The position numbers were made by a program, and so were the translations under genes. From Onchidella celtica (lineage: Eukaryota > Mollusca > Gastropoda > Systellommatophora > Onchidiidae): DNA of 64,000 bases. The stretch is from assembly GCA_963931925.1 (NCBI GenBank), contig OZ007571.1, positions 36,064,233 through 36,128,232 of the forward strand, in the 5' to 3' direction. Below the pieces are notes generated by a model. It searched no databases. It saw only the letters and a program-made list of their open reading frames with translations, and was not told the origin of the DNA. How positions within the stretch are numbered: the first letter of the stretch is position 1; each line of letters starts with the position of its first letter. Below are positions 1-64,000 of this stretch, piece by piece.

Positions 1-1271
1 CGTATATTTTTGTTCTGTTTATGTTATTAAAAGTACAAAATAACATTTAAAACTAAGTAGAATAGTATAGTATGTAATATTTTACCACATAAACAGGTTA
101 TCCTTTGCAAAAAACAGAAAAATCGGACGGATCATTTTGTGTGACCTATTTTTGGATCCTAGGTTATTTCCGTCATGCGCACTACATTTGGGTGCCATAT
201 ATTCATTCACTTGAAATAGATTCTACACGTTGTGCCCGTTAAAATGAGTGTAAACACGGGAGGTTTTCGCCAAATCTTACCGATGTTGGGATGGATTAAA
301 GTTCATAAATCAAAGGATATCGATCTGCTGGATTTTGAACTTTAAGACACATTAATCCGTCACTTTCATCAATTTGTTGGGTGAATTTTTCGTTGAAACC
401 AAGTGAAATCCACGTAAAAATGACCAAGGAATGACGTGGATTGCTTGACCCAATTTCGATACTTCAGCCTAAAATTGACTTTATTAGCCTATATCTCGGG
501 ACCTCCCAGTGCGACTTTGACCGGGTTTTCCTGGGCCGCCTCACATATAATAAGCATTATGCACAATGTAGAGTGAAAATATATTTACCACTAAAACTAG
601 ACAGATAGTAGATCAGATCATTCATGTAAAAAAGAGTACAATTCTTAACAAAAAATAATATCTCAAAATTGTCATGCAGTTCTGAGACAAAGTCTAACTT
701 TACACATACGTACATAAAATTCACTGTGGCTAAACAATTTTGAGGATTTTATTGTATCATAAACTCTTACTATACCAACAATATTATTCAGCAATGTATA
801 GTTTGTTGTTTTTGTTTGTAAAAAGGTAATTTTTGGTGAACTTCTCCTTGCCATCATTGAAGGGCAGTTTATCTACACATATAGATACATGCATATCGTC
901 ACCGCCCCTTAAAACTGGAGTAATCCGTTTTATGTTACTTTTCAGGAGAGGCAAAAAACTATTTTACTCTAGCACAACTGGTCTAGTTACAATGAAATTT
1001 TTAAAGTTTACTATTTGATTATTTTTCGGCTGAGGACTATAACTAAGCTCATTTTTTTTTCGTTGCGGCTTTGAATGTAATTGAATATATGAAAATCGAT
1101 TTTTTGAATTTTTAAGTTGCTACAGTCTTAGGGAACAGTAACGGTATATTACAAAAACTATTTCTTAAAGGTTTCATTCACCAAACCAAACTGAAGGTAT
1201 TCATTAGTGGAAAAAATAATTTGAAAATTGTATATTTGAACTATGAAATGAAACACATGCCATGAAATTAC

Positions 1272-4093
1272 CTCGATATTTGAAGCTGCCAAATCTTGCA
1301 ATGTTGGCCACTTCTTCCAGATTGAAGGGAGTGGAAGGGGAAAACAAAAATGAAGCAAAAGTTAAATAAACAAATGAAACCGATATGACAATGGCCGATG
1401 ACAATCACGACTTTTCCAGATTCATCTCTACCTTAAACACTCAAACGACATCACCAGTAACAACAATTTCATAACTGAGACATTAAAAATGATCATTTAC
1501 CAATATTATATTATTTATTTATCTCAAGTCCTGTCTCTCTTTCTGTGGCTTACATTTTGTCTCTCTCTACTTAACCAATTCAATACACATGATGCAAAAA
1601 CATCTCATTACACCCTACCCATATCACTCTCATCCCACTAGTTTACAATACAATGCCATTATGACTTAAACTTTAAACACATCTGTGATGAAATGACAGA
1701 CAAAAAGCAAATGAAAAAAGGCTAAAACAAAATGTTAAATTTTTTTCCAGTTCAGTTATTTAATTACTTGGTCATGTTAACATTTACCTTAGTCCAATTG
1801 TTGTAATAGCTGATGACAGTTGCTACTTGAGTCTGTTGCAACATAACTTCAGATACCCAAACTCTGTATGCTTGTTGGTTAGGGTCCTCACAATCTACCT
1901 TCACATAATATGTTACACGTAGAAAGATCATCACAAACAGACAAATAATTCAAATCAAATCTGAGAAATCAAACCAATGTTACAGGGGTGTCCAAATCAC
2001 AGCTCACGAGCCACATGCGCTCTTTGACCTTCAAATTGCGGCTCGTGGAAATATGTTGCCTAATACAAATTAATAGTTTAAAAAACTGCATACATGAGTA
2101 AATAATTTTAGCATACATAATATTTCTTAACATTTATTTAAACATTTTGTAACAAAATGTGTATCTAACAATAAAAACGTGTAAATTTTGCTCATATCTT
2201 GTGGCTCTTGGACATCTGAAGTGTAATATTGTATGTGGCTCTTGCATTAACCAAATTTGGCCACCCCTGCTCTATTTTATTTAGTATCAGGATAAGCTGA
2301 GCAGTGGGCATCACCACTTCCTATTTCTGCATCTCTAGAATCAACGAATTGCAATGGTAACCTGCAATAAATTTAGCAAATTTTTTTCTCGTGAACAATA
2401 CAAAAAATATATATTCAATTTACATTATGCAGATAGAAAAACAACAAATCTGTCAAACAGCATGACTTCAAAGCCAGCTGTAATTATTGATCATCTTCAT
2501 TACAGTCATTTAAATCAAGGTTCTGCAAACTATGGCCAGTGAACATATAATCATATTATTTTTCAATGTAAATGAGAAAACATAACTATGCTATCAAAAC
2601 AGATACAGTCCAATCCACTTATCTCGACATGGCTTTTGTCAACATTCTGGGTAACTCGATACAATTTTTAAGTCCCAACCTGTTCCTTCTTTAATGCTAC
2701 TAAATATTTCCCCATAACTAGAAATGTTATTCCATTCTTTCCTCTTACATCGACACATTTCTCCCCGACCAGAGCACAACAAGTGCACTAGATCTACTAC
2801 TGTGCTACCGAAAATGCCAACGCAACTCCCCGCGTATATGACCTCTTTATTTCTTTTTCCAGTGCTGGCGGGGAGGGGGTGTGTGCACACAGAGGATGAC
2901 CCTTGGCTTCAATAATGCGAGTGTGGAGTGCCATGCATAAGTGCATGGCAGTAAAATACAGAGTACTACAGACTAATTTTTTTTCTTCACAAAACATTCA
3001 TAAGCCGTTGATACTAGGCCTTGACCTACATCTCTTAGTTACCTGCCGTATTGTGTGCATATCGGTATCATCACTTCTTCTGAAGAAACAGTCAGGTCGA
3101 GGTTAAAAGAAATAGTAAAACATTGTAAATTTGATGTATAGATTTCGCCGATATCGGCAAATGTCTGCCATGCAACTGCTCCACACAACAATGATATTGG
3201 AGGAACAGGTGACAGTATGCTGATAATTAAAAGAAAAGGGGACATAATTGCATTATTTATTGTACACTTTTCCCATAATGGTTATGTTCAATCCTCTCCC
3301 TTTTTTCTCTTCCACCACTAATCTGCTATTTCGACTTTCTCTTTTCTCGACTGTCAGACAGTCCCACTGATGTCGAGATATTAAGACTGCACTGTATACT
3401 GTCTGTTCATGATCTCCCCTCACATTATGTCAGATTTATTCAGAGCACATGATGACAGTGGAATTTGTTTCCAATTACAAAATCAGTAAATGTATAGAGG
3501 AGAAATCTGATGCGTACAACTACAAGTACTGGTTTTTGTACCTTTCTCCATGGCAGATCTCGTTTGTGTGAGTCATACCAAGACAGCAGAGCTTCACGCA
3601 CTTTAATCACTTGCTCATCTGAGAAAGTGTGATATGGGCTGGTCTGCTTTCCACAGGATAGGTCTGTCTCTTCTTTCTTGATTTCTGTCTTGGTCTTCCT
3701 ATTTGCTGAAATCAAAAACAGTGGATGTATACCAAACAATGATGTACAAAAGGACAAAAAAAGAAATGTTTGTTACTGAAACTATTCTTGTAAGTATTAA
3801 GTATTTTGTGTAAAATACTAATATCTAAACTGATCTCATTTACTCCAATTGGAGTGACTGGCTCTTAAGTGATCTAGACATTATACATGTATCAATTGCC
3901 TTGGTATGGTACAATTTTTTATTTCACTTAGCGATGGCACCTTTATCTCTCTTTCAAGAAATTTGCCAATCTGTATGAGTTCTATAAGGTACAGGCTATG
4001 CATGATATGAGACATTACACAAATTAAATGGGTGGGAAAAAAAAAAGCATTGCACACTCTTGCTGTTTACTCACCTTGTCTGCTGCGAACCAT
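1272..4093 (-). CDS. MUTYH: MUTYH, adenine DNA glycosylase, 5' exons only
   Basis: Base-excision repair enzyme that removes adenine mispaired with 8-oxoguanine. Four exons are visible on the minus strand: 4075-4093 (ATG, 19 nt), 3542-3705, 1788-1898 and 1272-1313. All have GT-AG borders and the phases join to 112 continuous residues. Exon 2 encodes [14 protein letters not shown], a hallmark of animal MutY homologues. Exon 3 encodes [16 protein letters not shown], in which the Glu (about residue 78) is the catalytic acid of the HhH-GPD fold. Exon 4 encodes KWPTLQDLA. The following exon (the LWAGLGYYSR helix region) is not found in 1-1271, so the gene continues beyond the left edge and at least 1.27 kb of intron lies here. 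The N-terminus is shorter than in mammals (about 50 residues before the domain). The start is the ATG at 4091-4093, because an in-frame stop lies just upstream. Introns carry two MITEs. Confidence 0.9.
1983..2269. mobile_element. hAT-type MITE in a MUTYH intron
   Basis: A 287-bp segment with inverted ends: the left end reads CAGGGGTGTCCAAA and the right end is the complement of CAGGGGTGGCCAAA. CAGGGGT-type ends are typical of non-autonomous hAT elements. There is no coding capacity. I could not find a convincing 8-bp target duplication (left flank CAATGTTA, right flank CTCTATTT), so this is probably an old insertion with eroded flanks. Confidence 0.7.
2606..3394. mobile_element. pogo/Tigger-like MITE, 789 bp, copy 1
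   Basis: It begins CAGTCCAATCC and ends as the complement of CAGTGCAGTCT. The roughly 25-bp imperfect terminal repeats share the stretch ATCTCGACAT, and the element is flanked by the dinucleotide TA on both sides (2604-2605, 3395-3396). CAGT termini plus TA duplication fit the pogo/Tigger branch of Tc1/mariner. No transposase was recognised inside, so it is non-autonomous. A second copy in reverse orientation occupies 63245 to the window end. Confidence 0.75.
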
Positions 4094-4903
4094 TGTGCTG
4101 CACTTGGTTATACTTAGATTACCATTTGTGCGAAGTCTAAACATTCATCATTAGACAAAACAAACTTCAGTAAATCTGTGGATTAGGTGAGATTCATGAT
4201 TCAGCTGTATGCCTGCCAAAGACAGTCAACAGGTGAATTGAATAACAACACAAATGAATTAAAGCAACAAATTCTCGTTCATTCAGTTAAAAGAAACAAA
4301 CAAACAATATACATGTATATAAAAACAACATTTAGCTAAAAGTATTAAAGGTGTAGACTAGATATAAGGTCTCTACTGATGCATCATAAGAACAAATACT
4401 TCAAATTGGTTAATACTAGAATCTAGTAATAAACGTTTGAAGCTAGAAATAATATTCTTTCAAAGCAGATTTCTGATAATAAAAATAAAAGAACATCTTG
4501 GGAAGACTTCTAACATTGTCACGAAATTAATGAAGTCTAGCTTCAGTGACCTGTTGAAATCTCCTGTAGAAGCGGTACGGTACCACTACTACATCACCGA
4601 GTTTCCCGCGGTCCTTCCCATTGATTATATAATTATTTTTTGTTTCATTTATGAAACCGGTAGTACAGGAGAAGTTTTTAGTTTTTCGGGGATACCGTAT
4701 TGTATTAGTTGATTATGATTATCAAGATTGAAAAGTATTTCAATTTTTTTAGCACTTTTCCCATGTAAAACTTTCTGTAATCTGAATAACTTCTAAACTG
4801 GTATTGATAGTATAGTGTGTTGTTTTCTTAACAACATTCCAATGACCGGAACTTCATTTTCCTACCAGATCTTCAATTCTACGATCATGAATTCTCTTTA
4901 AAA
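4094..4903. promoter_or_regulatory. Shared 5' region between MUTYH and EEF1E1
   Basis: The start codons of MUTYH (minus) and EEF1E1 (plus) are divergent and 810 bp apart, so both promoters must lie here unless there are further upstream non-coding exons. No clear TATA box or CpG island is visible by eye. A bidirectional promoter is an inference from the geometry. Confidence 0.45.
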
Positions 4904-7900
4904 ATGGCTGCGTCCAGCACAGCAACAGTACAGTTTTTAGCAGAGTCTTATCAGGGCAAATTGAAACATTCAAACAATGTAAGATTTTAAAATTTATTTT
5001 ATCTGCCTCGAAGAATGGATGTAAGCGGAAGAATTATCAAATTTGTTTTTCGTTGCGAAATAATAGGTACATTTGCCAATATTATCGGTCAAAGGTAGGC
5101 CTAGATTCTAGATCTAGTTAGATCTAGATTAGATCTAGCTAGACAAGAGTCAAGAGTAATCATACGTCCCAATCACCCAATTAAGATTCTATTCTATCCC
5201 TAACCCTGTCCTGATCCCTAATCCTAATCCTTTGTTTTCTGTTTGAATGGGTAAGGGGTAGGTGACAGATAACTGATAAGAATGATAAGGTTAGGTTCAG
5301 GGTTATGGATGAAGACAATAATTATCATCTTTATTAACGCTCACCCTGCGTGCTACCCGTAAAGCCCGCTGCCCGGTCAGTGACTATACTCACGGAGAAT
5401 CTTATCTGGGGTCACTGACCCGTGCCGCTAGATGATGACCACATACGCTGTCCACGTGGTTCGGTTTTTATTGATTGGTATGAAAACATTCGCTGCTATG
5501 CCTTATCACGCTTGATAATGAATTAACCAGCAAAACCTTAGTCTGTATGTCTCTAACCAATGATCTGACTTATGATTCCAAACTGACAGCTGTAGTTTTC
5601 CTGAGACCAAAGCATGATAACTAGCCACGCCCTCCCAAGCCCTACACAAATGGTTTCATCCTGATTGACACACATACTAATAAACCAATGTGGGCATTTG
5701 GGGCAAAGATTATTTCAGAGCTTGTTTCTGATTGGTTCTTAGATACAGACAACCCCAGATGGTGGTCAGCTTGTGAGAAAATGAGATAATATTGCAAATT
5801 TGTTGAGCAACAGTTTGCATACATGTCGATGTTACATCTTTTGAAAGTGTGGGGAGAGCCTTTGAAAGCTTAGTCTTTGTGATTCCGACCAGTGGTTCAC
5901 TGTTTAACATGTCCATGTCACAATGCATTTGATTTAGAAGAGATAAGTGAACAATAAGACGGTGGTTACGTCTCAAAAAGGTCAGTGACTTGATGCATGA
6001 AAATACGGCTTGCGCGTGGCGCGGTCAGCTTGACCTTGCCGACTTTTGCCACCCGTGCGGTGTGAGCGCTTGCGAGTCAATACCGACAATTGCCGCCCCT
6101 CACAGGGTGAGAGTTAATTTGGAAGGTCTTCCGCCCATCCGCGCCAGTCAAGAAAACACAACTACCCCAGCCCCTTTTCGCCTGATTAGTCAATCTGACT
6201 ACCGCCCATTGATACAAACTGACTAGACCCTCAAGCCCCCAGGTCCATCTGACCATTCCATGTGTTGTGAGTTTAAATTGATAACAATGCCAATGTGTAG
6301 CCGTGAGCTTTACTTAATAGCGGTAAAAATTATCTCGCGGACGGGCGGAAGACCTGCCATTAATTTTATCCCAATGTCGTCAGGATGTGGAACGACCTTC
6401 CAGCAGAAGTCCAAACACTACTGCCTGCAATGGCTTTTGACAATAAAACTAAAGAATATAATTACACGTTGCAGCTACCATTGTATTGTAACTAAAGTGC
6501 GGATATATTTTTGTGCACAAGCTGGATATCAAGAGATATTTATTTTATACCAAGAGATGTTTATACAAGAGATATCTATACAAAGAATATACTTTTTAAA
6601 TGGACCTAATACATCTAAAGATTTTACCCTGTTTTTTGCCTCAGAGGAGTAGCGTCGAGTCGCCTAGTGCAGTTGAGGACTCGTCATTATAGACGTATCA
6701 ATTATAAAAGAAGAAGAAGAAGAAGACAGGGTTGGGGATAGCAATAGGCTAGTTTTAGGGTATCTTGAATGTGTGGTCAGGACATATGCTGCAGAACTCT
6801 TTCCAGATCTAGATAAGATCTAGAAATCTAAGGAAGAATGTGTTAAATTAATGTGAAAGAGTTGCATCATGTCTTCTAGGTCTACATCAAAACTGGGGGT
6901 GATGCTTTATTGACTTTGGATAAATTACAAATAGATCTTTTAACTTCATTGAATATCATTTTCCACATAGAAATAGAATGATAGATCTAAGGTCTCTGCT
7001 TCTGTTGGATTTAATTTATTAAATTTGTCATGTTATGATGTTATAAATTTTGGCTGTCTATTATATCTATTGCTGAGACAAGATACAAAAATATAATAGG
7101 AGGACTTCTGAATGCATCTCATGGCAAGATTTTCTTACAGTAGACCAAACGAAATATTTCAGTCTGCGGGGTGTACAGATTCCTACAAAATCATGACTTT
7201 AGAGCGGCCATGCGCTGGGCACACAGTGGGCATTGTCTTCCTGGCGAGTTGGTCCTTTAAGGGATGTCTTTTATAGTCAACGTGCGACCTGGCAATTAAC
7301 TTTTGAGTACATTAAAAGGTGCAATCTGGCATGATACGCATTCAGAAGTCTTTCCAATTATATGACAGTTACAGGTTACAGAACTAAAACAATGCTGTCC
7401 AAGCTAAGAAGCAGTGTGGAAAAAAAAATGGTTGAGCAAAGTGGAACTTAAGGGAAGTAACAACATTTGATTGAACATTTCCTCAGAAGATGTTAACAAT
7501 TGGTGTGTATGGTCTGTTCATGTTTTGTGCTTCTATATTTGCACAGAACAGTCTAAAGAAGATAGAATAGCGCCTCTGGCAATACATTATAAATATAGTC
7601 GAGCAAAGCGAGTTGTCAACTAGATCCAGATAAAGTCAACAAAATTTTTCAAAGAAAAAGAGTGAAAATAAAGAACACCCAGGATCAAATAATTTGGTTG
7701 AGGTGGCAGGAGTCTTGAGCTAACTGAGTGGAGGTTATTGTATATTTTTTTAATGAGCTTGTTTTTTCATAAGTCATTCATCCTCTTAAATAGAATTAGT
7801 ACTTGTATTAGTAGAAGATTTAATAATAATAATAAAGTACTTTGACTTTAAGATTTTAAAGTGTGGCAAATATTTTACATTGAGAATATCCAGCTGTGAC

Positions 7901-10900
7901 GGGGCAGGGGATGCCAGCTGTAATAAGGTGCTCTCATTCATTTTTAAACTATGTGCACCTCAGTCACTTTTATCATTATCACCAATGTGTCTTTGACAAG
8001 AGAAGTAAAAGACCAGGTTAAAAAAAAAATGCAAACATTGAATATTTACAGCAAAAAAGCAGTTGTGATCTGCAGCTGTGTGAATACACTTGTGTGGTTT
8101 CATGACATGGATAGCAATATAAATGTTTTTGCTTGGAACAACCTGAATGAATGACATATTTTCCTGTGTGTCCAACACATTGTTTGATCTTTTAAGTCTT
8201 ATGAACTTATATTATTATCTGTCCTTCTTAAAATGAAAGGAGGAAATTGAGTTTTATTTTAATGTTGTCTAATGATGTTGATGTTCATCATGTCAATTTT
8301 TTTTAGGGAGTGCATCTTGATGTTGGGAATGGCAGAAAATTGTCATCTATTTCCAGCATTGCCAAGCATTGTCAGAGAACAAGTGATCAGTTCAAAGGTA
8401 AACTTTAAATTGTTTTGCATTTGATTTATCATCAGTGCTTTAAGACATTGAAGTAATAATCTTTGTCATGCGCACTCAGTATATTACTGGATTGTTTCCT
8501 GAATAATGCCTTCTCTACCTGCAAATAGTGTATTACATATATGTCACGCACTTGAAAATAAGATCCAAGTTAGCTTAGCCCTTCTGGTGGGAATCAAAGG
8601 CATCTATATGCCATACCACCAGTAAAACGGTGTGGAGATGCGCTTTTTTTATGGACTGCAGAAAGGCAGTTATGCGGAAAATGGTGAGGAGTATTCAATC
8701 AGTGACTTGGAAAGTGAGCCAGAGGATGATGAGTTGGACACAAATAAAAATTATCTGCCATATATTTCTTGTCATGACCTTATTATTAACCAATCCCAGG
8801 TTTTCCACACAAACACTCAGGAGCTCAGGTATGGGTCAAATTAGGGCCAGGAGATCAGGGCTCAAAGGGTTATGTCTGCTGTGATGTGTGAAAACATGCT
8901 TGTCTAGAAAGTACTTGAGGCCAGCAGGCAGTCAACAAGTCTGATGAAGTGAAAATTGCAGTGTTTTTGACTGAGGAGTCACATAAAATAGTTGGTGAAT
9001 AAAGTTTGACAAGCTGCAAAATTTCATTGGCTGCTGTTGTAATATTATAATAGTCCTAGCAACTGGATTTAACATGTGCCCTGCTTGTTGCACACTGGTA
9101 ATAACATGTAGCTTTTTACACATCCAGGCCTTTCATTAGAGCAGCGCATGGCTGTGGAACAGTGGTTGGAGTATAAACTTTACATTGACAGAGCTGCTGA
9201 TAATGAATCAGAAAAACTTGTGTTGCAAGTGAGTGATTAGTTTGTTTTTTCTTTTTTTAATTTATTGTTTTCTTTTCGACATGGCAAAGTGGCAGACCAT
9301 TATGACTTTCTAATCAAAATCACTTTCACAAACTATTTCATTTTGTACAATTTTGTTGTTGTTTTTTCTGTGTAGTTAAGGCATATTGGTGCTTGGAAAT
9401 GGCTGTAACTTGTACCATCTCACATATTTAATGTCTTTTTCAAGCTTTTCAATGAAATATTTTCATGACAAAGTGAGGAAATTTTGCCACATTATAATAT
9501 GAATGTAGCTGAGGCATTTAACTACATGTACATGTTCTTGCGATAATTCTGGTTGTAGTCAGTGCATTGAAAGAAAAGAAGCTAATGAATTCTGAGGAAA
9601 ATGAATGAAATGTTAAGAATCATTTTGTCTTTCAAAGCCTTTGACATATAAAAATACATATATTATATGTATGTATTTGTTTTTATTTTGCATGTATGAG
9701 AGAGGGAATAACTGTGCTGAAGCTAAGAATTAGCGGCATGAGGATGGTCAATCATGCGAAATTAACTATCACCACATATCAAACAGATAGATATCGTAGT
9801 ACAGTGTAGTTATGTTGAGATTAATTAATTTGAAATTCTCCAGGGGTCAGTAAGTATTTGTGATTTTAAAATATTATACTTTTGTTCCTAGGAAATTGTC
9901 ACATAAATTTAAATAATGTCAACACATTTTCCACAAGATATGTAATTAAATCATAAATGTTATAATGGTGTTTGCAGTATTTTTTAGAAAATTCATCCCT
10001 TCTTTCAATTTCTCTTACTTCTTCAGGAACTTAACCGTTATCTACAAGACAAGGTGTATTTTGTAGGGATGCGTCCAACAATAGCAGACATTTTAATCTA
10101 CCACAGTATACATGCGATATTGGTGAGTTTTGAATGGCAATTTAATGCTTTTTTAGATTTATGGAAAGGTGTTCATGAAAAATATTAAATAAAGACAGGT
10201 TGGTGCTTTGGTGTAGTACGTCCAAACTGCTCTCATCCGTGTGATTCTGGTCTTTGCACATGATAACTTTTAACTCATAATATTGGTTTGACTGCTCCAA
10301 TTGTTCATGCCTTGACGTGGAGGAGTGGCTTGCGTGTCCCAGTGATCCCAGGAGCTAAGCCAGCGGAGGCCTCGTGCCCCTGATAGCTTTAAGCAAGCTG
10401 GACAGGTCATGGGGGAAGGACCAGACAAGATTGAACAGACCGGCCCTCCAGGTTCGGGGGTTGGGCGTAGGGCTAACAACCCTACCCTGAAATCCTTGTT
10501 GGGGTGACCTTACTTGGAGAAACAAAAATCGTTACGGAAACAGCAACGTGGAAAAACCAACGTTCTGGATGTGATGGACCTTCTGAGTACCTCGCGACTC
10601 GTATGAATGCAAGTAGTGAAAGCCGAAAGGAAACTGCTAGCAGGATGAAGGAGGAACTGAACACCGCCAAAACCAAGACCAGGATTGGATACTGGAATGT
10701 TAGAACAATGTATGAATCGGGTAAGTTAGCACAAGTAACATCAGAAATGAGGCGCTACAACCTACACATCCTGGGTGTAAGTGAGAGCAGATGGACTGGA
10801 TCTGGAAGGATCAAAACATCCACTGGAGAAACCGTTCTCTACTCTGGAAGAGAGGATGACCAACATCATGGAGGAGTAGCCATCATCCTAAAGAAAGGAC

Positions 10901-13900
10901 TGGACAAATGCTTGTTGGAGTGGAAACCAGTCAATAGCAGACTGATGAGGATGAGGATGAAAGGACGACACACAAACATCACTGTCATCCAATGTTATGC
11001 ACCAACCAACGAAAACGACAACACAGACAAAGACGACTTTTATGAACAACTCCAGGGGGAAATGGACATGACACCACGGCATGATCTCATCATTGTCATG
11101 GGAGACCTCAATGCTAAGGTAGGTAAAGATGATATAAATTATGAAAGAGTAATAGGAAAACATGGAACTGGAACAAGGAATGACAATGGAGAAAGGCTTG
11201 TGGATTTTTGTGCCTTGAACAACTTAGTCATCGGAGGGACCCTTTTCACACACAGAGAAATTCACAAACTCACATGGAATTCTCCAAATGGAAGAGACAA
11301 GAACTAAATAGACCATTTGATGATCAACGGTATGTGGAGACGATCCCTTCTAGATGTGAAAGTGAAAAGAGGAGCTGACGTAGCCAGCGACCACCATCTA
11401 GTGGCAGCACTTATCAAAATTAAACTGAACAAGACCGGAATCAAGACATCAAAGCAAAGACACCTTAATATTCAGAAACTGAGAGATGCAAGTGTTAGAA
11501 ATGCCTTCAACATACAAGTCAAGAACCGATTCCAGGCTCTACGAGAGTCTGATAAGAACAACCCTAATGAAAGAGGAATCGATTCAGAGTGGAAAAGAGT
11601 AACTACAGTGTACACAGAGAGCAGTGTAGCCTGCCTTGGATTTAATGAGAAAGGGAAAAGCAAGGAGTGGATCCAAAAAAGAACATGGGATGTGATCGAG
11701 GAGAGGAAAGTCATGAAAAAGAAACTCCTACAAGTGAAATCGGAAAGGCTGAAAGAGAGGTACCAACATAGCTACACAGAGTTAAATAAGAAAGTGAAGA
11801 GACTAGTAAAGAAAGATAAACGAGAAGCCATGGAACAGCTAGCGGCAGATGCGGAGGAGGCAGCAGCAAGAGGAGAACAGGGTAAGCTCCACAAGATCAC
11901 TAAGCGCATTTGTGGCAAGTACGGTGGAAGACCAAGTGTTCCAATCAAAGACAAGAATGGGAAACTACTGACTACAGAACGAGAACAGGATACACGCTGG
12001 ACAGAGCACTTTCAGGAATTACTAAACCGGCCACCACCTGAAGATAGAATAATAATACAAGATGCTGCTGAAGACCTTGACATCAACATAGATCCACCAA
12101 AGAAAGAAGAGATAGTGGCAGCAATAAAGAGCCTAAAAAACAGCAAAGCCCCAGGAAAAGACAACTTGACTGCAGAACTGTTCAAAGCAGATCCGGATCA
12201 GTCAGCCACCATCCTTCAGCCACTGTTCACAGCTATCTGGGAAGCAGAAGCAGTACCAAAGAGCTGGAATGAAGGCAGAATAGTGAAAATACCCAAGAAA
12301 GGAGCACTCAGCGATTGCAACAACTGGCGTGGTATCACTCTCCTTTCTATACCCAGCAAAATCCTTGCCAAGATCATTGTGCAACGTATGTCAGATGCTG
12401 TGGACAAGACACTGAGAAAGGAACAGGCCGGATTCCGAAAGGGGAAAGGATGCATTGACCAGATCTTCACACTCCGAAACATCATAGAACAGTGTTCAGA
12501 ATGGCAAAGGCAGCTCTATGTGAACTTCGTTGACTTCGAAAAGGCCTTCGACAGCATCCACAGAGAGAGTATATGGCGCATTCTTCGGCACTATGGGATT
12601 CCCAGCAAGCTTGTTGAACTCATCAAAAGCTTTTACACGAACTTCAGTTGCAGTGTCGGAAACAATGATGCATCCTTTGAAGTGAAAACTGGTGTACGGC
12701 AAGGATGTGTGATGTCAACAATTTTGTTTAACCTCGTAATCGACTGGATTATGCGGAAAACTACAGAGGATGCACCAAGAGGCATCAGATGGACACTCTT
12801 CGACAACCTAGAGGATTTGGACTTTGCGGATGACCTTGCGCTATTGTCACATAGTCACCAACACATGCAAGATAAGACGCAGAGACTACATAATTTTGGA
12901 TGCAAAGTAGGCCTTCGGATTAGCCAGAAGAAGACAGAGATTATGACCCTAAATGTAGACACTCCAGCACCAGTGCAAGTAGATGACAAGAACCTCACCA
13001 CGACGGACAAATTTAAATACCTTGGTAGCATTATCAGACCAGAGGGTGGCACAAAGGAGGACAACCAAAGTAGGCTGGGAAATGCAAGGGCTGTCTTTCA
13101 AAGTATGAGCAACATCTGGAAATCGACACAATACGGCATCAACACCAAGATCAGACTGTACCAAAGCTGTGTCCTATCCACACTCCTGTATGGATCAGAG
13201 TGTTGGCGAATGACAGAAGGTGACCTCGCCAAGTTGTCTTCCTTCCACACCACATGTCTTCGTAGGATTCTCCGCATCTTTTGGCCAAACAAGATTTCTA
13301 ATCAGGAACTACTAAGGCGATGCAAGCAAGAAGAAATAGCCAACATCATCACGAAGAGACGATGGAGATGGCTTGGACACGTGCTGCGAAAGGAAGCAAA
13401 TTCTATAACCAAAACAGCACTTCAGTGGACACCGGATTGACGGCGCAAGCGAGGCAGACCCAAGGCAACCTGGCGGAGAACAATCGAGGCAGAGATGAAA
13501 TCCTTCAATCACTCATGGGGAACTCTCGCAAAGATGGCCCAGGACAGACAGGGCTGGAGATCCTTTGTTGCTGCCCTAAGCACCAGTGGGTGCAACAGGA
13601 AATAGTAGTAGTATTGGTTTGATCCTTTGTGTAATGACTGTAATCATTTTGCAGTAACTAAATATGTTGATACTGAAAGTAGAAATAATGGGTTATTATT
13701 TCATATAAATTTTTCATGTGCAGATTTTACTTTCTGTAAAATGTCAAGGTCTGATAGACCACTTTGGGAAAAAGGTCATTAGCATTCTTATTTGTTTTTG
13801 AAAAAACTATGTTCATGTGAAAAAAATCCATCCTGATCACCCGAAGAGTTGTTTGAACAAAGCCGTAATGCCTGCCAGTCATGCCTGACAAGCCAGGGGT

Positions 13901-15202
13901 GGCAGACACAAGTCGAGTGTGTCGGGCATGAAGGTGTAATTTCTTGCTTCCCTAGACAAAATTGCAGAATTTGCTGTATTATATAGAGCCATTCTTTGGG
14001 GAATGAAAAAACAACAGAAAAACTTTTTATTTTTCATGTAGACAGTGTTTTGTCCAAGTTTTACAGCCATGAAGTGTTAGCTTAAAAAATTACAGCTCTA
14101 TGAAAATGGCCTTATATGTAATTAGTTGATTTTTGCTAATTTTCAAAATGCCATAACTTCCTTAAAATGAAGATGCACTAGCGAATGTGGTATAAAATTG
14201 TTTGGAACAAAAAAGCTCTGCCAATCTTATACATTAATTTAGAAAATCTGCAATTTAAAAAATCAGTTTGGACCACCTACTTGGTGATAGATATTTATGA
14301 TGATTAAGGATATATTCTGTATCAGATTTTTCAGTCTCTAGTACTGTTACTGTACAAGATGCATGGAGATGAGCACAGCAGCATTCTGGAGATGTCCTGT
14401 GTTTTGTCTGTCCCTTTTCTGGTACCATATGATAGTCTTACAAACAATCCCTTAATATGTATATCTCGTCTCTGTTCAGCATTATGGGTTCTTTGCTTCC
14501 AAGAAGCATATATATCAAATCAAACTGTAAGCCTACTAGTACTAGTCTGCCAAGGAAATACTTCACATTTATTGGCAATAATATGTTCATAACTTCATCT
14601 CCTGTTGTCATTGTGTGTTCTGATATAAGCATTGAGCTTGCCATTGATTACACATCGGTTTTTTCAGTCCAAGCTGACTTTCCAGGAGAAAGAGAAATTC
14701 ATCCATGTTTCACGCTGGTTCAATAATGTAAGTCATATATTTGATTTCTGAATGAACATGTCATGAATGGAATATGATTATATTACTTTGTAATAGTTAA
14801 CATGATTTAGTTGTGAATATTACATGTATGAAATGTTTGCAGGACACTGCAAATTTATAAGGAAGGAAGAGACTATGAGATGAAAGGGACCAGAGTGAAA
14901 TTACCTGTCCTTCCCTATGTTACATAACATAATGCATTTTATTTTCATTGTCTGGTAATGCAATTTGAAGACTAGAAAATTTCAAATTTAATTTGAAACA
15001 ATGATGTCATTGGTCATACATCTGTTAGTTTAGGCATTTAGCAAGAATTTTTGACTGAGCTGTTTTCAGTGTTTCTAATGGGATTTATTATATTTTCATG
15101 TGACTTTGATTTCAGATTCAGCAAGATCAGCAGACAAGACAGTCATTACCAGTGCTACCATTCCTGAGGACCACAGTTTATGATGGTGCCAGTAAACATT
15201 GA
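4904..15202 (+). CDS. EEF1E1: EEF1E1 (AIMP3/p18), complete, six exons
   Basis: Auxiliary subunit of the cytosolic multi-tRNA synthetase complex, with a GST-C-like fold; in vertebrates it also acts in the DNA-damage response. Exons: 4904-4978, 8307-8397, 9128-9228, 10027-10122, 14668-14727 and 15116-15202. All introns are GT-AG and the phases agree, giving 510 nt and 169 residues (human protein about 174). Diagnostic segments are the start MAASSTATVQF, EQWLEYKL in exon 3, DKVYFVG followed by ADILIYHSIH in exon 4, and QEKEKFIHVSRWF in exon 5. Intron 1 (3.3 kb) contains an inverted repeat and a LINE fragment; intron 4 contains a complete LINE. I see no defect. A poly(A) signal lies about 535 bp after the stop. 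Confidence 0.92.
6113..6366. repeat. Inverted repeat, ~31-bp stems, 192-bp spacer
   Basis: Stems lie at 6113-6143 and 6336-6366. Both contain GGTCTTCCGCCC(A/G)TCCGCG in opposite orientation, with a few mismatches. The region is clearly more GC-rich than its surroundings. It lies directly before a LINE 3' fragment and may be a small foldback element or a rearranged insertion. Confidence 0.5.
6373..6725 (+). pseudogene. 5'-truncated LINE, 3' end only
   Basis: A reading frame beginning near 6373 encodes RMWNDLPAEVQ, the kind of C-terminal tail (WNxLPAEV) found after the reverse transcriptase of many animal non-LTR retrotransposons. It ends at TAA near 6491. An A+T-rich 3' segment follows, closing with an (AAG)n tail at about 6709-6725, as expected for a dead-on-arrival copy made by target-primed reverse transcription. 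The clade cannot be assigned from so little. Confidence 0.5.
10281..10291. repeat. Target-site duplication, left (LINE)
   Basis: TATTGGTTTGA, repeated exactly at 13612-13622, brackets the LINE and defines both of its ends. Confidence 0.85.
10292..13611 (+). mobile_element. Full-length RTE/BovB-like LINE
   Basis: A 3.3-kb non-LTR retrotransposon in intron 4 of EEF1E1, in the sense direction. It is bounded by a perfect 11-bp target duplication. It has a roughly 300-bp 5' region, one endonuclease-reverse transcriptase frame, and almost no 3' UTR: the final stop at 13603-13605 is followed only by a short (GTA)n tail. Compact size, a single protein, a very short 3' end and a simple-repeat tail fit the RTE group. 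The clade is assigned by resemblance and was not tested by phylogeny. Confidence 0.85.
10603..13605 (+). pseudogene. LINE endonuclease-reverse transcriptase, two nonsense codons
   Basis: One frame encodes an APE-type endonuclease (RIGYWNVRTM, GVSESRWTGSG, GDLNAKVG, then SDHHLV near 11388). A reverse transcriptase follows (QAGFRKGKGCIDQ near 12424, VDFEKAFDSI near 12530, GVRQGC near 12691, the catalytic FADD box near 12826) and then a basic C-terminal tail with KRGRPKATWRR. The frame is cut by TAA at 11305-11307, between the endonuclease and the IDH..SDHH segment, and by TGA at 13438-13440 near the end. Reading resumes in the same frame after both, so these are point substitutions and not frameshifts. 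The copy is otherwise well preserved but cannot make a complete protein. Confidence 0.88.
13612..13622. repeat. Target-site duplication, right (LINE)
   Basis: Second copy of TATTGGTTTGA, immediately after the (GTA)n tail. Confidence 0.85.
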
Positions 15203-17751
15203 ATGAAAGACAAGTTTTTAGCTGTCGATTCATATTTTAGGTGGATGTTGAATTATTATTGTGATATGGTGTTTGTGTTGTAAGGACAAACAGTGGAATA
15301 CAATGTATGAGTTTCTCTGTGTGATCTGACAGTGATGATGTGGGTATAATGTGTGAGTGTCTAACGTAAAGTTTGTTACGTACATGAAAAACATTTTATT
15401 ACTTCTATTGTGAGAAGTTATGACTCCCAAACCACAGATCTTACCTTGAATGACAACTGCTGGTATTTAAGTTTTGTGAGGCATCTGGTCAGAGTTGTAG
15501 GGGGCAGTGTTAGGACCTGTATAGTTTTTCATTCGGCAGGTAAACTGTTGGTGGCTAGCTGTCACATATACGATCTTTCCAGGATGAACAAATTATAATT
15601 TAAAGAAGTTGATAATTTTTAAGTGTAGAACTAGTAGAAGGAATGTTCAGCTTTTGCCCCATCCCACATAATTATCCAGCCTGCCACCTTGTGACATTTT
15701 TGTACACATGTATCAGAAAAAGAAAAACTTTTTCGAAATAAAAAAAGTTCCAGGTCGTGAAAAGAAACGTGTTTTTTGTTGTTGCTTTATTTAAATTTTG
15801 ATATTGTTTTCATTACTGTGTTTATATTACATGTATCCCCTATTCTATTTTATTATTTCTCAGTACATAGAGAATGAAGTTTTTTCGAGAATAAGTGGAA
15901 AAACAAAAAGACATAAAGATAAAGAGAGTCCTGTTTTTCATTATTTTGTAGTTTCGACAATTTATGTGATTACCCAACCGTTTGAATTTACAAAAATCCA
16001 TGCTTCAGGTTAATCAATAAATTTGACAGCATACTGATTACTGCATGTAGATTCACATGCTGTTAAATGGACTATTGTAAAGTAAATCCTTCCACTCCAA
16101 ATTTATTCTCTCTTCTCTTGCATCTCCACTGACTTTTTGCATGACATATAACTATATTTTATCACTGGTATAGAACAAAAACAACTTGACAGTGAAAGCA
16201 AAAGCCAGTCTAATTTAATCATCACAGAATAATTTATAAGATTAACATTAACACAACAAACAGAAGCCATAAAAAGTGATAAATTGAGCTCAAAGATCCA
16301 CTTGGCAGTCGGAAACTGAAAATCTGCTTGATAAATAAGTGGATCAGATGAAAAGGCACGTTTTATGAGAATGAATCTGTATATTTCGTTCCAAACATAA
16401 ATCTTCTGTTTGCCAGGAACATTGCATACAATTCATAGTTTATTCAAAAATAAAATTCGTGGGAATTCTATAAAAATGCATTGAAAATGTTTGTTTCTGA
16501 TCAAATCTTATTACCAGCCACACCAGGCTATCTTACCTCCTAGAACAGAAAAACAGGGCAAATGAATTGAACACTTCTTATAATGTATTACATGTACTCA
16601 GTTACTACTCTGCAGATTATTATGTCTGGTAAACCAATTTGCAAAGGAAACATTCATAGTTATCTCTTTGTGAGTGTCCTTTGTCTAATAGGGTACATAC
16701 CAAACACTGTTCAGTTCAGTTCAGGCCCTTTGTAGCCTACTATCACAGCGGATGGTTGATAAAGCAGCCGCTATACATTCTTTCATTCCTATTTATAAAA
16801 CTCCATGGAAGAGCTGCACACACACTTCTTTTGACACTCTAGAAAATGTCAAATGGTATAACTTTGGATTTTAACGGCATCTATTCCAGAAGTAGACCAA
16901 TATTTCAAAGAAACACCAAATCCACCATAGGGGAAAATGTTACTGGTACCTAATTAAGAAACCTTTAGAACTGTAATAGTGCAATGGAAGTGAAGCATGC
17001 ACTGTCCTTCAGATTGAAAAATATAATGTAAGTTGTTAAGTCTTTCTACATGTACGGAAAAAATTCCACTCCACTTGCATTATCCAGATCCATGTACATA
17101 ATCTCAACAAGGGAGAATGGGCTGAAGATCCATACCCGACGCAGCATAAAAGACATTAACCTTCGGCAAAACCTCTTTCATGCCCAACTGGAAAATATGG
17201 GTTTTCAATATTGCTTCACATGTGACCTAGTTACTTGACAGTAAATTCGTTAAAATGTTCAGCTTTATTTGCATCATCTGGTTCGTAAAATGTTACATAT
17301 CTTATTACATGTATCCCACCGCTTGCTGGTATAGCTGTGCCGAATGTTGATGTACAGTGATATTATCAAGGCATACAATGTGAGTAACCTACGATCCAAG
17401 ACTTACGAGGGAAGAAATTTTGAATTGTACTGCTAACTTTGTGATATGGTAAATAGGACCTAGGATGAAATTCACAACATAATCACTTCAGACATCAATA
17501 CGGAAATCTTAGTGCACACCGAGGCAGTCAAATCTGCATCACGTTTACACAGTTATTTCCAGTTTCACATCTTGCAGAACATCACCAGTCATGAATTCCA
17601 TGTCATCAACGTATAACTGGAGATTTAAATCAAAGCATGCATGTCATACATAATTTAGGCCTCTGGTTTGTGAGGGATTATGTAGCATGCAGGTGTGAAC
17701 AAACACTGCCTCTAAAAGAAGATCTGAGTAATCTGATTGAATATATGGTCA
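15203..17751. other. EEF1E1 3' UTR and convergent intergenic region
   Basis: It holds the EEF1E1 3' UTR (probably to about 15760) and then about 2 kb with no exon or repeat I can support. EEF1E1 and the minus-strand gene ending at 17752 converge here. A TTTATT at 17264-17269 could be the poly(A) signal of that minus-strand gene. Confidence 0.5.
15737..15742 (+). terminator. Poly(A) signal AATAAA for EEF1E1
   Basis: AATAAA lies 535 bp downstream of the EEF1E1 stop codon in A/T-rich sequence. It is the first good match in a plausible position, but the true cleavage site is not known. Confidence 0.45.
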
Positions 17752-20274
17752 TCATGACTTGGCCTGACCAGAATATTGGATCTTTAGGAAGTGGATACGG
17801 GGCTTGTTGGAGCCTGTATTCAGTGCAGTATTGTTGGTAGTATTTCTATATTTTCTATGCTGGAAATCAAAGTAAACATCCTGATCCAGAGCTTTGAAAA
17901 CCCGAAAGTTGTTAGGCTTATTCTCTGGTGATGGTTGGCTGATGTAATGAAACTGACGTTTGATCTCGCCCTCTGACACTTTAGATGAGCAACCCATATA
18001 TAGAGGTTCTGTTACGGTAGGCTGAATTTCCTCTGCTGTAGACATCTTTTTGTCTGGCAGGGAAGCAGGGGGCTGGTTTAGAAGTGAACGAGTGGTTAAA
18101 GCTTCTGAAACCAATGATGATGCTTCTGCCAAATTAGCTAAATTCTCCTCAGATGCTCTGAAAGCACTATATAGCTTTGATTTCCTATACTCTGGTCTCA
18201 TTGACTTGGATGTTTCAGAACATTTGTCCAGATCCTCATCCATGTAGTCCTCATCAAGTGCCCGGTTTGTTTCCTGCATTTTGGCTATAGTGTTTTCTCT
18301 ACCAGTAGATTTCTTACTTGTATGATTGCTTGGCCTCCGGTCTACAATACCCACACACTGGAGATGATCTAAGATTTCGGTCTTCAAAATGGGTGAAGAA
18401 ATCGATTTTTGTTTGGAAGTAGATCCCCACGACGTCATGTTAGCTTGTCGTCTCTCCGACAAATCATGCCGGTTTCTTGAGGACTCATCTCTGCCCATGC
18501 CGGCCTGCGCAGTGTTGCATGTGCTGTCTGAGGAGAATTTCTTTGGCTTGGAGTTTGGTGAGGCTGCTTTGGTAATCGACAGAGACGGCAGAGATTGACC
18601 TACCAGTGAGATTTGGCCAGCAGACGCCTTTGGCCTGTGATAACTTGCCTCAAATACAGCGGGAGAAGGTGAGATCAATTTATCTCGTAAGCCCGTGTTG
18701 TAACTTCTTCTAGATGCCATGATCTTTCTTCTGTCCGTACCCAAGGCTCTGCTATTATAGGTTGGAGATGCAGCCACCGGGCGTAACTCCAGCATGTCTG
18801 GAGATTCCGTTTGATGGAAACTTTTACCTACAATAGCATCAGGGAACAGGTGATTTGGTGGCCACACACTCATGGTCTCACCACCATCTGTCTGATGGTC
18901 CATGTACTGAGGACGGAATCGATTTGGGCCCTCGGCACTGTTGATACTCTCTATCCTTATATCGTCTGCCACGCTGTGATTGCCGAGCCTTTTCATCTGG
19001 CGATAGTTGGTAATGGCGTCCAGTGTCTCACTTTGCGCTCTGGTGTTTGACGGTACACGTGTGCTTTCATCCGGATCGAGTACAGAGACCGGTGGATTGG
19101 CCATGTGACCGGCAGGGATGCTGTGAAAACAATCCTGCTCCATCTCATGTCGTGGGTAATCTTTTCGTGGTGCAATGATGACCATCGGCGGTGCTTCACA
19201 ATGGAGATGTGTGTCAATAGGCTCATTGATGTCTATGGCTTCACATTTTGCCAACTCAGTTAATTTTTTTACAATTTCCCTTTTCTTTGAGGTTGGTATA
19301 TGCCTTTTGACGGCCTGCATCTGGTGTACTGTTTGCGCCCGTTGATTCTCCTTTGACGTCCTGGGAGTTATCGTGCCATTTAAGTTGTGGCTATTTATGT
19401 CTCTTGTATCATCCTGCTTCTCTGGAGTTCTGAACTGGCTAAAGCTACTGCCGTCCATTATTGAGCTGTGGAAAACAGGTGGAGAGTTGATCGAAACTTG
19501 AAAGTGTCGATTCGCATGGCTGGATATGTGATTGTCCACGGGGCTATACTGACTGACTGTTGTCTGTCCTGAATTGCTGGTTGAAGCACCGTCAAACACA
19601 GCAGTTTCTGTTTGAACGACTTTTCCGCTGGCTTCCTCTCTGGCTCGGGCTCTGAAGTTTGTCATGTTTGTCAACTGGTCTTTTGCGTCAGACAAACTCT
19701 GATGAATAAAGGATCCTTGCTCCCCGTGAGTTCGAGGTCGAGGAATAGAGATAGTCCGGGCTCGTTGACTCAACAACTGAGTCAGGGCCGTGTTAGGCAT
19801 GGCTGCGCTGGTGGAAGGTGCTGAAGTCAAGGCTACTGAACTGTGAAGTTCAGATAAAGAATTAACAAGTTGTCCACCACTATTACTGAGATCACTGGCT
19901 TCTTTCTCAAAAGTTAGCCTAGTTCCAGCACTGGGGATACTGTGCTTCAGTAGAGTGGCACCTTTAATTCTCACTGGTATTCCGCTACCACCTCGACAGT
20001 CCTTGTCTCCAACGGCAGCAACAATATTCAACAAGGCAGCTTGTCTCAGCGTCTCTTGCAGATCTCTCATGGACTTTAAATCCTGTCGTGCTGAAATATC
20101 AGTACGTGATCTGGTCAACAAGTTAATGCCATTTTCACTTTTATCTCTTGTCTTATGTTCTGATAAAGGCGGCGAATGCTCGACGGTTTGGTCAAACCGT
20201 ACTGGTTCTTTTTTAACAAGGCCTAGTGGGCGTGGCCTGGTCATTAATGCCTTCACCTGACTGACGTCACCCAT
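17752..20274 (-). CDS. Uncharacterised 840-residue intronless protein
   Basis: One uninterrupted minus-strand frame of 841 codons. The start is taken at the ATG at 20272-20274: it has A at -3 and G at +4, and the in-frame extension upstream lacks an ATG. I do not recognise the protein. It is rich in Ser, Thr, Asn, Arg and Pro with many short charged stretches. It has no signal peptide, transmembrane segment or zinc-binding pattern, so it looks mostly disordered. A short amphipathic helix (DLQETLRQAALLNIV) near residues 70-85 and a more ordered-looking C-terminus (EIKRQFHYISQP then VYFDFQHRKYR) stand out. A frame this long is very unlikely by chance in this AT-rich DNA. It could be a single-exon gene or the large exon of a longer gene. 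Confidence 0.75.
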   Translation of the reverse strand: MGDVSQVKALMTRPRPLGLVKKEPVRFDQTVEHSPPLSEHKTRDKSENGINLLTRSRTDISARQDLKSMRDLQETLRQAALLNIVAAVGDKDCRGGSGIPVRIKGATLLKHSIPSAGTRLTFEKEASDLSNSGGQLVNSLSELHSSVALTSAPSTSAAMPNTALTQLLSQRARTISIPRPRTHGEQGSFIHQSLSDAKDQLTNMTNFRARAREEASGKVVQTETAVFDGASTSNSGQTTVSQYSPVDNHISSHANRHFQVSINSPPVFHSSIMDGSSFSQFRTPEKQDDTRDINSHNLNGTITPRTSKENQRAQTVHQMQAVKRHIPTSKKREIVKKLTELAKCEAIDINEPIDTHLHCEAPPMVIIAPRKDYPRHEMEQDCFHSIPAGHMANPPVSVLDPDESTRVPSNTRAQSETLDAITNYRQMKRLGNHSVADDIRIESINSAEGPNRFRPQYMDHQTDGGETMSVWPPNHLFPDAIVGKSFHQTESPDMLELRPVAASPTYNSRALGTDRRKIMASRRSYNTGLRDKLISPSPAVFEASYHRPKASAGQISLVGQSLPSLSITKAASPNSKPKKFSSDSTCNTAQAGMGRDESSRNRHDLSERRQANMTSWGSTSKQKSISSPILKTEILDHLQCVGIVDRRPSNHTSKKSTGRENTIAKMQETNRALDEDYMDEDLDKCSETSKSMRPEYRKSKLYSAFRASEENLANLAEASSLVSEALTTRSLLNQPPASLPDKKMSTAEEIQPTVTEPLYMGCSSKVSEGEIKRQFHYISQPSPENKPNNFRVFKALDQDVYFDFQHRKYRNTTNNTALNTGSNKPRIHFLKIQYSGQAKS

Positions 20275-23200
20275 TGTACAACGACTACAACACAATATTG
20301 ATGTAAACCCAGGCTGCGAGAGTTACCCGCTCACGCGACTATGTTTGTACAAAGAACGAACTAGAGGATTATGGTTTCCATTGTACATGCCCAGTATCCG
20401 TGCTGGATTTCCAATTAAAGTGGCAATGGTATGTGAAACTGCAAAAAGGCAGTCAGTTGTGACCGGCCTCTCTAGAGCATAAAGGGCAATGTAGGCCTAC
20501 AGGTTACTTTTAACTGATCTCGTCAAAGGCCAGTGTTCTGTGGTCTACTCGGCATAACTCTTCAATAAGTTAATTAAAAAAAAAAAAACAGTGCCAAATA
20601 CTACGAACAGTTGTTCTGTTCAAGGAAAGGGGATATTAGTTGTGATAGAATCCATGTCTCGATTCCAACTGGTAAAGACAGATGTCATAAAAAAATTAAT
20701 GTATCGTGCGGCTGACGACTTGGTCTTGCAGCGAAGAGAATTTGACAACGTCTTTTCTGTATGGGAGATGGGATATGAAGCATGACATCAAAGGTGCCGA
20801 CAAGCCTCAACACATGGAATCAACTGTGAAAGAGACAAAGAGACTACAATAAATCAAATGGCAATTATGATTAGTCACTGATGTGGGTGAGAAAGTCACA
20901 TTGGGAATCAACTACATGTAAATGGGAAAGATACTAGTCTACATGAAGTAGTATTGTAGTACATGTGTACTAGTAGTTCCCTAAACACGGCACGGAACCC
21001 CAATAATCTCCGGGCAAACGCTGTAAGGATAATAAAATCCCCGGTTATAATGTATCGATGTAACTCGCAACGAATGCATTATCTATCCCACAGAGGAAAA
21101 AAACAAAGCAACCTTCTCAGTAACAAGCTACACCAGAATTTACATTCAAAAACAAAGAAATACTAGAGAAAATCGGCCGGCTGTGGATATAGGCCTATAC
21201 ATGTATGTAGAGAGAGGGGATGAGAAAGTTTACGTAAGTGAAAACCGGCCTTCAGATTTTAAATTCCCACCAGCAACTTCTATAAATATCCTTAAGGTAA
21301 CAAGAAATCTTGAGGTTCGGGATCGGATGGTGTTGCAAGAGTCTCACAATGACATCGATTGGACGAGACTTCTCTTCTGTCTTCGGCAGGGACACTTCAA
21401 GCCAGGGGTGGGGGGGGGGGGAGGGGATGGAGAAGGAGGAAGACGGGGAAATCCCCTTAGTTATGCAAGTGTTTAGATGTCAGAAGCGCATTATTTATCC
21501 AGAAAATTTGTTAAAGCTAGTGCAGTCTGTCTGAAATAAACAAACGGAAATGGGGATGGATCGGCCACACGTTACGAAAGCCTGAATCCAACATCACCAG
21601 GCAGGCTCTGGTCTGAATCCACAAGGAAAGTGGAAAGTGGGTCGACCAAAACAGACTTGGCGCAGGAGTAACGATGCTGAGTTAAAGGCAGCCGGAATGG
21701 CGTCGACCGAGCTAGGGAGGACCTGCCAGAACCGCGTGTGTTGGAGGAGGGTTGTTGCGGCCCTATATTCGTCAAGGAATCAAGAGGCTTAAAGAGAAAG
21801 AGAATTGCAGTCTGTGATGGGGCTCTTTGCTTCTGAAGGCCTCATCTAAGACTGTGAATCCAAGAGAAAATTTATCCAGTGCATAAACTATAATCATTGA
21901 CAATTTTATTCCAAATTATATCATGGAAGACACTGTTAGAACAGTAGCTGTATGCTATGTATTTTCTGTCCTTCTTTCGTCTGAGACAACACTGATAACT
22001 GCATGAACATTATGTCGGAACAGATTTCCAAAAAAAAAAATAATAATCAGTTCCGCATTATATTTTCTGTAGGATATCACCAGTAAACCACTGATTATTT
22101 AGAGCAGAATTGATCTTCATCATGCTGGTGTGCCGCAAAGAACTCAGAACTCGTTTCAGGGGTGTCGCCAGTTTAAATTCAAACTGCCGTGACAAACTTA
22201 GATCCAAGCACATACTGTATGATATCGTTTTTCTGTGCAAAACATACGGAAATATGAAAATGAATAACATCGTACCAAAAACACAGTGAGCGGCTCAATG
22301 AGAGAAGCACAATGAACTGCGCTACATTCAGACGCCGATATCCACATCCTGCTCTGTGGGCCTGTCACTGTTAATCAGACTATGATTTTATTTTTAGCAC
22401 ATCAAAATTACGAATCCTACCTGTGTTACAAATAATGATAGTAATAGTAAGTCATACATGTACAAATAACAGATACTTAACTGGAATTAAACATAGACCT
22501 GCAGTGTTTCTATTTTTCAGGTCATAAACATTTCGATTGTTTCAAATTTGTTACTTTGACATCAAATCCTTGACATTTCGGTTTTAGTTGCTTTTATCCT
22601 TTTGTGACAGTTTCATCTTTCGTTCTCCTTTTAGGTTAAAAAAGGCAAAGAAAAAAAAAATCGAATTTTGTCATCGTTACCAAATTTATCCACCGAGCGC
22701 CAAAATGAACGCAATCATTTACGGTGTGCACCCACCGACAACGCCGACTTCCTCTCGGGACATTTGATTATTGGTGGCAACACCGACGGATTTGTTGTGG
22801 AGGGACTCAATAGTTAGGTAGTTCATCACTGCCTAAAGATGGAAAAAAGTTGGCATGGCTTGTGGGCTGAACTATTAGATTAGGCTTACTAAAACGTCCA
22901 TTTATAAGGTCCGTTGGTATGTGTGTCTGTGTGTTAGTGTATGTGTGCCCATGTGGATGTGAGTTAGTGCTTGCCAGTGACAGATGGGTTGCTGAAGCCA
23001 ACAATACCATGCCTATGAGAATCGATGCCATACAGCTTGCAGCCACAAAAACCGAAGGCAGCATTCGTAACTCAATTTTTTACCAACCACTTCCAGAATA
23101 ACTCGTGGCATCTCGATTGTAATTTTATTTTCTTCTTCTTCTTCTTCTTCTTCCTTAAAACTGGTTTTCTCAGATTTGAGTATCTCACCAGTGCGCAATA

Positions 23201-23551
23201 AAAATCGACTCGGCCCGTGTCCCTGGGAGTTAAAAATTTATATACATATAAGGGTGTAAGAAGCGGGAGTCGATTAGATTTATAAAAACTTATAAAAACA
23301 CTTGATTGTGGCCATGAGCAGATCAACCAATCTTATCACTGGGTTTATAACGACACAGGTTAGTATTCTCTTTCGTCTCCGTGTGTTTGCGGGCCTACTA
23401 CAATATATCATTAAGCATTTGTTCGGACAAGATAGGGGCCTAAAGGACCTGCTAAGACATAAAATACCATTATCGTATTCAGATTTGAGATCTTTATGTA
23501 GTTGACAGGAACGCGATATAATATACATATATTATCCTCAACAAGATAAAG
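20275..23551. other. Intergenic region with one LINE relic
   Basis: No gene is supported. It contains the likely promoter of the minus-strand gene next to 20275, a G-run with purine-rich DNA near 21405-21460, a LINE 3' relic (21540-21792), GT-rich DNA near 22917-22970 and a short (CTT)n tract near 23130-23152. Short open frames on both strands lack splice-site support. Confidence 0.5.
21540..21792 (+). pseudogene. Fragment of an RTE-like LINE C-terminus
   Basis: The frame encodes [22 protein letters not shown]. After a one-base shift near 21610 it continues NPQGKWKVGRPKQTWRR and ends at TAA near 21790. The order W-GH-LR / GRPK-TWRR matches the C-terminal tail of the LINE at 13340-13605, so this is a decayed, 5'-truncated relative on the same strand. 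Confidence 0.75.
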
Positions 23552-23557
23552 CACGAT
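23552..23557. repeat. 6-bp target duplication, left (palindromic element)
   Basis: CACGAT, repeated exactly at 28459-28464, directly abutting the terminal AGT of the element. Confidence 0.85.
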
Positions 23558-23807
23558 AGTAGTGTAGGAATGGACGTCTTGGAGCCATCTTTAAAAATTT
23601 TTAAAAATCACAACATTAAAAACATATATTACAAAATTCAACCCCTATTAATACATAAAATTGCTATTTTATGGACACCATGGACTCACCTTTTAAAATT
23701 TTACCCCCTATCCCACAGTTTGAGAACCAGCAATGTCCCTTTTAAAACACATAAGCTTTTTCAAAAAAATAAACCCCCGAGTTTGAGAATCTCAGAAAAT
23801 TCAAGTT

Positions 23808-24125
23808 TTAAATGTATTTAATTCCACTTCCTATTAAATTATTTAATATTTGTTTTGAGTTCGGAGATAGAACTCCGTTCGTGTTCGAAGATACATTTGA
23901 ACTATTTACTTTTTTTGGTTTAAAAACTTTATCAACTATAAATTTATTAACAGCTTTTTGTCCTAAGTCAGTTGCTGTTTTCTTTGCAACATTTGATACA
24001 ACTTCTTTTGCAACTTTGCTAGTAACAGCTGAAATTATCGAATCAAAAAAACCTGATCCATAATATTTATTACTATATCCTCCATAAACATATTTTCTTT
24101 TGTTGTTTTTATTTATTACCAACAT
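23808..24125 (-). CDS. 105-aa small protein, left-arm copy
   Basis: Same protein as at 27891-28208. It has a GSGFFDSI segment after a basic, Tyr/Gly-rich N-terminus, an amphipathic Ala/Val/Lys-rich helix (about residues 30-65), and the C-terminal end NNLIGSGIKYI. It is read outward towards the element terminus and directly follows the broken gene. The function is unknown; style and position suggest a minor virion or cement-type component. Confidence 0.6.
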   Translation of the reverse strand: MLVINKNNKRKYVYGGYSNKYYGSGFFDSIISAVTSKVAKEVVSNVAKKTATDLGQKAVNKFIVDKVFKPKKVNSSNVSSNTNGVLSPNSKQILNNLIGSGIKYI

Positions 24126-24126
24126 T

Positions 24127-24990
24127 TTATATAGCAATTTTTAACTGTAATTTTTTATACTCATTAGTGTTAATACTTTTTTGTCTGTATAATTCATCTA
24201 TAATACTTACAATTTCATTTACAACACCTGTATTTCCTGCTTCTTTACTAGCTGTTAATAATGATAATCTCTTATTAAAGCATTAGGACCTGAAGAAAGA
24301 AATCCTGTTCCGGAATAAGTTAAAACTTCTTTGATCATGATCATCATAAAATTGTTTATTTTCCCAAATCGGTTTTACGATATTCATGTATTTCTGTCCT
24401 CCACTAGATTTAGGTCTTGGATTATTGGGATCATTATTTTGTTTTATGGCATTAGTAGAAAATAAAATACGTGCATAATTATTTCTGTCTTCATCTAAAA
24501 AATTTTGAGGATCTCTATTGGTTAATAATTCCTACAAACCAGGTGTTCCTTCATATTTATCTTCTCCAATAATAATATCATCATCATCAACTTTTATTTC
24601 TTTATTTCCAATATAAAATTTATCATCTACAGAATAAATTCCAAAAGTTTTATCCGCATTAGTTGTACCTAAGTATTTCTTTAAATAAGTTGCTGCTGTC
24701 GGACCAATTTGTTGTATTGGAGAAGAGGCAATTGCTTGTAATGCAGGCATTTTCAATTGTTGACCTTGTTCTATAGCAAGTGGAATTTTTTGTATTTCTT
24801 TCTTAGTTTCTTCTGTTGCTTTTTGTGTACTTTCTGTGATAGGAGCAAATACTTTGGAAAATTCTCTTTTCATTTCAATATCTCCTACTCTTTTGCTTAA
24901 GTTACTTAATTGAATTTTTTTTTTGGTTTGTAAAAATTCATTAACAATAGCTTCACGTTTTGAAGGATCTTCAATTTTTAAAAAAGACAT
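24127..24990 (-). pseudogene. Broken copy of the GTPGL-family gene, left arm
   Basis: Mirror copy of 27025-27889. The first 152 codons are open and end at an in-frame TAG directly after GTPGL. The reading resumes in frame and later needs a frame change to reach the C-terminal segment. This arm also lacks one base within that C-terminal segment (near 24270) that the right arm has, so it is more damaged. The shared TAG shows that both arms descend from one already mutated copy. Confidence 0.8.
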
Positions 24991-25006
24991 TTTAATGGAA
25001 TAAAAA

Positions 25007-25528
25007 TCAAACCAGTTTTTTTATTTTTTTCAATGGATCATCTATATTTAATTCAGGATCACTTACTTTCTTATTTTTTATTGCATTTTTCATTTCTCTA
25101 AATTTTTTTTCTTCATCTAAAATAAGTTTGAATTCTTCATCTGAAATTTTTCCATCTTCAAGAGTATTAGAAATATAAGTTTGAATTGTATTAAGTTTTG
25201 ATTCCAATAAAAATAAGATTTTCTGATGTTTATCAGCTTTATGTTGTAATTTTTTATTTATGTATCTTAAAACTATACTTAATAAACTTGTACTTATTGA
25301 AAGACCTTCTATAATAATAGCCACAGGAATGTTAACCACTGTAGATAAAAGTATTACTCCTGTTGTTCCCATTCCAATGGCTATAGTTTTTAAAGTTACA
25401 TCAGTTCCGTCAATTATATTTAAAGCTTTTGAATATTTCTTAACTGTTATTCTTTTGTTTTCTTTAGTTCTTTCAAAAGACTTTTGAATATCAAGAATTT
25501 TTGTCATTCTGTAATCTGAAGCTTCCAT
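25007..25528 (-). CDS. 173-aa two-helix membrane protein, left-arm copy
   Basis: Intact mirror copy of 26487-27008, differing by one residue (Asp instead of Gly at position 5). The start is the ATG at 25526-25528; the short upstream extension has no ATG. See the right-arm entry for the description. Confidence 0.65.
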   Translation of the reverse strand: MEASDYRMTKILDIQKSFERTKENKRITVKKYSKALNIIDGTDVTLKTIAIGMGTTGVILLSTVVNIPVAIIIEGLSISTSLLSIVLRYINKKLQHKADKHQKILFLLESKLNTIQTYISNTLEDGKISDEEFKLILDEEKKFREMKNAIKNKKVSDPELNIDDPLKKIKKLV

Positions 25529-25591
25529 TTTTATAATAAATTTTTTGACCAAAACAATTCTTGGTTACACCAACACGGTCTCTGACCTTGG

Positions 25592-25733
25592 TTACACCAG
25601 CATATTTATAAACGGAATACTTTTAACCAAATCACTCAAAAAACCTTCACCGTTATAAACTTGTCCTTCTCGTTTTAAATACAATCCATCTCCTTTAAAC
25701 TCCCCATTACCGCTTCCTTTTACAGTTCCTAAA
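25592..25733 (-). pseudogene. Truncated 3' end of the 126-aa gene, left arm
   Basis: Mirror of the last 47 codons of the gene at 26043-26423, covering the last GDGLYL repeat and the C-terminal segment ending NMLV. It is cut exactly where the left arm stops at 25733, so the left copy has no start. This shows that the right side is the original orientation and the left arm is the added copy. Confidence 0.8.
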
Positions 25734-25786
25734 GCAAAGCTGAACTTCGCGTTACGTTCAACTTCGCGTTACGTTCAGCTTTGCTT
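25732..25786. repeat. Hairpin at the inner arm junction
   Basis: A perfect 14-bp stem (AAGCAAAGCTGAAC at 25732-25745, complement at 25773-25786) around a 27-base loop. The region also contains a direct repeat, TTCGCGTTACGTTCA, two times. It begins within two bases of the point where arm identity ends. Confidence 0.8.
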
Positions 25787-25828
25787 ATCGACTCCGTCGA
25801 AGTTGACGTTAAAATTTATTTCTTGAAA

Positions 25829-26008
25829 ATGGCATATGAAAAAGTTCAATTAAATATTTCTGATAATCAGAAAGAAAAAATTCAAAGAGCTATGAAAGAG
25901 AATCTTCCTGTTACTATTAGAATTACTGCAGAACCGGGAAATGATGTTTTAGCATTAACACAAAGACAAATAACTAAATTGAAAAAATCATTTAATCAAA
26001 TGAGCTGA
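25829..26008 (+). CDS. 59-aa small protein in the unique centre
   Basis: Starts MAYEKVQLNISDNQKEKI and contains PVTIRIT and LALTQRQITKLKK. The start is the ATG at 25829, preceded by AAA. It is a short soluble-looking protein with a beta-like stretch followed by a basic helix, 34 bp upstream of the 126-aa gene on the same strand. I cannot name the family. Its tight spacing with the next genes suggests a late-gene cluster taken from the parental virus-like element. Confidence 0.55.
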   Translation: MAYEKVQLNISDNQKEKIQRAMKENLPVTIRITAEPGNDVLALTQRQITKLKKSFNQMS

Positions 26009-26042
26009 TATTACTCTAAGTAGAAAACAAATAAAATATAAC

Positions 26043-26423
26043 ATGAAAATTGAAGGAGGGTTTCTGGCTGCTCTTGCTAGAATGGCACTCCCATTGTTAT
26101 CTAAAGTTGTTCCATCAGTAGCAAAAGCCATAGGAATAGGCGGGCTTACGGGTTTAGCAAGTAGTGGTGTTCAAAAATTATTGGGAGACGGTCATAGACC
26201 TTCCTATGGAGTTGGAGACGGATTGTATTTACAAAAAGGTGGATGTCTCTGTCAAATTGAAACTGATGGAAAAGGTTTATATTTAGGAACTGTAAAAGGA
26301 AGCGGTAATGGGGAGTTTAAAGGAGATGGATTGTATTTAAAACGAGAAGGACAAGTTTATAACGGTGAAGGTTTTTTGAGTGATTTGGTTAAAAGTATTC
26401 CGTTTATAAATATGCTGGTGTAA
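26043..26423 (+). CDS. 126-aa Gly-rich hydrophobic minor-capsid-like protein
   Basis: It opens with MKIEGGFLAALARMALPLL and continues with a Val/Ala/Gly-rich hydrophobic helix up to about residue 45. Three G(D/K)GLYL repeats follow (about residues 59, 77 and 95), then a C-terminal segment ending SIPFINMLV. A GGFL start followed by an amphipathic helix recalls the short membrane-active or core minor proteins of adenovirus-like and Polinton-type viruses; this is an inference from style. It spans the centre/right-arm boundary at 26282, so it is the only full-length copy in the element. Confidence 0.6.
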   Translation: MKIEGGFLAALARMALPLLSKVVPSVAKAIGIGGLTGLASSGVQKLLGDGHRPSYGVGDGLYLQKGGCLCQIETDGKGLYLGTVKGSGNGEFKGDGLYLKREGQVYNGEGFLSDLVKSIPFINMLV

Positions 26424-26486
26424 CCAAGGTCAGAGACCGTGTTGGTGTAACCAAGAATTGTTTTGGTCAAAAAATTTATTATAAAA

Positions 26487-27008
26487 ATGGAAGCTTCAGG
26501 TTACAGAATGACAAAAATTCTTGATATTCAAAAGTCTTTTGAAAGAACTAAAGAAAACAAAAGAATAACAGTTAAGAAATATTCAAAAGCTTTAAATATA
26601 ATTGACGGAACTGATGTAACTTTAAAAACTATAGCCATTGGAATGGGAACAACAGGAGTAATACTTTTATCTACAGTGGTTAACATTCCTGTGGCTATTA
26701 TTATAGAAGGTCTTTCAATAAGTACAAGTTTATTAAGTATAGTTTTAAGATACATAAATAAAAAATTACAACATAAAGCTGATAAACATCAGAAAATCTT
26801 ATTTTTATTGGAATCAAAACTTAATACAATTCAAACTTATATTTCTAATACTCTTGAAGATGGAAAAATTTCAGATGAAGAATTCAAACTTATTTTAGAT
26901 GAAGAAAAAAAATTTAGAGAAATGAAAAATGCAATAAAAAATAAGAAAGTAAGTGATCCTGAATTAAATATAGATGATCCATTGAAAAAAATAAAAAAAC
27001 TGGTTTGA
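26487..27008 (+). CDS. 173-aa protein with two hydrophobic helices and coiled coil
   Basis: The N-terminus has the charged stretch YRMTKILDIQKSFERTKEN. Two adjacent hydrophobic segments follow (about residues 45-65 and 67-85, including GMGTTGVILLSTVVNIPVAI and LSISTSLLSIVL) and then a long charged helix with ISDEEFKLILDEEKKF. This is the layout of a two-pass membrane protein with a cytoplasmic coiled coil. It is intact in both arms. It lies 63 bp after the 126-aa gene and 16 bp before the next gene. I recognise the general type from invertebrate Polinton-like insertions but know no function. Confidence 0.65.
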   Translation: MEASGYRMTKILDIQKSFERTKENKRITVKKYSKALNIIDGTDVTLKTIAIGMGTTGVILLSTVVNIPVAIIIEGLSISTSLLSIVLRYINKKLQHKADKHQKILFLLESKLNTIQTYISNTLEDGKISDEEFKLILDEEKKFREMKNAIKNKKVSDPELNIDDPLKKIKKLV

Positions 27009-27024
27009 TTTTTATTCCATTAAA

Positions 27025-27889
27025 ATGTCTTTTTTAAAAATTGAAGATCCTTCAAAACGTGAAGCTATTGTTAATGAATTTTTACAAACCAAAAAAAAAA
27101 TTCAATTAAGTAACTTAAGCAAAAGAGTAGGAGATATTGAAATGAAAAGAGAATTTTCCAAAGTATTTGCTCCTATCACAGAAAGTACACAAAAAGCAAC
27201 AGAAGAAACTAAGAAAGAAATACAAAAAATTCCACTTGCTATAGAACAAGGTCAACAATTGAAAATGCCTGCATTACAAGCAATTGCCTCTTCTCCAATA
27301 CAACAAATTGGTCCGACAGCAGCAACTTATTTAAAGAAATACTTAGGTACAACTAATGCGGATAAAACTTTTGGAATTTATTCTGTAGATGATAAATTTT
27401 ATATTGGAAATAAAGAAATAAAAGTTGATGATGATGATATTATTATTGGAGAAGATAAATATGAAGGAACACCTGGTTTGTAGGAATTATTAACCAATAG
27501 AGATCCTCAAAATTTTTTAGATGAAGACAGAAATAATTATGCACGTATTTTATTTTCTACTAATGCCATAAAACAAAATAATGATCCCAATAATCCAAGA
27601 CCTAAATCTAGTGGAGGACAGAAATACATGAATATCGTAAAACCGATTTGGGAAAATAAACAATTTTATGATGATCATGATCAAAGAAGTTTTAACTTAT
27701 TCCGGAACAGGATTTCTTTCTTCAGGTCCTAATGCTTTAATACAGAGATTATCATTATTAACAGCTAGTAAAGAAGCAGGAAATACAGGTGTTGTAAATG
27801 AAATTGTAAGTATTATAGATGAATTATACAGACAAAAAAGTATTAACACTAATGAGTATAAAAAATTACAGTTAAAAATTGCTATATAA
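27025..27889 (+). pseudogene. GTPGL-family gene, broken by TAG and a frameshift
   Basis: The 152-codon N-terminal part (MSFLKIEDPSKREAIVNEF, a long helical region, then FGIYSVDDKFYIGNKEI and YEGTPGL) ends at TAG at 27481-27483. The same frame stays open beyond it (TNRDPQNFLDEDRNNYARI, PRPKSSGGQKYMNI) to about 27690. The C-terminal part (SGTGFLSSGPNALIQRL, NEIVSIIDELYRQKSI) lies in a frame shifted by one, ending at 27889. Full length would be close to 290 residues. It resembles a family of uncharacterised proteins repeatedly found in invertebrate genomes within virus-like elements. Both breaks occur in both arms. Confidence 0.75.
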
Positions 27890-27890
27890 A

Positions 27891-28208
27891 ATGTTGGTAA
27901 TAAATAAAAACAACAAAAGAAAATATGTTTATGGAGGATATAGTAATAAATATTATGGATCAGGTTTTTTTGATTCGATAATTTCAGCTGTTACTAGCAA
28001 AGTTGCAAAAGAAGTTGTATCAAATGTTGCAAAGAAAACAGCAACTGACTTAGGACAAAAAGCTGTTAATAAATTTATAGTTGATAAAGTTTTTAAACCA
28101 AAAAAAGTAAATAGTTCAAATGTATCTTCGAACACGAACGGAGTTCTATCTCCGAACTCAAAACAAATATTAAATAATTTAATAGGAAGTGGAATTAAAT
28201 ACATTTAA
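27891..28208 (+). CDS. 105-aa small protein, right-arm copy
   Basis: The start is the ATG at 27891, one base after the stop of the preceding broken gene. It has a basic N-terminus (INKNNKRKYVYGGY), then GSGFFDSI, an amphipathic helix (about residues 30-65) and the C-terminal end NNLIGSGIKYI. It is identical to the left-arm copy as far as I can see. The last 250 bp of the element after it are non-coding. A small minor virion-type protein is an inference; no catalytic motif is present. Confidence 0.6.
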   Translation: MLVINKNNKRKYVYGGYSNKYYGSGFFDSIISAVTSKVAKEVVSNVAKKTATDLGQKAVNKFIVDKVFKPKKVNSSNVSSNTNGVLSPNSKQILNNLIGSGIKYI

Positions 28209-28458
28209 AACTTGAATTTTCTGAGATTCTCAAACTCGGGGGTTTATTTTTTTGAAAAAGCTTATGTGTTTTAAAAGGGACATTGCTGGTTCTCAAACTG
28301 TGGGATAGGGGGTAAAATTTTAAAAGGTGAGTCCATGGTGTCCATAAAATAGCAATTTTATGTATTAATAGGGGTTGAATTTTGTAATATATGTTTTTAA
28401 TGTTGTGATTTTTAAAAATTTTTAAAGATGGCTCCAAGACATCCATTCCTACAGTACT

Positions 28459-28464
28459 CACGAT
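28459..28464. repeat. 6-bp target duplication, right (palindromic element)
   Basis: Second CACGAT, immediately after the terminal ACT of the element. Confidence 0.85.
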
Positions 28465-30139
28465 TGTATAACGACCAGTAAGCTGTCTAGCGTGCCAGTT
28501 GCTGCGAACATTCTCGCAATCTTACCCATACCTTTATATTTTATGGATTACTGACGCCCGTTACAATGTACTTTAGATTTGATGACCATCTCTCTTATGT
28601 AACTGATCAAGAATTTTAGAACTGACACACTAAGCTGGGATTAGAACAGGACATGATTTGCAAAAGGAATTTTTAACCCACTGGCTTTTGTTCTAATGCA
28701 ATGTTTATTCTTTTCATGACGTTCCAGATTTCCATGGAACGGATTTACCAGAGTTCAGTAAATTTAGAATAAATACACGTGCATCTCGTACGATACGGTT
28801 GCTTTGTACATGGCCTGTGATTGAGTCTTAATTTTCCCCAGCCGGTGTTTGACATAATCTTACACATGTCATGTAGTAATCTAAGCCTAAGGATTATGAT
28901 CCGAGCGTCGAAGCAACAAAGTAGGCTATAATGGTTCCTTTAATCGATATATTATTGTTTGTCTGCCACATGAGCATTAGTTTGCATTATCAGAACTTAA
29001 AAAAAAAGAAGTTACACTCTATATGAGACATAATACTAAGATATTCGGTGAAACTGCAGTTGCAATGATAAGAAAAAAAAGTAAATTACATAAGTAACGT
29101 TTTGAAGCAAGTATTTCGTTTCGTTGCAACAACGAAAGGTGATTAGTTACCAAATCAATAGATCAGGCAACCACAAGCAGTTAGCCTATACTCGCGCCTG
29201 GACACAGTGGGGATTAAGATCCTTACGTTTGAGTTACAACAATTAGGCCTACATATAGCCCAAAAAGTGTATCTTAAGTCTCTGCCACCTTTCTCGACTG
29301 AACTAACGCAATGGCAATGAAGAAACGATAAATAAAATACGAGCGCTACTTCCATATACAAAAGCGGTAGTTCCACGTGTAATTGGGTATTATTTATAGA
29401 TGACCACAACTTGCATTCTAAACCGAAAGTCGTTATTGTGGGGATGTAAATGGTTAATCGTTTACTGTAACATGTATTGAAACTTCCTTTGGCTCTATTA
29501 CCGTATTTTTGGGTGTGATGGGGATCCTGAGGTCTTTGTAGATTTCTTGAAAACTATTAATTTATTATTTAATCAGTTAATTGTTTACCTATAAGACTAA
29601 TACCCGAGACACAGAATACCGAGATGGACCATTCATCACTAGTTGTCCACAACTTGCGCGCGTATAAACACGCCGAGTACTACTCACAGAGCTCTGTAGT
29701 ACAAGACTTTTTCGTTTAATTAGGAAGGGATGTGGTGCGAATTGTTGCACTGTTGACATGGATGATACGCGCGCTTGTCAACGGACGGAATTTGGCCAGT
29801 TGACCCGTCTCGGTATCCTATGTCTCGGCGAATACGTCAAATGTTTACGCTCGCTTACACATAAACGACAACAGGCGGAATTTCCCTAAACTGTTCTCCG
29901 AGGGCCGACAGCCTCACATGGGTGCAAAGGCCAGTGTTTATTTATCTAGATCTACAACCTCCCTTCATTTGTAGCAAAATCTCCCTTCGACGCGGATAGT
30001 GATGGCCACAACTGTTTCTCTTTGACAAAGTGATTCAGAAAAAATGAAACGGAAAATTGATGTATGCTCGAACATGAAGTTTCCAACCTTCTTCATTACA
30101 AGCATGAAATCAACTGCATTGATAGCACAACAACAACAA

Positions 30140-30219
30140 TAACTACTACTACTACTGCTACTACTACTAGTACTACTGCTGCTGCTACTACTACTACTAC
30201 TAATACATTGTTGTGTACC

Positions 30220-30251
<32 letters not shown>

Positions 30252-30258
30252 TACTAGG

Positions 30259-30318
<60 letters not shown>

Positions 30319-30325
30319 GGCTACA

Positions 30326-30365
<40 letters not shown>

Positions 30366-30367
30366 GG

Positions 30368-30412
<45 letters not shown>

Positions 30413-30430
30413 ATAATAATAATAATAATA
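30140..30430. repeat. (ACT)n/(CTA)n microsatellite, ~290 bp
   Basis: Long ACT/CTA trinucleotide tract. It is interrupted three times by ACCACCACTACTAGGCTAC-type units, so it is a compound, partly amplified block, and it ends in (AAT)n. Confidence 0.9.
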
Positions 30431-30756
30431 TCTGTCGAATCTAAGACAGTCCAAGTTTCATAATTTTTCTGCAATTCATGTCAGTGAACAATGTCACAGT
30501 AGTTGTTCCTCGTGATAGTATAGGCTACTAATGTTTATCTTTCAGTCCCTTTCCACATCGTAACTGAAGGAAGCACCACACAAACATATCGTTGTCAAGA
30601 ATATTAATTTGTACCAGTGTTTACATTAGTCGATATACAGACGGTCAAAATGGTGAAAGAATAACAGATAAAATCATGGAACATGAACAGATAAACAGAT
30701 AATTATTCCAGGCAAGTTGAGGAGACATGACATAATAATACACACATTCTAATTGC

Positions 30757-30920
30757 AACAGATTATAATAATGTGACACACAGACAGGCGACAGATTATA
30801 ATAATGTGACACACAAACAGGCAACAGATTATAATAATGTGACACACAGACAGGCAACAGATTATAGTAATGTGACACACAGACAGGCAACAGATTATAA
30901 TAATATGACACACAGACAGA
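30757..30920. repeat. 33-bp minisatellite, about five copies
   Basis: The unit begins GCAACAGATTATAATAATGT and continues with GACACACAGACAG. Five nearly identical copies sit head to tail with no spacers. The period is divisible by three, which explains the repetitive open frames across it. Confidence 0.9.
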
Positions 30921-30978
30921 AAGCAAACATGCACACTCAGAGCTAACTGGATAGACAGCTAGATAGATATGTACAAGA

Positions 30979-31086
<108 letters not shown>

Positions 31087-31843
31087 TGAATGTAAAAAAA
31101 ATGCCAGTCTATCAGTCATCACCTTGAAGGCAAATCCAAACAAACGCTGCTGTAGTTCCTATGCGACTGGGAATAGCCTTTACTGCACCTTGACCGTTCT
31201 ATCTGCACCTTGTCGGCCAAAAAGTATAAAGTTTACGTATCTAATCTTATCCTCTCCAGTCACTTCCTATTCCATTATTCTTGGATAGCTCCAATGGCTT
31301 GGATCTTCCATTGCTGGCCTAGACAGCACGGTTGCCGAGCAGCAAAGAGTGGTGATAATCCATTCAGCTGAAGATGGCGCTCAAATGCTTGCTTATTAAT
31401 ACATATCTCGTGTGCTGGGCTTAAGTCTATGGGAAGGTTAAGCAAATCCTGGTCACTAGCACAAATCCTTTGCACACGCAGAATTATTGGCACCGGTCCT
31501 TGAGTGGACCGGCCCGTGGCTGGTATTCCAGATCTAATATAATTCATTGTTTGCTTGTCCTTAATTTGAATAGTGTGGAATTGCCAATGACTGTGATCAG
31601 AAGAACGGTTCAAGTTATAGAACGCTGTCTAGGCCTGGTCTTAGGACTTGCATTGTTCACAGACTGACACCTATAACGTAAAATAATCACCATTGTCACC
31701 CGAAAGATCGGCGATATGTATTCTTTGCCACGCGTTTTCAAAATGACTTTGAACCGAACTGGTTCACGTAATTTATTGTCGCTTCCTGTTCATACTATGT
31801 TCTTAAACTGTTGGTTTTTCGGTGGGTCGGTGGTGTGGGGAAA

Positions 31844-31884
<41 letters not shown>

Positions 31885-31917
31885 TGTGTGTATGTGTGTG
31901 TGTGTGGGGGGGGGGTG
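31844..31917. repeat. (GT)n microsatellite with G-run
   Basis: GT dinucleotide tract with two TATG interruptions, ending in a run of ten G. Confidence 0.9.
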
Positions 31918-34171
31918 ATATGACAACCTGAAACAGACCTCGATAAAGTTAAGAAAACAGTGGGAGAGAGAATGTCGACACCTGCCAATTAAGATTGCAT
32001 AGCCTGACAATGTCAAATCGGATCACATGTAAGTAACCCGAGGCATATGGTTGATCGTATCAATTGTCCAGCTCCTGTATGGCCACAGTTCCAGCTGACT
32101 GGGAGCCGGACAATAATTATTTTATGCCCACGGCTGTGTCCTACCAACCATCGGACAAGCCACTTACAAAATCATTTAGATTGGTCAAGTAATTACTTAC
32201 AGAAATGTTGCTAGAATTAAGCTCATGCCGTGGTGTGTGCAAATATGCATGACCAATGATTAAATGGCATGGAGAAACCGCCCGAGAAACACCAGTCCAT
32301 ATAACCTATTCATGCGTGAAAGTGACAACTAATCTGCTGGCATTTTCGATACGATAGGCCCAGGGGTAATCACAGCAAATTTTGAAATCTTAAACTGTTA
32401 TTTGAACATACAATAGTGTCTACGTTCTTTCTGTCGTATCCTCAGCTTTATCAATTTGCCCATGATTGCACCACAATGCAGGCGCATGTTTCATTTTAGT
32501 TTTGACAGCGTGTAACTGTCTACAAACTCCCCATCCATAAAAAAAAACAACAACATCATATATCTGCAGAACATCAATATGGATCCATTATTTGGCCTAA
32601 CGTGTGCGCAGCACTCCAAGGCCGTTGATCATGCCCGTCACAGAAACCACACCAAGGACAAGCTACTGGAACACAAGTTTCGGGCACTACAAACGGACAT
32701 GAACATAAGGTACCGGTAGTTACAAAGTCGATTGGGTCAGAGACCCTTTATATTTCAATTTAGATTCTGCATCTTTTCGTTACCTTTCTGACAAAATCAG
32801 CTATAGACTACAGACTCCCATCAAGCCAATCATCAAGGCAAATAATAGCCAACTGTTCATCTCATCTTCAATTTGCATCACGCTCCAACTCTTTTCGATA
32901 GTGTGTCATTCTGTTAACCCTAAAAGCACAGACAAAAACTTACTCTATTTCCCAATTGGCTCTCTTTCAGTCTTTGCCTAAGTAGATACAATGTAACCTA
33001 TGATGGTCCGTCAAAAATAAATTCTCATGTTTAATATTAAGTATATTGCAAATGATAGTACTTTATCATGGCTCAGAATTTATGCTGAACTTGCACGAGC
33101 CAGGCAAAAAAGTGAGTTTCACCCTGAAGTGCTGACATCTCCAACTTAAGATTGACAACGTGTGCGTCAAAATGGCGATAGCAATCTATAAGCCATAAAA
33201 AAAAAAAGCCACTTAAGTGTGTCAGCTGAAAAGGAGACCAGTCGGAAGACGAGGCAGGTTGTGCTGGTAATGTTATTGAGAGGATAATCATACCGGCATG
33301 TTCATGCAAAAGCGTCACGTTGGATAGAGTGTAGGTGAGTGGAGAACAAACATGGGATAGATTAAGGACAAACAGGTTTTCTCAACAAGGCCTGCATGGT
33401 CACTGGCCCTGTGAGTCTTGACTTTCTATCAGCTTTTTCGGATTTTCGCCACAACTGATTTGAAATTATTTCCTGCTTCAAGGGCTCAGCATGAAATGAA
33501 ATAACTGTGGCTCTTGTAGAATTGCCAACTCGTGATGAAATAATGTGAATATGAATTTGGGTTCGGGGCTGTCCATACATACCTCTGCTCAGAGGGGGGT
33601 GGGACGGGGTGGGAATGGGTTGACTCCAGCTTATGAAATACGAAAATGGGGAGAGGCTGTGGGGGGGGGGGGGTACACACGCGTGTGAATAACAGTAATG
33701 AATTAAAAAATTTGATTTTACTGACTTTTTTTTTTTAATTTCAAAGTTTTAGAACTATAATCAAAATTGAAGGTGGGCAATATATCCCAGGAAACAATCA
33801 AATAATCTGTGCAGTCTGTCGCTTAAAGAAGTTGTAAACAGCAAGACCCTATACAGGAACAGCTAAAATGGAACGTACATACTTTATGAATGGCCCTTTA
33901 TAATGACATTGCAAAGAGCGTGCATTTTTGTTGTTCTTGTTGTTTAACTGGTGTGTCTGCAGCAGCTTTGAAAGAAAAAAAAAACAACAACAGTTTTGAC
34001 ATGGTCTGAAACAGGCGCCAGTTATTTCGTTGGCGAGCATGACCACTGGGCTATAGGGAAATTATGGACAAATTCTATTTATTTGTTGTGTTGCGCATCA
34101 TTGTCTCTCAGATGTACCAAACTGATGACAGACAAATTTGAGATTGAAGAGTTTAAGGCGAGTTTAGATGG

Positions 34172-34176
34172 CATGT
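34172..34176. repeat. 5-bp target duplication, left (LTR element)
   Basis: CATGT, repeated at 43120-43124. Confidence 0.85.
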
Positions 34177-35622
34177 TGTCATGGTTTAAGTACTATAATT
34201 GCCGTGCTGGGTCACGACTTGCAAGGAGTTGATTTTTCACGGTCTCGTTGATTATAACCAGCGTAATTTGTCCTTGAACTGTTCTCGTGAACAGTTTGTT
34301 TTTGAAACACTTTTTCTTAGAGATGGAAAGAAAGTGGGGCGAGATAGAATAAATGGATAAGTTAGGAGTGACAGTGCAATTCTCGACCCCGTGATTTTGA
34401 TGAACACTTAAAGGGAAGAGAAGGGGTGAATAAGGATAGCTAGTTTAAGACGCTTAGTCGCGTTCAGAAATTCGTACATAAAATGTAGAAAGCACGAGGG
34501 TTTAAAGATTTCAGTAATTGTTTTGACATTTTAAATTGACCTTGTCTGTTTTTAGTACAAGGCCGTGACCAACTCCCACGTAGAATATATTAATACTGCG
34601 AGATGAGCTCGCATGGATGCACCAATCAAATCTAGGGATTTGGACGGTAATTTGCAGGTGGCTGCACAGTATAAAAGTGTAGCCATACCTATGTCCATTA
34701 CTCCATACAGAAAACTCCAATCTGTGCAGGCGTCGGCACGATTCTGCCTGAAGAATCCTAAGTCTGTTCGATATCATGTCTAGTCCACTATAGACATTTG
34801 AGATGAAGCCATATGCTTGAATGAGATATGCCCACTGCTATTGTCCACTGTTCCCTGGTTGTTTCTAACACCAGGGACCAAGCGTAAGTGTTTGTCCATT
34901 GATGACTCAACAATGAACGAGGAGCTGAACATAAGTTATCCACTAGGACAGGATTGCCGCATATACTAGGAGTGCTACCCAAGAATGCAAGACAAAAACT
35001 TATATTGACTTGCAACTAGTATGAATGTATAGCATACACATCTGTGAATTGGGATTGATTTGTCTGGATGAGGCTGGGAATTGCCAGCCCATCCTAGAGT
35101 AGATATCTAGACTTAACTACGTCAGTTTATATTGACGAGCTCGATTCATTATAAGCGGTAGGCACAAATAGCTGAGATGACATCGTCGCCAGAGACCATA
35201 TTAGTATATTGATTGATAGATAGTAGGCAGACTATATCTGAGAGATAGATAATTAGTACTTAAATTGTTAGTGAGTCAGAATTATCATAATATTATAGGA
35301 ATCTAGAAAAGACTTCGAGTGACGTATTATTGAATTTAGATTTGATGCTGCTGATGTTGTCTTTACTATATAATAGATCTAGACAAAATTGTTAGGGTAA
35401 TTAATGTAATTAAATTTGTGGCCCTGCAGGTCTGTTTATGAAACTTATTCAGATTGTTCTTAGTGTGTGGCATGGTACGAAAGATTGAATATTAAATACC
35501 TCTCGATTTAAATGCAGTCATAATACCATCATTGAGAAGACCCTCTTCATAACAGCTAGAGGGGACTTTAGTCCAGAACCCTAACACTGGAGGGCACTAT
35601 CACCCAGTCCAGATTCGTAACA
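34177..35622 (+). repeat. 5' LTR, 1446 bp
   Basis: Begins TGTCATGG and ends CGTAACA (TG...CA). It matches the 3' LTR over its whole length with only about four differences visible (an extra base near 34408, C/A near 34440, T/A near 35430). Open frames inside both LTRs are duplicates of each other and are not genes. Confidence 0.95.
34670..34677 (+). promoter_or_regulatory. Likely LTR TATA box
   Basis: TATAAAAG sits about 50 bp downstream of a CCAAT-like motif (ACCAATCAAA, 34619). The same arrangement is repeated in the 3' LTR near 42166. The transcription start would be about 25-30 bp downstream; this is inferred from motif spacing. Confidence 0.6.
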
Positions 35623-37149
35623 CTGGAGAGGGACCCCCTAAAGAACCTTTATCTTGCCATGCCATTTAGATACATTATTCTTAAAACCTATTGACAGACT
35701 TACCCTTAGATTCATCTATTGCATTTTAGTTCATTATTTCATATTGTACTGTTATAACATTGTGATTTCAGGTCCTTTTTACTTTAGATTAAGAGACAGA
35801 TAGGTTATAGTCAATTTGTATTAATATGACATTTTATTTCAATTTCATATAACGAGCTGATCATCCCATTGACCCGACGACACCGGCGAGGGACACCATT
35901 CACCTTAGATATCTACCTGCAACAGAAAGACGACACTTTTTTGGACTTGGAACGAGCTATGGATTGAGGACATCACCAACTGAATTCCTCTAGTAAAAGT
36001 TAAGTGAACCATCTGATTGTCAGTTTTGAGGAGGGCGAGGTGCTTTCCGCCCTCAGTGTTTACAGGCTTTTTTTCCTTTACTATATGTTTAGTTTAAGAG
36101 CGGGAGGTTGGATGGGATCATAGTTTAGCATATCTTCTTTGCCATTTCGAAGGATATTAGAGTGCCTTGGTGGCTATTGATAACTCGGGGGGATTTGCTT
36201 CACTGTGAATAGTTCTATTAGGGATCCATTATTCGTATAGATTGTGACGTTTCTCTTGCTTCCTCACATTTCTTTAGGAAGATGTCTCTCCTGTCTTTTT
36301 CTTAAACTTTCTGTAATATAAGTTAGGACTTGTAGGGTCTGTTATCGTTCGTCTTCCTTGTGAGTCTAGCGTCTTGTTTAGTGTATTTTTTTTTCCTTCC
36401 TTATAAACTTTAAACTAGTATATTGACATTGCTATGTTTACAATATATGCCTGAGGTGTTTCACGTGCTAAAACCACGTTGAATTGTAATCTGGTATTGA
36501 TATGTGAGAGAGAGAGATACAAAATTTTTGGTCACGTGCTAATTTCACGTCGAATATATAGAGAATAATTTTGCAGTGGTAACAGAGGACACTGCGTGTT
36601 CGCGTTTTGAGAGTTTTTGCAGTGGTAACAGAGGACACTGCGTGTGCGCGTTTTGAGAAGAGAGAGATATTCCAAATTTTTCGCGTTGAGAGAGAGATAT
36701 ATTTTCGATTCGTCGCGTTGAGAGAGCGATACATTTTTGACAGTGATAACAGAGGACACTGGTTCGTCGCGTTGAGAGAGATATAAATTTTGAGAGTGAT
36801 CACTCAAGACACTGATTTGTCGCATTGAAGGCGATACATATATATTTTATTGCAGTGGAATAGACGGCACTGCCTTACTAGTATTCATATTCAGAGAGAG
36901 AGAGATAAAATTTTTGCAGTGGAAGTGACACTGCCTGCAATTTACAGAGAGAGATAGAACGTTCTTTTCGCGAAGCAGTGGTAACATAGGACACTGGATT
37001 AATATTGAGATGAGTGACTGTTAGAGATAATATAATTGATACCGCGGTATACCGTAACAGTAGGTAAATACTTACTAATTGTGCACACACTAGCGTGCCA
37101 GTGTTTTGATTCTATACGAATCAATACGAGTAAGTTTTTAATACACATT
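35623..37149 (+). other. Retrotransposon leader with putative primer-binding site
   Basis: About 1.5 kb of non-coding leader between the 5' LTR and the gag ATG. TGGAGAGGGACCC at about 35624 starts with TGG just after the LTR, as primer-binding sites do; the cognate tRNA was not identified. The distal third is full of CAGTG...CACTG units (separate entry). Confidence 0.55.
36572..36995 (+). repeat. Degenerate array of CAGTG...CACTG hairpin units
   Basis: Seven units share the pattern CAGTGG-TAACAGAGGACACTG or a decayed version, near 36574, 36617, 36739, 36793, 36853, 36915 and 36975. Each has complementary ends (CAGTG/CACTG) that could form a small hairpin. They alternate with GAGAGAGAGATAT and TCGCGTT(T)GAGAG stretches. 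Confidence 0.7.
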
Positions 37150-40100
37150 ATGGCCGATTTCCTCAAATACATTGAATCTGCCAAGGCCCTGGGTATACCA
37201 GAAGAAGAACGCGCCTCCTGGTGCGAACGACAAATACAGCAGGACCGAGACCGGGAGGATCGGTTAGCAGCAAGAGAGAGAGAAAAGGAACAAAGAGAAA
37301 GAGAAAGAGAAAAAGAAGAGAGACATAGAGAAAAGGAACAAAGAGAAAGAGAAAGAGAAAAAGAGGCTGTGGAGCGAGAACAGAGGAAGCGTGAGATAAC
37401 GTTAAAGAAATTAGAGCTGGAGTCCTTTGTGACCCCCACTTCGTCATTTCTTACACCGCGGGATTTTCCGCATCGGAGTGATTTATCCCCGCGTCAAGGA
37501 TACCAGAGACATTCTTTTTACGAGCCTCGCCCGTATTATCGTGGCAACTATCCAAGCCATCAACATAACCGGCTTCAGAGACCGCCCCGGCGAGTGTATT
37601 TTAGTAATAATCATGATTATGATAGACCGCAGAGTCTGCCTTATCGTGGACACGATTCACACCGTATTATGTGCTTCAGGTGTAATCAGTTCGGCCACAT
37701 ACAAAGATTTTGTACCGTTAAAATGGGAGCGGCAAAGGCCTGCTCTGTACAATCTACACCCTATACAGATGTTGGTTATACTAATAAATCTTCATCGCAA
37801 TCAAAAGCTATTCCAGTCATGTCGGCCCTACATGAACTGGGTGAATTAACATTTTACCAGGGCCGCGTTAACGCGATTCGCGCTTCCGTTCTACGTGACT
37901 CCGGATGCACGACTATCGGCGTTCGGCAGTCACTAGTCCGTCCAACACAATTTTTGGATAGGGATGTAACTTGTATTACTACTTTTGGCGGATCTGTAGA
38001 GCGATTCCGTCTTGCAGAAGTTTATATTGATACACCTTTTCTCACAGGTATTGTTACCGCATGTGTACTGCCTAATCCGGTGGCTGATTTAATCATAGGG
38101 AATGTACCTCAAGTAATAAAGTTTCCTATCGGTAACTTGGAAATTTGGACTGAGGATGACAGTGTTGCTTGTGCGACAACACGCCTACAGTCGACTCGAC
38201 GAGCAGACAGTGCATTGAGTAACCCTACTATTGAATTGAACATAACGTCTAGCGCATTCCATGATGAGCAACAGTCAGACCCCACATTGAAACATTTGTT
38301 TACTAAAGTTGATCCTACAGCGCCGGATACCTCTAAGTTTCTTATTAAAGATGACTTATTATATCGTAATTTTCGGAATAAGCGAGAGACCGTTATGCAG
38401 CTTGTAGTACCAAGATCTTTTCGTCGCGACATTATTCGTCTCGCGCATGACACTTCCTTGGCGGGTCACCAAGGAAAGGCCAGAACTAAGTCTCGAATAC
38501 TATCGCAATTTTTTTGGCCCAGTATTTACGCAGATGTAAACCGGTTCGTATCAACATGTGACGTATGTCAGAAACGTACTCCTAAAGGGAGAGCATCGCG
38601 GGCTTCTCTGCAGGAGATGCCAATGGTATCCAGACCATTTGAGCGCGTTGCCGTAGATATAGTTGGCCCTCTACACAAGTCAGACAGAGGACATCGCTTC
38701 ATACTTTCTGTCATTGACTACGCAACCCGTTGGCCAGAGGCCATTCCACTAAAAGACATTTCAGCCGATCATGTGGCTGAAGCCCTTATTACTGTTTTTT
38801 CGCGTCTTGGATTTCCGGTTGAAATTTTATCGGACAGAGGTCCACAGTTTACCTCTGAACTTTTTAAGAAAGTCTTGGAATTGGTAGGGATTAAACAAAG
38901 ATTGACATCTCCATACCACCCACAGTCTAATGGCTGCTGTGAACGATGGAATGCTACCATGAAAGCTATGCTTGCGCGGGTTTCGGCCGACAAGCCGACT
39001 GATTGGGATCGACAGCTCCCCGCTATTCTCTTTGCATACCGAGAACTACCGAACGCATCGACGGGTTTTTCCCCCTTCGAATTATTGTATGGTCGCAAGC
39101 CGCGTGGTCCAATGGCCATACTCCGTGATTTATTCGCCGGATCAGACACCGACGACAACGATACGCGGTCTGCATATCGATACGTTGTAGACTTGCGACA
39201 TAGAATTCTTAATGCATGTCAGCTCGCACAAAAATCTTCGAGTGCGCATGCGAGTCTTTATAAAGTATATCGTGATCAGGGTAGCCGATTGCGAACCTTG
39301 GCCGTCGGAGACCAAACTCTTGTTCTCCTTCCGGAGACGAAAAATAAACTCCTTCTTACATGGAAGGGGCCTTTTAAAGTCCTAAACAGACTTTCTCGAG
39401 TAAATTATCTTATCAAGATTCGGGGACAGGACAAAGTGTTCCATATAAATATGTTAAAGCAGTACCTGTCCGACGATGATAATCGTCAGAATAATCGCCG
39501 AAATGTGGTTGCTCAGGCCAATGCGGCCTTAGTTTCAGTTGACGATGATGATCCTATTAAGATAGAGCATTCAATCCCCGCACTGCAATCTTCTGAAAAT
39601 ACTTCGGATGTACATATAAATCCAGATCTGTCTGAATCGCAAAGACAAGATATAAGAGATTTGCTTAACGAGTTTACTACGGTCTTTACTAATCTACCAG
39701 GTAATACTTCATTGGTACAGCATGTTATAAGATTAAAGACGGATATACCCGTCTTTGTTAAACCATACCCGCGTCCGCTGCACGCACAGGAGACTATGAT
39801 AACCGAGGTACGTAACATGTTTCACCTGGGAGTGATAGAGCGATCGACGAGCCCATATAACTCACCCATCGTCTTAGTGAAAAAAAAAGATGATACAGTG
39901 CGTTTTTGTATTGACTATCGTAAACTTAATGAGGTTACGATATATGACGCTGAACCGATTCCCAACCAGGAGAATCTTTTTGCGCAGTTAGCGAGGGCAA
40001 CGATTTTTTCTAAAATTGACCTTTCCAAAGGCTATTGGCAAATTCCGCTTGATGAGAATAGCAAGCAATATACCGCTTTTCAGACCCCGTTGGGTCTTAT

Positions 40101-40998
40101 GCAGTGGCGCTATATGCCTTTTGGATTAGTTACAGCCCCTGCCACTTTCGCGCGTATGATGACAATATTGCTCCAGAATATGAATTCCGTGTTGTCGTAT
40201 TTTGACATTTGTATTTATGAAACCGATTGGTCGGGCCACCTCGCAGCCCTACGTCAAGTTTTTATTGCTCTTCGTCGAGCTGGCCTTACGGCGAAACCCA
40301 GTAAAGTGTTTTTAGGATACAATGAAATTAATTTTCTGGGCCATACAATTGCCCATGGCGTTCAGACCCCTAATGACAAGAAGATAACTACCATCTTAAA
40401 GCTTCAAGCCCCTCGAACTAAGAAAGAAGTTCGCAGTTTATTGGGCTTTCTTAATTATTATAGAAAGTTCATTCCAAATTTTTCTTCGCTTACAGCTCCG
40501 TTGTCGGACCTCACAAGAAAGAATTTTCCTAATAAAGTGAAATGGACAACCGAATGTACTGATACACTTCGTACCATTCAACGATTGTTTTCGACTTCCC
40601 CCATTCTCATACTGCCAGATATAAACCAAATATTTATTGTCCGCACTGATGCGTCGGACAAGGGATTAGGAGCTGTGTTGTTGCAGGAACGAGACGATAC
40701 CTTGCGGCCGTGTCTATACGCCAGCCGCAAGTTGCTAGATAGGGAATGCCGCTATGCAATTATCGAGCGAGAGTGCCTCGCTATCATTTTTGCTGTAAAC
40801 GCATTTTCGCGATATCTACTCATGTCCGAGTTTATAATTGAAACGGACCATCGTCCGTTGTTATTCTTGAAGTCTAACAGGGCTAAAAATGCTCGATTAA
40901 CGAGGTGGAGTCTTGCACTCCAGGAATACCGGTTTGTTATCCGGGCTATCCCTGGCGGTGACAATTCCCAAGCTGATGTTTTGTCACGTCTAATTTAG
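37150..40998 (+). CDS. Gag-Pol polyprotein, IN before RT
   Basis: 1282 residues from the ATG at 37150, which opens MADFLKYIESAKALGIPEEE; upstream codons of the frame lack an ATG. Order: Glu/Arg-rich coiled coil with a repeated block (about 25-92), zinc knuckle CFRCNQFGHIQRFC (about 175-188), aspartic protease RDSGCTTIG (about 248), integrase HHCC zinc finger (about 425-460) and DDE core (Asp about 502, SDRGPQF about 561, Glu in CCERWNA about 598). Reverse transcriptase follows (FCIDYRKLN about 919, SKIDLSKGYWQIPL about 956, the catalytic box near 1016) and then RNase H (RTDASDKG about 1165, ETDHRPL about 1231), ending soon after ADVLSRLI. The catalytic box reads YFDI instead of the usual YxDD, so one catalytic Asp is missing although the frame is open. 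Confidence 0.93.
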   Translation: MADFLKYIESAKALGIPEEERASWCERQIQQDRDREDRLAAREREKEQREREREKEERHREKEQREREREKEAVEREQRKREITLKKLELESFVTPTSSFLTPRDFPHRSDLSPRQGYQRHSFYEPRPYYRGNYPSHQHNRLQRPPRRVYFSNNHDYDRPQSLPYRGHDSHRIMCFRCNQFGHIQRFCTVKMGAAKACSVQSTPYTDVGYTNKSSSQSKAIPVMSALHELGELTFYQGRVNAIRASVLRDSGCTTIGVRQSLVRPTQFLDRDVTCITTFGGSVERFRLAEVYIDTPFLTGIVTACVLPNPVADLIIGNVPQVIKFPIGNLEIWTEDDSVACATTRLQSTRRADSALSNPTIELNITSSAFHDEQQSDPTLKHLFTKVDPTAPDTSKFLIKDDLLYRNFRNKRETVMQLVVPRSFRRDIIRLAHDTSLAGHQGKARTKSRILSQFFWPSIYADVNRFVSTCDVCQKRTPKGRASRASLQEMPMVSRPFERVAVDIVGPLHKSDRGHRFILSVIDYATRWPEAIPLKDISADHVAEALITVFSRLGFPVEILSDRGPQFTSELFKKVLELVGIKQRLTSPYHPQSNGCCERWNATMKAMLARVSADKPTDWDRQLPAILFAYRELPNASTGFSPFELLYGRKPRGPMAILRDLFAGSDTDDNDTRSAYRYVVDLRHRILNACQLAQKSSSAHASLYKVYRDQGSRLRTLAVGDQTLVLLPETKNKLLLTWKGPFKVLNRLSRVNYLIKIRGQDKVFHINMLKQYLSDDDNRQNNRRNVVAQANAALVSVDDDDPIKIEHSIPALQSSENTSDVHINPDLSESQRQDIRDLLNEFTTVFTNLPGNTSLVQHVIRLKTDIPVFVKPYPRPLHAQETMITEVRNMFHLGVIERSTSPYNSPIVLVKKKDDTVRFCIDYRKLNEVTIYDAEPIPNQENLFAQLARATIFSKIDLSKGYWQIPLDENSKQYTAFQTPLGLMQWRYMPFGLVTAPATFARMMTILLQNMNSVLSYFDICIYETDWSGHLAALRQVFIALRRAGLTAKPSKVFLGYNEINFLGHTIAHGVQTPNDKKITTILKLQAPRTKKEVRSLLGFLNYYRKFIPNFSSLTAPLSDLTRKNFPNKVKWTTECTDTLRTIQRLFSTSPILILPDINQIFIVRTDASDKGLGAVLLQERDDTLRPCLYASRKLLDRECRYAIIERECLAIIFAVNAFSRYLLMSEFIIETDHRPLLFLKSNRAKNARLTRWSLALQEYRFVIRAIPGGDNSQADVLSRLI

Positions 40999-41658
40999 TT
41001 TCCTATTAAAGAGTGTTGTGTCTTGTATTGGGGTTGGATAGTGCTTTTCCCCCTCAATTCTGGACGGTGGATGGATTCACATTATCTTGTTCACTATTTT
41101 ATGAACCAGTTTTACAATCCTTTTTTGTGAATATCCTCTTTCCACCAGCGTCATTCCGGACTGTGACCTGAACTTCTGACAAACCTGACGCCCTTGTCAG
41201 CGGGTCAATGAGATGGAGACATGGCAAACCAAGCTACCAGAGCTACTGCTGCCATTGGATACCACAGTATTTTAATTAACAATATATTGTTTGTGAATGT
41301 GTATATAAGCAGCAATTATGTGTGTTGACGAGATAATTATGAGCCTATTCCTTCAGTAAGGCCTGATTGTTTGATTATAGTTATACTTTAATTCAGCAGT
41401 ATACAGTGACATAGTCATTGTTATTATAAATGTTCATGAGAAGTTTGATTGTGTGCAGTGAGAATGTTTCGATAGACTAGATTCTACAGAACGTGGCATC
41501 AATAATTGTATGCTTTTTGTCCATCCAATATGCACGTTCTTAGTTAAATTTTTGTTCTCAAGCTTAAGGCTGACTTTTCTACAGTAGTACTTAAGCCCCC
41601 ACCACAATAACTTTGTGGTTTCTTGGATCCTATCGTGTAAATTTTTCTTAAAATTTCC

Positions 41659-41672
41659 ACTGGGGTGGGGGA
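41659..41672 (+). promoter_or_regulatory. Polypurine tract
   Basis: A GGGGTGGGGGA-type purine run ends directly at the first base of the 3' LTR, the expected site of plus-strand priming. Confidence 0.8.
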
Positions 41673-43119
41673 TGTCATGGTTTAAGTACTATAATTGCCG
41701 TGCTGGGTCACGACTTGCAAGGAGTTGATTTTTCACGGTCTCGTTGATTATAACCAGCGTAATTTGTCCTTGAACTGTTCTCGTGAACAGTTTGTTTTTG
41801 AAACACTTTTTCTTAGAGATGGAAAGAAAGTGGGGCGAGATAGAATAAATGGATAAGTTAGGAGTGACAGTGCAATTCTCGACCCCGTGATTTTGATGAA
41901 CACTTAGAAGGGAAGAGAAGGGGTGAATAAGGATAGATAGTTTAAGACGCTTAGTCGCGTTCAGAAATTCGTACATAAAATGTAGAAAGCACGAGGGTTT
42001 AAAGATTTCAGTAATTGTTTTGACATTTTAAATTGACCTTGTCTGTTTTTAGTACAAGGCCGTGACCAACTCCCACGTAGAATATATTAATACTGCGAGA
42101 TGAGCTCGCATGGATGCACCAATCAAATCTAGGGATTTGGACGGTAATTTGCAGGTGGCTGCACAGTATAAAAGTGTAGCCATACCTATGTCCATTACTC
42201 CATACAGAAAACTCCAATCTGTGCAGGCGTCGGCACGATTCTGCCTGAAGAATCCTAAGTCTGTTCGATATCATGTCTAGTCCACTATAGACATTTGAGA
42301 TGAAGCCATATGCTTGAATGAGATATGCCCACTGCTATTGTCCACTGTTCCCTGGTTGTTTCTAACACCAGGGACCAAGCGTAAGTGTTTGTCCATTGAT
42401 GACTCAACAATGAACGAGGAGCTGAACATAAGTTATCCACTAGGACAGGATTGCCGCATATACTAGGAGTGCTACCCAAGAATGCAAGACAAAAACTTAT
42501 ATTGACTTGCAACTAGTATGAATGTATAGCATACACATCTGTGAATTGGGATTGATTTGTCTGGATGAGGCTGGGAATTGCCAGCCCATCCTAGAGTAGA
42601 TATCTAGACTTAACTACGTCAGTTTATATTGACGAGCTCGATTCATTATAAGCGGTAGGCACAAATAGCTGAGATGACATCGTCGCCAGAGACCATATTA
42701 GTATATTGATTGATAGATAGTAGGCAGACTATATCTGAGAGATAGATAATTAGTACTTAAATTGTTAGTGAGTCAGAATTATCATAATATTATAGGAATC
42801 TAGAAAAGACTTCGAGTGACGTATTATTGAATTTAGATTTGATGCTGCTGATGTTGTCTTTACTATATAATAGATCTAGACAAAATTGTTAGGGTAATTA
42901 ATGTAATTAAATTTGTGGCCCTGCAGGTCAGTTTATGAAACTTATTCAGATTGTTCTTAGTGTGTGGCATGGTACGAAAGATTGAATATTAAATACCTCT
43001 CGATTTAAATGCAGTCATAATACCATCATTGAGAAGACCCTCTTCATAACAGCTAGAGGGGACTTTAGTCCAGAACCCTAACACTGGAGGGCACTATCAC
43101 CCAGTCCAGATTCGTAACA
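41673..43119 (+). repeat. 3' LTR, 1447 bp
   Basis: Second LTR, TGTCATGG...CGTAACA, one base longer than the 5' LTR and otherwise almost identical. Its TATA-like motif faces the remaining host exon, whose first ATG lies in the target duplication at 43121. Confidence 0.95.
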
Positions 43120-43124
43120 CATGT
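43120..43124. repeat. 5-bp target duplication, right (LTR element)
   Basis: Second CATGT. It contains an ATG in frame with the downstream part of the host exon. Confidence 0.85.
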
Positions 43125-43954
43125 CATCAGCACCTTCTCCTTTACCAATCGGCTTGAACCGTGAGGAGAAACAGCGATGCCATCAGCTGTTCCGCAAAGC
43201 AGCCAGAGTCAGCATCAGCCTGACGGAGCTGGAGCGACAGTTAGCGCAGAGGAGCCGGAGAAATAAGCTTCCCAATACGACACTAAACATTAAAACAAGC
43301 TCACGACCTGAGACCAAATCATTTGTTGTCCGGCGGGACAAAAAATTACAAAGTCAGGAAAACAGCAAGCACAGGTCTGTTTTTAGAATGGATAATCGCT
43401 CCAGTAACTCCCCCCTGGCCAGGAGGAAACAGGTCATGAGGGCTGCTTGGAACAGAACAACATCTGAAGACATACAATACAGATTCACTCTCCCTCTACA
43501 CAACGGCAACACCCTGGCTTCTCCTGTCTTACCCTCCTCATTCCACGCTACGTCTGGTTGCACTCACGGTCGATTTCAGAACTCAAGCAAAAGATTCAGG
43601 GCGAATCTCACTACCTTTATCCTATCTTTCCTCGATCTTATAACTGTGTCACCCAAACTCACACCAAATTTCAAAATCTAAAGCATCACAATGCCCCTTT
43701 ACGGTCACAGATGATATCTATGTCCAGCAGATCTATCCCAGTACGGTAGGCAGAGAGTTAGCAACAAAGACCAGTCAAACGTTCATACCGAGCTCAAACA
43801 GTCTAATCACAGGACATGCCGGTGCTACAACGGAAGGTTTGCATTCCGTTCTCATCCCCAAGACCTTCAGCCTTCCTCCACGCCATGCGTTCAAGCTCCA
43901 CTACTTCAATTGGCTGGGCGTCAACTAAAGGAGAGGTTTGCATGCAATTCGGGG

Positions 43955-45368
43955 GTCGCCAGTTGCATTAACTTCCATTATCTTTAAATGCTTTGAAAAA
44001 CTTGTTTTAACTGAACTAACGAAGGAGGTCAAACAAAATCTCGATCCTTTGCAATTTGCATACAAAGAAAACAGGAACACAGAAGACGCCTTATTGTTTT
44101 TATTGCATAACATCTACAGTCATTTAGACACTGGTAAAACCTGTATTCGTGTGCTCCTAGTCGATTTTTCGTCTGCGTTTAACACCATACAACCGCACTT
44201 AATGTTTCAAAAGCTTACCAACCTACACGTGAGTTCTTTTTTAAAGAGCTGGATCTTCGAATTTCTAACACAGAGAAGCCAGTTTGTGGATATAAACAAC
44301 ACATTTTCCAAATTACTCACAACAAACACAGGAGCGCCACAAGGCTGCGTGCTGTCACCTGCCTTGTATACATTGTATACAAATGATTTCACTGTGACAC
44401 ACAACAACGTTTACCTTCTTAAATTTGCCGACGACTCTGCTATTTTAGGCCTTTTACCTAACTCTGGCCACGAATATTCTAACATTGTGCAATCCTTTCA
44501 TTGTTGGTGTAATAACAACTATCTTCTACTGAATGTTAAGAAAACAAAAGAGCTTGTTTTTGACTTTAGGAAAAATAACAACGATCCTGTTTGCCCTCTT
44601 ACTATCAACAATGAAGAGGTTGAAATTGTCACAGAGGCCAAATATCTTGGCATTACTATTGATTCATTGCTTAACTGGCATGCGCATGTCACATATGTAT
44701 ACAAGAAAGCCAACCAGCGCATGTATTTCCTCAGAAAGCTCCGCCTTTTAAAAGTTAGCAAAAGCATTCTGAAAATATTTTACACCATGGCTATTCAGAG
44801 CGTTTTGATGTATGGAGTTGTCTGTTGGGGAGGAAACATCTTACAAAAAGATAAAAATAAGATCAATAATTTAATTAAAAAAGCATCCAAAATTTGTATC
44901 TGTGATCTGCCATATTTTGATGAGCTGTACACTGGTGCTTGTATTAAAGAAGCTAATATTATTATAAATGACCCCCAACATCCCCTGAACAAGGAATATA
45001 TAAGATCTGTAAGAAGTTTAAGGCTGTTGTCAAAGAAAACTAAAACTGAGCGCTACTTTAAATCGTTTATTCCATCATCAACTAGGATGTTACAATAATG
45101 TCGTCATCTTGATCGTAATCTGTGCACAGTTGAATTATGTCCTGCGTGTCAGGTCAATGTGTTTTAGTTAGGGAAGCATATTGTGTGCACTGTTAATTTT
45201 GTTAATTTAGTTAATTTATCAGTGTGTGTGTATATATGTGTGTGTGCGCGCTATGTATCATACTTTCTGCTTCTGTAACTGTATTGTTATGTATTCAATG
45301 ATCAAAACAAATTTCCTTGTACAAGGACGAATAAAATTTATCTTATCTTATCTTATCTTATCTTATCT
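43955..45368 (+). mobile_element. 5'-truncated CR1/Rex1-like LINE
   Basis: Starts abruptly inside the reverse transcriptase (SPVALTSIIFKCFEKLV). It runs without a break through LVDFSSAFNTIQPHLM, the GAPQGCVLSPALYTLY motif, the catalytic FADD box (near 44418) and FLRKLRLLKVSKSILK to a stop at 45096-45098. About 240 bp of 3' UTR and a (TTATC)n tail (about 45338-45368) follow. The endonuclease and 5' part are absent, as in most dead-on-arrival copies. The open frame over 380 codons suggests it is not old. The CR1/Rex1 assignment is by motif resemblance; I found no clear target duplication. Confidence 0.85.
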
Positions 45369-46133
45369 GAAGCAAAACGACAACAATAGCACCAACAAAA
45401 ACATACACTGGTGTAGTATGCCCAGATAAGGGTCATAGCTTGCAAAGAGTCGCGAAGTAAAACAGGTTGAAAACTCCTGAAATAAAGTAACATGCCAAGA
45501 GAATCCGTCGATCACACCTGACTCGAACTAAATCATCATCTCATCTGTCACATTCATTGGATTTGTTACAGGGTTAACATACAATGTCTTAATAATCAGA
45601 CAGCTAAAGGGAACGCGTAACATATTATCCCAAATTCAAGATGATTGATAGCTACACAGTCTCAACCATGTTAAAATGAAAATTTGTAATACTGATAAAC
45701 ATACTTTGTTCCTTTTAGTTATTCATTATACGCAATGTATTGTCAGAAATGATCACTCACTTTTGAGCATGGAAAACAGGCATGCAACCATTTTCATTTT
45801 ACAGAATACAGCCAAGCCGAGACACACTTACAAATTGGCGATTTGGTCATTGGATGGACGGACAGGTGGACAGACCGAGAAGATTTCACTAAATAGACCA
45901 GCAAACACAACTTCTAAATTCATACGTTCGCAAAACCTGACAACCAAGGAGCTGACTAAAGAAAGTAAATTTAATAGCTAAAAAGGGGAGTGAGAAAGGC
46001 TTAGACTGATAACTTTATTTGTGCATGGTTACCTGTATCTTGGATGCACCTGGTATAATTAAGCAAAACATTGTGTGGCTGAGAGCCACTCAAACGTTGA
46101 GACAAATACACAGAGAAATAGGCAAACCATACC
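45369..46133. other. Intergenic region with poly(A) signal of the minus-strand gene
   Basis: No gene is seen. TTTATT at 46014-46019 (AATAAA on the minus strand) lies 115 bp beyond the stop codon of the coiled-coil gene and is its likely poly(A) signal. Confidence 0.45.
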
Positions 46134-49100
46134 TTACATAGGGCGGATGTCTTGACACAGGAAACTGAGTGAAGTTTTAGACTTGGTCAGCTCCCCCTCG
46201 GATTTCTCTGTCTTCCTAATGATATCCTTCAGTGCAGCTACTTGCTTGTCGAGCTGGTCACCTCGCAGTTGGTGCATGCTGGACATGTATTCATCTAACA
46301 TCTGGCAAGACTTCTCTGCCTAGAGAGAAAGAGAATTTGAGACTGATCCATGTTTCACTTAACATAATAAAATACAACTTTTTTTTTTAACCATATAATA
46401 TGTGTATTCTTTCATTCATTGGTTACAAGTACCCAGTTTTCATTTGTTATATTTTTTAAAAAATAGCATATGCAAATCCGAATAATTCTGGTAGGGGACT
46501 CTAACATGGAATAATTTTTTGTAAACTTAAATGCTACTGTGTGTAAAATAAATACGTTATAGATGGTCGTATTATGGGTAGCCTCTTGGTGCATCTTCGT
46601 CTGTTTGAGATTCCTTCTGTATCTTTAATGCCTTTTTCACGATAACCATAATTACCTGGTATCACAATGGTGACACTGAAAAAGCTAAACGTAATACTGA
46701 TGATGTAAATAGCCATGCTGATAAGGATGAAAATGGTACATGAAATGGTAACGATGCTGACTGTGATTGTTACTGAAGCAAATACCTGAGCCATTATTTC
46801 CCTCTTCACCTCAGCTAAAATCTTCAAATCATTCAGCCTTTTTTCTTTAACAGCAGCCAGAATGCTCTCTAACTCTGCTTGGAGCTGTTGTCTTGACATA
46901 AGGGCAGAGTGGTCACTGGTCTCTTTCTGGTCTGACTGATCCAACATTTCTGAGTGGCTGGACGATGTGTCGTCAGGCTGGTCTTCACAATGACGTTCTC
47001 TGTAAAGAGACAAGACTAACGCAAATGTATAAAACTATATTTCACCCTGATGTACACGTGCCACGCAGGTCTTATCTCATTTAATCATCATACGTAACTG
47101 ACTTTACGGACAGCACAATGACTGTCTGTCTGACTGTCTGAGTGAGATGTGTTATGGCGCCCATTCCTAGTGACCGAAGCCCGAAATATATCGGGGTTTC
47201 ACATACATTGTCTGTGGAATAAGGCTCTGTCAGAGACGGGATTCAGGGCTCCGCCAAACTGCCGACGAGGGTATGCCTTTAAAACACCGCGATGAACTAT
47301 TTAGATTACCCGGGCATTAACGGAACCTGCGACCTCATGCACCTGGATGCCCATTATACAAGAGTCCGCACAGAAGCACCACATTGGGGATAAGAACCAT
47401 TTTTTTTTCAAGCCGAAAAGGCACCCATGGAAACCCTGCTTATTAGTTTGAAAGTTTAAAACAATAATTTCTTCTTCTCCACTTACAATTCTCACTAAAC
47501 TATAATCTCACACCCTACAAAAAAGATAACTCTGCAGTCCCCCTACTGTGACACATCAGACAAAACAAAACTGACAAGACAATAATTATCTTCACGTTGA
47601 ACTTAATACTCTAAACCTCTGTGCCTCTTATTTTCTCATACAGGTTATTATTATCGATCCAACCATTTGCGATGATACGAAAACGGGACTGCCAATGTCA
47701 AGTTCGCTGTGTCTACGATAAGTTACCTAAGAGCAGAGAATTGACAAATTAATACTGTTGACGATAAACTGTTCATAAAAGCAGTTGAGCATGAGAACGG
47801 ATATTGTGAGAAACAATCGCGAAGTTTGATTAGGGGATATCGCGAATACAACATGTACCCAAAAATAAAAAAAGCATGAGTAATGAGAAATGGTGAAATC
47901 TCTTTCTGCTTTAATTCTTTATACGTCCCAAAGCTGCATCTCCCCTCGACGCTTAACGAACGAGGAGATAAAAAAAGGAAAACAAAAAGAAGTTGAAATC
48001 TGGACGCTAAAACGCGTGTTGCTATTGAATAGGCATTAAATGGCGACCTAAATTACTTGCGTCGATAACGACTTGCTGTCATTCTCATGCGTGGGTAACA
48101 CTCCTAGTGTACCGGTACGCTCAACTCACCCTTTCCCGATTCTAATAAAAGGTTCTGAAGCAACCTCCTTGCACATTCTTGCAATTTAAATAACAAAATA
48201 CTTTTTTAGTTAAGACTAATTAATGATTTAGATAGCCAAATTGGGAAATAAATTTACGAAGGGGCTAAGTTATCTTGAAAAAAAAAATATATCCGAAGAG
48301 AGACCAAAGTACAGTAAGTGAGTAAGCAAAGTTACAATTTTGTATCAAGCAGTAAGCTGTTGTAACAGGCTTTACAATGCGTTCCATTTATGACCTTTCA
48401 CCCTTGTTCTGTCTCAGCACAAGAAGAATTGTCTGTAAACTCATTCCCATAGGCGCCTTAAAGCTAAAATAAATAAAATTTAACAATAGCCAATTTCTTC
48501 CCAACAAAGTACAAAAAGTTTGTCACATGAAAAGAGGCCGGGAAACGATTTCTCCCCAGTGTGCAATCATTATGTCGTCAATCCCGCCAATTCTCGAAGG
48601 ACAGGATATTTAAGTCTTGTTTTGTCTTACCTTTTCCTTTGCGTTTTATTGAATCGTTTCTGTATTACATATACAGTGGAGAACGGTTAAATCGATCCCC
48701 GATTTTTTTCCTCTTTAGCTTTGTTAACAAACTAGCGCTAAACCGAAATAACCCTATGGTTAAACCGAAAAGAAAATTGCTGGATTCAGTGGCCAGTCCA
48801 TTGTGATTTGCCACACATCGAGTAAAGTCACTGTATCACCCCACTACACCACCCCCCCCCCCACCCCGCCCCTTCAAAAAATGAGAGCAGAGCATGCTTC
48901 GTTCTGCCCGGTAGTACAGACCGATCTACATGGTAGCGGCAGCACTACAGGGATAGGGGGAGACGGAGGGAGGCCCATAAACTCACGGGTCCGAAATCAG
49001 ACGGCAGCAGTCTTACGTTTGGCGCAACGCGACTGACCTATCATGTAAAATGTGTGACATCAGAGAGACAACACTAGTTATCGCGGACAGCGCATTTCAT

Positions 49101-50083
49101 GGCATCATGTACGGTAACGGTAACGAGATCGGCGGGATGGCGGTTCTGTACTGTCCGTCCACACGCATATCTCCCTGTTCTGAGAGTTAGTCCACATTCA
49201 CTTGCATATCCATGCTTTGAGTGAGCAATCGTCCGCCCTCATTCTCAGTCAAAAACACAGAGCATGCGAGGACGCGTTGAGTCCGTTTAGCCTGTGCGCT
49301 TACATTATTTGTCCTCTATGATAGTGATTTGGGCTGCCTGTCTTGAAACTGGCGTTTTTCAAGTCTCCTATCGCTAAACCGAAACTCTGTCTAAACCGCA
49401 AACAAACCCGCGGTCCCGCCGATTTCGGTTTAACCGTTGTCTACTGTATTTCTTTCGCCGGGCTTTGCCAAAGACGACTTTTTCTTTTCCTTTTTGCCAC
49501 ATCTACTTTTGCTAGAGTCTTTTGTATAATATACTTCAGTTTTGCATCGCATCCCGTCAGGGCAATCCCCTGAGCCGCCGAATCTAAACGCATCAAATTT
49601 GGCCTTGAAAGGTCTGCTTCGCCGATCCGTGTAAGGGTAAATTATGGCTGCTAATGGCCCCTCCGTTCGCCGTTTCTTTGCTGAACAGTTTGTTTTTAAA
49701 GTTTTTTTTTCCACATTTCTTTTTTTACCCAAAGCTATTAATTTACAGCGCGCTTTACCCCAACGGGAACATCGTGCGCAGCACATTAACTTCCATCGGG
49801 GACTAGAATGGGCAGATCCGGCTTTATAGCATCCAACTGGGAGAAGGTTGGGGGGGGGGGGGAGAAGGGATAGGGAGGAAACGAGAAAGGGGAGACAGAA
49901 GGAGGAAGGGGCGGGTTTATCCCGGGCAAAGCCGGGGAGTAATTATGTTAGTGTTAGACTGCTCACACAGTAAAGAGGCAACATGCGCCTTAATACTCAC
50001 ATATTCATTAGGGAACGGTGAGCTATAGCTTGAATATCTTCCTCTTGCTGTTTGCGATGTTGGCTGCGTAACCAATCAGTCAT
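46134..50083 (-). CDS. Small coiled-coil protein, three exons, possibly SYCE2-like
   Basis: Exons 50001-50083 (ATG, MTDWLRSQHRKQQEEDI), 46786-46999 and 46134-46319 join with matching phases (2 then 0) and GT-AG borders, giving 160 residues ending at TAA. The acidic Ser-rich segment (about 32-62) is followed by a continuous charged helix (AELESILAAVKEKRLNDLKI through KTEKSEGEL), which ends in SFLCQDIRPM. Length, layout and the Cys-containing end of the helix recall the meiotic synaptonemal-complex central element protein SYCE2, but similarity is weak and other small coiled-coil families are possible. In exon 2 the reading frame continues past the donor into hydrophobic intron sequence, which should not be mistaken for a transmembrane domain. 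Intron 1 contains a pogo-like MITE. Confidence 0.7.
48674..49446. mobile_element. pogo/Tigger-like MITE, 773 bp
   Basis: The termini CAGTGGAGAACGGTTAAATC and, on the other strand, CAGTAGACAACGGTTAAACC are inverted repeats. TA flanks both ends (48672-48673, 49447-49448). Internal subterminal copies of TAAACCGAAA occur near both ends. There is no transposase frame. It is a different family from the 2606-3394 element but of the same superfamily type. Confidence 0.75.
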
Positions 50084-52360
50084 TCCTGAGTTTAAAAAAA
50101 ATGACAAAAAAACCCTTTTTATAGGCTTCTTCATTGTCCGAATTTGTTCACCTGTCACAAAAGAGTCAAGCCAGTATTTTCATGCAAGCGTTCGTGTAGA
50201 CCCCTCCCTCCCCCTCCCCCCCCCCCCAACCACTTAAACCCACTTTTCCCAGGAAACCGCTGTGATAACATGGTCTCCTTTGAACAGGTATTGGGGGTAA
50301 ATGCCCTTTTCATGGTCCGCCCATTTTTATGCCCTTTATGCGCCCATTACGGACCGAAATTGCAGATGCAGAAGACGTGCATAAAACATGCATCTTAAAA
50401 TTTCAGTGAGGGCATGTCCATGAGGCATGTAGAAAAAGGCATAATGGAAATGAAAAATATGCACGCCTTCTGCAAGACGCACGCATGAAAGAAAATACGT
50501 ACATTATAAAATACTTTTCATGGAAGAGGCTTCAAACCGTGTTTAAAGGACTTCACTGATGCCATAAACGAGAGAAGCACATTATCTTAAACAGGCTTCT
50601 CGCAATAAAAATTTTACCATTGAGAACAAGCAGCGAAACTCGCAAATCCACGACCAAGTGCACGATCCTTTTAGTTTTATTTATTTAAGGGCAAGCGGGT
50701 GGGCCTAGATGTAAGTCTTTATCAACAGCAGACGACGCCCCTTTCCCCCTTTCTTCCCTCACCCATATTTAACCGTGCATTTTCTATTACTCATCTACCT
50801 ACCTCCTGCCTGCCTCTATTGGCACAAGCCATGCTTTTTTCGTGGCTGAATGCCATGTTGAACGACTGACGAGCAATGAGAAGCAAAACGCGCCACAGTG
50901 AATTACAGATCAATGAAAAAAAAAAAGGCGCCATTTTCCCCGTGCCCCGGAAAAGTGGGGGAAAAAATTCAAGATCAGTGGAGCCACTCCAACTCTCTCA
51001 GTGGTACCGGTAGCTGATTTATAATGCGTTTATTGTTTGCATAGATAATTTGGCCTAATTATTTTTTTTACAAAGATGCAAAGTTAACACAAAATTAGGC
51101 TACCTTCTAAAACAATGGTACCGGTAATAATAATAATAAAAAAAATATCAGCGCGTTAAGGTTTGGTGTAAAGTGTAATTATATAGTTCTATGAGCACAG
51201 GCAAAAATTTCAATAAAACGTAGGCCTACATGTGGAATCTGACTCCAACAAACTGTCTTCGAGAAAACCGACGTTGATTCTGTTCATGTAAAAGGCAAAA
51301 TTTAGAATAAATCTAACATACAGTTTTCGGGAAAATCCTCCTGTTTCTGTTCATGGAAAATAGACGCTCCTCCACAGATGCCCGTCCCTGCGGCCATATT
51401 CAGTAGGAAATCTACTATTATCTCTCAAAAGTTTTGATCTCATGTCTTAAAATAATGATATCAAAATCTGAAATTTTAGATCTGCCTACCTAGATCTATA
51501 TGAACATAGACAGGTCTTGTCGTTTAACAATAGGTAGGGCCAGAACGACTCCAGATCTCAATCCAATCATCCAACTAGAAAAGTACTTGAATCTTAGGCT
51601 ACTTGTACTTGTTAAATGTGTATAGATCTAATGTGTTTTCTTACCAAGATGATTGTCGCGAAATATTTTATACTTATAGATCTAGATCTAGATCTAGTTT
51701 TCAAATGGTCTCCGCTCAAGATGCATAGTCTAAATGCATGCTTTTAAATCAAATTTCTCACCAAGAGTAATGAAAAACTTTAGACGAAGGGGATTTCTGA
51801 GACAATACGGGGAGCGGGTAGGGAAGTAAATTCAAAATCGTCTGCTAGGCCTACTGTGCTAGCTTGTACAGTGGAGCTGATTGGCCTGATTATGCCCCCT
51901 TTGAGCATTGCAAGAAAACAAACCAAGGCAATTATGTCAAATAAATAAATAAATAAATATGCGAATTTGCATAAATACTGAGCAAACTGCAAACAATTGA
52001 AAGTACTTTTGGTGAATGAGACCTGCAATTTGCAATGTTGATTTGCTAGCCTAGCCCATCGTTAGTCAATGAGTAAAAGGCTTCAAACACCTCAAAATTA
52101 TATTGTGAGTTTCCATTTACGCTTCTCAGCAAGCACCAGGCGTCGGGATCAAAGGAAAAAGTCAAAGAGATCATCATGCACAGAATGAAATAAAGATCAT
52201 TATTTTATTGGGCCCATTGATTTGACGATGAACGATTTTGATGAAATCGATACTAGATCTAGATCTATGTTCATTTCCATTTGGCCTGCTCGGGGGCTTG
52301 GCTAGCCGTGCTATGAATAACTCTGGATAAAGAAATAGTTACTTCCTGTTGAAATCCAAG
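50084..52360. other. Divergent intergenic region upstream of WLS
   Basis: Lies between the first exons of the minus-strand coiled-coil gene and plus-strand WLS, so it should hold both promoters. Visible content: a C-run near 50210-50228, short AT-rich and microsatellite-like tracts (AATA near 51940), and clusters of AGATCT/TCTAGA motifs near 51680 and 52255. No exon is supported. Confidence 0.5.
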
Positions 52361-55300
52361 ATGGCGGGGGTTGTGCTTGAGACGTTGAGCAACAGAAAGC
52401 TTGCAATTCTCAGTGCATTTTTGACACTTGTTCTCATAACCTTTTTTCTTGTGGGAGGCCTTGTTGGTACGTATAGTGCATGAGCCTATATTTTGTGCAT
52501 GCTTGTCTCCAGTAATAACGATTTTTGGTAATCTCAATTGAGAGCTCTGCAACACGGTAGATCTATTCTAGATCTAGTCTAGATCTAGGTCCAGATCTCT
52601 AGAGATAGACTAGATCTAGAGATAGACTAGATCTAGATCTAGACTAGATCTATCTTTCTCTAGCTTGATCTAGACATATTTTTAACCCTCATAACTCATA
52701 TTCGATCTGTCCCTAGACCTAGGCCACGGACCACTGCTCACACACATTCAGTTGTGCGAGTGTTACACATTCAGTTGTGAGTGTGTTTCTATTAAGGAAT
52801 ATGTGAGTGTGCATGAGAAAACCCGGCATAAGTCGGCAACATGACATTTTGAGTTCTGTACATATAATAAAAGACAAGACATTTCTGATAAATTGAAGAC
52901 AATGACCCCCCTAAAACAAGATTTTGAGAAAATGGTATTTAATCCTATAAGTGGCAATAGCTAATTGACCAAGTAATATTGGAGTGACTGCTGTTAGGAG
53001 ACCGTAGACTAATAACTAAGCAGTTATAGAGATCATAGTGAGTAGTGTTCACTGCTCATCTACAGTTTACCCTGTAACATGCCACGGTCCCCTAGCAACA
53101 GCCAAATCGGAAGTTTTTGAATCTTGTTAGGAGACCGTAGTCTAATTACAAAGCCGTTATAGAGATCATAGTGAGTGGTGTTCACTGCTCGTCTACAGTT
53201 TACCCTGTAACATGCCACGGTCCCCTAAACAACAGCCAAAGTTGGAAGTTTGTGTCGGACCCATATTTTCACTTCAAAGCCGTTTTTCTCAAAATCAGCT
53301 CTGCCGACTTATACCGGGTTTTCTCATGCACACTCACATATATTCAGTACTTTAATTTTTATTATGGGTTTTTTGGGGGGGGGGGGAGATTGGGGGGAAA
53401 ATATTTATTTATGACAGTATGAGTTGCCACTGAAGTTTGCACAATGACTTGACCATTATTCTTTTAATAGTAGTACTTTTTAAGATCGGGATATTATTCG
53501 CAATGGGAGTTTCTAGGTTTTGTGATGTCTGTTTTATGGAAAGTTCCTCCAGCCTATCAGCCATCAGGGTCTGCGGTAGGGCAAATGATTGTCATCTGCG
53601 GTTATCAGTTGGAGACTAAGGGTTCAATCCCACGCCAGAGCTTTTTTTTTTTTGTAAACCTAGATCTACTGCTCATTATCAGGAAAAAATTTTTTTTTCC
53701 AGGGATTTTGAAAAAATTGATGTCATACAGGGAAACTGATGATTACTAGTGTGCTCCAGATGAGATTACTTGTTTTATTTATTCCTGTTCATTGAATGGG
53801 ACAGCTGCTAATTAGAAATAAAAATGCAAATCAAATTTAAACATGTTAACTCTTTAACGACGAGAGGACGGTCCCACCGTCCAGTGCCTCTGCTACGTGA
53901 TGTCGAGCGGACGCTCCGATCGTCCGATGCGAATACATGAAAATACCATGCGAAATGTTTCTGCTACGACAATATTTAGGCCAGTTTTGACCCGGAAGTG
54001 GTAAACCTATTTACGTTTGATGCTTTCTTTGGTTTCTTCTTTGTGTTTGGGCGGATTGTTTGAAGTTTTAGACTGATTTCTGTGCGTGCTTCACAACTCC
54101 AACAACAAAATGGCGAATAGATCAAGACGTCTTACACTACAGCACAACAAGCTATGGACTTGTTTCGGACTATTGATATGGATTACTAGTGGATTACCTT
54201 GCAAATAAGTACTTTGACATCCTTATTAACTGAATTTAGCTACACATTTATGCCATTATGCAGGTTAGAGTGTGTGTCATGTCCTAAAAAAAATCTTCTT
54301 TGTCTTTTTCTTACTATCCTCTATGTTCAAAATCTTTTTTCAAGCTTTCTTCACATCCCTGTCATGATATTGGTCAGAAAGAACATTCAATTACCTTTAA
54401 TTTGATGTATAATTCATGTGTTTAGGACGCTTTTTAATTGTTCTATGGGCATTTTTGTGACATCACTGTGAATCCATTTTGCGCCCTTGTGAAATAATTA
54501 CGACGAAACATGGAAAATAATTCCGTCGTTAAAGAGTTAATGATTTCTTTTAGTCAGTGTGAACTGAAAATTTCATCTCTCTCTACGGTAACTTAGAATA
54601 GATCTGTCCTGTAGGCCTATTTTTAGTATTTACTGAAAATATATTTTGGGGGTCTTCTGCTTCAGTTATTTGTCATATTTTGCTTTATCACTTTTTTGTT
54701 TCCATGGAAGTTAAGTTCATTGTTATTTGCTCTGTCTGGCTTTCACTTGACGAATAGTTATAGTAATATCATTAAAAAAAATAAAATCCTTTTCACAATT
54801 TTATATTTTGGAGCAAAGCAACAATGATCAATGGGGGGAAAAGCAGAAATAAAGCAGCAGAAAGAAAAAAGTCAGCCATTGTGGAGATTCGTAGTATCGT
54901 ACCCACCTTAACCAATTTGGCAGGCGAGTTTACTTCTTCTTCTTAAGTTCTTTTGTTCACCAATCTAAATCTGCAGATTTGTTCTTTTAAGAAAATTTAC
55001 TGTTTTCTGCAGTTCTGGCAGAGCACCATAGAGTTTGACAATCAGATCAGTGGGTTTGGGCCAATGTGTTTCTCGTAGTGCTGAGAAGAGTGCAGTTCTG
55101 CAATATGCTCCACTATTAGTGTGATAATTGGGGCTATGAATGAAAGAAAATTACAAGTCTATGGGGGTGATTGTCTGAAAAGGTTGAGAACCATCAATGT
55201 GGTCTGTATAATCTGGATTTTTAGACTTATGAAGGAATGTGAGCAGTTTGAGTGTCTACAGAGGAATTGTAAAACCTCAGTCAAGTAGTGTTTATATTAT

Positions 55301-58300
55301 GGCTCAAAAATTTTTTTCAAGAGACTGAAAGTAAAATAAATCAGGTAGACACCCTTCTGTCTGTGGAGAGAGGTTTGTCCTTATGTATTACATTCTTGTG
55401 CAGACATTAGTGGGATAGGGAGCTATCCATATCCGTCGATTGTGGAGAAGGGGGGAAAGTTGCCTTCAGTATCAGAAAGTGTACACTGGGGGAAGCACGC
55501 AATTGTCAGATTAAAATACAAAAATCATCTCTCTAATGAAAAAGTCAATAGTTTCAGTGCAAAATGCCATTTTATAAAGTTCAACAAGCATCAAGGCCTT
55601 ATTCTGTTGTCAACATTCTGTAAATTGTGTGTGTGTGTGTGTGGGGGGGGGGGGGCGGTGAGGACAAGGGTATGAAAGTGAACAAATAGCCAAAATCGAG
55701 AGTATCCACTGTATGGATGGTCCTTAATAATGATTCTGTATTAATTACAGAATATTAATGTTCTGTAATGACTGGAGTTGCGTGCTAACCGGAGGCACTG
55801 GTCTGCCTTATAACTCCCAAAGTTTCATGGAAAAAAAAAAAGATTGTATACGGTACTGTATTGTTTTATGATGCACAGAAAATTACTACCATCTTTGTCC
55901 CCTACACTTAGATTTATAATTACTCATCCAAGAAATTGCATTTCCTGGCTCCTTCTTAGTTGGAGGCCAAAGAAACATGAGTGAATCATTCAGTGGTCAC
56001 TTGCTTATTTTCAGCACCTGCCCCGAACAATGTGATTTATACTACCATGGTCAAGTGTACAGATAGGAACAATGAGTGGCAGTTGGGTAATTTACAACCC
56101 CAAGAGCCCAGAGGGAAGAATTCATGTGATTCTGTCGACACATTTAATAATCCAGTAAGTATATCAGCCAAAGCCAATATGTAGGAAAACCGAGAGGAGC
56201 CAAGAACAAGATTCCAATCGTATCGTACTTTTTGGTCTTACTTGATGAAAATACATCTTTTTTTTTGTGGCTCAAAGGAAAAAAGCCTTGGATGCATAAC
56301 ATTAAAGAATGAACTTTGTTCAAAATGGATGTGTCCACTCATGGCAGTCCACTTGGTTATTGTCAATAATTGAGGCACATACACACAATTTCATGATTTT
56401 AAGTCATTAGTCATGAAGTTTTAGATGCTTACATGTTCACCTTCAAGCTCCATTATAGTATGATGATAGAGTGAGTAAAACTGAAGGGAACAATAAAGGA
56501 GGCAGTCATTTATTTCCTGATGTCTCTGTATAATCCATTATTTAGTGATGTAAAGTTAATGGATATCCATACATACATAATTTTTAACCATGTACATCAC
56601 ATTTCCATTATGCAAAATGGAATTTGTTTAGAAAGGAAGTCTTGTTTTACTCAGATCAGAGTCTGCTGCTCTTGAGGTACATTTATTAAACTTATCTAGG
56701 CCTGCATGGTGGGATCAGATTTGAATAATAATGACAGGCCTCACTTGTTGTGAAACATGTTCATATGTTTGTGCTTTATTGCCTTTATAAGAGGCTCTCG
56801 TATGCTCTGTAAATTCAAGTGTCCTTCCGTTTGTTTTCTAGCTAATTGAGAAGGAACATATAGATGCCAATCAGATTGTGTTCAGTCAGTGGCTGCCCTT
56901 GCCAAGGGAAGGCAGGCAGTTGCGTATGTCAAGATGGTTCCAGAGTTTGATTGCTGTCATGGATTTGCACATTATATACAAAAAGGAGAATCCATACCGT
57001 AAGTTGTTAGCTTTGGGTGGAGCCAGAGAATGCAGTAAGAATGAATTAAATTTGATGAAATTTGGCTGACAATAATATAAATAGGCTGCTAGTGCTGTGA
57101 TATATCTGTGTCTAGAAGTTACTGAGAAAAGAAAGCAACTCCAACAATTCTAAACTAGACAGTGACACTCAGTTTGAAATTGAATTTAAATGCTGCAGTG
57201 GGAAATGGCATAATTTGATTTTGACAAATGCTCTCTTAAAATCTAGACAAACTTGTCTCTAGAGATCTATCACCAAGTGTTCCAAGTACAGGACCATAGC
57301 ATAATCGGATGGATTTTGTTTTAGAGCTAGGGATATATTCAACTTGCATGAATGTGGAATTGCTGGAAAGAAATGTGATGGCGACTGATAATATTTTTCC
57401 ATGTGAATGGCATATGAATTTGATATTATGACTTTTGTTTGTCTGAGAAGGTAGCTGCATGGTTAGATGTAATGTAAGTAATAGCAACAAATTTCTTCCA
57501 AAGTTTGTTAGTAAACTTTTGCCAGTTTGTTTTCCTTTGTCCTGAAGTGATTTATAATGATGTTCAGAGCTGTAAAATATGCTGGCTAAGTTAAATTGTG
57601 ACATAACTTTATTATTTTTTGCCTTTCATTGTGATAGCGGAAGAGGAGCAACCTGAAATGTCAATGTCCATATCCCTTTATGCCAGTAACCAGAATGATA
57701 GTAATTGGAAACTTCTGGCTGCATCAAAAGAACGACGAACCTTGGATTGTAGTATTGAGCCTGAGAAGGTGAGAATTTTCAGTTTTCATAAATTTATTTT
57801 TATTTTTTTAAAACTGATTATCGCCCAGGATCCATAGTCAAGGACCTGGGGCAGACAAAGGGAGTATGATAAAACTGGGATATCTGGTAAAAAAAAATAG
57901 TTATTTTGAATTTTCTTAACAGTAGTAAATGCTGTCAGTGATCAGTCAGTACTTAAATATTGGAAAATGCCCTCTTTACCACTGACAAATAATTATTCAG
58001 TGTCTATCTCATGATTGAACTGCTTCATCAAAGGATATGTATTAGAAGCCTACCACTTTAGTAGACCAATTTTGTAAATATCCTCACTGTGATGACATAA
58101 CACAGCGCCTATATCATTTTTACAGTTTTGAGAAAAGTGAACACAACTCTTTGTCAGGGTGAAGTATTTACCTCATCATGTCAGCTGTTAAGTTATGATT
58201 GTGCATATGGATTGGTGCATTTGATGTTTTTTTTCTTGTTTACATGATAATGTTCATTGTTGGGCTGAACTTCAAGAAGGACATGAAAGGTCAGTGCATT

Positions 58301-61300
58301 GCAACACAATTGCAAAGTTTTGGCAGAGAGAACATGCTCTTCTGACTTTGTCCATTTTTTTTATTCTTCCAGCGGAGTGAAGGTTATAGATACAACTGTG
58401 AACTGCTGCCATTGTTTGAGCTTGGTAGTGTTTTTTATGAGTACTACCTGATCAACTTGCAGCTGCCAGTCAGTACTAAAGATAAGATCAATGATATTGG
58501 AACATTAGATGATGTCAGCGTCATTGTAAGTTGCCTTTGCATTGTCAATACTTTCTTCTCAATTCTAGATGATACATGTGGCATGTTTGAACTCAGCCTG
58601 CTGATTTCATTGCATTACTGATTTATTCTAGTCTTGTCAAATTTTGCCTCAGTGGAGCCTAGTATTCTGCCAGGTAATGGAACAAAGTCAGTTATGGCAG
58701 TCTAGGTCATATTCTAACATTTTTTTGTGAAATGAAATGTGCACGATCTTACCATGTAGGTTATACTGTGATATGATTAAAATAGTTTCCTTTGGTCATC
58801 ACAAAATTGAGATTGAACATAGAATAAAGTTGAGTGAAACGCGATGTGTTTTTACTTCTTTTGTAAGATTTTGTTTTTGGTATAGTTTTATTCCATACCA
58901 TGACAATAAGCTTAACTCTAACAACTTATTAGTTAATAGTTTAAGTCTGATGTGTACACAGTGTTTTCTGTCCCAGCTCCTGTATTTTTAGGGAATACAG
59001 AATTCATATTTCACTCTATCTTCTGTCAGACCATCTTCCAGAATGGAGGTTTCACAAAGGTATGGTTCTCAATGAAGACAGTCTTTTTCCCGCTTGTTCT
59101 TGCTGTTTTGATTTGGTTCTGGCGTCGGGTCATGACTCAAGGTCGCAACACCAACCTAACGGAAAGGTCAGTACAGGAATAAAGACTGCATTTACATAAC
59201 TGCCAACCAGTTTAGAAAAACACATTTAGTATACAATTTAGTATGCAATTTAAGTATACAAATCCATTTTTGGGATGCAAGGTATGTATTTCATGAACTT
59301 CCCCATTAAAAAAAAAAAATACACACACAAAGAGGAGATAAGAAAACTTAATTTTTGTATCTGCCACCAATAGGCTTGACCCAGCAATTCAACAGGCCTA
59401 ACTGGAAGGGCAGATCTACTGTATGTATCATGTTCCACATGTCCAGGGGGGGATGATTGTGTTTGTCGATAACTGGAACCCATTTTTGCCTATTCTAAAG
59501 TTGGCAGCTATGTATTTAAATTTTTATGCTTGTGAAATGTATCCATAAGGATTTCAATCAGATAGTTGACATTTTGATCTTCTCTTGCAGAGTCTAAGGC
59601 CTGGGAATGTTGAATATCATGGAAGTAAAATTAACAGCGGACAAAAAGTTGTCCAAAACATTAATGGAATATTGCTTACTTAGCATTACTTTGATGGTAA
59701 AATCTGACAGTACAGAAAATGACAATACAATGCCTATCTTTACATTTCAGAACTCTGTTTTCCCTGGGGATCGTTCTTTCCATCATGAATTGTAAGTATT
59801 GACAGCTGATCTGTGAAAGTGTTATAAACTACTCTAAACTACTCCATGGTACATGACATGACAGAGGTGATAATAATTTGCTTTGTTAATGCTTTGTATT
59901 ATTAAAATAAATAGCTCGGGGGGGGGGGGGGGTGGTGCACGTGTTAAAAAACTGCTTAACCTCAGCTTATAATTTTTTTGTGTAATTGGTGTCTTTAGAA
60001 TATTGCACCAAAGGAGTTTTATGCACATTTTTCACCATGGAATCACAGGAAATGTTTTCACTTCAATTATTGTCTTTCAGATTTTTTAATCAATTTGGGA
60101 TCATCAGACTTGAACAAACAAAAAATATATCACCATGGTATCAATAAGGGCAAGGATTTATTGAATGGAGATTAAGTACCATTTGATTACAATGGAAAGT
60201 GGATCTCATATTTCTTGTTGCAATGATTTGACCATTGGAAGATGGCGCAAAACCTCTTGGGTGCCCCAAGTGGACAAATATGCTCATGTTAATTAATGCT
60301 ATGGATGATCTTGCATAACACCTGCATCCCATAATTCGTTGGAAAAATACAGAGAAACCTGAAACAGCTAGAGTTCATTTTCTGTGGCATCTATATTTCA
60401 TTTATGATTTCCTGTCTTTTATTTTTTTTCTGTCCTTCCTCCTTGCCAGGTCCAGTTGAATGGCTGACCCTAGTTTTGGACATGCCCTTTATGATGTTAC
60501 TGAATGATATCCGAGATGGAGCTTTCTATGGCATGTTGCTGTCTTTCTGGTTGATTTTCATTGGTGAACATATGATGGTAGGCCATCATCTCTTGAATAC
60601 ATAGTGATAAACTTTCAAGGTGGAAACTGTGGGAAATGCTGTTTGTTGATATACATATCAAAGGCCATGTTCGTGGGTGTTTGTCAGTGGCTTCAGTTGC
60701 AAACCTCCGAAGTCTATGAAAAGGTCAACTTTACCAGGAGGAAGAAAAAAACCCGATTCAACGCAAAAACAGTGATTTGAGACAGACATTGATCACATTG
60801 TATTTCGTCTACTCTTGATGTCTTCTATTGCAAATATTTTTCATATGGTATAGAATGAGTTACTGTAGTGGATGCACAGTGGTAGGTTGATTGCGTTTTA
60901 ACAGTCTACAAATCAGGACATCCTAAAGCAGTAGTGACAGTTATCCATTGTTTAGTGATCACAAAAATATTCTACTCATAATACTTTCAGAAATACAACA
61001 GTAAGGCTAGATTTTGTTACAAAGTATGTTTGGCCTAGTGGACAGTATGAAAAGTCAATTATTACAATATTTGAGCCAGTGTGACATGACATGGTCTCCC
61101 AGCTACTGAGTAATTCCATTCTGATAGGCTCAGAGTGCCTCTGGCATATATGACTGTGTATCATAAGCTGACAGTTACGGTAGTCAGGAATGTTAGATTA
61201 CAATTTGCTTTAGGTCTTATCCTGAATGGATTGTATGCATGAACTTGAGATCATAAACCTGAGCAGTAAGCTTAACTGCAGTTTAATGTTAGAGAAATTC

Positions 61301-63125
61301 TGCAGATATGAAGGAAGAGAGAAGAAGAAAAATATGAAAGGAGGAACAATGCTACAGATTTTTTAGCTTAAGACTTCTTGTGTTCTGCAGGATCAGGTAG
61401 AGAGGAATAAGTTGTCTGCCTACTGGAAACACCTGACTATTGTGATCCTGGCTTGTGCGGCACTCCTCCTCTTTGACACAAGTGAGAGGTTAGTCTTGAA
61501 ACTAAATTTAGCACTTACTATTTTCATTGCTCTTCTTGCAGCAGAATGCTTTTCTCGTACGTCATTGGTTGTTGAAAAATAGAAAAAAATTAAAGGTGTT
61601 CATCATTTGTTTGGTTTTTGTTTTTGCTTTTTCACAGCTGAATAGTTTTTTCTTGCCATGTGCTGAAAATTAAAATTTTTTTTGATTATTGCAAATTTAA
61701 CAATGTTGCTGTTTGCAAATGTCTTCTAAGCAAAGACATATGCCCACTTTTGTTTGTATGGAATTAATGCCCACTTTGCCATACTTTTGTTTGTTTGGAA
61801 TTAAAGAGAAGTAAATAGATATCTCAACTTATTCATTGACATGGAAAAATAGAAAAGAGAGTAAAATAAAGATTTCTACATCTCATTTGTGAGATAATTT
61901 TTTTTTGTCCAATTTTATCATTTCATTCACTCCTCCTTTTTCTGAAATGTCAGAATTACTGGTATCAATCTCATATATATAGGCTTACTTGGAAATCAAA
62001 GTCCTGATCTTATTTGGAATCCTGAAAGATTTTCTGACAATGTACATAAAATTAGGTAGCATACTTTTTGTGCTGGCTAATGACATCATTGTACTTTGAA
62101 ACTGAACACCTGTTAGCCACAGGTACTTCATTATCTGAGTTGTGACAGATCTTTATGTGCTCAAGATTCTTGTTTTGTGTTTTACAGGGGAAGACAACTG
62201 GTCAATCCATTCTACAGTATTTGGTACTCAGAGGTTGGATCTGTCGTGGCTGTATCCTTGATCCAAGTCTATTCACAAAAGACATTTTTGTTGTGTGCAG
62301 ATGGATGTTTACATAGCAATGACCAAATCTTGTGCAAGAGCTGTCATAATTTTATTTATGCCTCATCAATCACAGATTGAATGAAATCAGAAACAAAAAT
62401 TGATGAAATGAGAAATCTGTTTTGCATGGTTTTCAGTGTTTCTACCACTTACCCCATGTCATTGTAAGAATTCTGATGTGTGGATAGGCCTATACTGATG
62501 AGCCACATGGTTCAGCTATAGGGCAGCATAGCACTGCCCTTAAGATTCCCCCAATATAACAGTCTACTCCTTGGAAGAGTGAGTACTCCCTCCAAACTAT
62601 CATTGCTTTGCACTGCAGTCCTTGAATGCCAGAGATGTAGAGAGTGTGAATGTTACCAACACAGGAGAAGAAAGACTTGATTGTTTTGCAAGTTTGTACT
62701 TCTCTTTCATCCCTCTGATCATGATAGTTAATATGGAATTATCTTGACAAAGCGGTAGAGTGTTTCCATCCGCCCATCTTGTTTTGGCCAAGTGTATTGC
62801 AGCTGGTCAAATTTTTTATTTGCAGAAGTGTAATAGAATCTTCAAGGTTCTGGCCAAGTAAGATAAGAGCTGGCAAAATATTCAGGTTTTGTAGAGGATG
62901 AAATTAGTCAACATTTGTTAGTGACGATTGCTGTCACCGATTTCAGTATTTACCTCTAGTTTGTAAACCTTAACAGTTCAGTTCACATTCATCATCATTG
63001 CTGGCATTGCTGCCTGTGTGTACTTTGTGTTCCTGTGCTACTCGGTCTTCAGAGTGTTCCGCAACATCCGCTCCAAGCACACTTCCTTGCTGCACATGAC
63101 TTCACTGAGGCGCAAGTATTATTCT
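52361..63125 (+). CDS. WLS: WLS (Wntless/GPR177), first eleven exons
   Basis: Multipass membrane carrier that binds lipidated Wnt in the secretory pathway and takes it to the cell surface. Exons: 52361-52466, 56015-56154, 56842-56998, 57638-57768, 58373-58525, 59030-59166, 59751-59791, 60450-60577, 61391-61488, 62188-62251 and 62982-63125. Phases are continuous for 433 residues (full proteins are about 540). It opens [20 protein letters not shown] with the first membrane helix at about 13-34 and the luminal domain at about 35-240. The hallmark [13 protein letters not shown] follows, then further helices: exon 7 helix at 275-289, GEHMM at about 327-331, [10 protein letters not shown], and [16 protein letters not shown]. 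The 41-nt exon 7 ([13 protein letters not shown]) is required to keep frame between exons 6 and 8. The last exons lie beyond the window. Introns carry several MITEs. Confidence 0.93.
52560..52672. repeat. Cluster of AGATCTAG palindromic units
   Basis: Overlapping AGATCTAGATCT/CTAGATCTAG units in WLS intron 1. Each unit is its own reverse complement, so the tract can fold in many registers. Smaller clusters occur elsewhere in the window (near 5108, 6806, 35370, 51680 and 52255). Confidence 0.75.
52802..53338. mobile_element. 537-bp MITE with 36-bp terminal repeats
   Basis: The left end TGTGAGTGTGCATGAGAAAA is repeated in inverse at the right end and continues as CCCGG(C/T)ATAAGTCGGC. It is flanked by TA on both sides. 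There is no coding capacity. TA duplication suggests a Tc1/mariner-type or related transposase. The interior is a tandem duplication (next entry). Confidence 0.75.
52993..53252. repeat. 132-bp tandem duplication inside the MITE
   Basis: Two head-to-tail copies begin GTTAGGAGACCGTAG at 52993 and 53125. They share TTATAGAGATCATAGTGAG and ACCCTGTAACATGCCACGG, with roughly 10% scattered differences. Confidence 0.85.
53560..53652 (+). mobile_element. tRNA-derived SINE-like fragment
   Basis: GGTTCAATCC at 53621-53630 is a good RNA polymerase III B box. A weaker A-box-like stretch lies about 45 bp upstream (GGTAGGGCAAATGA), and a run of T follows at 53642-53652. The arrangement fits a tRNA-related SINE head, but no body or target duplication was found. 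Confidence 0.4.
53850..54536. mobile_element. piggyBac-type MITE, 687 bp
   Basis: Perfect 13-bp terminal inverted repeats (CTCTTTAACGACG) are flanked on both sides by TTAA (53846-53849, 54537-54540), the signature target of piggyBac transposases. No transposase is present. It lies in WLS intron 1. Confidence 0.88.
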
Positions 63126-63244
63126 GTGAGTACAGACTCTTTACATTGCTTCCCTAAGAGAGGATGTAATGAAGTGTACATTATGATTTTTTATGAGTCA
63201 GCATCATTTTGCATTCACCACTTATTTCTAAATGCTCCATCATA

Positions 63245-64000
63245 CCATGCAATCCCAATATCTCGTCATCAGTGAGACCGGCTGAATTGTGTCGAATAAA
63301 GAGCATGTTGAAATACCAGATTAGTGGTGGAAGAGAACAAAAAGCATACGGTGGGTGGGGGCGAGAGGAAACGTGTCCAATAAATAATGCAATTATGTCC
63401 CTTGTTTCTTCTAACTGTCGGCATACATTCACCCGCTCCTCCGATATCACTGTATGAAACAGTTGTGTGGGAAATGTTTGCCGATATCGGCGGCATGCTG
63501 TAGCTATACATCAAATGACATCAAATGTACAGTGTTTTTCTTTTTAACCGTGGCCTTTTTCAGAAGAAGTGATGATACTGATAGACAAGGCCTAGTATCA
63601 ACGGCGCATGAATGTTTTTAATAAAAAAAAAAGGTTAGGTCACACAGTCTGTAATACACTGTACTTTTACTGCCTTGAGCTAATGCATCATACTCCACAC
63701 TTGCGTTATCGAAGTCAAGGGTCATCCTCTTTGTCTATCCACCCCTTCTCCCACCCCTCCCTGCCAGGACTGCAAAAAGAAATAAAGAGGTTGTATATGC
63801 GGGGAGTTGCATGGGCATTTTCGGTAGCACAGTAGTAGATCTAGTGCACTTGGTATGCTCTGCTTGCAGAGAAATGTGTCGGTATAAGAAGAAAGAATGG
63901 AATAACACGTTGACTTATGGGGAAATATTTAGTAGCATCAAAGAAGGAATAGGTTGGGACTTAAAAATTGTGTCGAGTTACTTAGAATGTCGACAAAAGC
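63245..64000. mobile_element. pogo/Tigger-like MITE, copy 2, cut by window end
   Basis: Matches the reverse complement of 2606-3394 over its whole visible length, with shared stretches such as AATAAATAATGCAATTATG, GCCGATATCGGC and TAGTAGATCTAGTGCACTT. About 26 bases of the terminus lie beyond the window. It has more substitutions and small indels than its own terminal repeats would predict, so the two copies are old. It lies in the last visible WLS intron. Confidence 0.8.

Follow-up and report, generated by a model that had tools for sequence, protein, structure and literature searches.

Within the window, the 64,000-nucleotide stretch of the Onchidella celtica genome that we analysed, lies a 4.9-kb mirror-image palindrome of Polinton-like virus origin. 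How did such a structure come to stand in an animal chromosome: as a mobile element of palindromic form, as a captured virus-style defective genome, or by rearrangement of an element already resident there? Alignment bore out the outline given by an initial sequence-only reading, namely near-identical arms of about 2.18 kb, AGT ends and CACGAT on both sides. The left arm (23558-25733, minus strand, 2176 bp) repeats the element's right end in inverse orientation and differs from the right arm (26282-28458, plus strand, 2177 bp) by three substitutions (23562/28454, 23575/28441 and 25515/26500) and a sole indel near 24272/27743, an arm-to-arm identity of >99.8%. Matching CACGAT target-site duplications flank the element at 23552-23557 and 28459-28464; the odds of a 6-bp match by chance at a fixed offset are about 1 in 4096. 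The left (23558-23720, plus strand) and right (28296-28458, minus strand) terminal repeats are common to both ends of the parental elements described below. The left end begins AGTAGTG and the right end, reading inward, AGTACTG. Two of the three arm substitutions fall within the outer 18 bp of 2177, an event with a simulated chance of about 2-4 in 10,000 in a post hoc calculation.

The centre (25734-26281) had been described as 548 bp of unique sequence; its length was right, and it proved only partly unique, consisting of a 14-bp stem with a 27-nt loop formed by an inverted tandem repeat, followed by 495 bp with no twin on the left. The left half of the stem (25732-25745), a surviving piece of the left copy's inner portion, pairs at 14 of 14 positions with the right half (25773-25786) around an inverted 17-bp tandem repeat (25746-25772). 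TGAAC closes the left half at 25741-25745 and GTTCA opens the right half at 25773-25777, marking the fold point. In the 26 parental copies that have sequence there, the tandem repeat is always in direct orientation, whereas it is inverted in the window element. The right-side-only 495 bp (25787-26281, plus strand) are collinear with parental copies, and their left twin has been lost. This anatomy shows that one half folded back on itself to give the palindrome, at a TGAAC/GTTCA repeat that lies immediately beyond the integrase gene, in agreement with the proposal that an inverted copy of one half had replaced the other.

Two other origins can be weighed against this structure. Palindromes are a known source of sequencing trouble (PMC4057610), and we found a single copy of this form, so that a fold-back or misjoined read might be suspected. 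However, the 3-kb flanks on either side show no mutual similarity above chance-length matches, which is evidence against a fold-back assembly artefact, as is the perfect duplication that borders the element. The arms are also non-identical, the centre contains an inverted loop and a one-sided deletion, and the whole sits in a 74.6-Mb contig; we consider an artefact very improbable. Marginally less probable still are two opposite insertions, or nested elements, with later loss of the middle. Inverted copies of a repeat can indeed merge by deletion, but this route requires another element to have inserted precisely at one duplication, and it leaves both the fold-back stem and the >99.8% arm identity unexplained. 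Traces of a second duplication in the flanks would strengthen it; comparison of 3 kb on each side showed none.

The sequence-only reading had further predicted a parental element elsewhere in the genome, and it was found. Elements of 6.6-23 kb with the ends of the window element occur in the same genome, carrying the same terminal repeat, a PolB-like ORF and an integrase ORF. They stand at other sites with 6-bp duplications of their own: of 15 end pairs, 14 have a perfect duplication and the remaining one agrees at 5 of 6 bases (two of the 15 represent one duplicated locus). AGTAGT opens 29 of the 30 ends read and AGCAGT the other, and the terminal inverted repeats gave alignments of 132-525 bp in the five pairs with 1.5 kb available from both ends. 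Over the outer 24 bp, 7 of 12 pairs had unlike ends, and one duplicated locus accounts for two of these seven. The integrase was examined as a 299-aa ORF in locus L004 (4190-5086, minus strand), which matched Pfam rve at E 1.6e-5 (25.5 bits, under the curated 32.6) and a foamy-virus integrase in the PDB at E 0.00045; tblastn detected relatives at 26 of the 28 parental loci read, L004 itself included. A double-jelly-roll major capsid was recognised in three parental copies (PF21738, E 5e-53, 1.8e-50 and 1.8e-39), together with a packaging ATPase (Pox_A32, E 1.6e-11) and a candidate adenain-like protease whose match is weak and under the curated cut-off (Peptidase_C5, E 0.0011). Between ATPase and protease, a 277-aa ORF that has no Pfam or PHROGs match is by position a candidate minor (penton-type) capsid. 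The PolB-like ORFs were recognised by PolB motifs, and two gave no Pfam PolB match even at E 10. Searches of PDB sequences with one PolB-like ORF and the parental capsid returned no match, scans of viral contigs with the same two kinds of query found no relatives, and the only PHROGs matches were to endonuclease VII and terminase.

By their 6-bp duplications, end motif and terminal repeats, integrase, capsid and packaging ATPase, the parents fit Polintons/Mavericks. They share with that group the AGTAGT ends, the double-jelly-roll fold of the capsid and the A32-like character of the ATPase; the PolB-like motifs and the weak adenain-like protease match may be further likenesses. The window element differs in being palindromic and in keeping only the small genes of one end. 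Hallmarks of adintoviruses are an OTU-domain PolB and a chromodomain integrase. Adintoviruses and other 'meldviruses' resemble the parents in combining adenovirus-like virion genes with an integrase, and variants lacking both PolB and integrase are described (PMC11071296). The parents' end motif and duplication length also match those given in a vertebrate Maverick survey (PMC8097293).

The genes of the window element are small and partly broken. A pX-like gene with repeated GLYL motifs (25838-26420, plus strand), of which the left arm retains only the 3' part, is disrupted by a small deletion near 26000 that is private to this element, being seen in none of the 26 copies with sequence there (two of 28 had none). 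Two genes are open in both arms: g3, of 173 aa (26487-27008, plus strand; left copy 25007-25528, minus strand), and g5, of 105 aa (27891-28208, plus strand; left copy 23808-24125, minus strand). Between them, g4 (27025-27889, plus strand) has two disabling lesions, a premature stop codon (27481-27483) and a frameshift at about 27690, and its left copy (24127-24990, minus strand) has the same stop and frameshift plus an extra 1-base deletion near 24272. The protein database contained 115 relatives of g4, 444 of the pX-like gene and 10 of g3. Most listed g4 relatives bear the precomputed Pfam label PF26634, which may correspond to DUF8207, yet Pfam gave no reliable match for five of these relatives despite that label, nor for seven ORFs of the window element. 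PDB sequences yielded no match to g4, and viral contigs scanned with the pX-like protein and with g4 and pX alignments yielded no relatives. An AlphaFold model of a 126-residue pX-like ORF had a mean pLDDT of 60 and was left unused. As the sequence-only reading had stated, no replication or integration gene was seen in the element by the ORF list, by Pfam on the seven ORFs or by tblastn with the parental integrase at E 1; small genes were all that was seen, with no PolB, integrase or capsid gene among them.

Is the palindrome a mobile family? Among 449 first-look candidates, 40 places were scored. The palindromic junction was present at one of them, the locus of the window element, and an inverted partner at none of 38 others, so a palindromic mobile family finds no support among the places scored. 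The mutations of the element were informative about its origin. First, the premature stop in g4 is found in both arms and in 0 of 38 other copies (28 plus 10 further). Second, the g4 frameshift was missing from all 28 copies and from eight of the ten more, with one not covered and one ambiguous. Third, eight of ten private right-arm substitutions are also in the left arm. "Private" here rests on comparison with no more than 38 copies, whereas the first-look candidates number 449, and of three private bases rechecked, one turned up in 1 of the 10 further copies, so that an unsampled sublineage with these mutations could exist.

The shared private stop and the differing outer 18 bp speak for an origin within the chromosome rather than for a captured defective genome. 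Since the parental ends also differ in their outer bases, the outer arm substitutions fit formation in place. Our preferred explanation, which we hold to be slightly more probable than not, is that a degraded element already present in the chromosome was broken and one of its ends was then duplicated there in inverse, and that the palindrome is not a new kind of mobile element. The starting point would be a resident, already decaying Polinton-like element of some 10-16 kb, broken inside the tandem repeat between the integrase gene and the pX-like gene. A single strand would then fold on the short TGAAC/GTTCA inverted repeat and be copied to the element's end, the step to which the anatomy attests. 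The copy may have rejoined the opposite chromosomal side via the other terminal repeat, which would keep the original 6-bp duplication and the outermost bases while the rest, including integrase and polymerase, was lost. The 495 bp beside the fold were deleted from one side, perhaps in the same event or later, a loss that would presumably stabilise the palindrome. The outcome would be a dead relic, seen once. Counting against formation in place, exact confinement to the element needs that further, unobserved step by way of the other terminal repeat, whereas a snap-back product is confined by itself.

In the snap-back alternative, a truncated strand folded during protein-primed replication of a linear parent, the product was inserted by an integrase acting in trans, and gene conversion between the arms followed. 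Such an event predicts the fold-back centre, and in its favour the palindrome has an element end on either side and an intact 6-bp duplication. The parents encode an integrase, so a trans-acting enzyme was at hand, and they have a PolB-like ORF; AGTAGT, at 29 of 30 parental ends, is a motif of the type tied to protein-primed replication in the Maverick survey (PMC8097293). Against it stand the private disabling mutations in both arms, the ends that differ in the outer 18 bp although a snap-back copy should be identical (later mutation could account for this), and the lack of any further palindromic copy at the scored places. Arm-to-arm gene conversion after insertion of a ready-made palindrome could also yield shared private mutations with unshared ends. 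Gene conversion can therefore mimic both lines of evidence, and we regard the snap-back route as a serious but less probable alternative. More tentatively by a shade, a palindromic subviral genome with two copies of one origin, lacking the integrase it needs and integrated in trans, would be a fossil defective interfering genome of a Polinton-like virus lineage; the private mutations and unlike extreme ends weaken this original proposal of capture.

Among the papers listed, with the openings of their abstracts, on Polintons in connection with palindromes, snap-back or defective genomes, terminal repeats and non-autonomous copies, none described such an element. Inverted duplications that form by fold-back once a double-strand break has occurred share with the window element a central loop and a fold at short inverted repeats (PMC3907307, PMC10622511). 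Break-induced duplications of this kind extend towards the chromosome end, whereas the window element halts exactly at a mobile-element terminus. Snap-back defective adenovirus genomes likewise have one end inversely duplicated around a short loop, but the window element is integrated, has unlike ends and carries private disabling mutations in both arms. Polinton-like elements are believed to copy themselves as linear DNA by protein priming, and few traces of this replication are known. A palindrome with one clean 6-bp duplication is the record either of an aberrant replication product or of fold-back repair between terminal repeats in place. With its fold point and loop, the deletion on one side, the mismatched termini and the private mutations common to both arms, the anatomy would let a single orthologous locus test between the two.

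Direct alignment of the arms of the palindrome (23558-25733 and 26282-28458), each 2.18 kb long, showed three substitutions and one single-base indel. CACGAT is present at both ends of the element (23552..28464), and the flanking 3 kb on the left and right share nothing but chance-length matches. At its outer ends the element reads AGTAGTG (left) and AGTACTG (right, in the inward direction). Arm alignment and flank comparison thus bear out the near-identical arms, CACGAT duplication and AGT ends described in the sequence-only reading, but not its wholly unique centre. Elsewhere in the window we recognised by eye a single 1320-aa Ty3/gypsy polyprotein-like ORF (37036-40998) and LINE-like reverse transcriptase ORFs (10477-13440 and 43929-45098); an 856-aa ORF lies on the minus strand at 17752-20322, and ACT, 33-bp and GATA tandem arrays adjoin one another at 30142-31086.

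A search of the host genome (1.14 Gb in 43 contigs, the window lying within a 74.6-Mb contig) showed that the terminal 163 bp of the element recurs at both ends of larger elements, the parents. The 15 parental end pairs read, which include one duplicated locus counted twice, span 6.6 to 23 kb. A 6-bp duplication is perfect around 14 of them and matches at 5 of 6 bases around the remaining pair, and AGTAGT starts 29 of the 30 ends. For three pairs (C10, C18b and C4b) the true ends lie outside the search match. At C10:48037605-48059395, C18:21822617-21830706 and C4:70823503-70837951 the terminal repeats reach further out and the outer sequence differs, with AGTAGT and a perfect 6-bp duplication kept. 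In the five pairs for which 1.5 kb of each end was available, alignments of the parental terminal repeats cover 132 to 525 bp, so that these repeats are far shorter than the arms of the palindrome. Each end of the parental copy at C9:3297886-3314297 (L004, L036) carries the terminal repeat as a tandem array of ~100-bp copies, and the copy at C5:45329312-45342770 has a similar array at one end. Two copies ~115 kb apart, C13:35209781-35220530 and C13:35325307-35336035 (L017, L018, L042, L043), have common flanks and duplication, indicating that the locus itself was duplicated.

Parental pieces encode a double-jelly-roll capsid protein (PF21738; E 5e-53, 1.8e-50 and 1.8e-39), a Pox_A32-type ATPase (E 1.6e-11) and a phospholipase A2-like domain (E 1.3e-10), with an adenovirus-protease-like match at E 0.0011, under its cut-off. 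Immediately inward of the pX-like gene in the parental locus L004, a 299-aa integrase ORF gave an rve match at E 1.6e-5, which is under the curated cut-off; foamy-virus integrase structures matched it at E 0.00045, and tblastn found its relatives in 26 of 28 parental loci, L004 counted, some copies being split or containing a stop. The rve match in L034 sits in an extra segment that we take for a retrotransposon insertion. Long parental ORFs carry putative family-B polymerase motifs; profile and PDB sequence searches with these ORFs gave no confirming match. Based on duplication, ends, integrase, capsid and ATPase, the parents are Polintons, with PolB, protease and penton as candidates. The predicted parents, with the same ends, 6-bp duplications at other sites and an integrase, are present in the same genome.

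Database relatives of the small genes, most without a name, numbered 115 for the g4 product (38-47% identity among 21 aligned), 444 for the pX-like product (120 listed) and ten for g3. Of the 20 relatives chosen for alignment, 19 have the pX-like gene as a single longer ORF. A number of the g4 relatives (P0001-P0115; window 27025-27889) finish in an alternative frame, at similar positions, through decay or perhaps through frameshifting. Relatives of g3 (P0236-P0243; window 26487-27008) start with YPxL-like and often PTAP-like motifs, which resemble viral late domains; the window copy is without this N-terminus.

In the parents, the stretch that separates the integrase gene from the pX-like gene holds a 17-bp tandem repeat. 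This repeat is direct in all 26 parental copies with sequence at that place (2 of 28 have none) and is followed by TTCAGCTTTGC in 22 of the 26, whereas at the centre of the palindrome it is inverted. There, 25732-25745 and 25773-25786 form a perfect stem that encloses 27 nt of the inverted repeat as its loop, and this stem and loop is the product expected of a strand folding back on its own TGAAC/GTTCA and then being copied. Fold-back at short inverted repeats is an established source of inverted duplications (PMC3907307, PMC10622511). The 495 bp from 25787 to 26281 are right-side sequence whose left twin is missing; the palindrome therefore first had the 27-nt loop as its sole spacer, and one side was shortened either during the fold-back event itself or later. 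Formation by fold-back is well supported by inverted repeat, stem and loop, in line with the earlier idea of one half replaced by an inverted copy of the other.

That the element represents a mobile family found no such backing. A 140-bp junction query matched in full at the window element only; the other 39 scored places, one of them the element's own right arm, end at the junction (40 of 256 candidates scored, a full match being expected to rank first). A one-arm query gave 449 first-look candidates, 40 of which were scored, and comparing coordinates revealed no inverted partner within 30 kb at any of the 38 long places outside the element. Within the set of scored copies, the element is a relic seen once.

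Several changes are private to this copy. In both arms g4 carries the same premature stop and the same frameshift. None of 38 other copies (28 and 10 further, L017 and L018 being a single locus that was duplicated) has the stop. The 28 also lack the frameshift, as do 8 of the 10, with one not covered and one without a clear call. The pX-like gene, single in the element, has a small deletion found in none of 26 other copies with sequence there. Among 2625 comparable positions, 12 substitutions were private; the right arm holds 10, of which 8 recur in the left arm. Of three of the eight rechecked in 10 further copies, one was found in one copy. The shared changes are either older than the duplication of the arms or the outcome of gene conversion.

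The sequence-only reading had placed formation before insertion, as capture of a defective viral genome. Its fold-back component holds, and the facts also agree with insertion of a ready-made snap-back genome by an integrase supplied in trans, if later gene conversion between the arms stopped short of the extreme ends. However, the outer bases of the two ends, the private changes common to both arms and the absence of sister palindromes among scored copies weigh against it, each favouring formation in place and none being decisive. Two of the three arm substitutions fall within the outermost 18 bp (chance ~2 to 4 in 10,000 by post hoc simulation, if differences fall evenly), and among 12 end pairs of ordinary parental copies, 7 show differences in the outer 24 bp, the seven including the duplicated locus twice. 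Taken together, these facts are most simply read as survival of the two original ends of a resident element in the palindrome, a copy of one arm having presumably joined the other side inside the terminal repeat; the balance tips to the chromosome as the probable place of formation.
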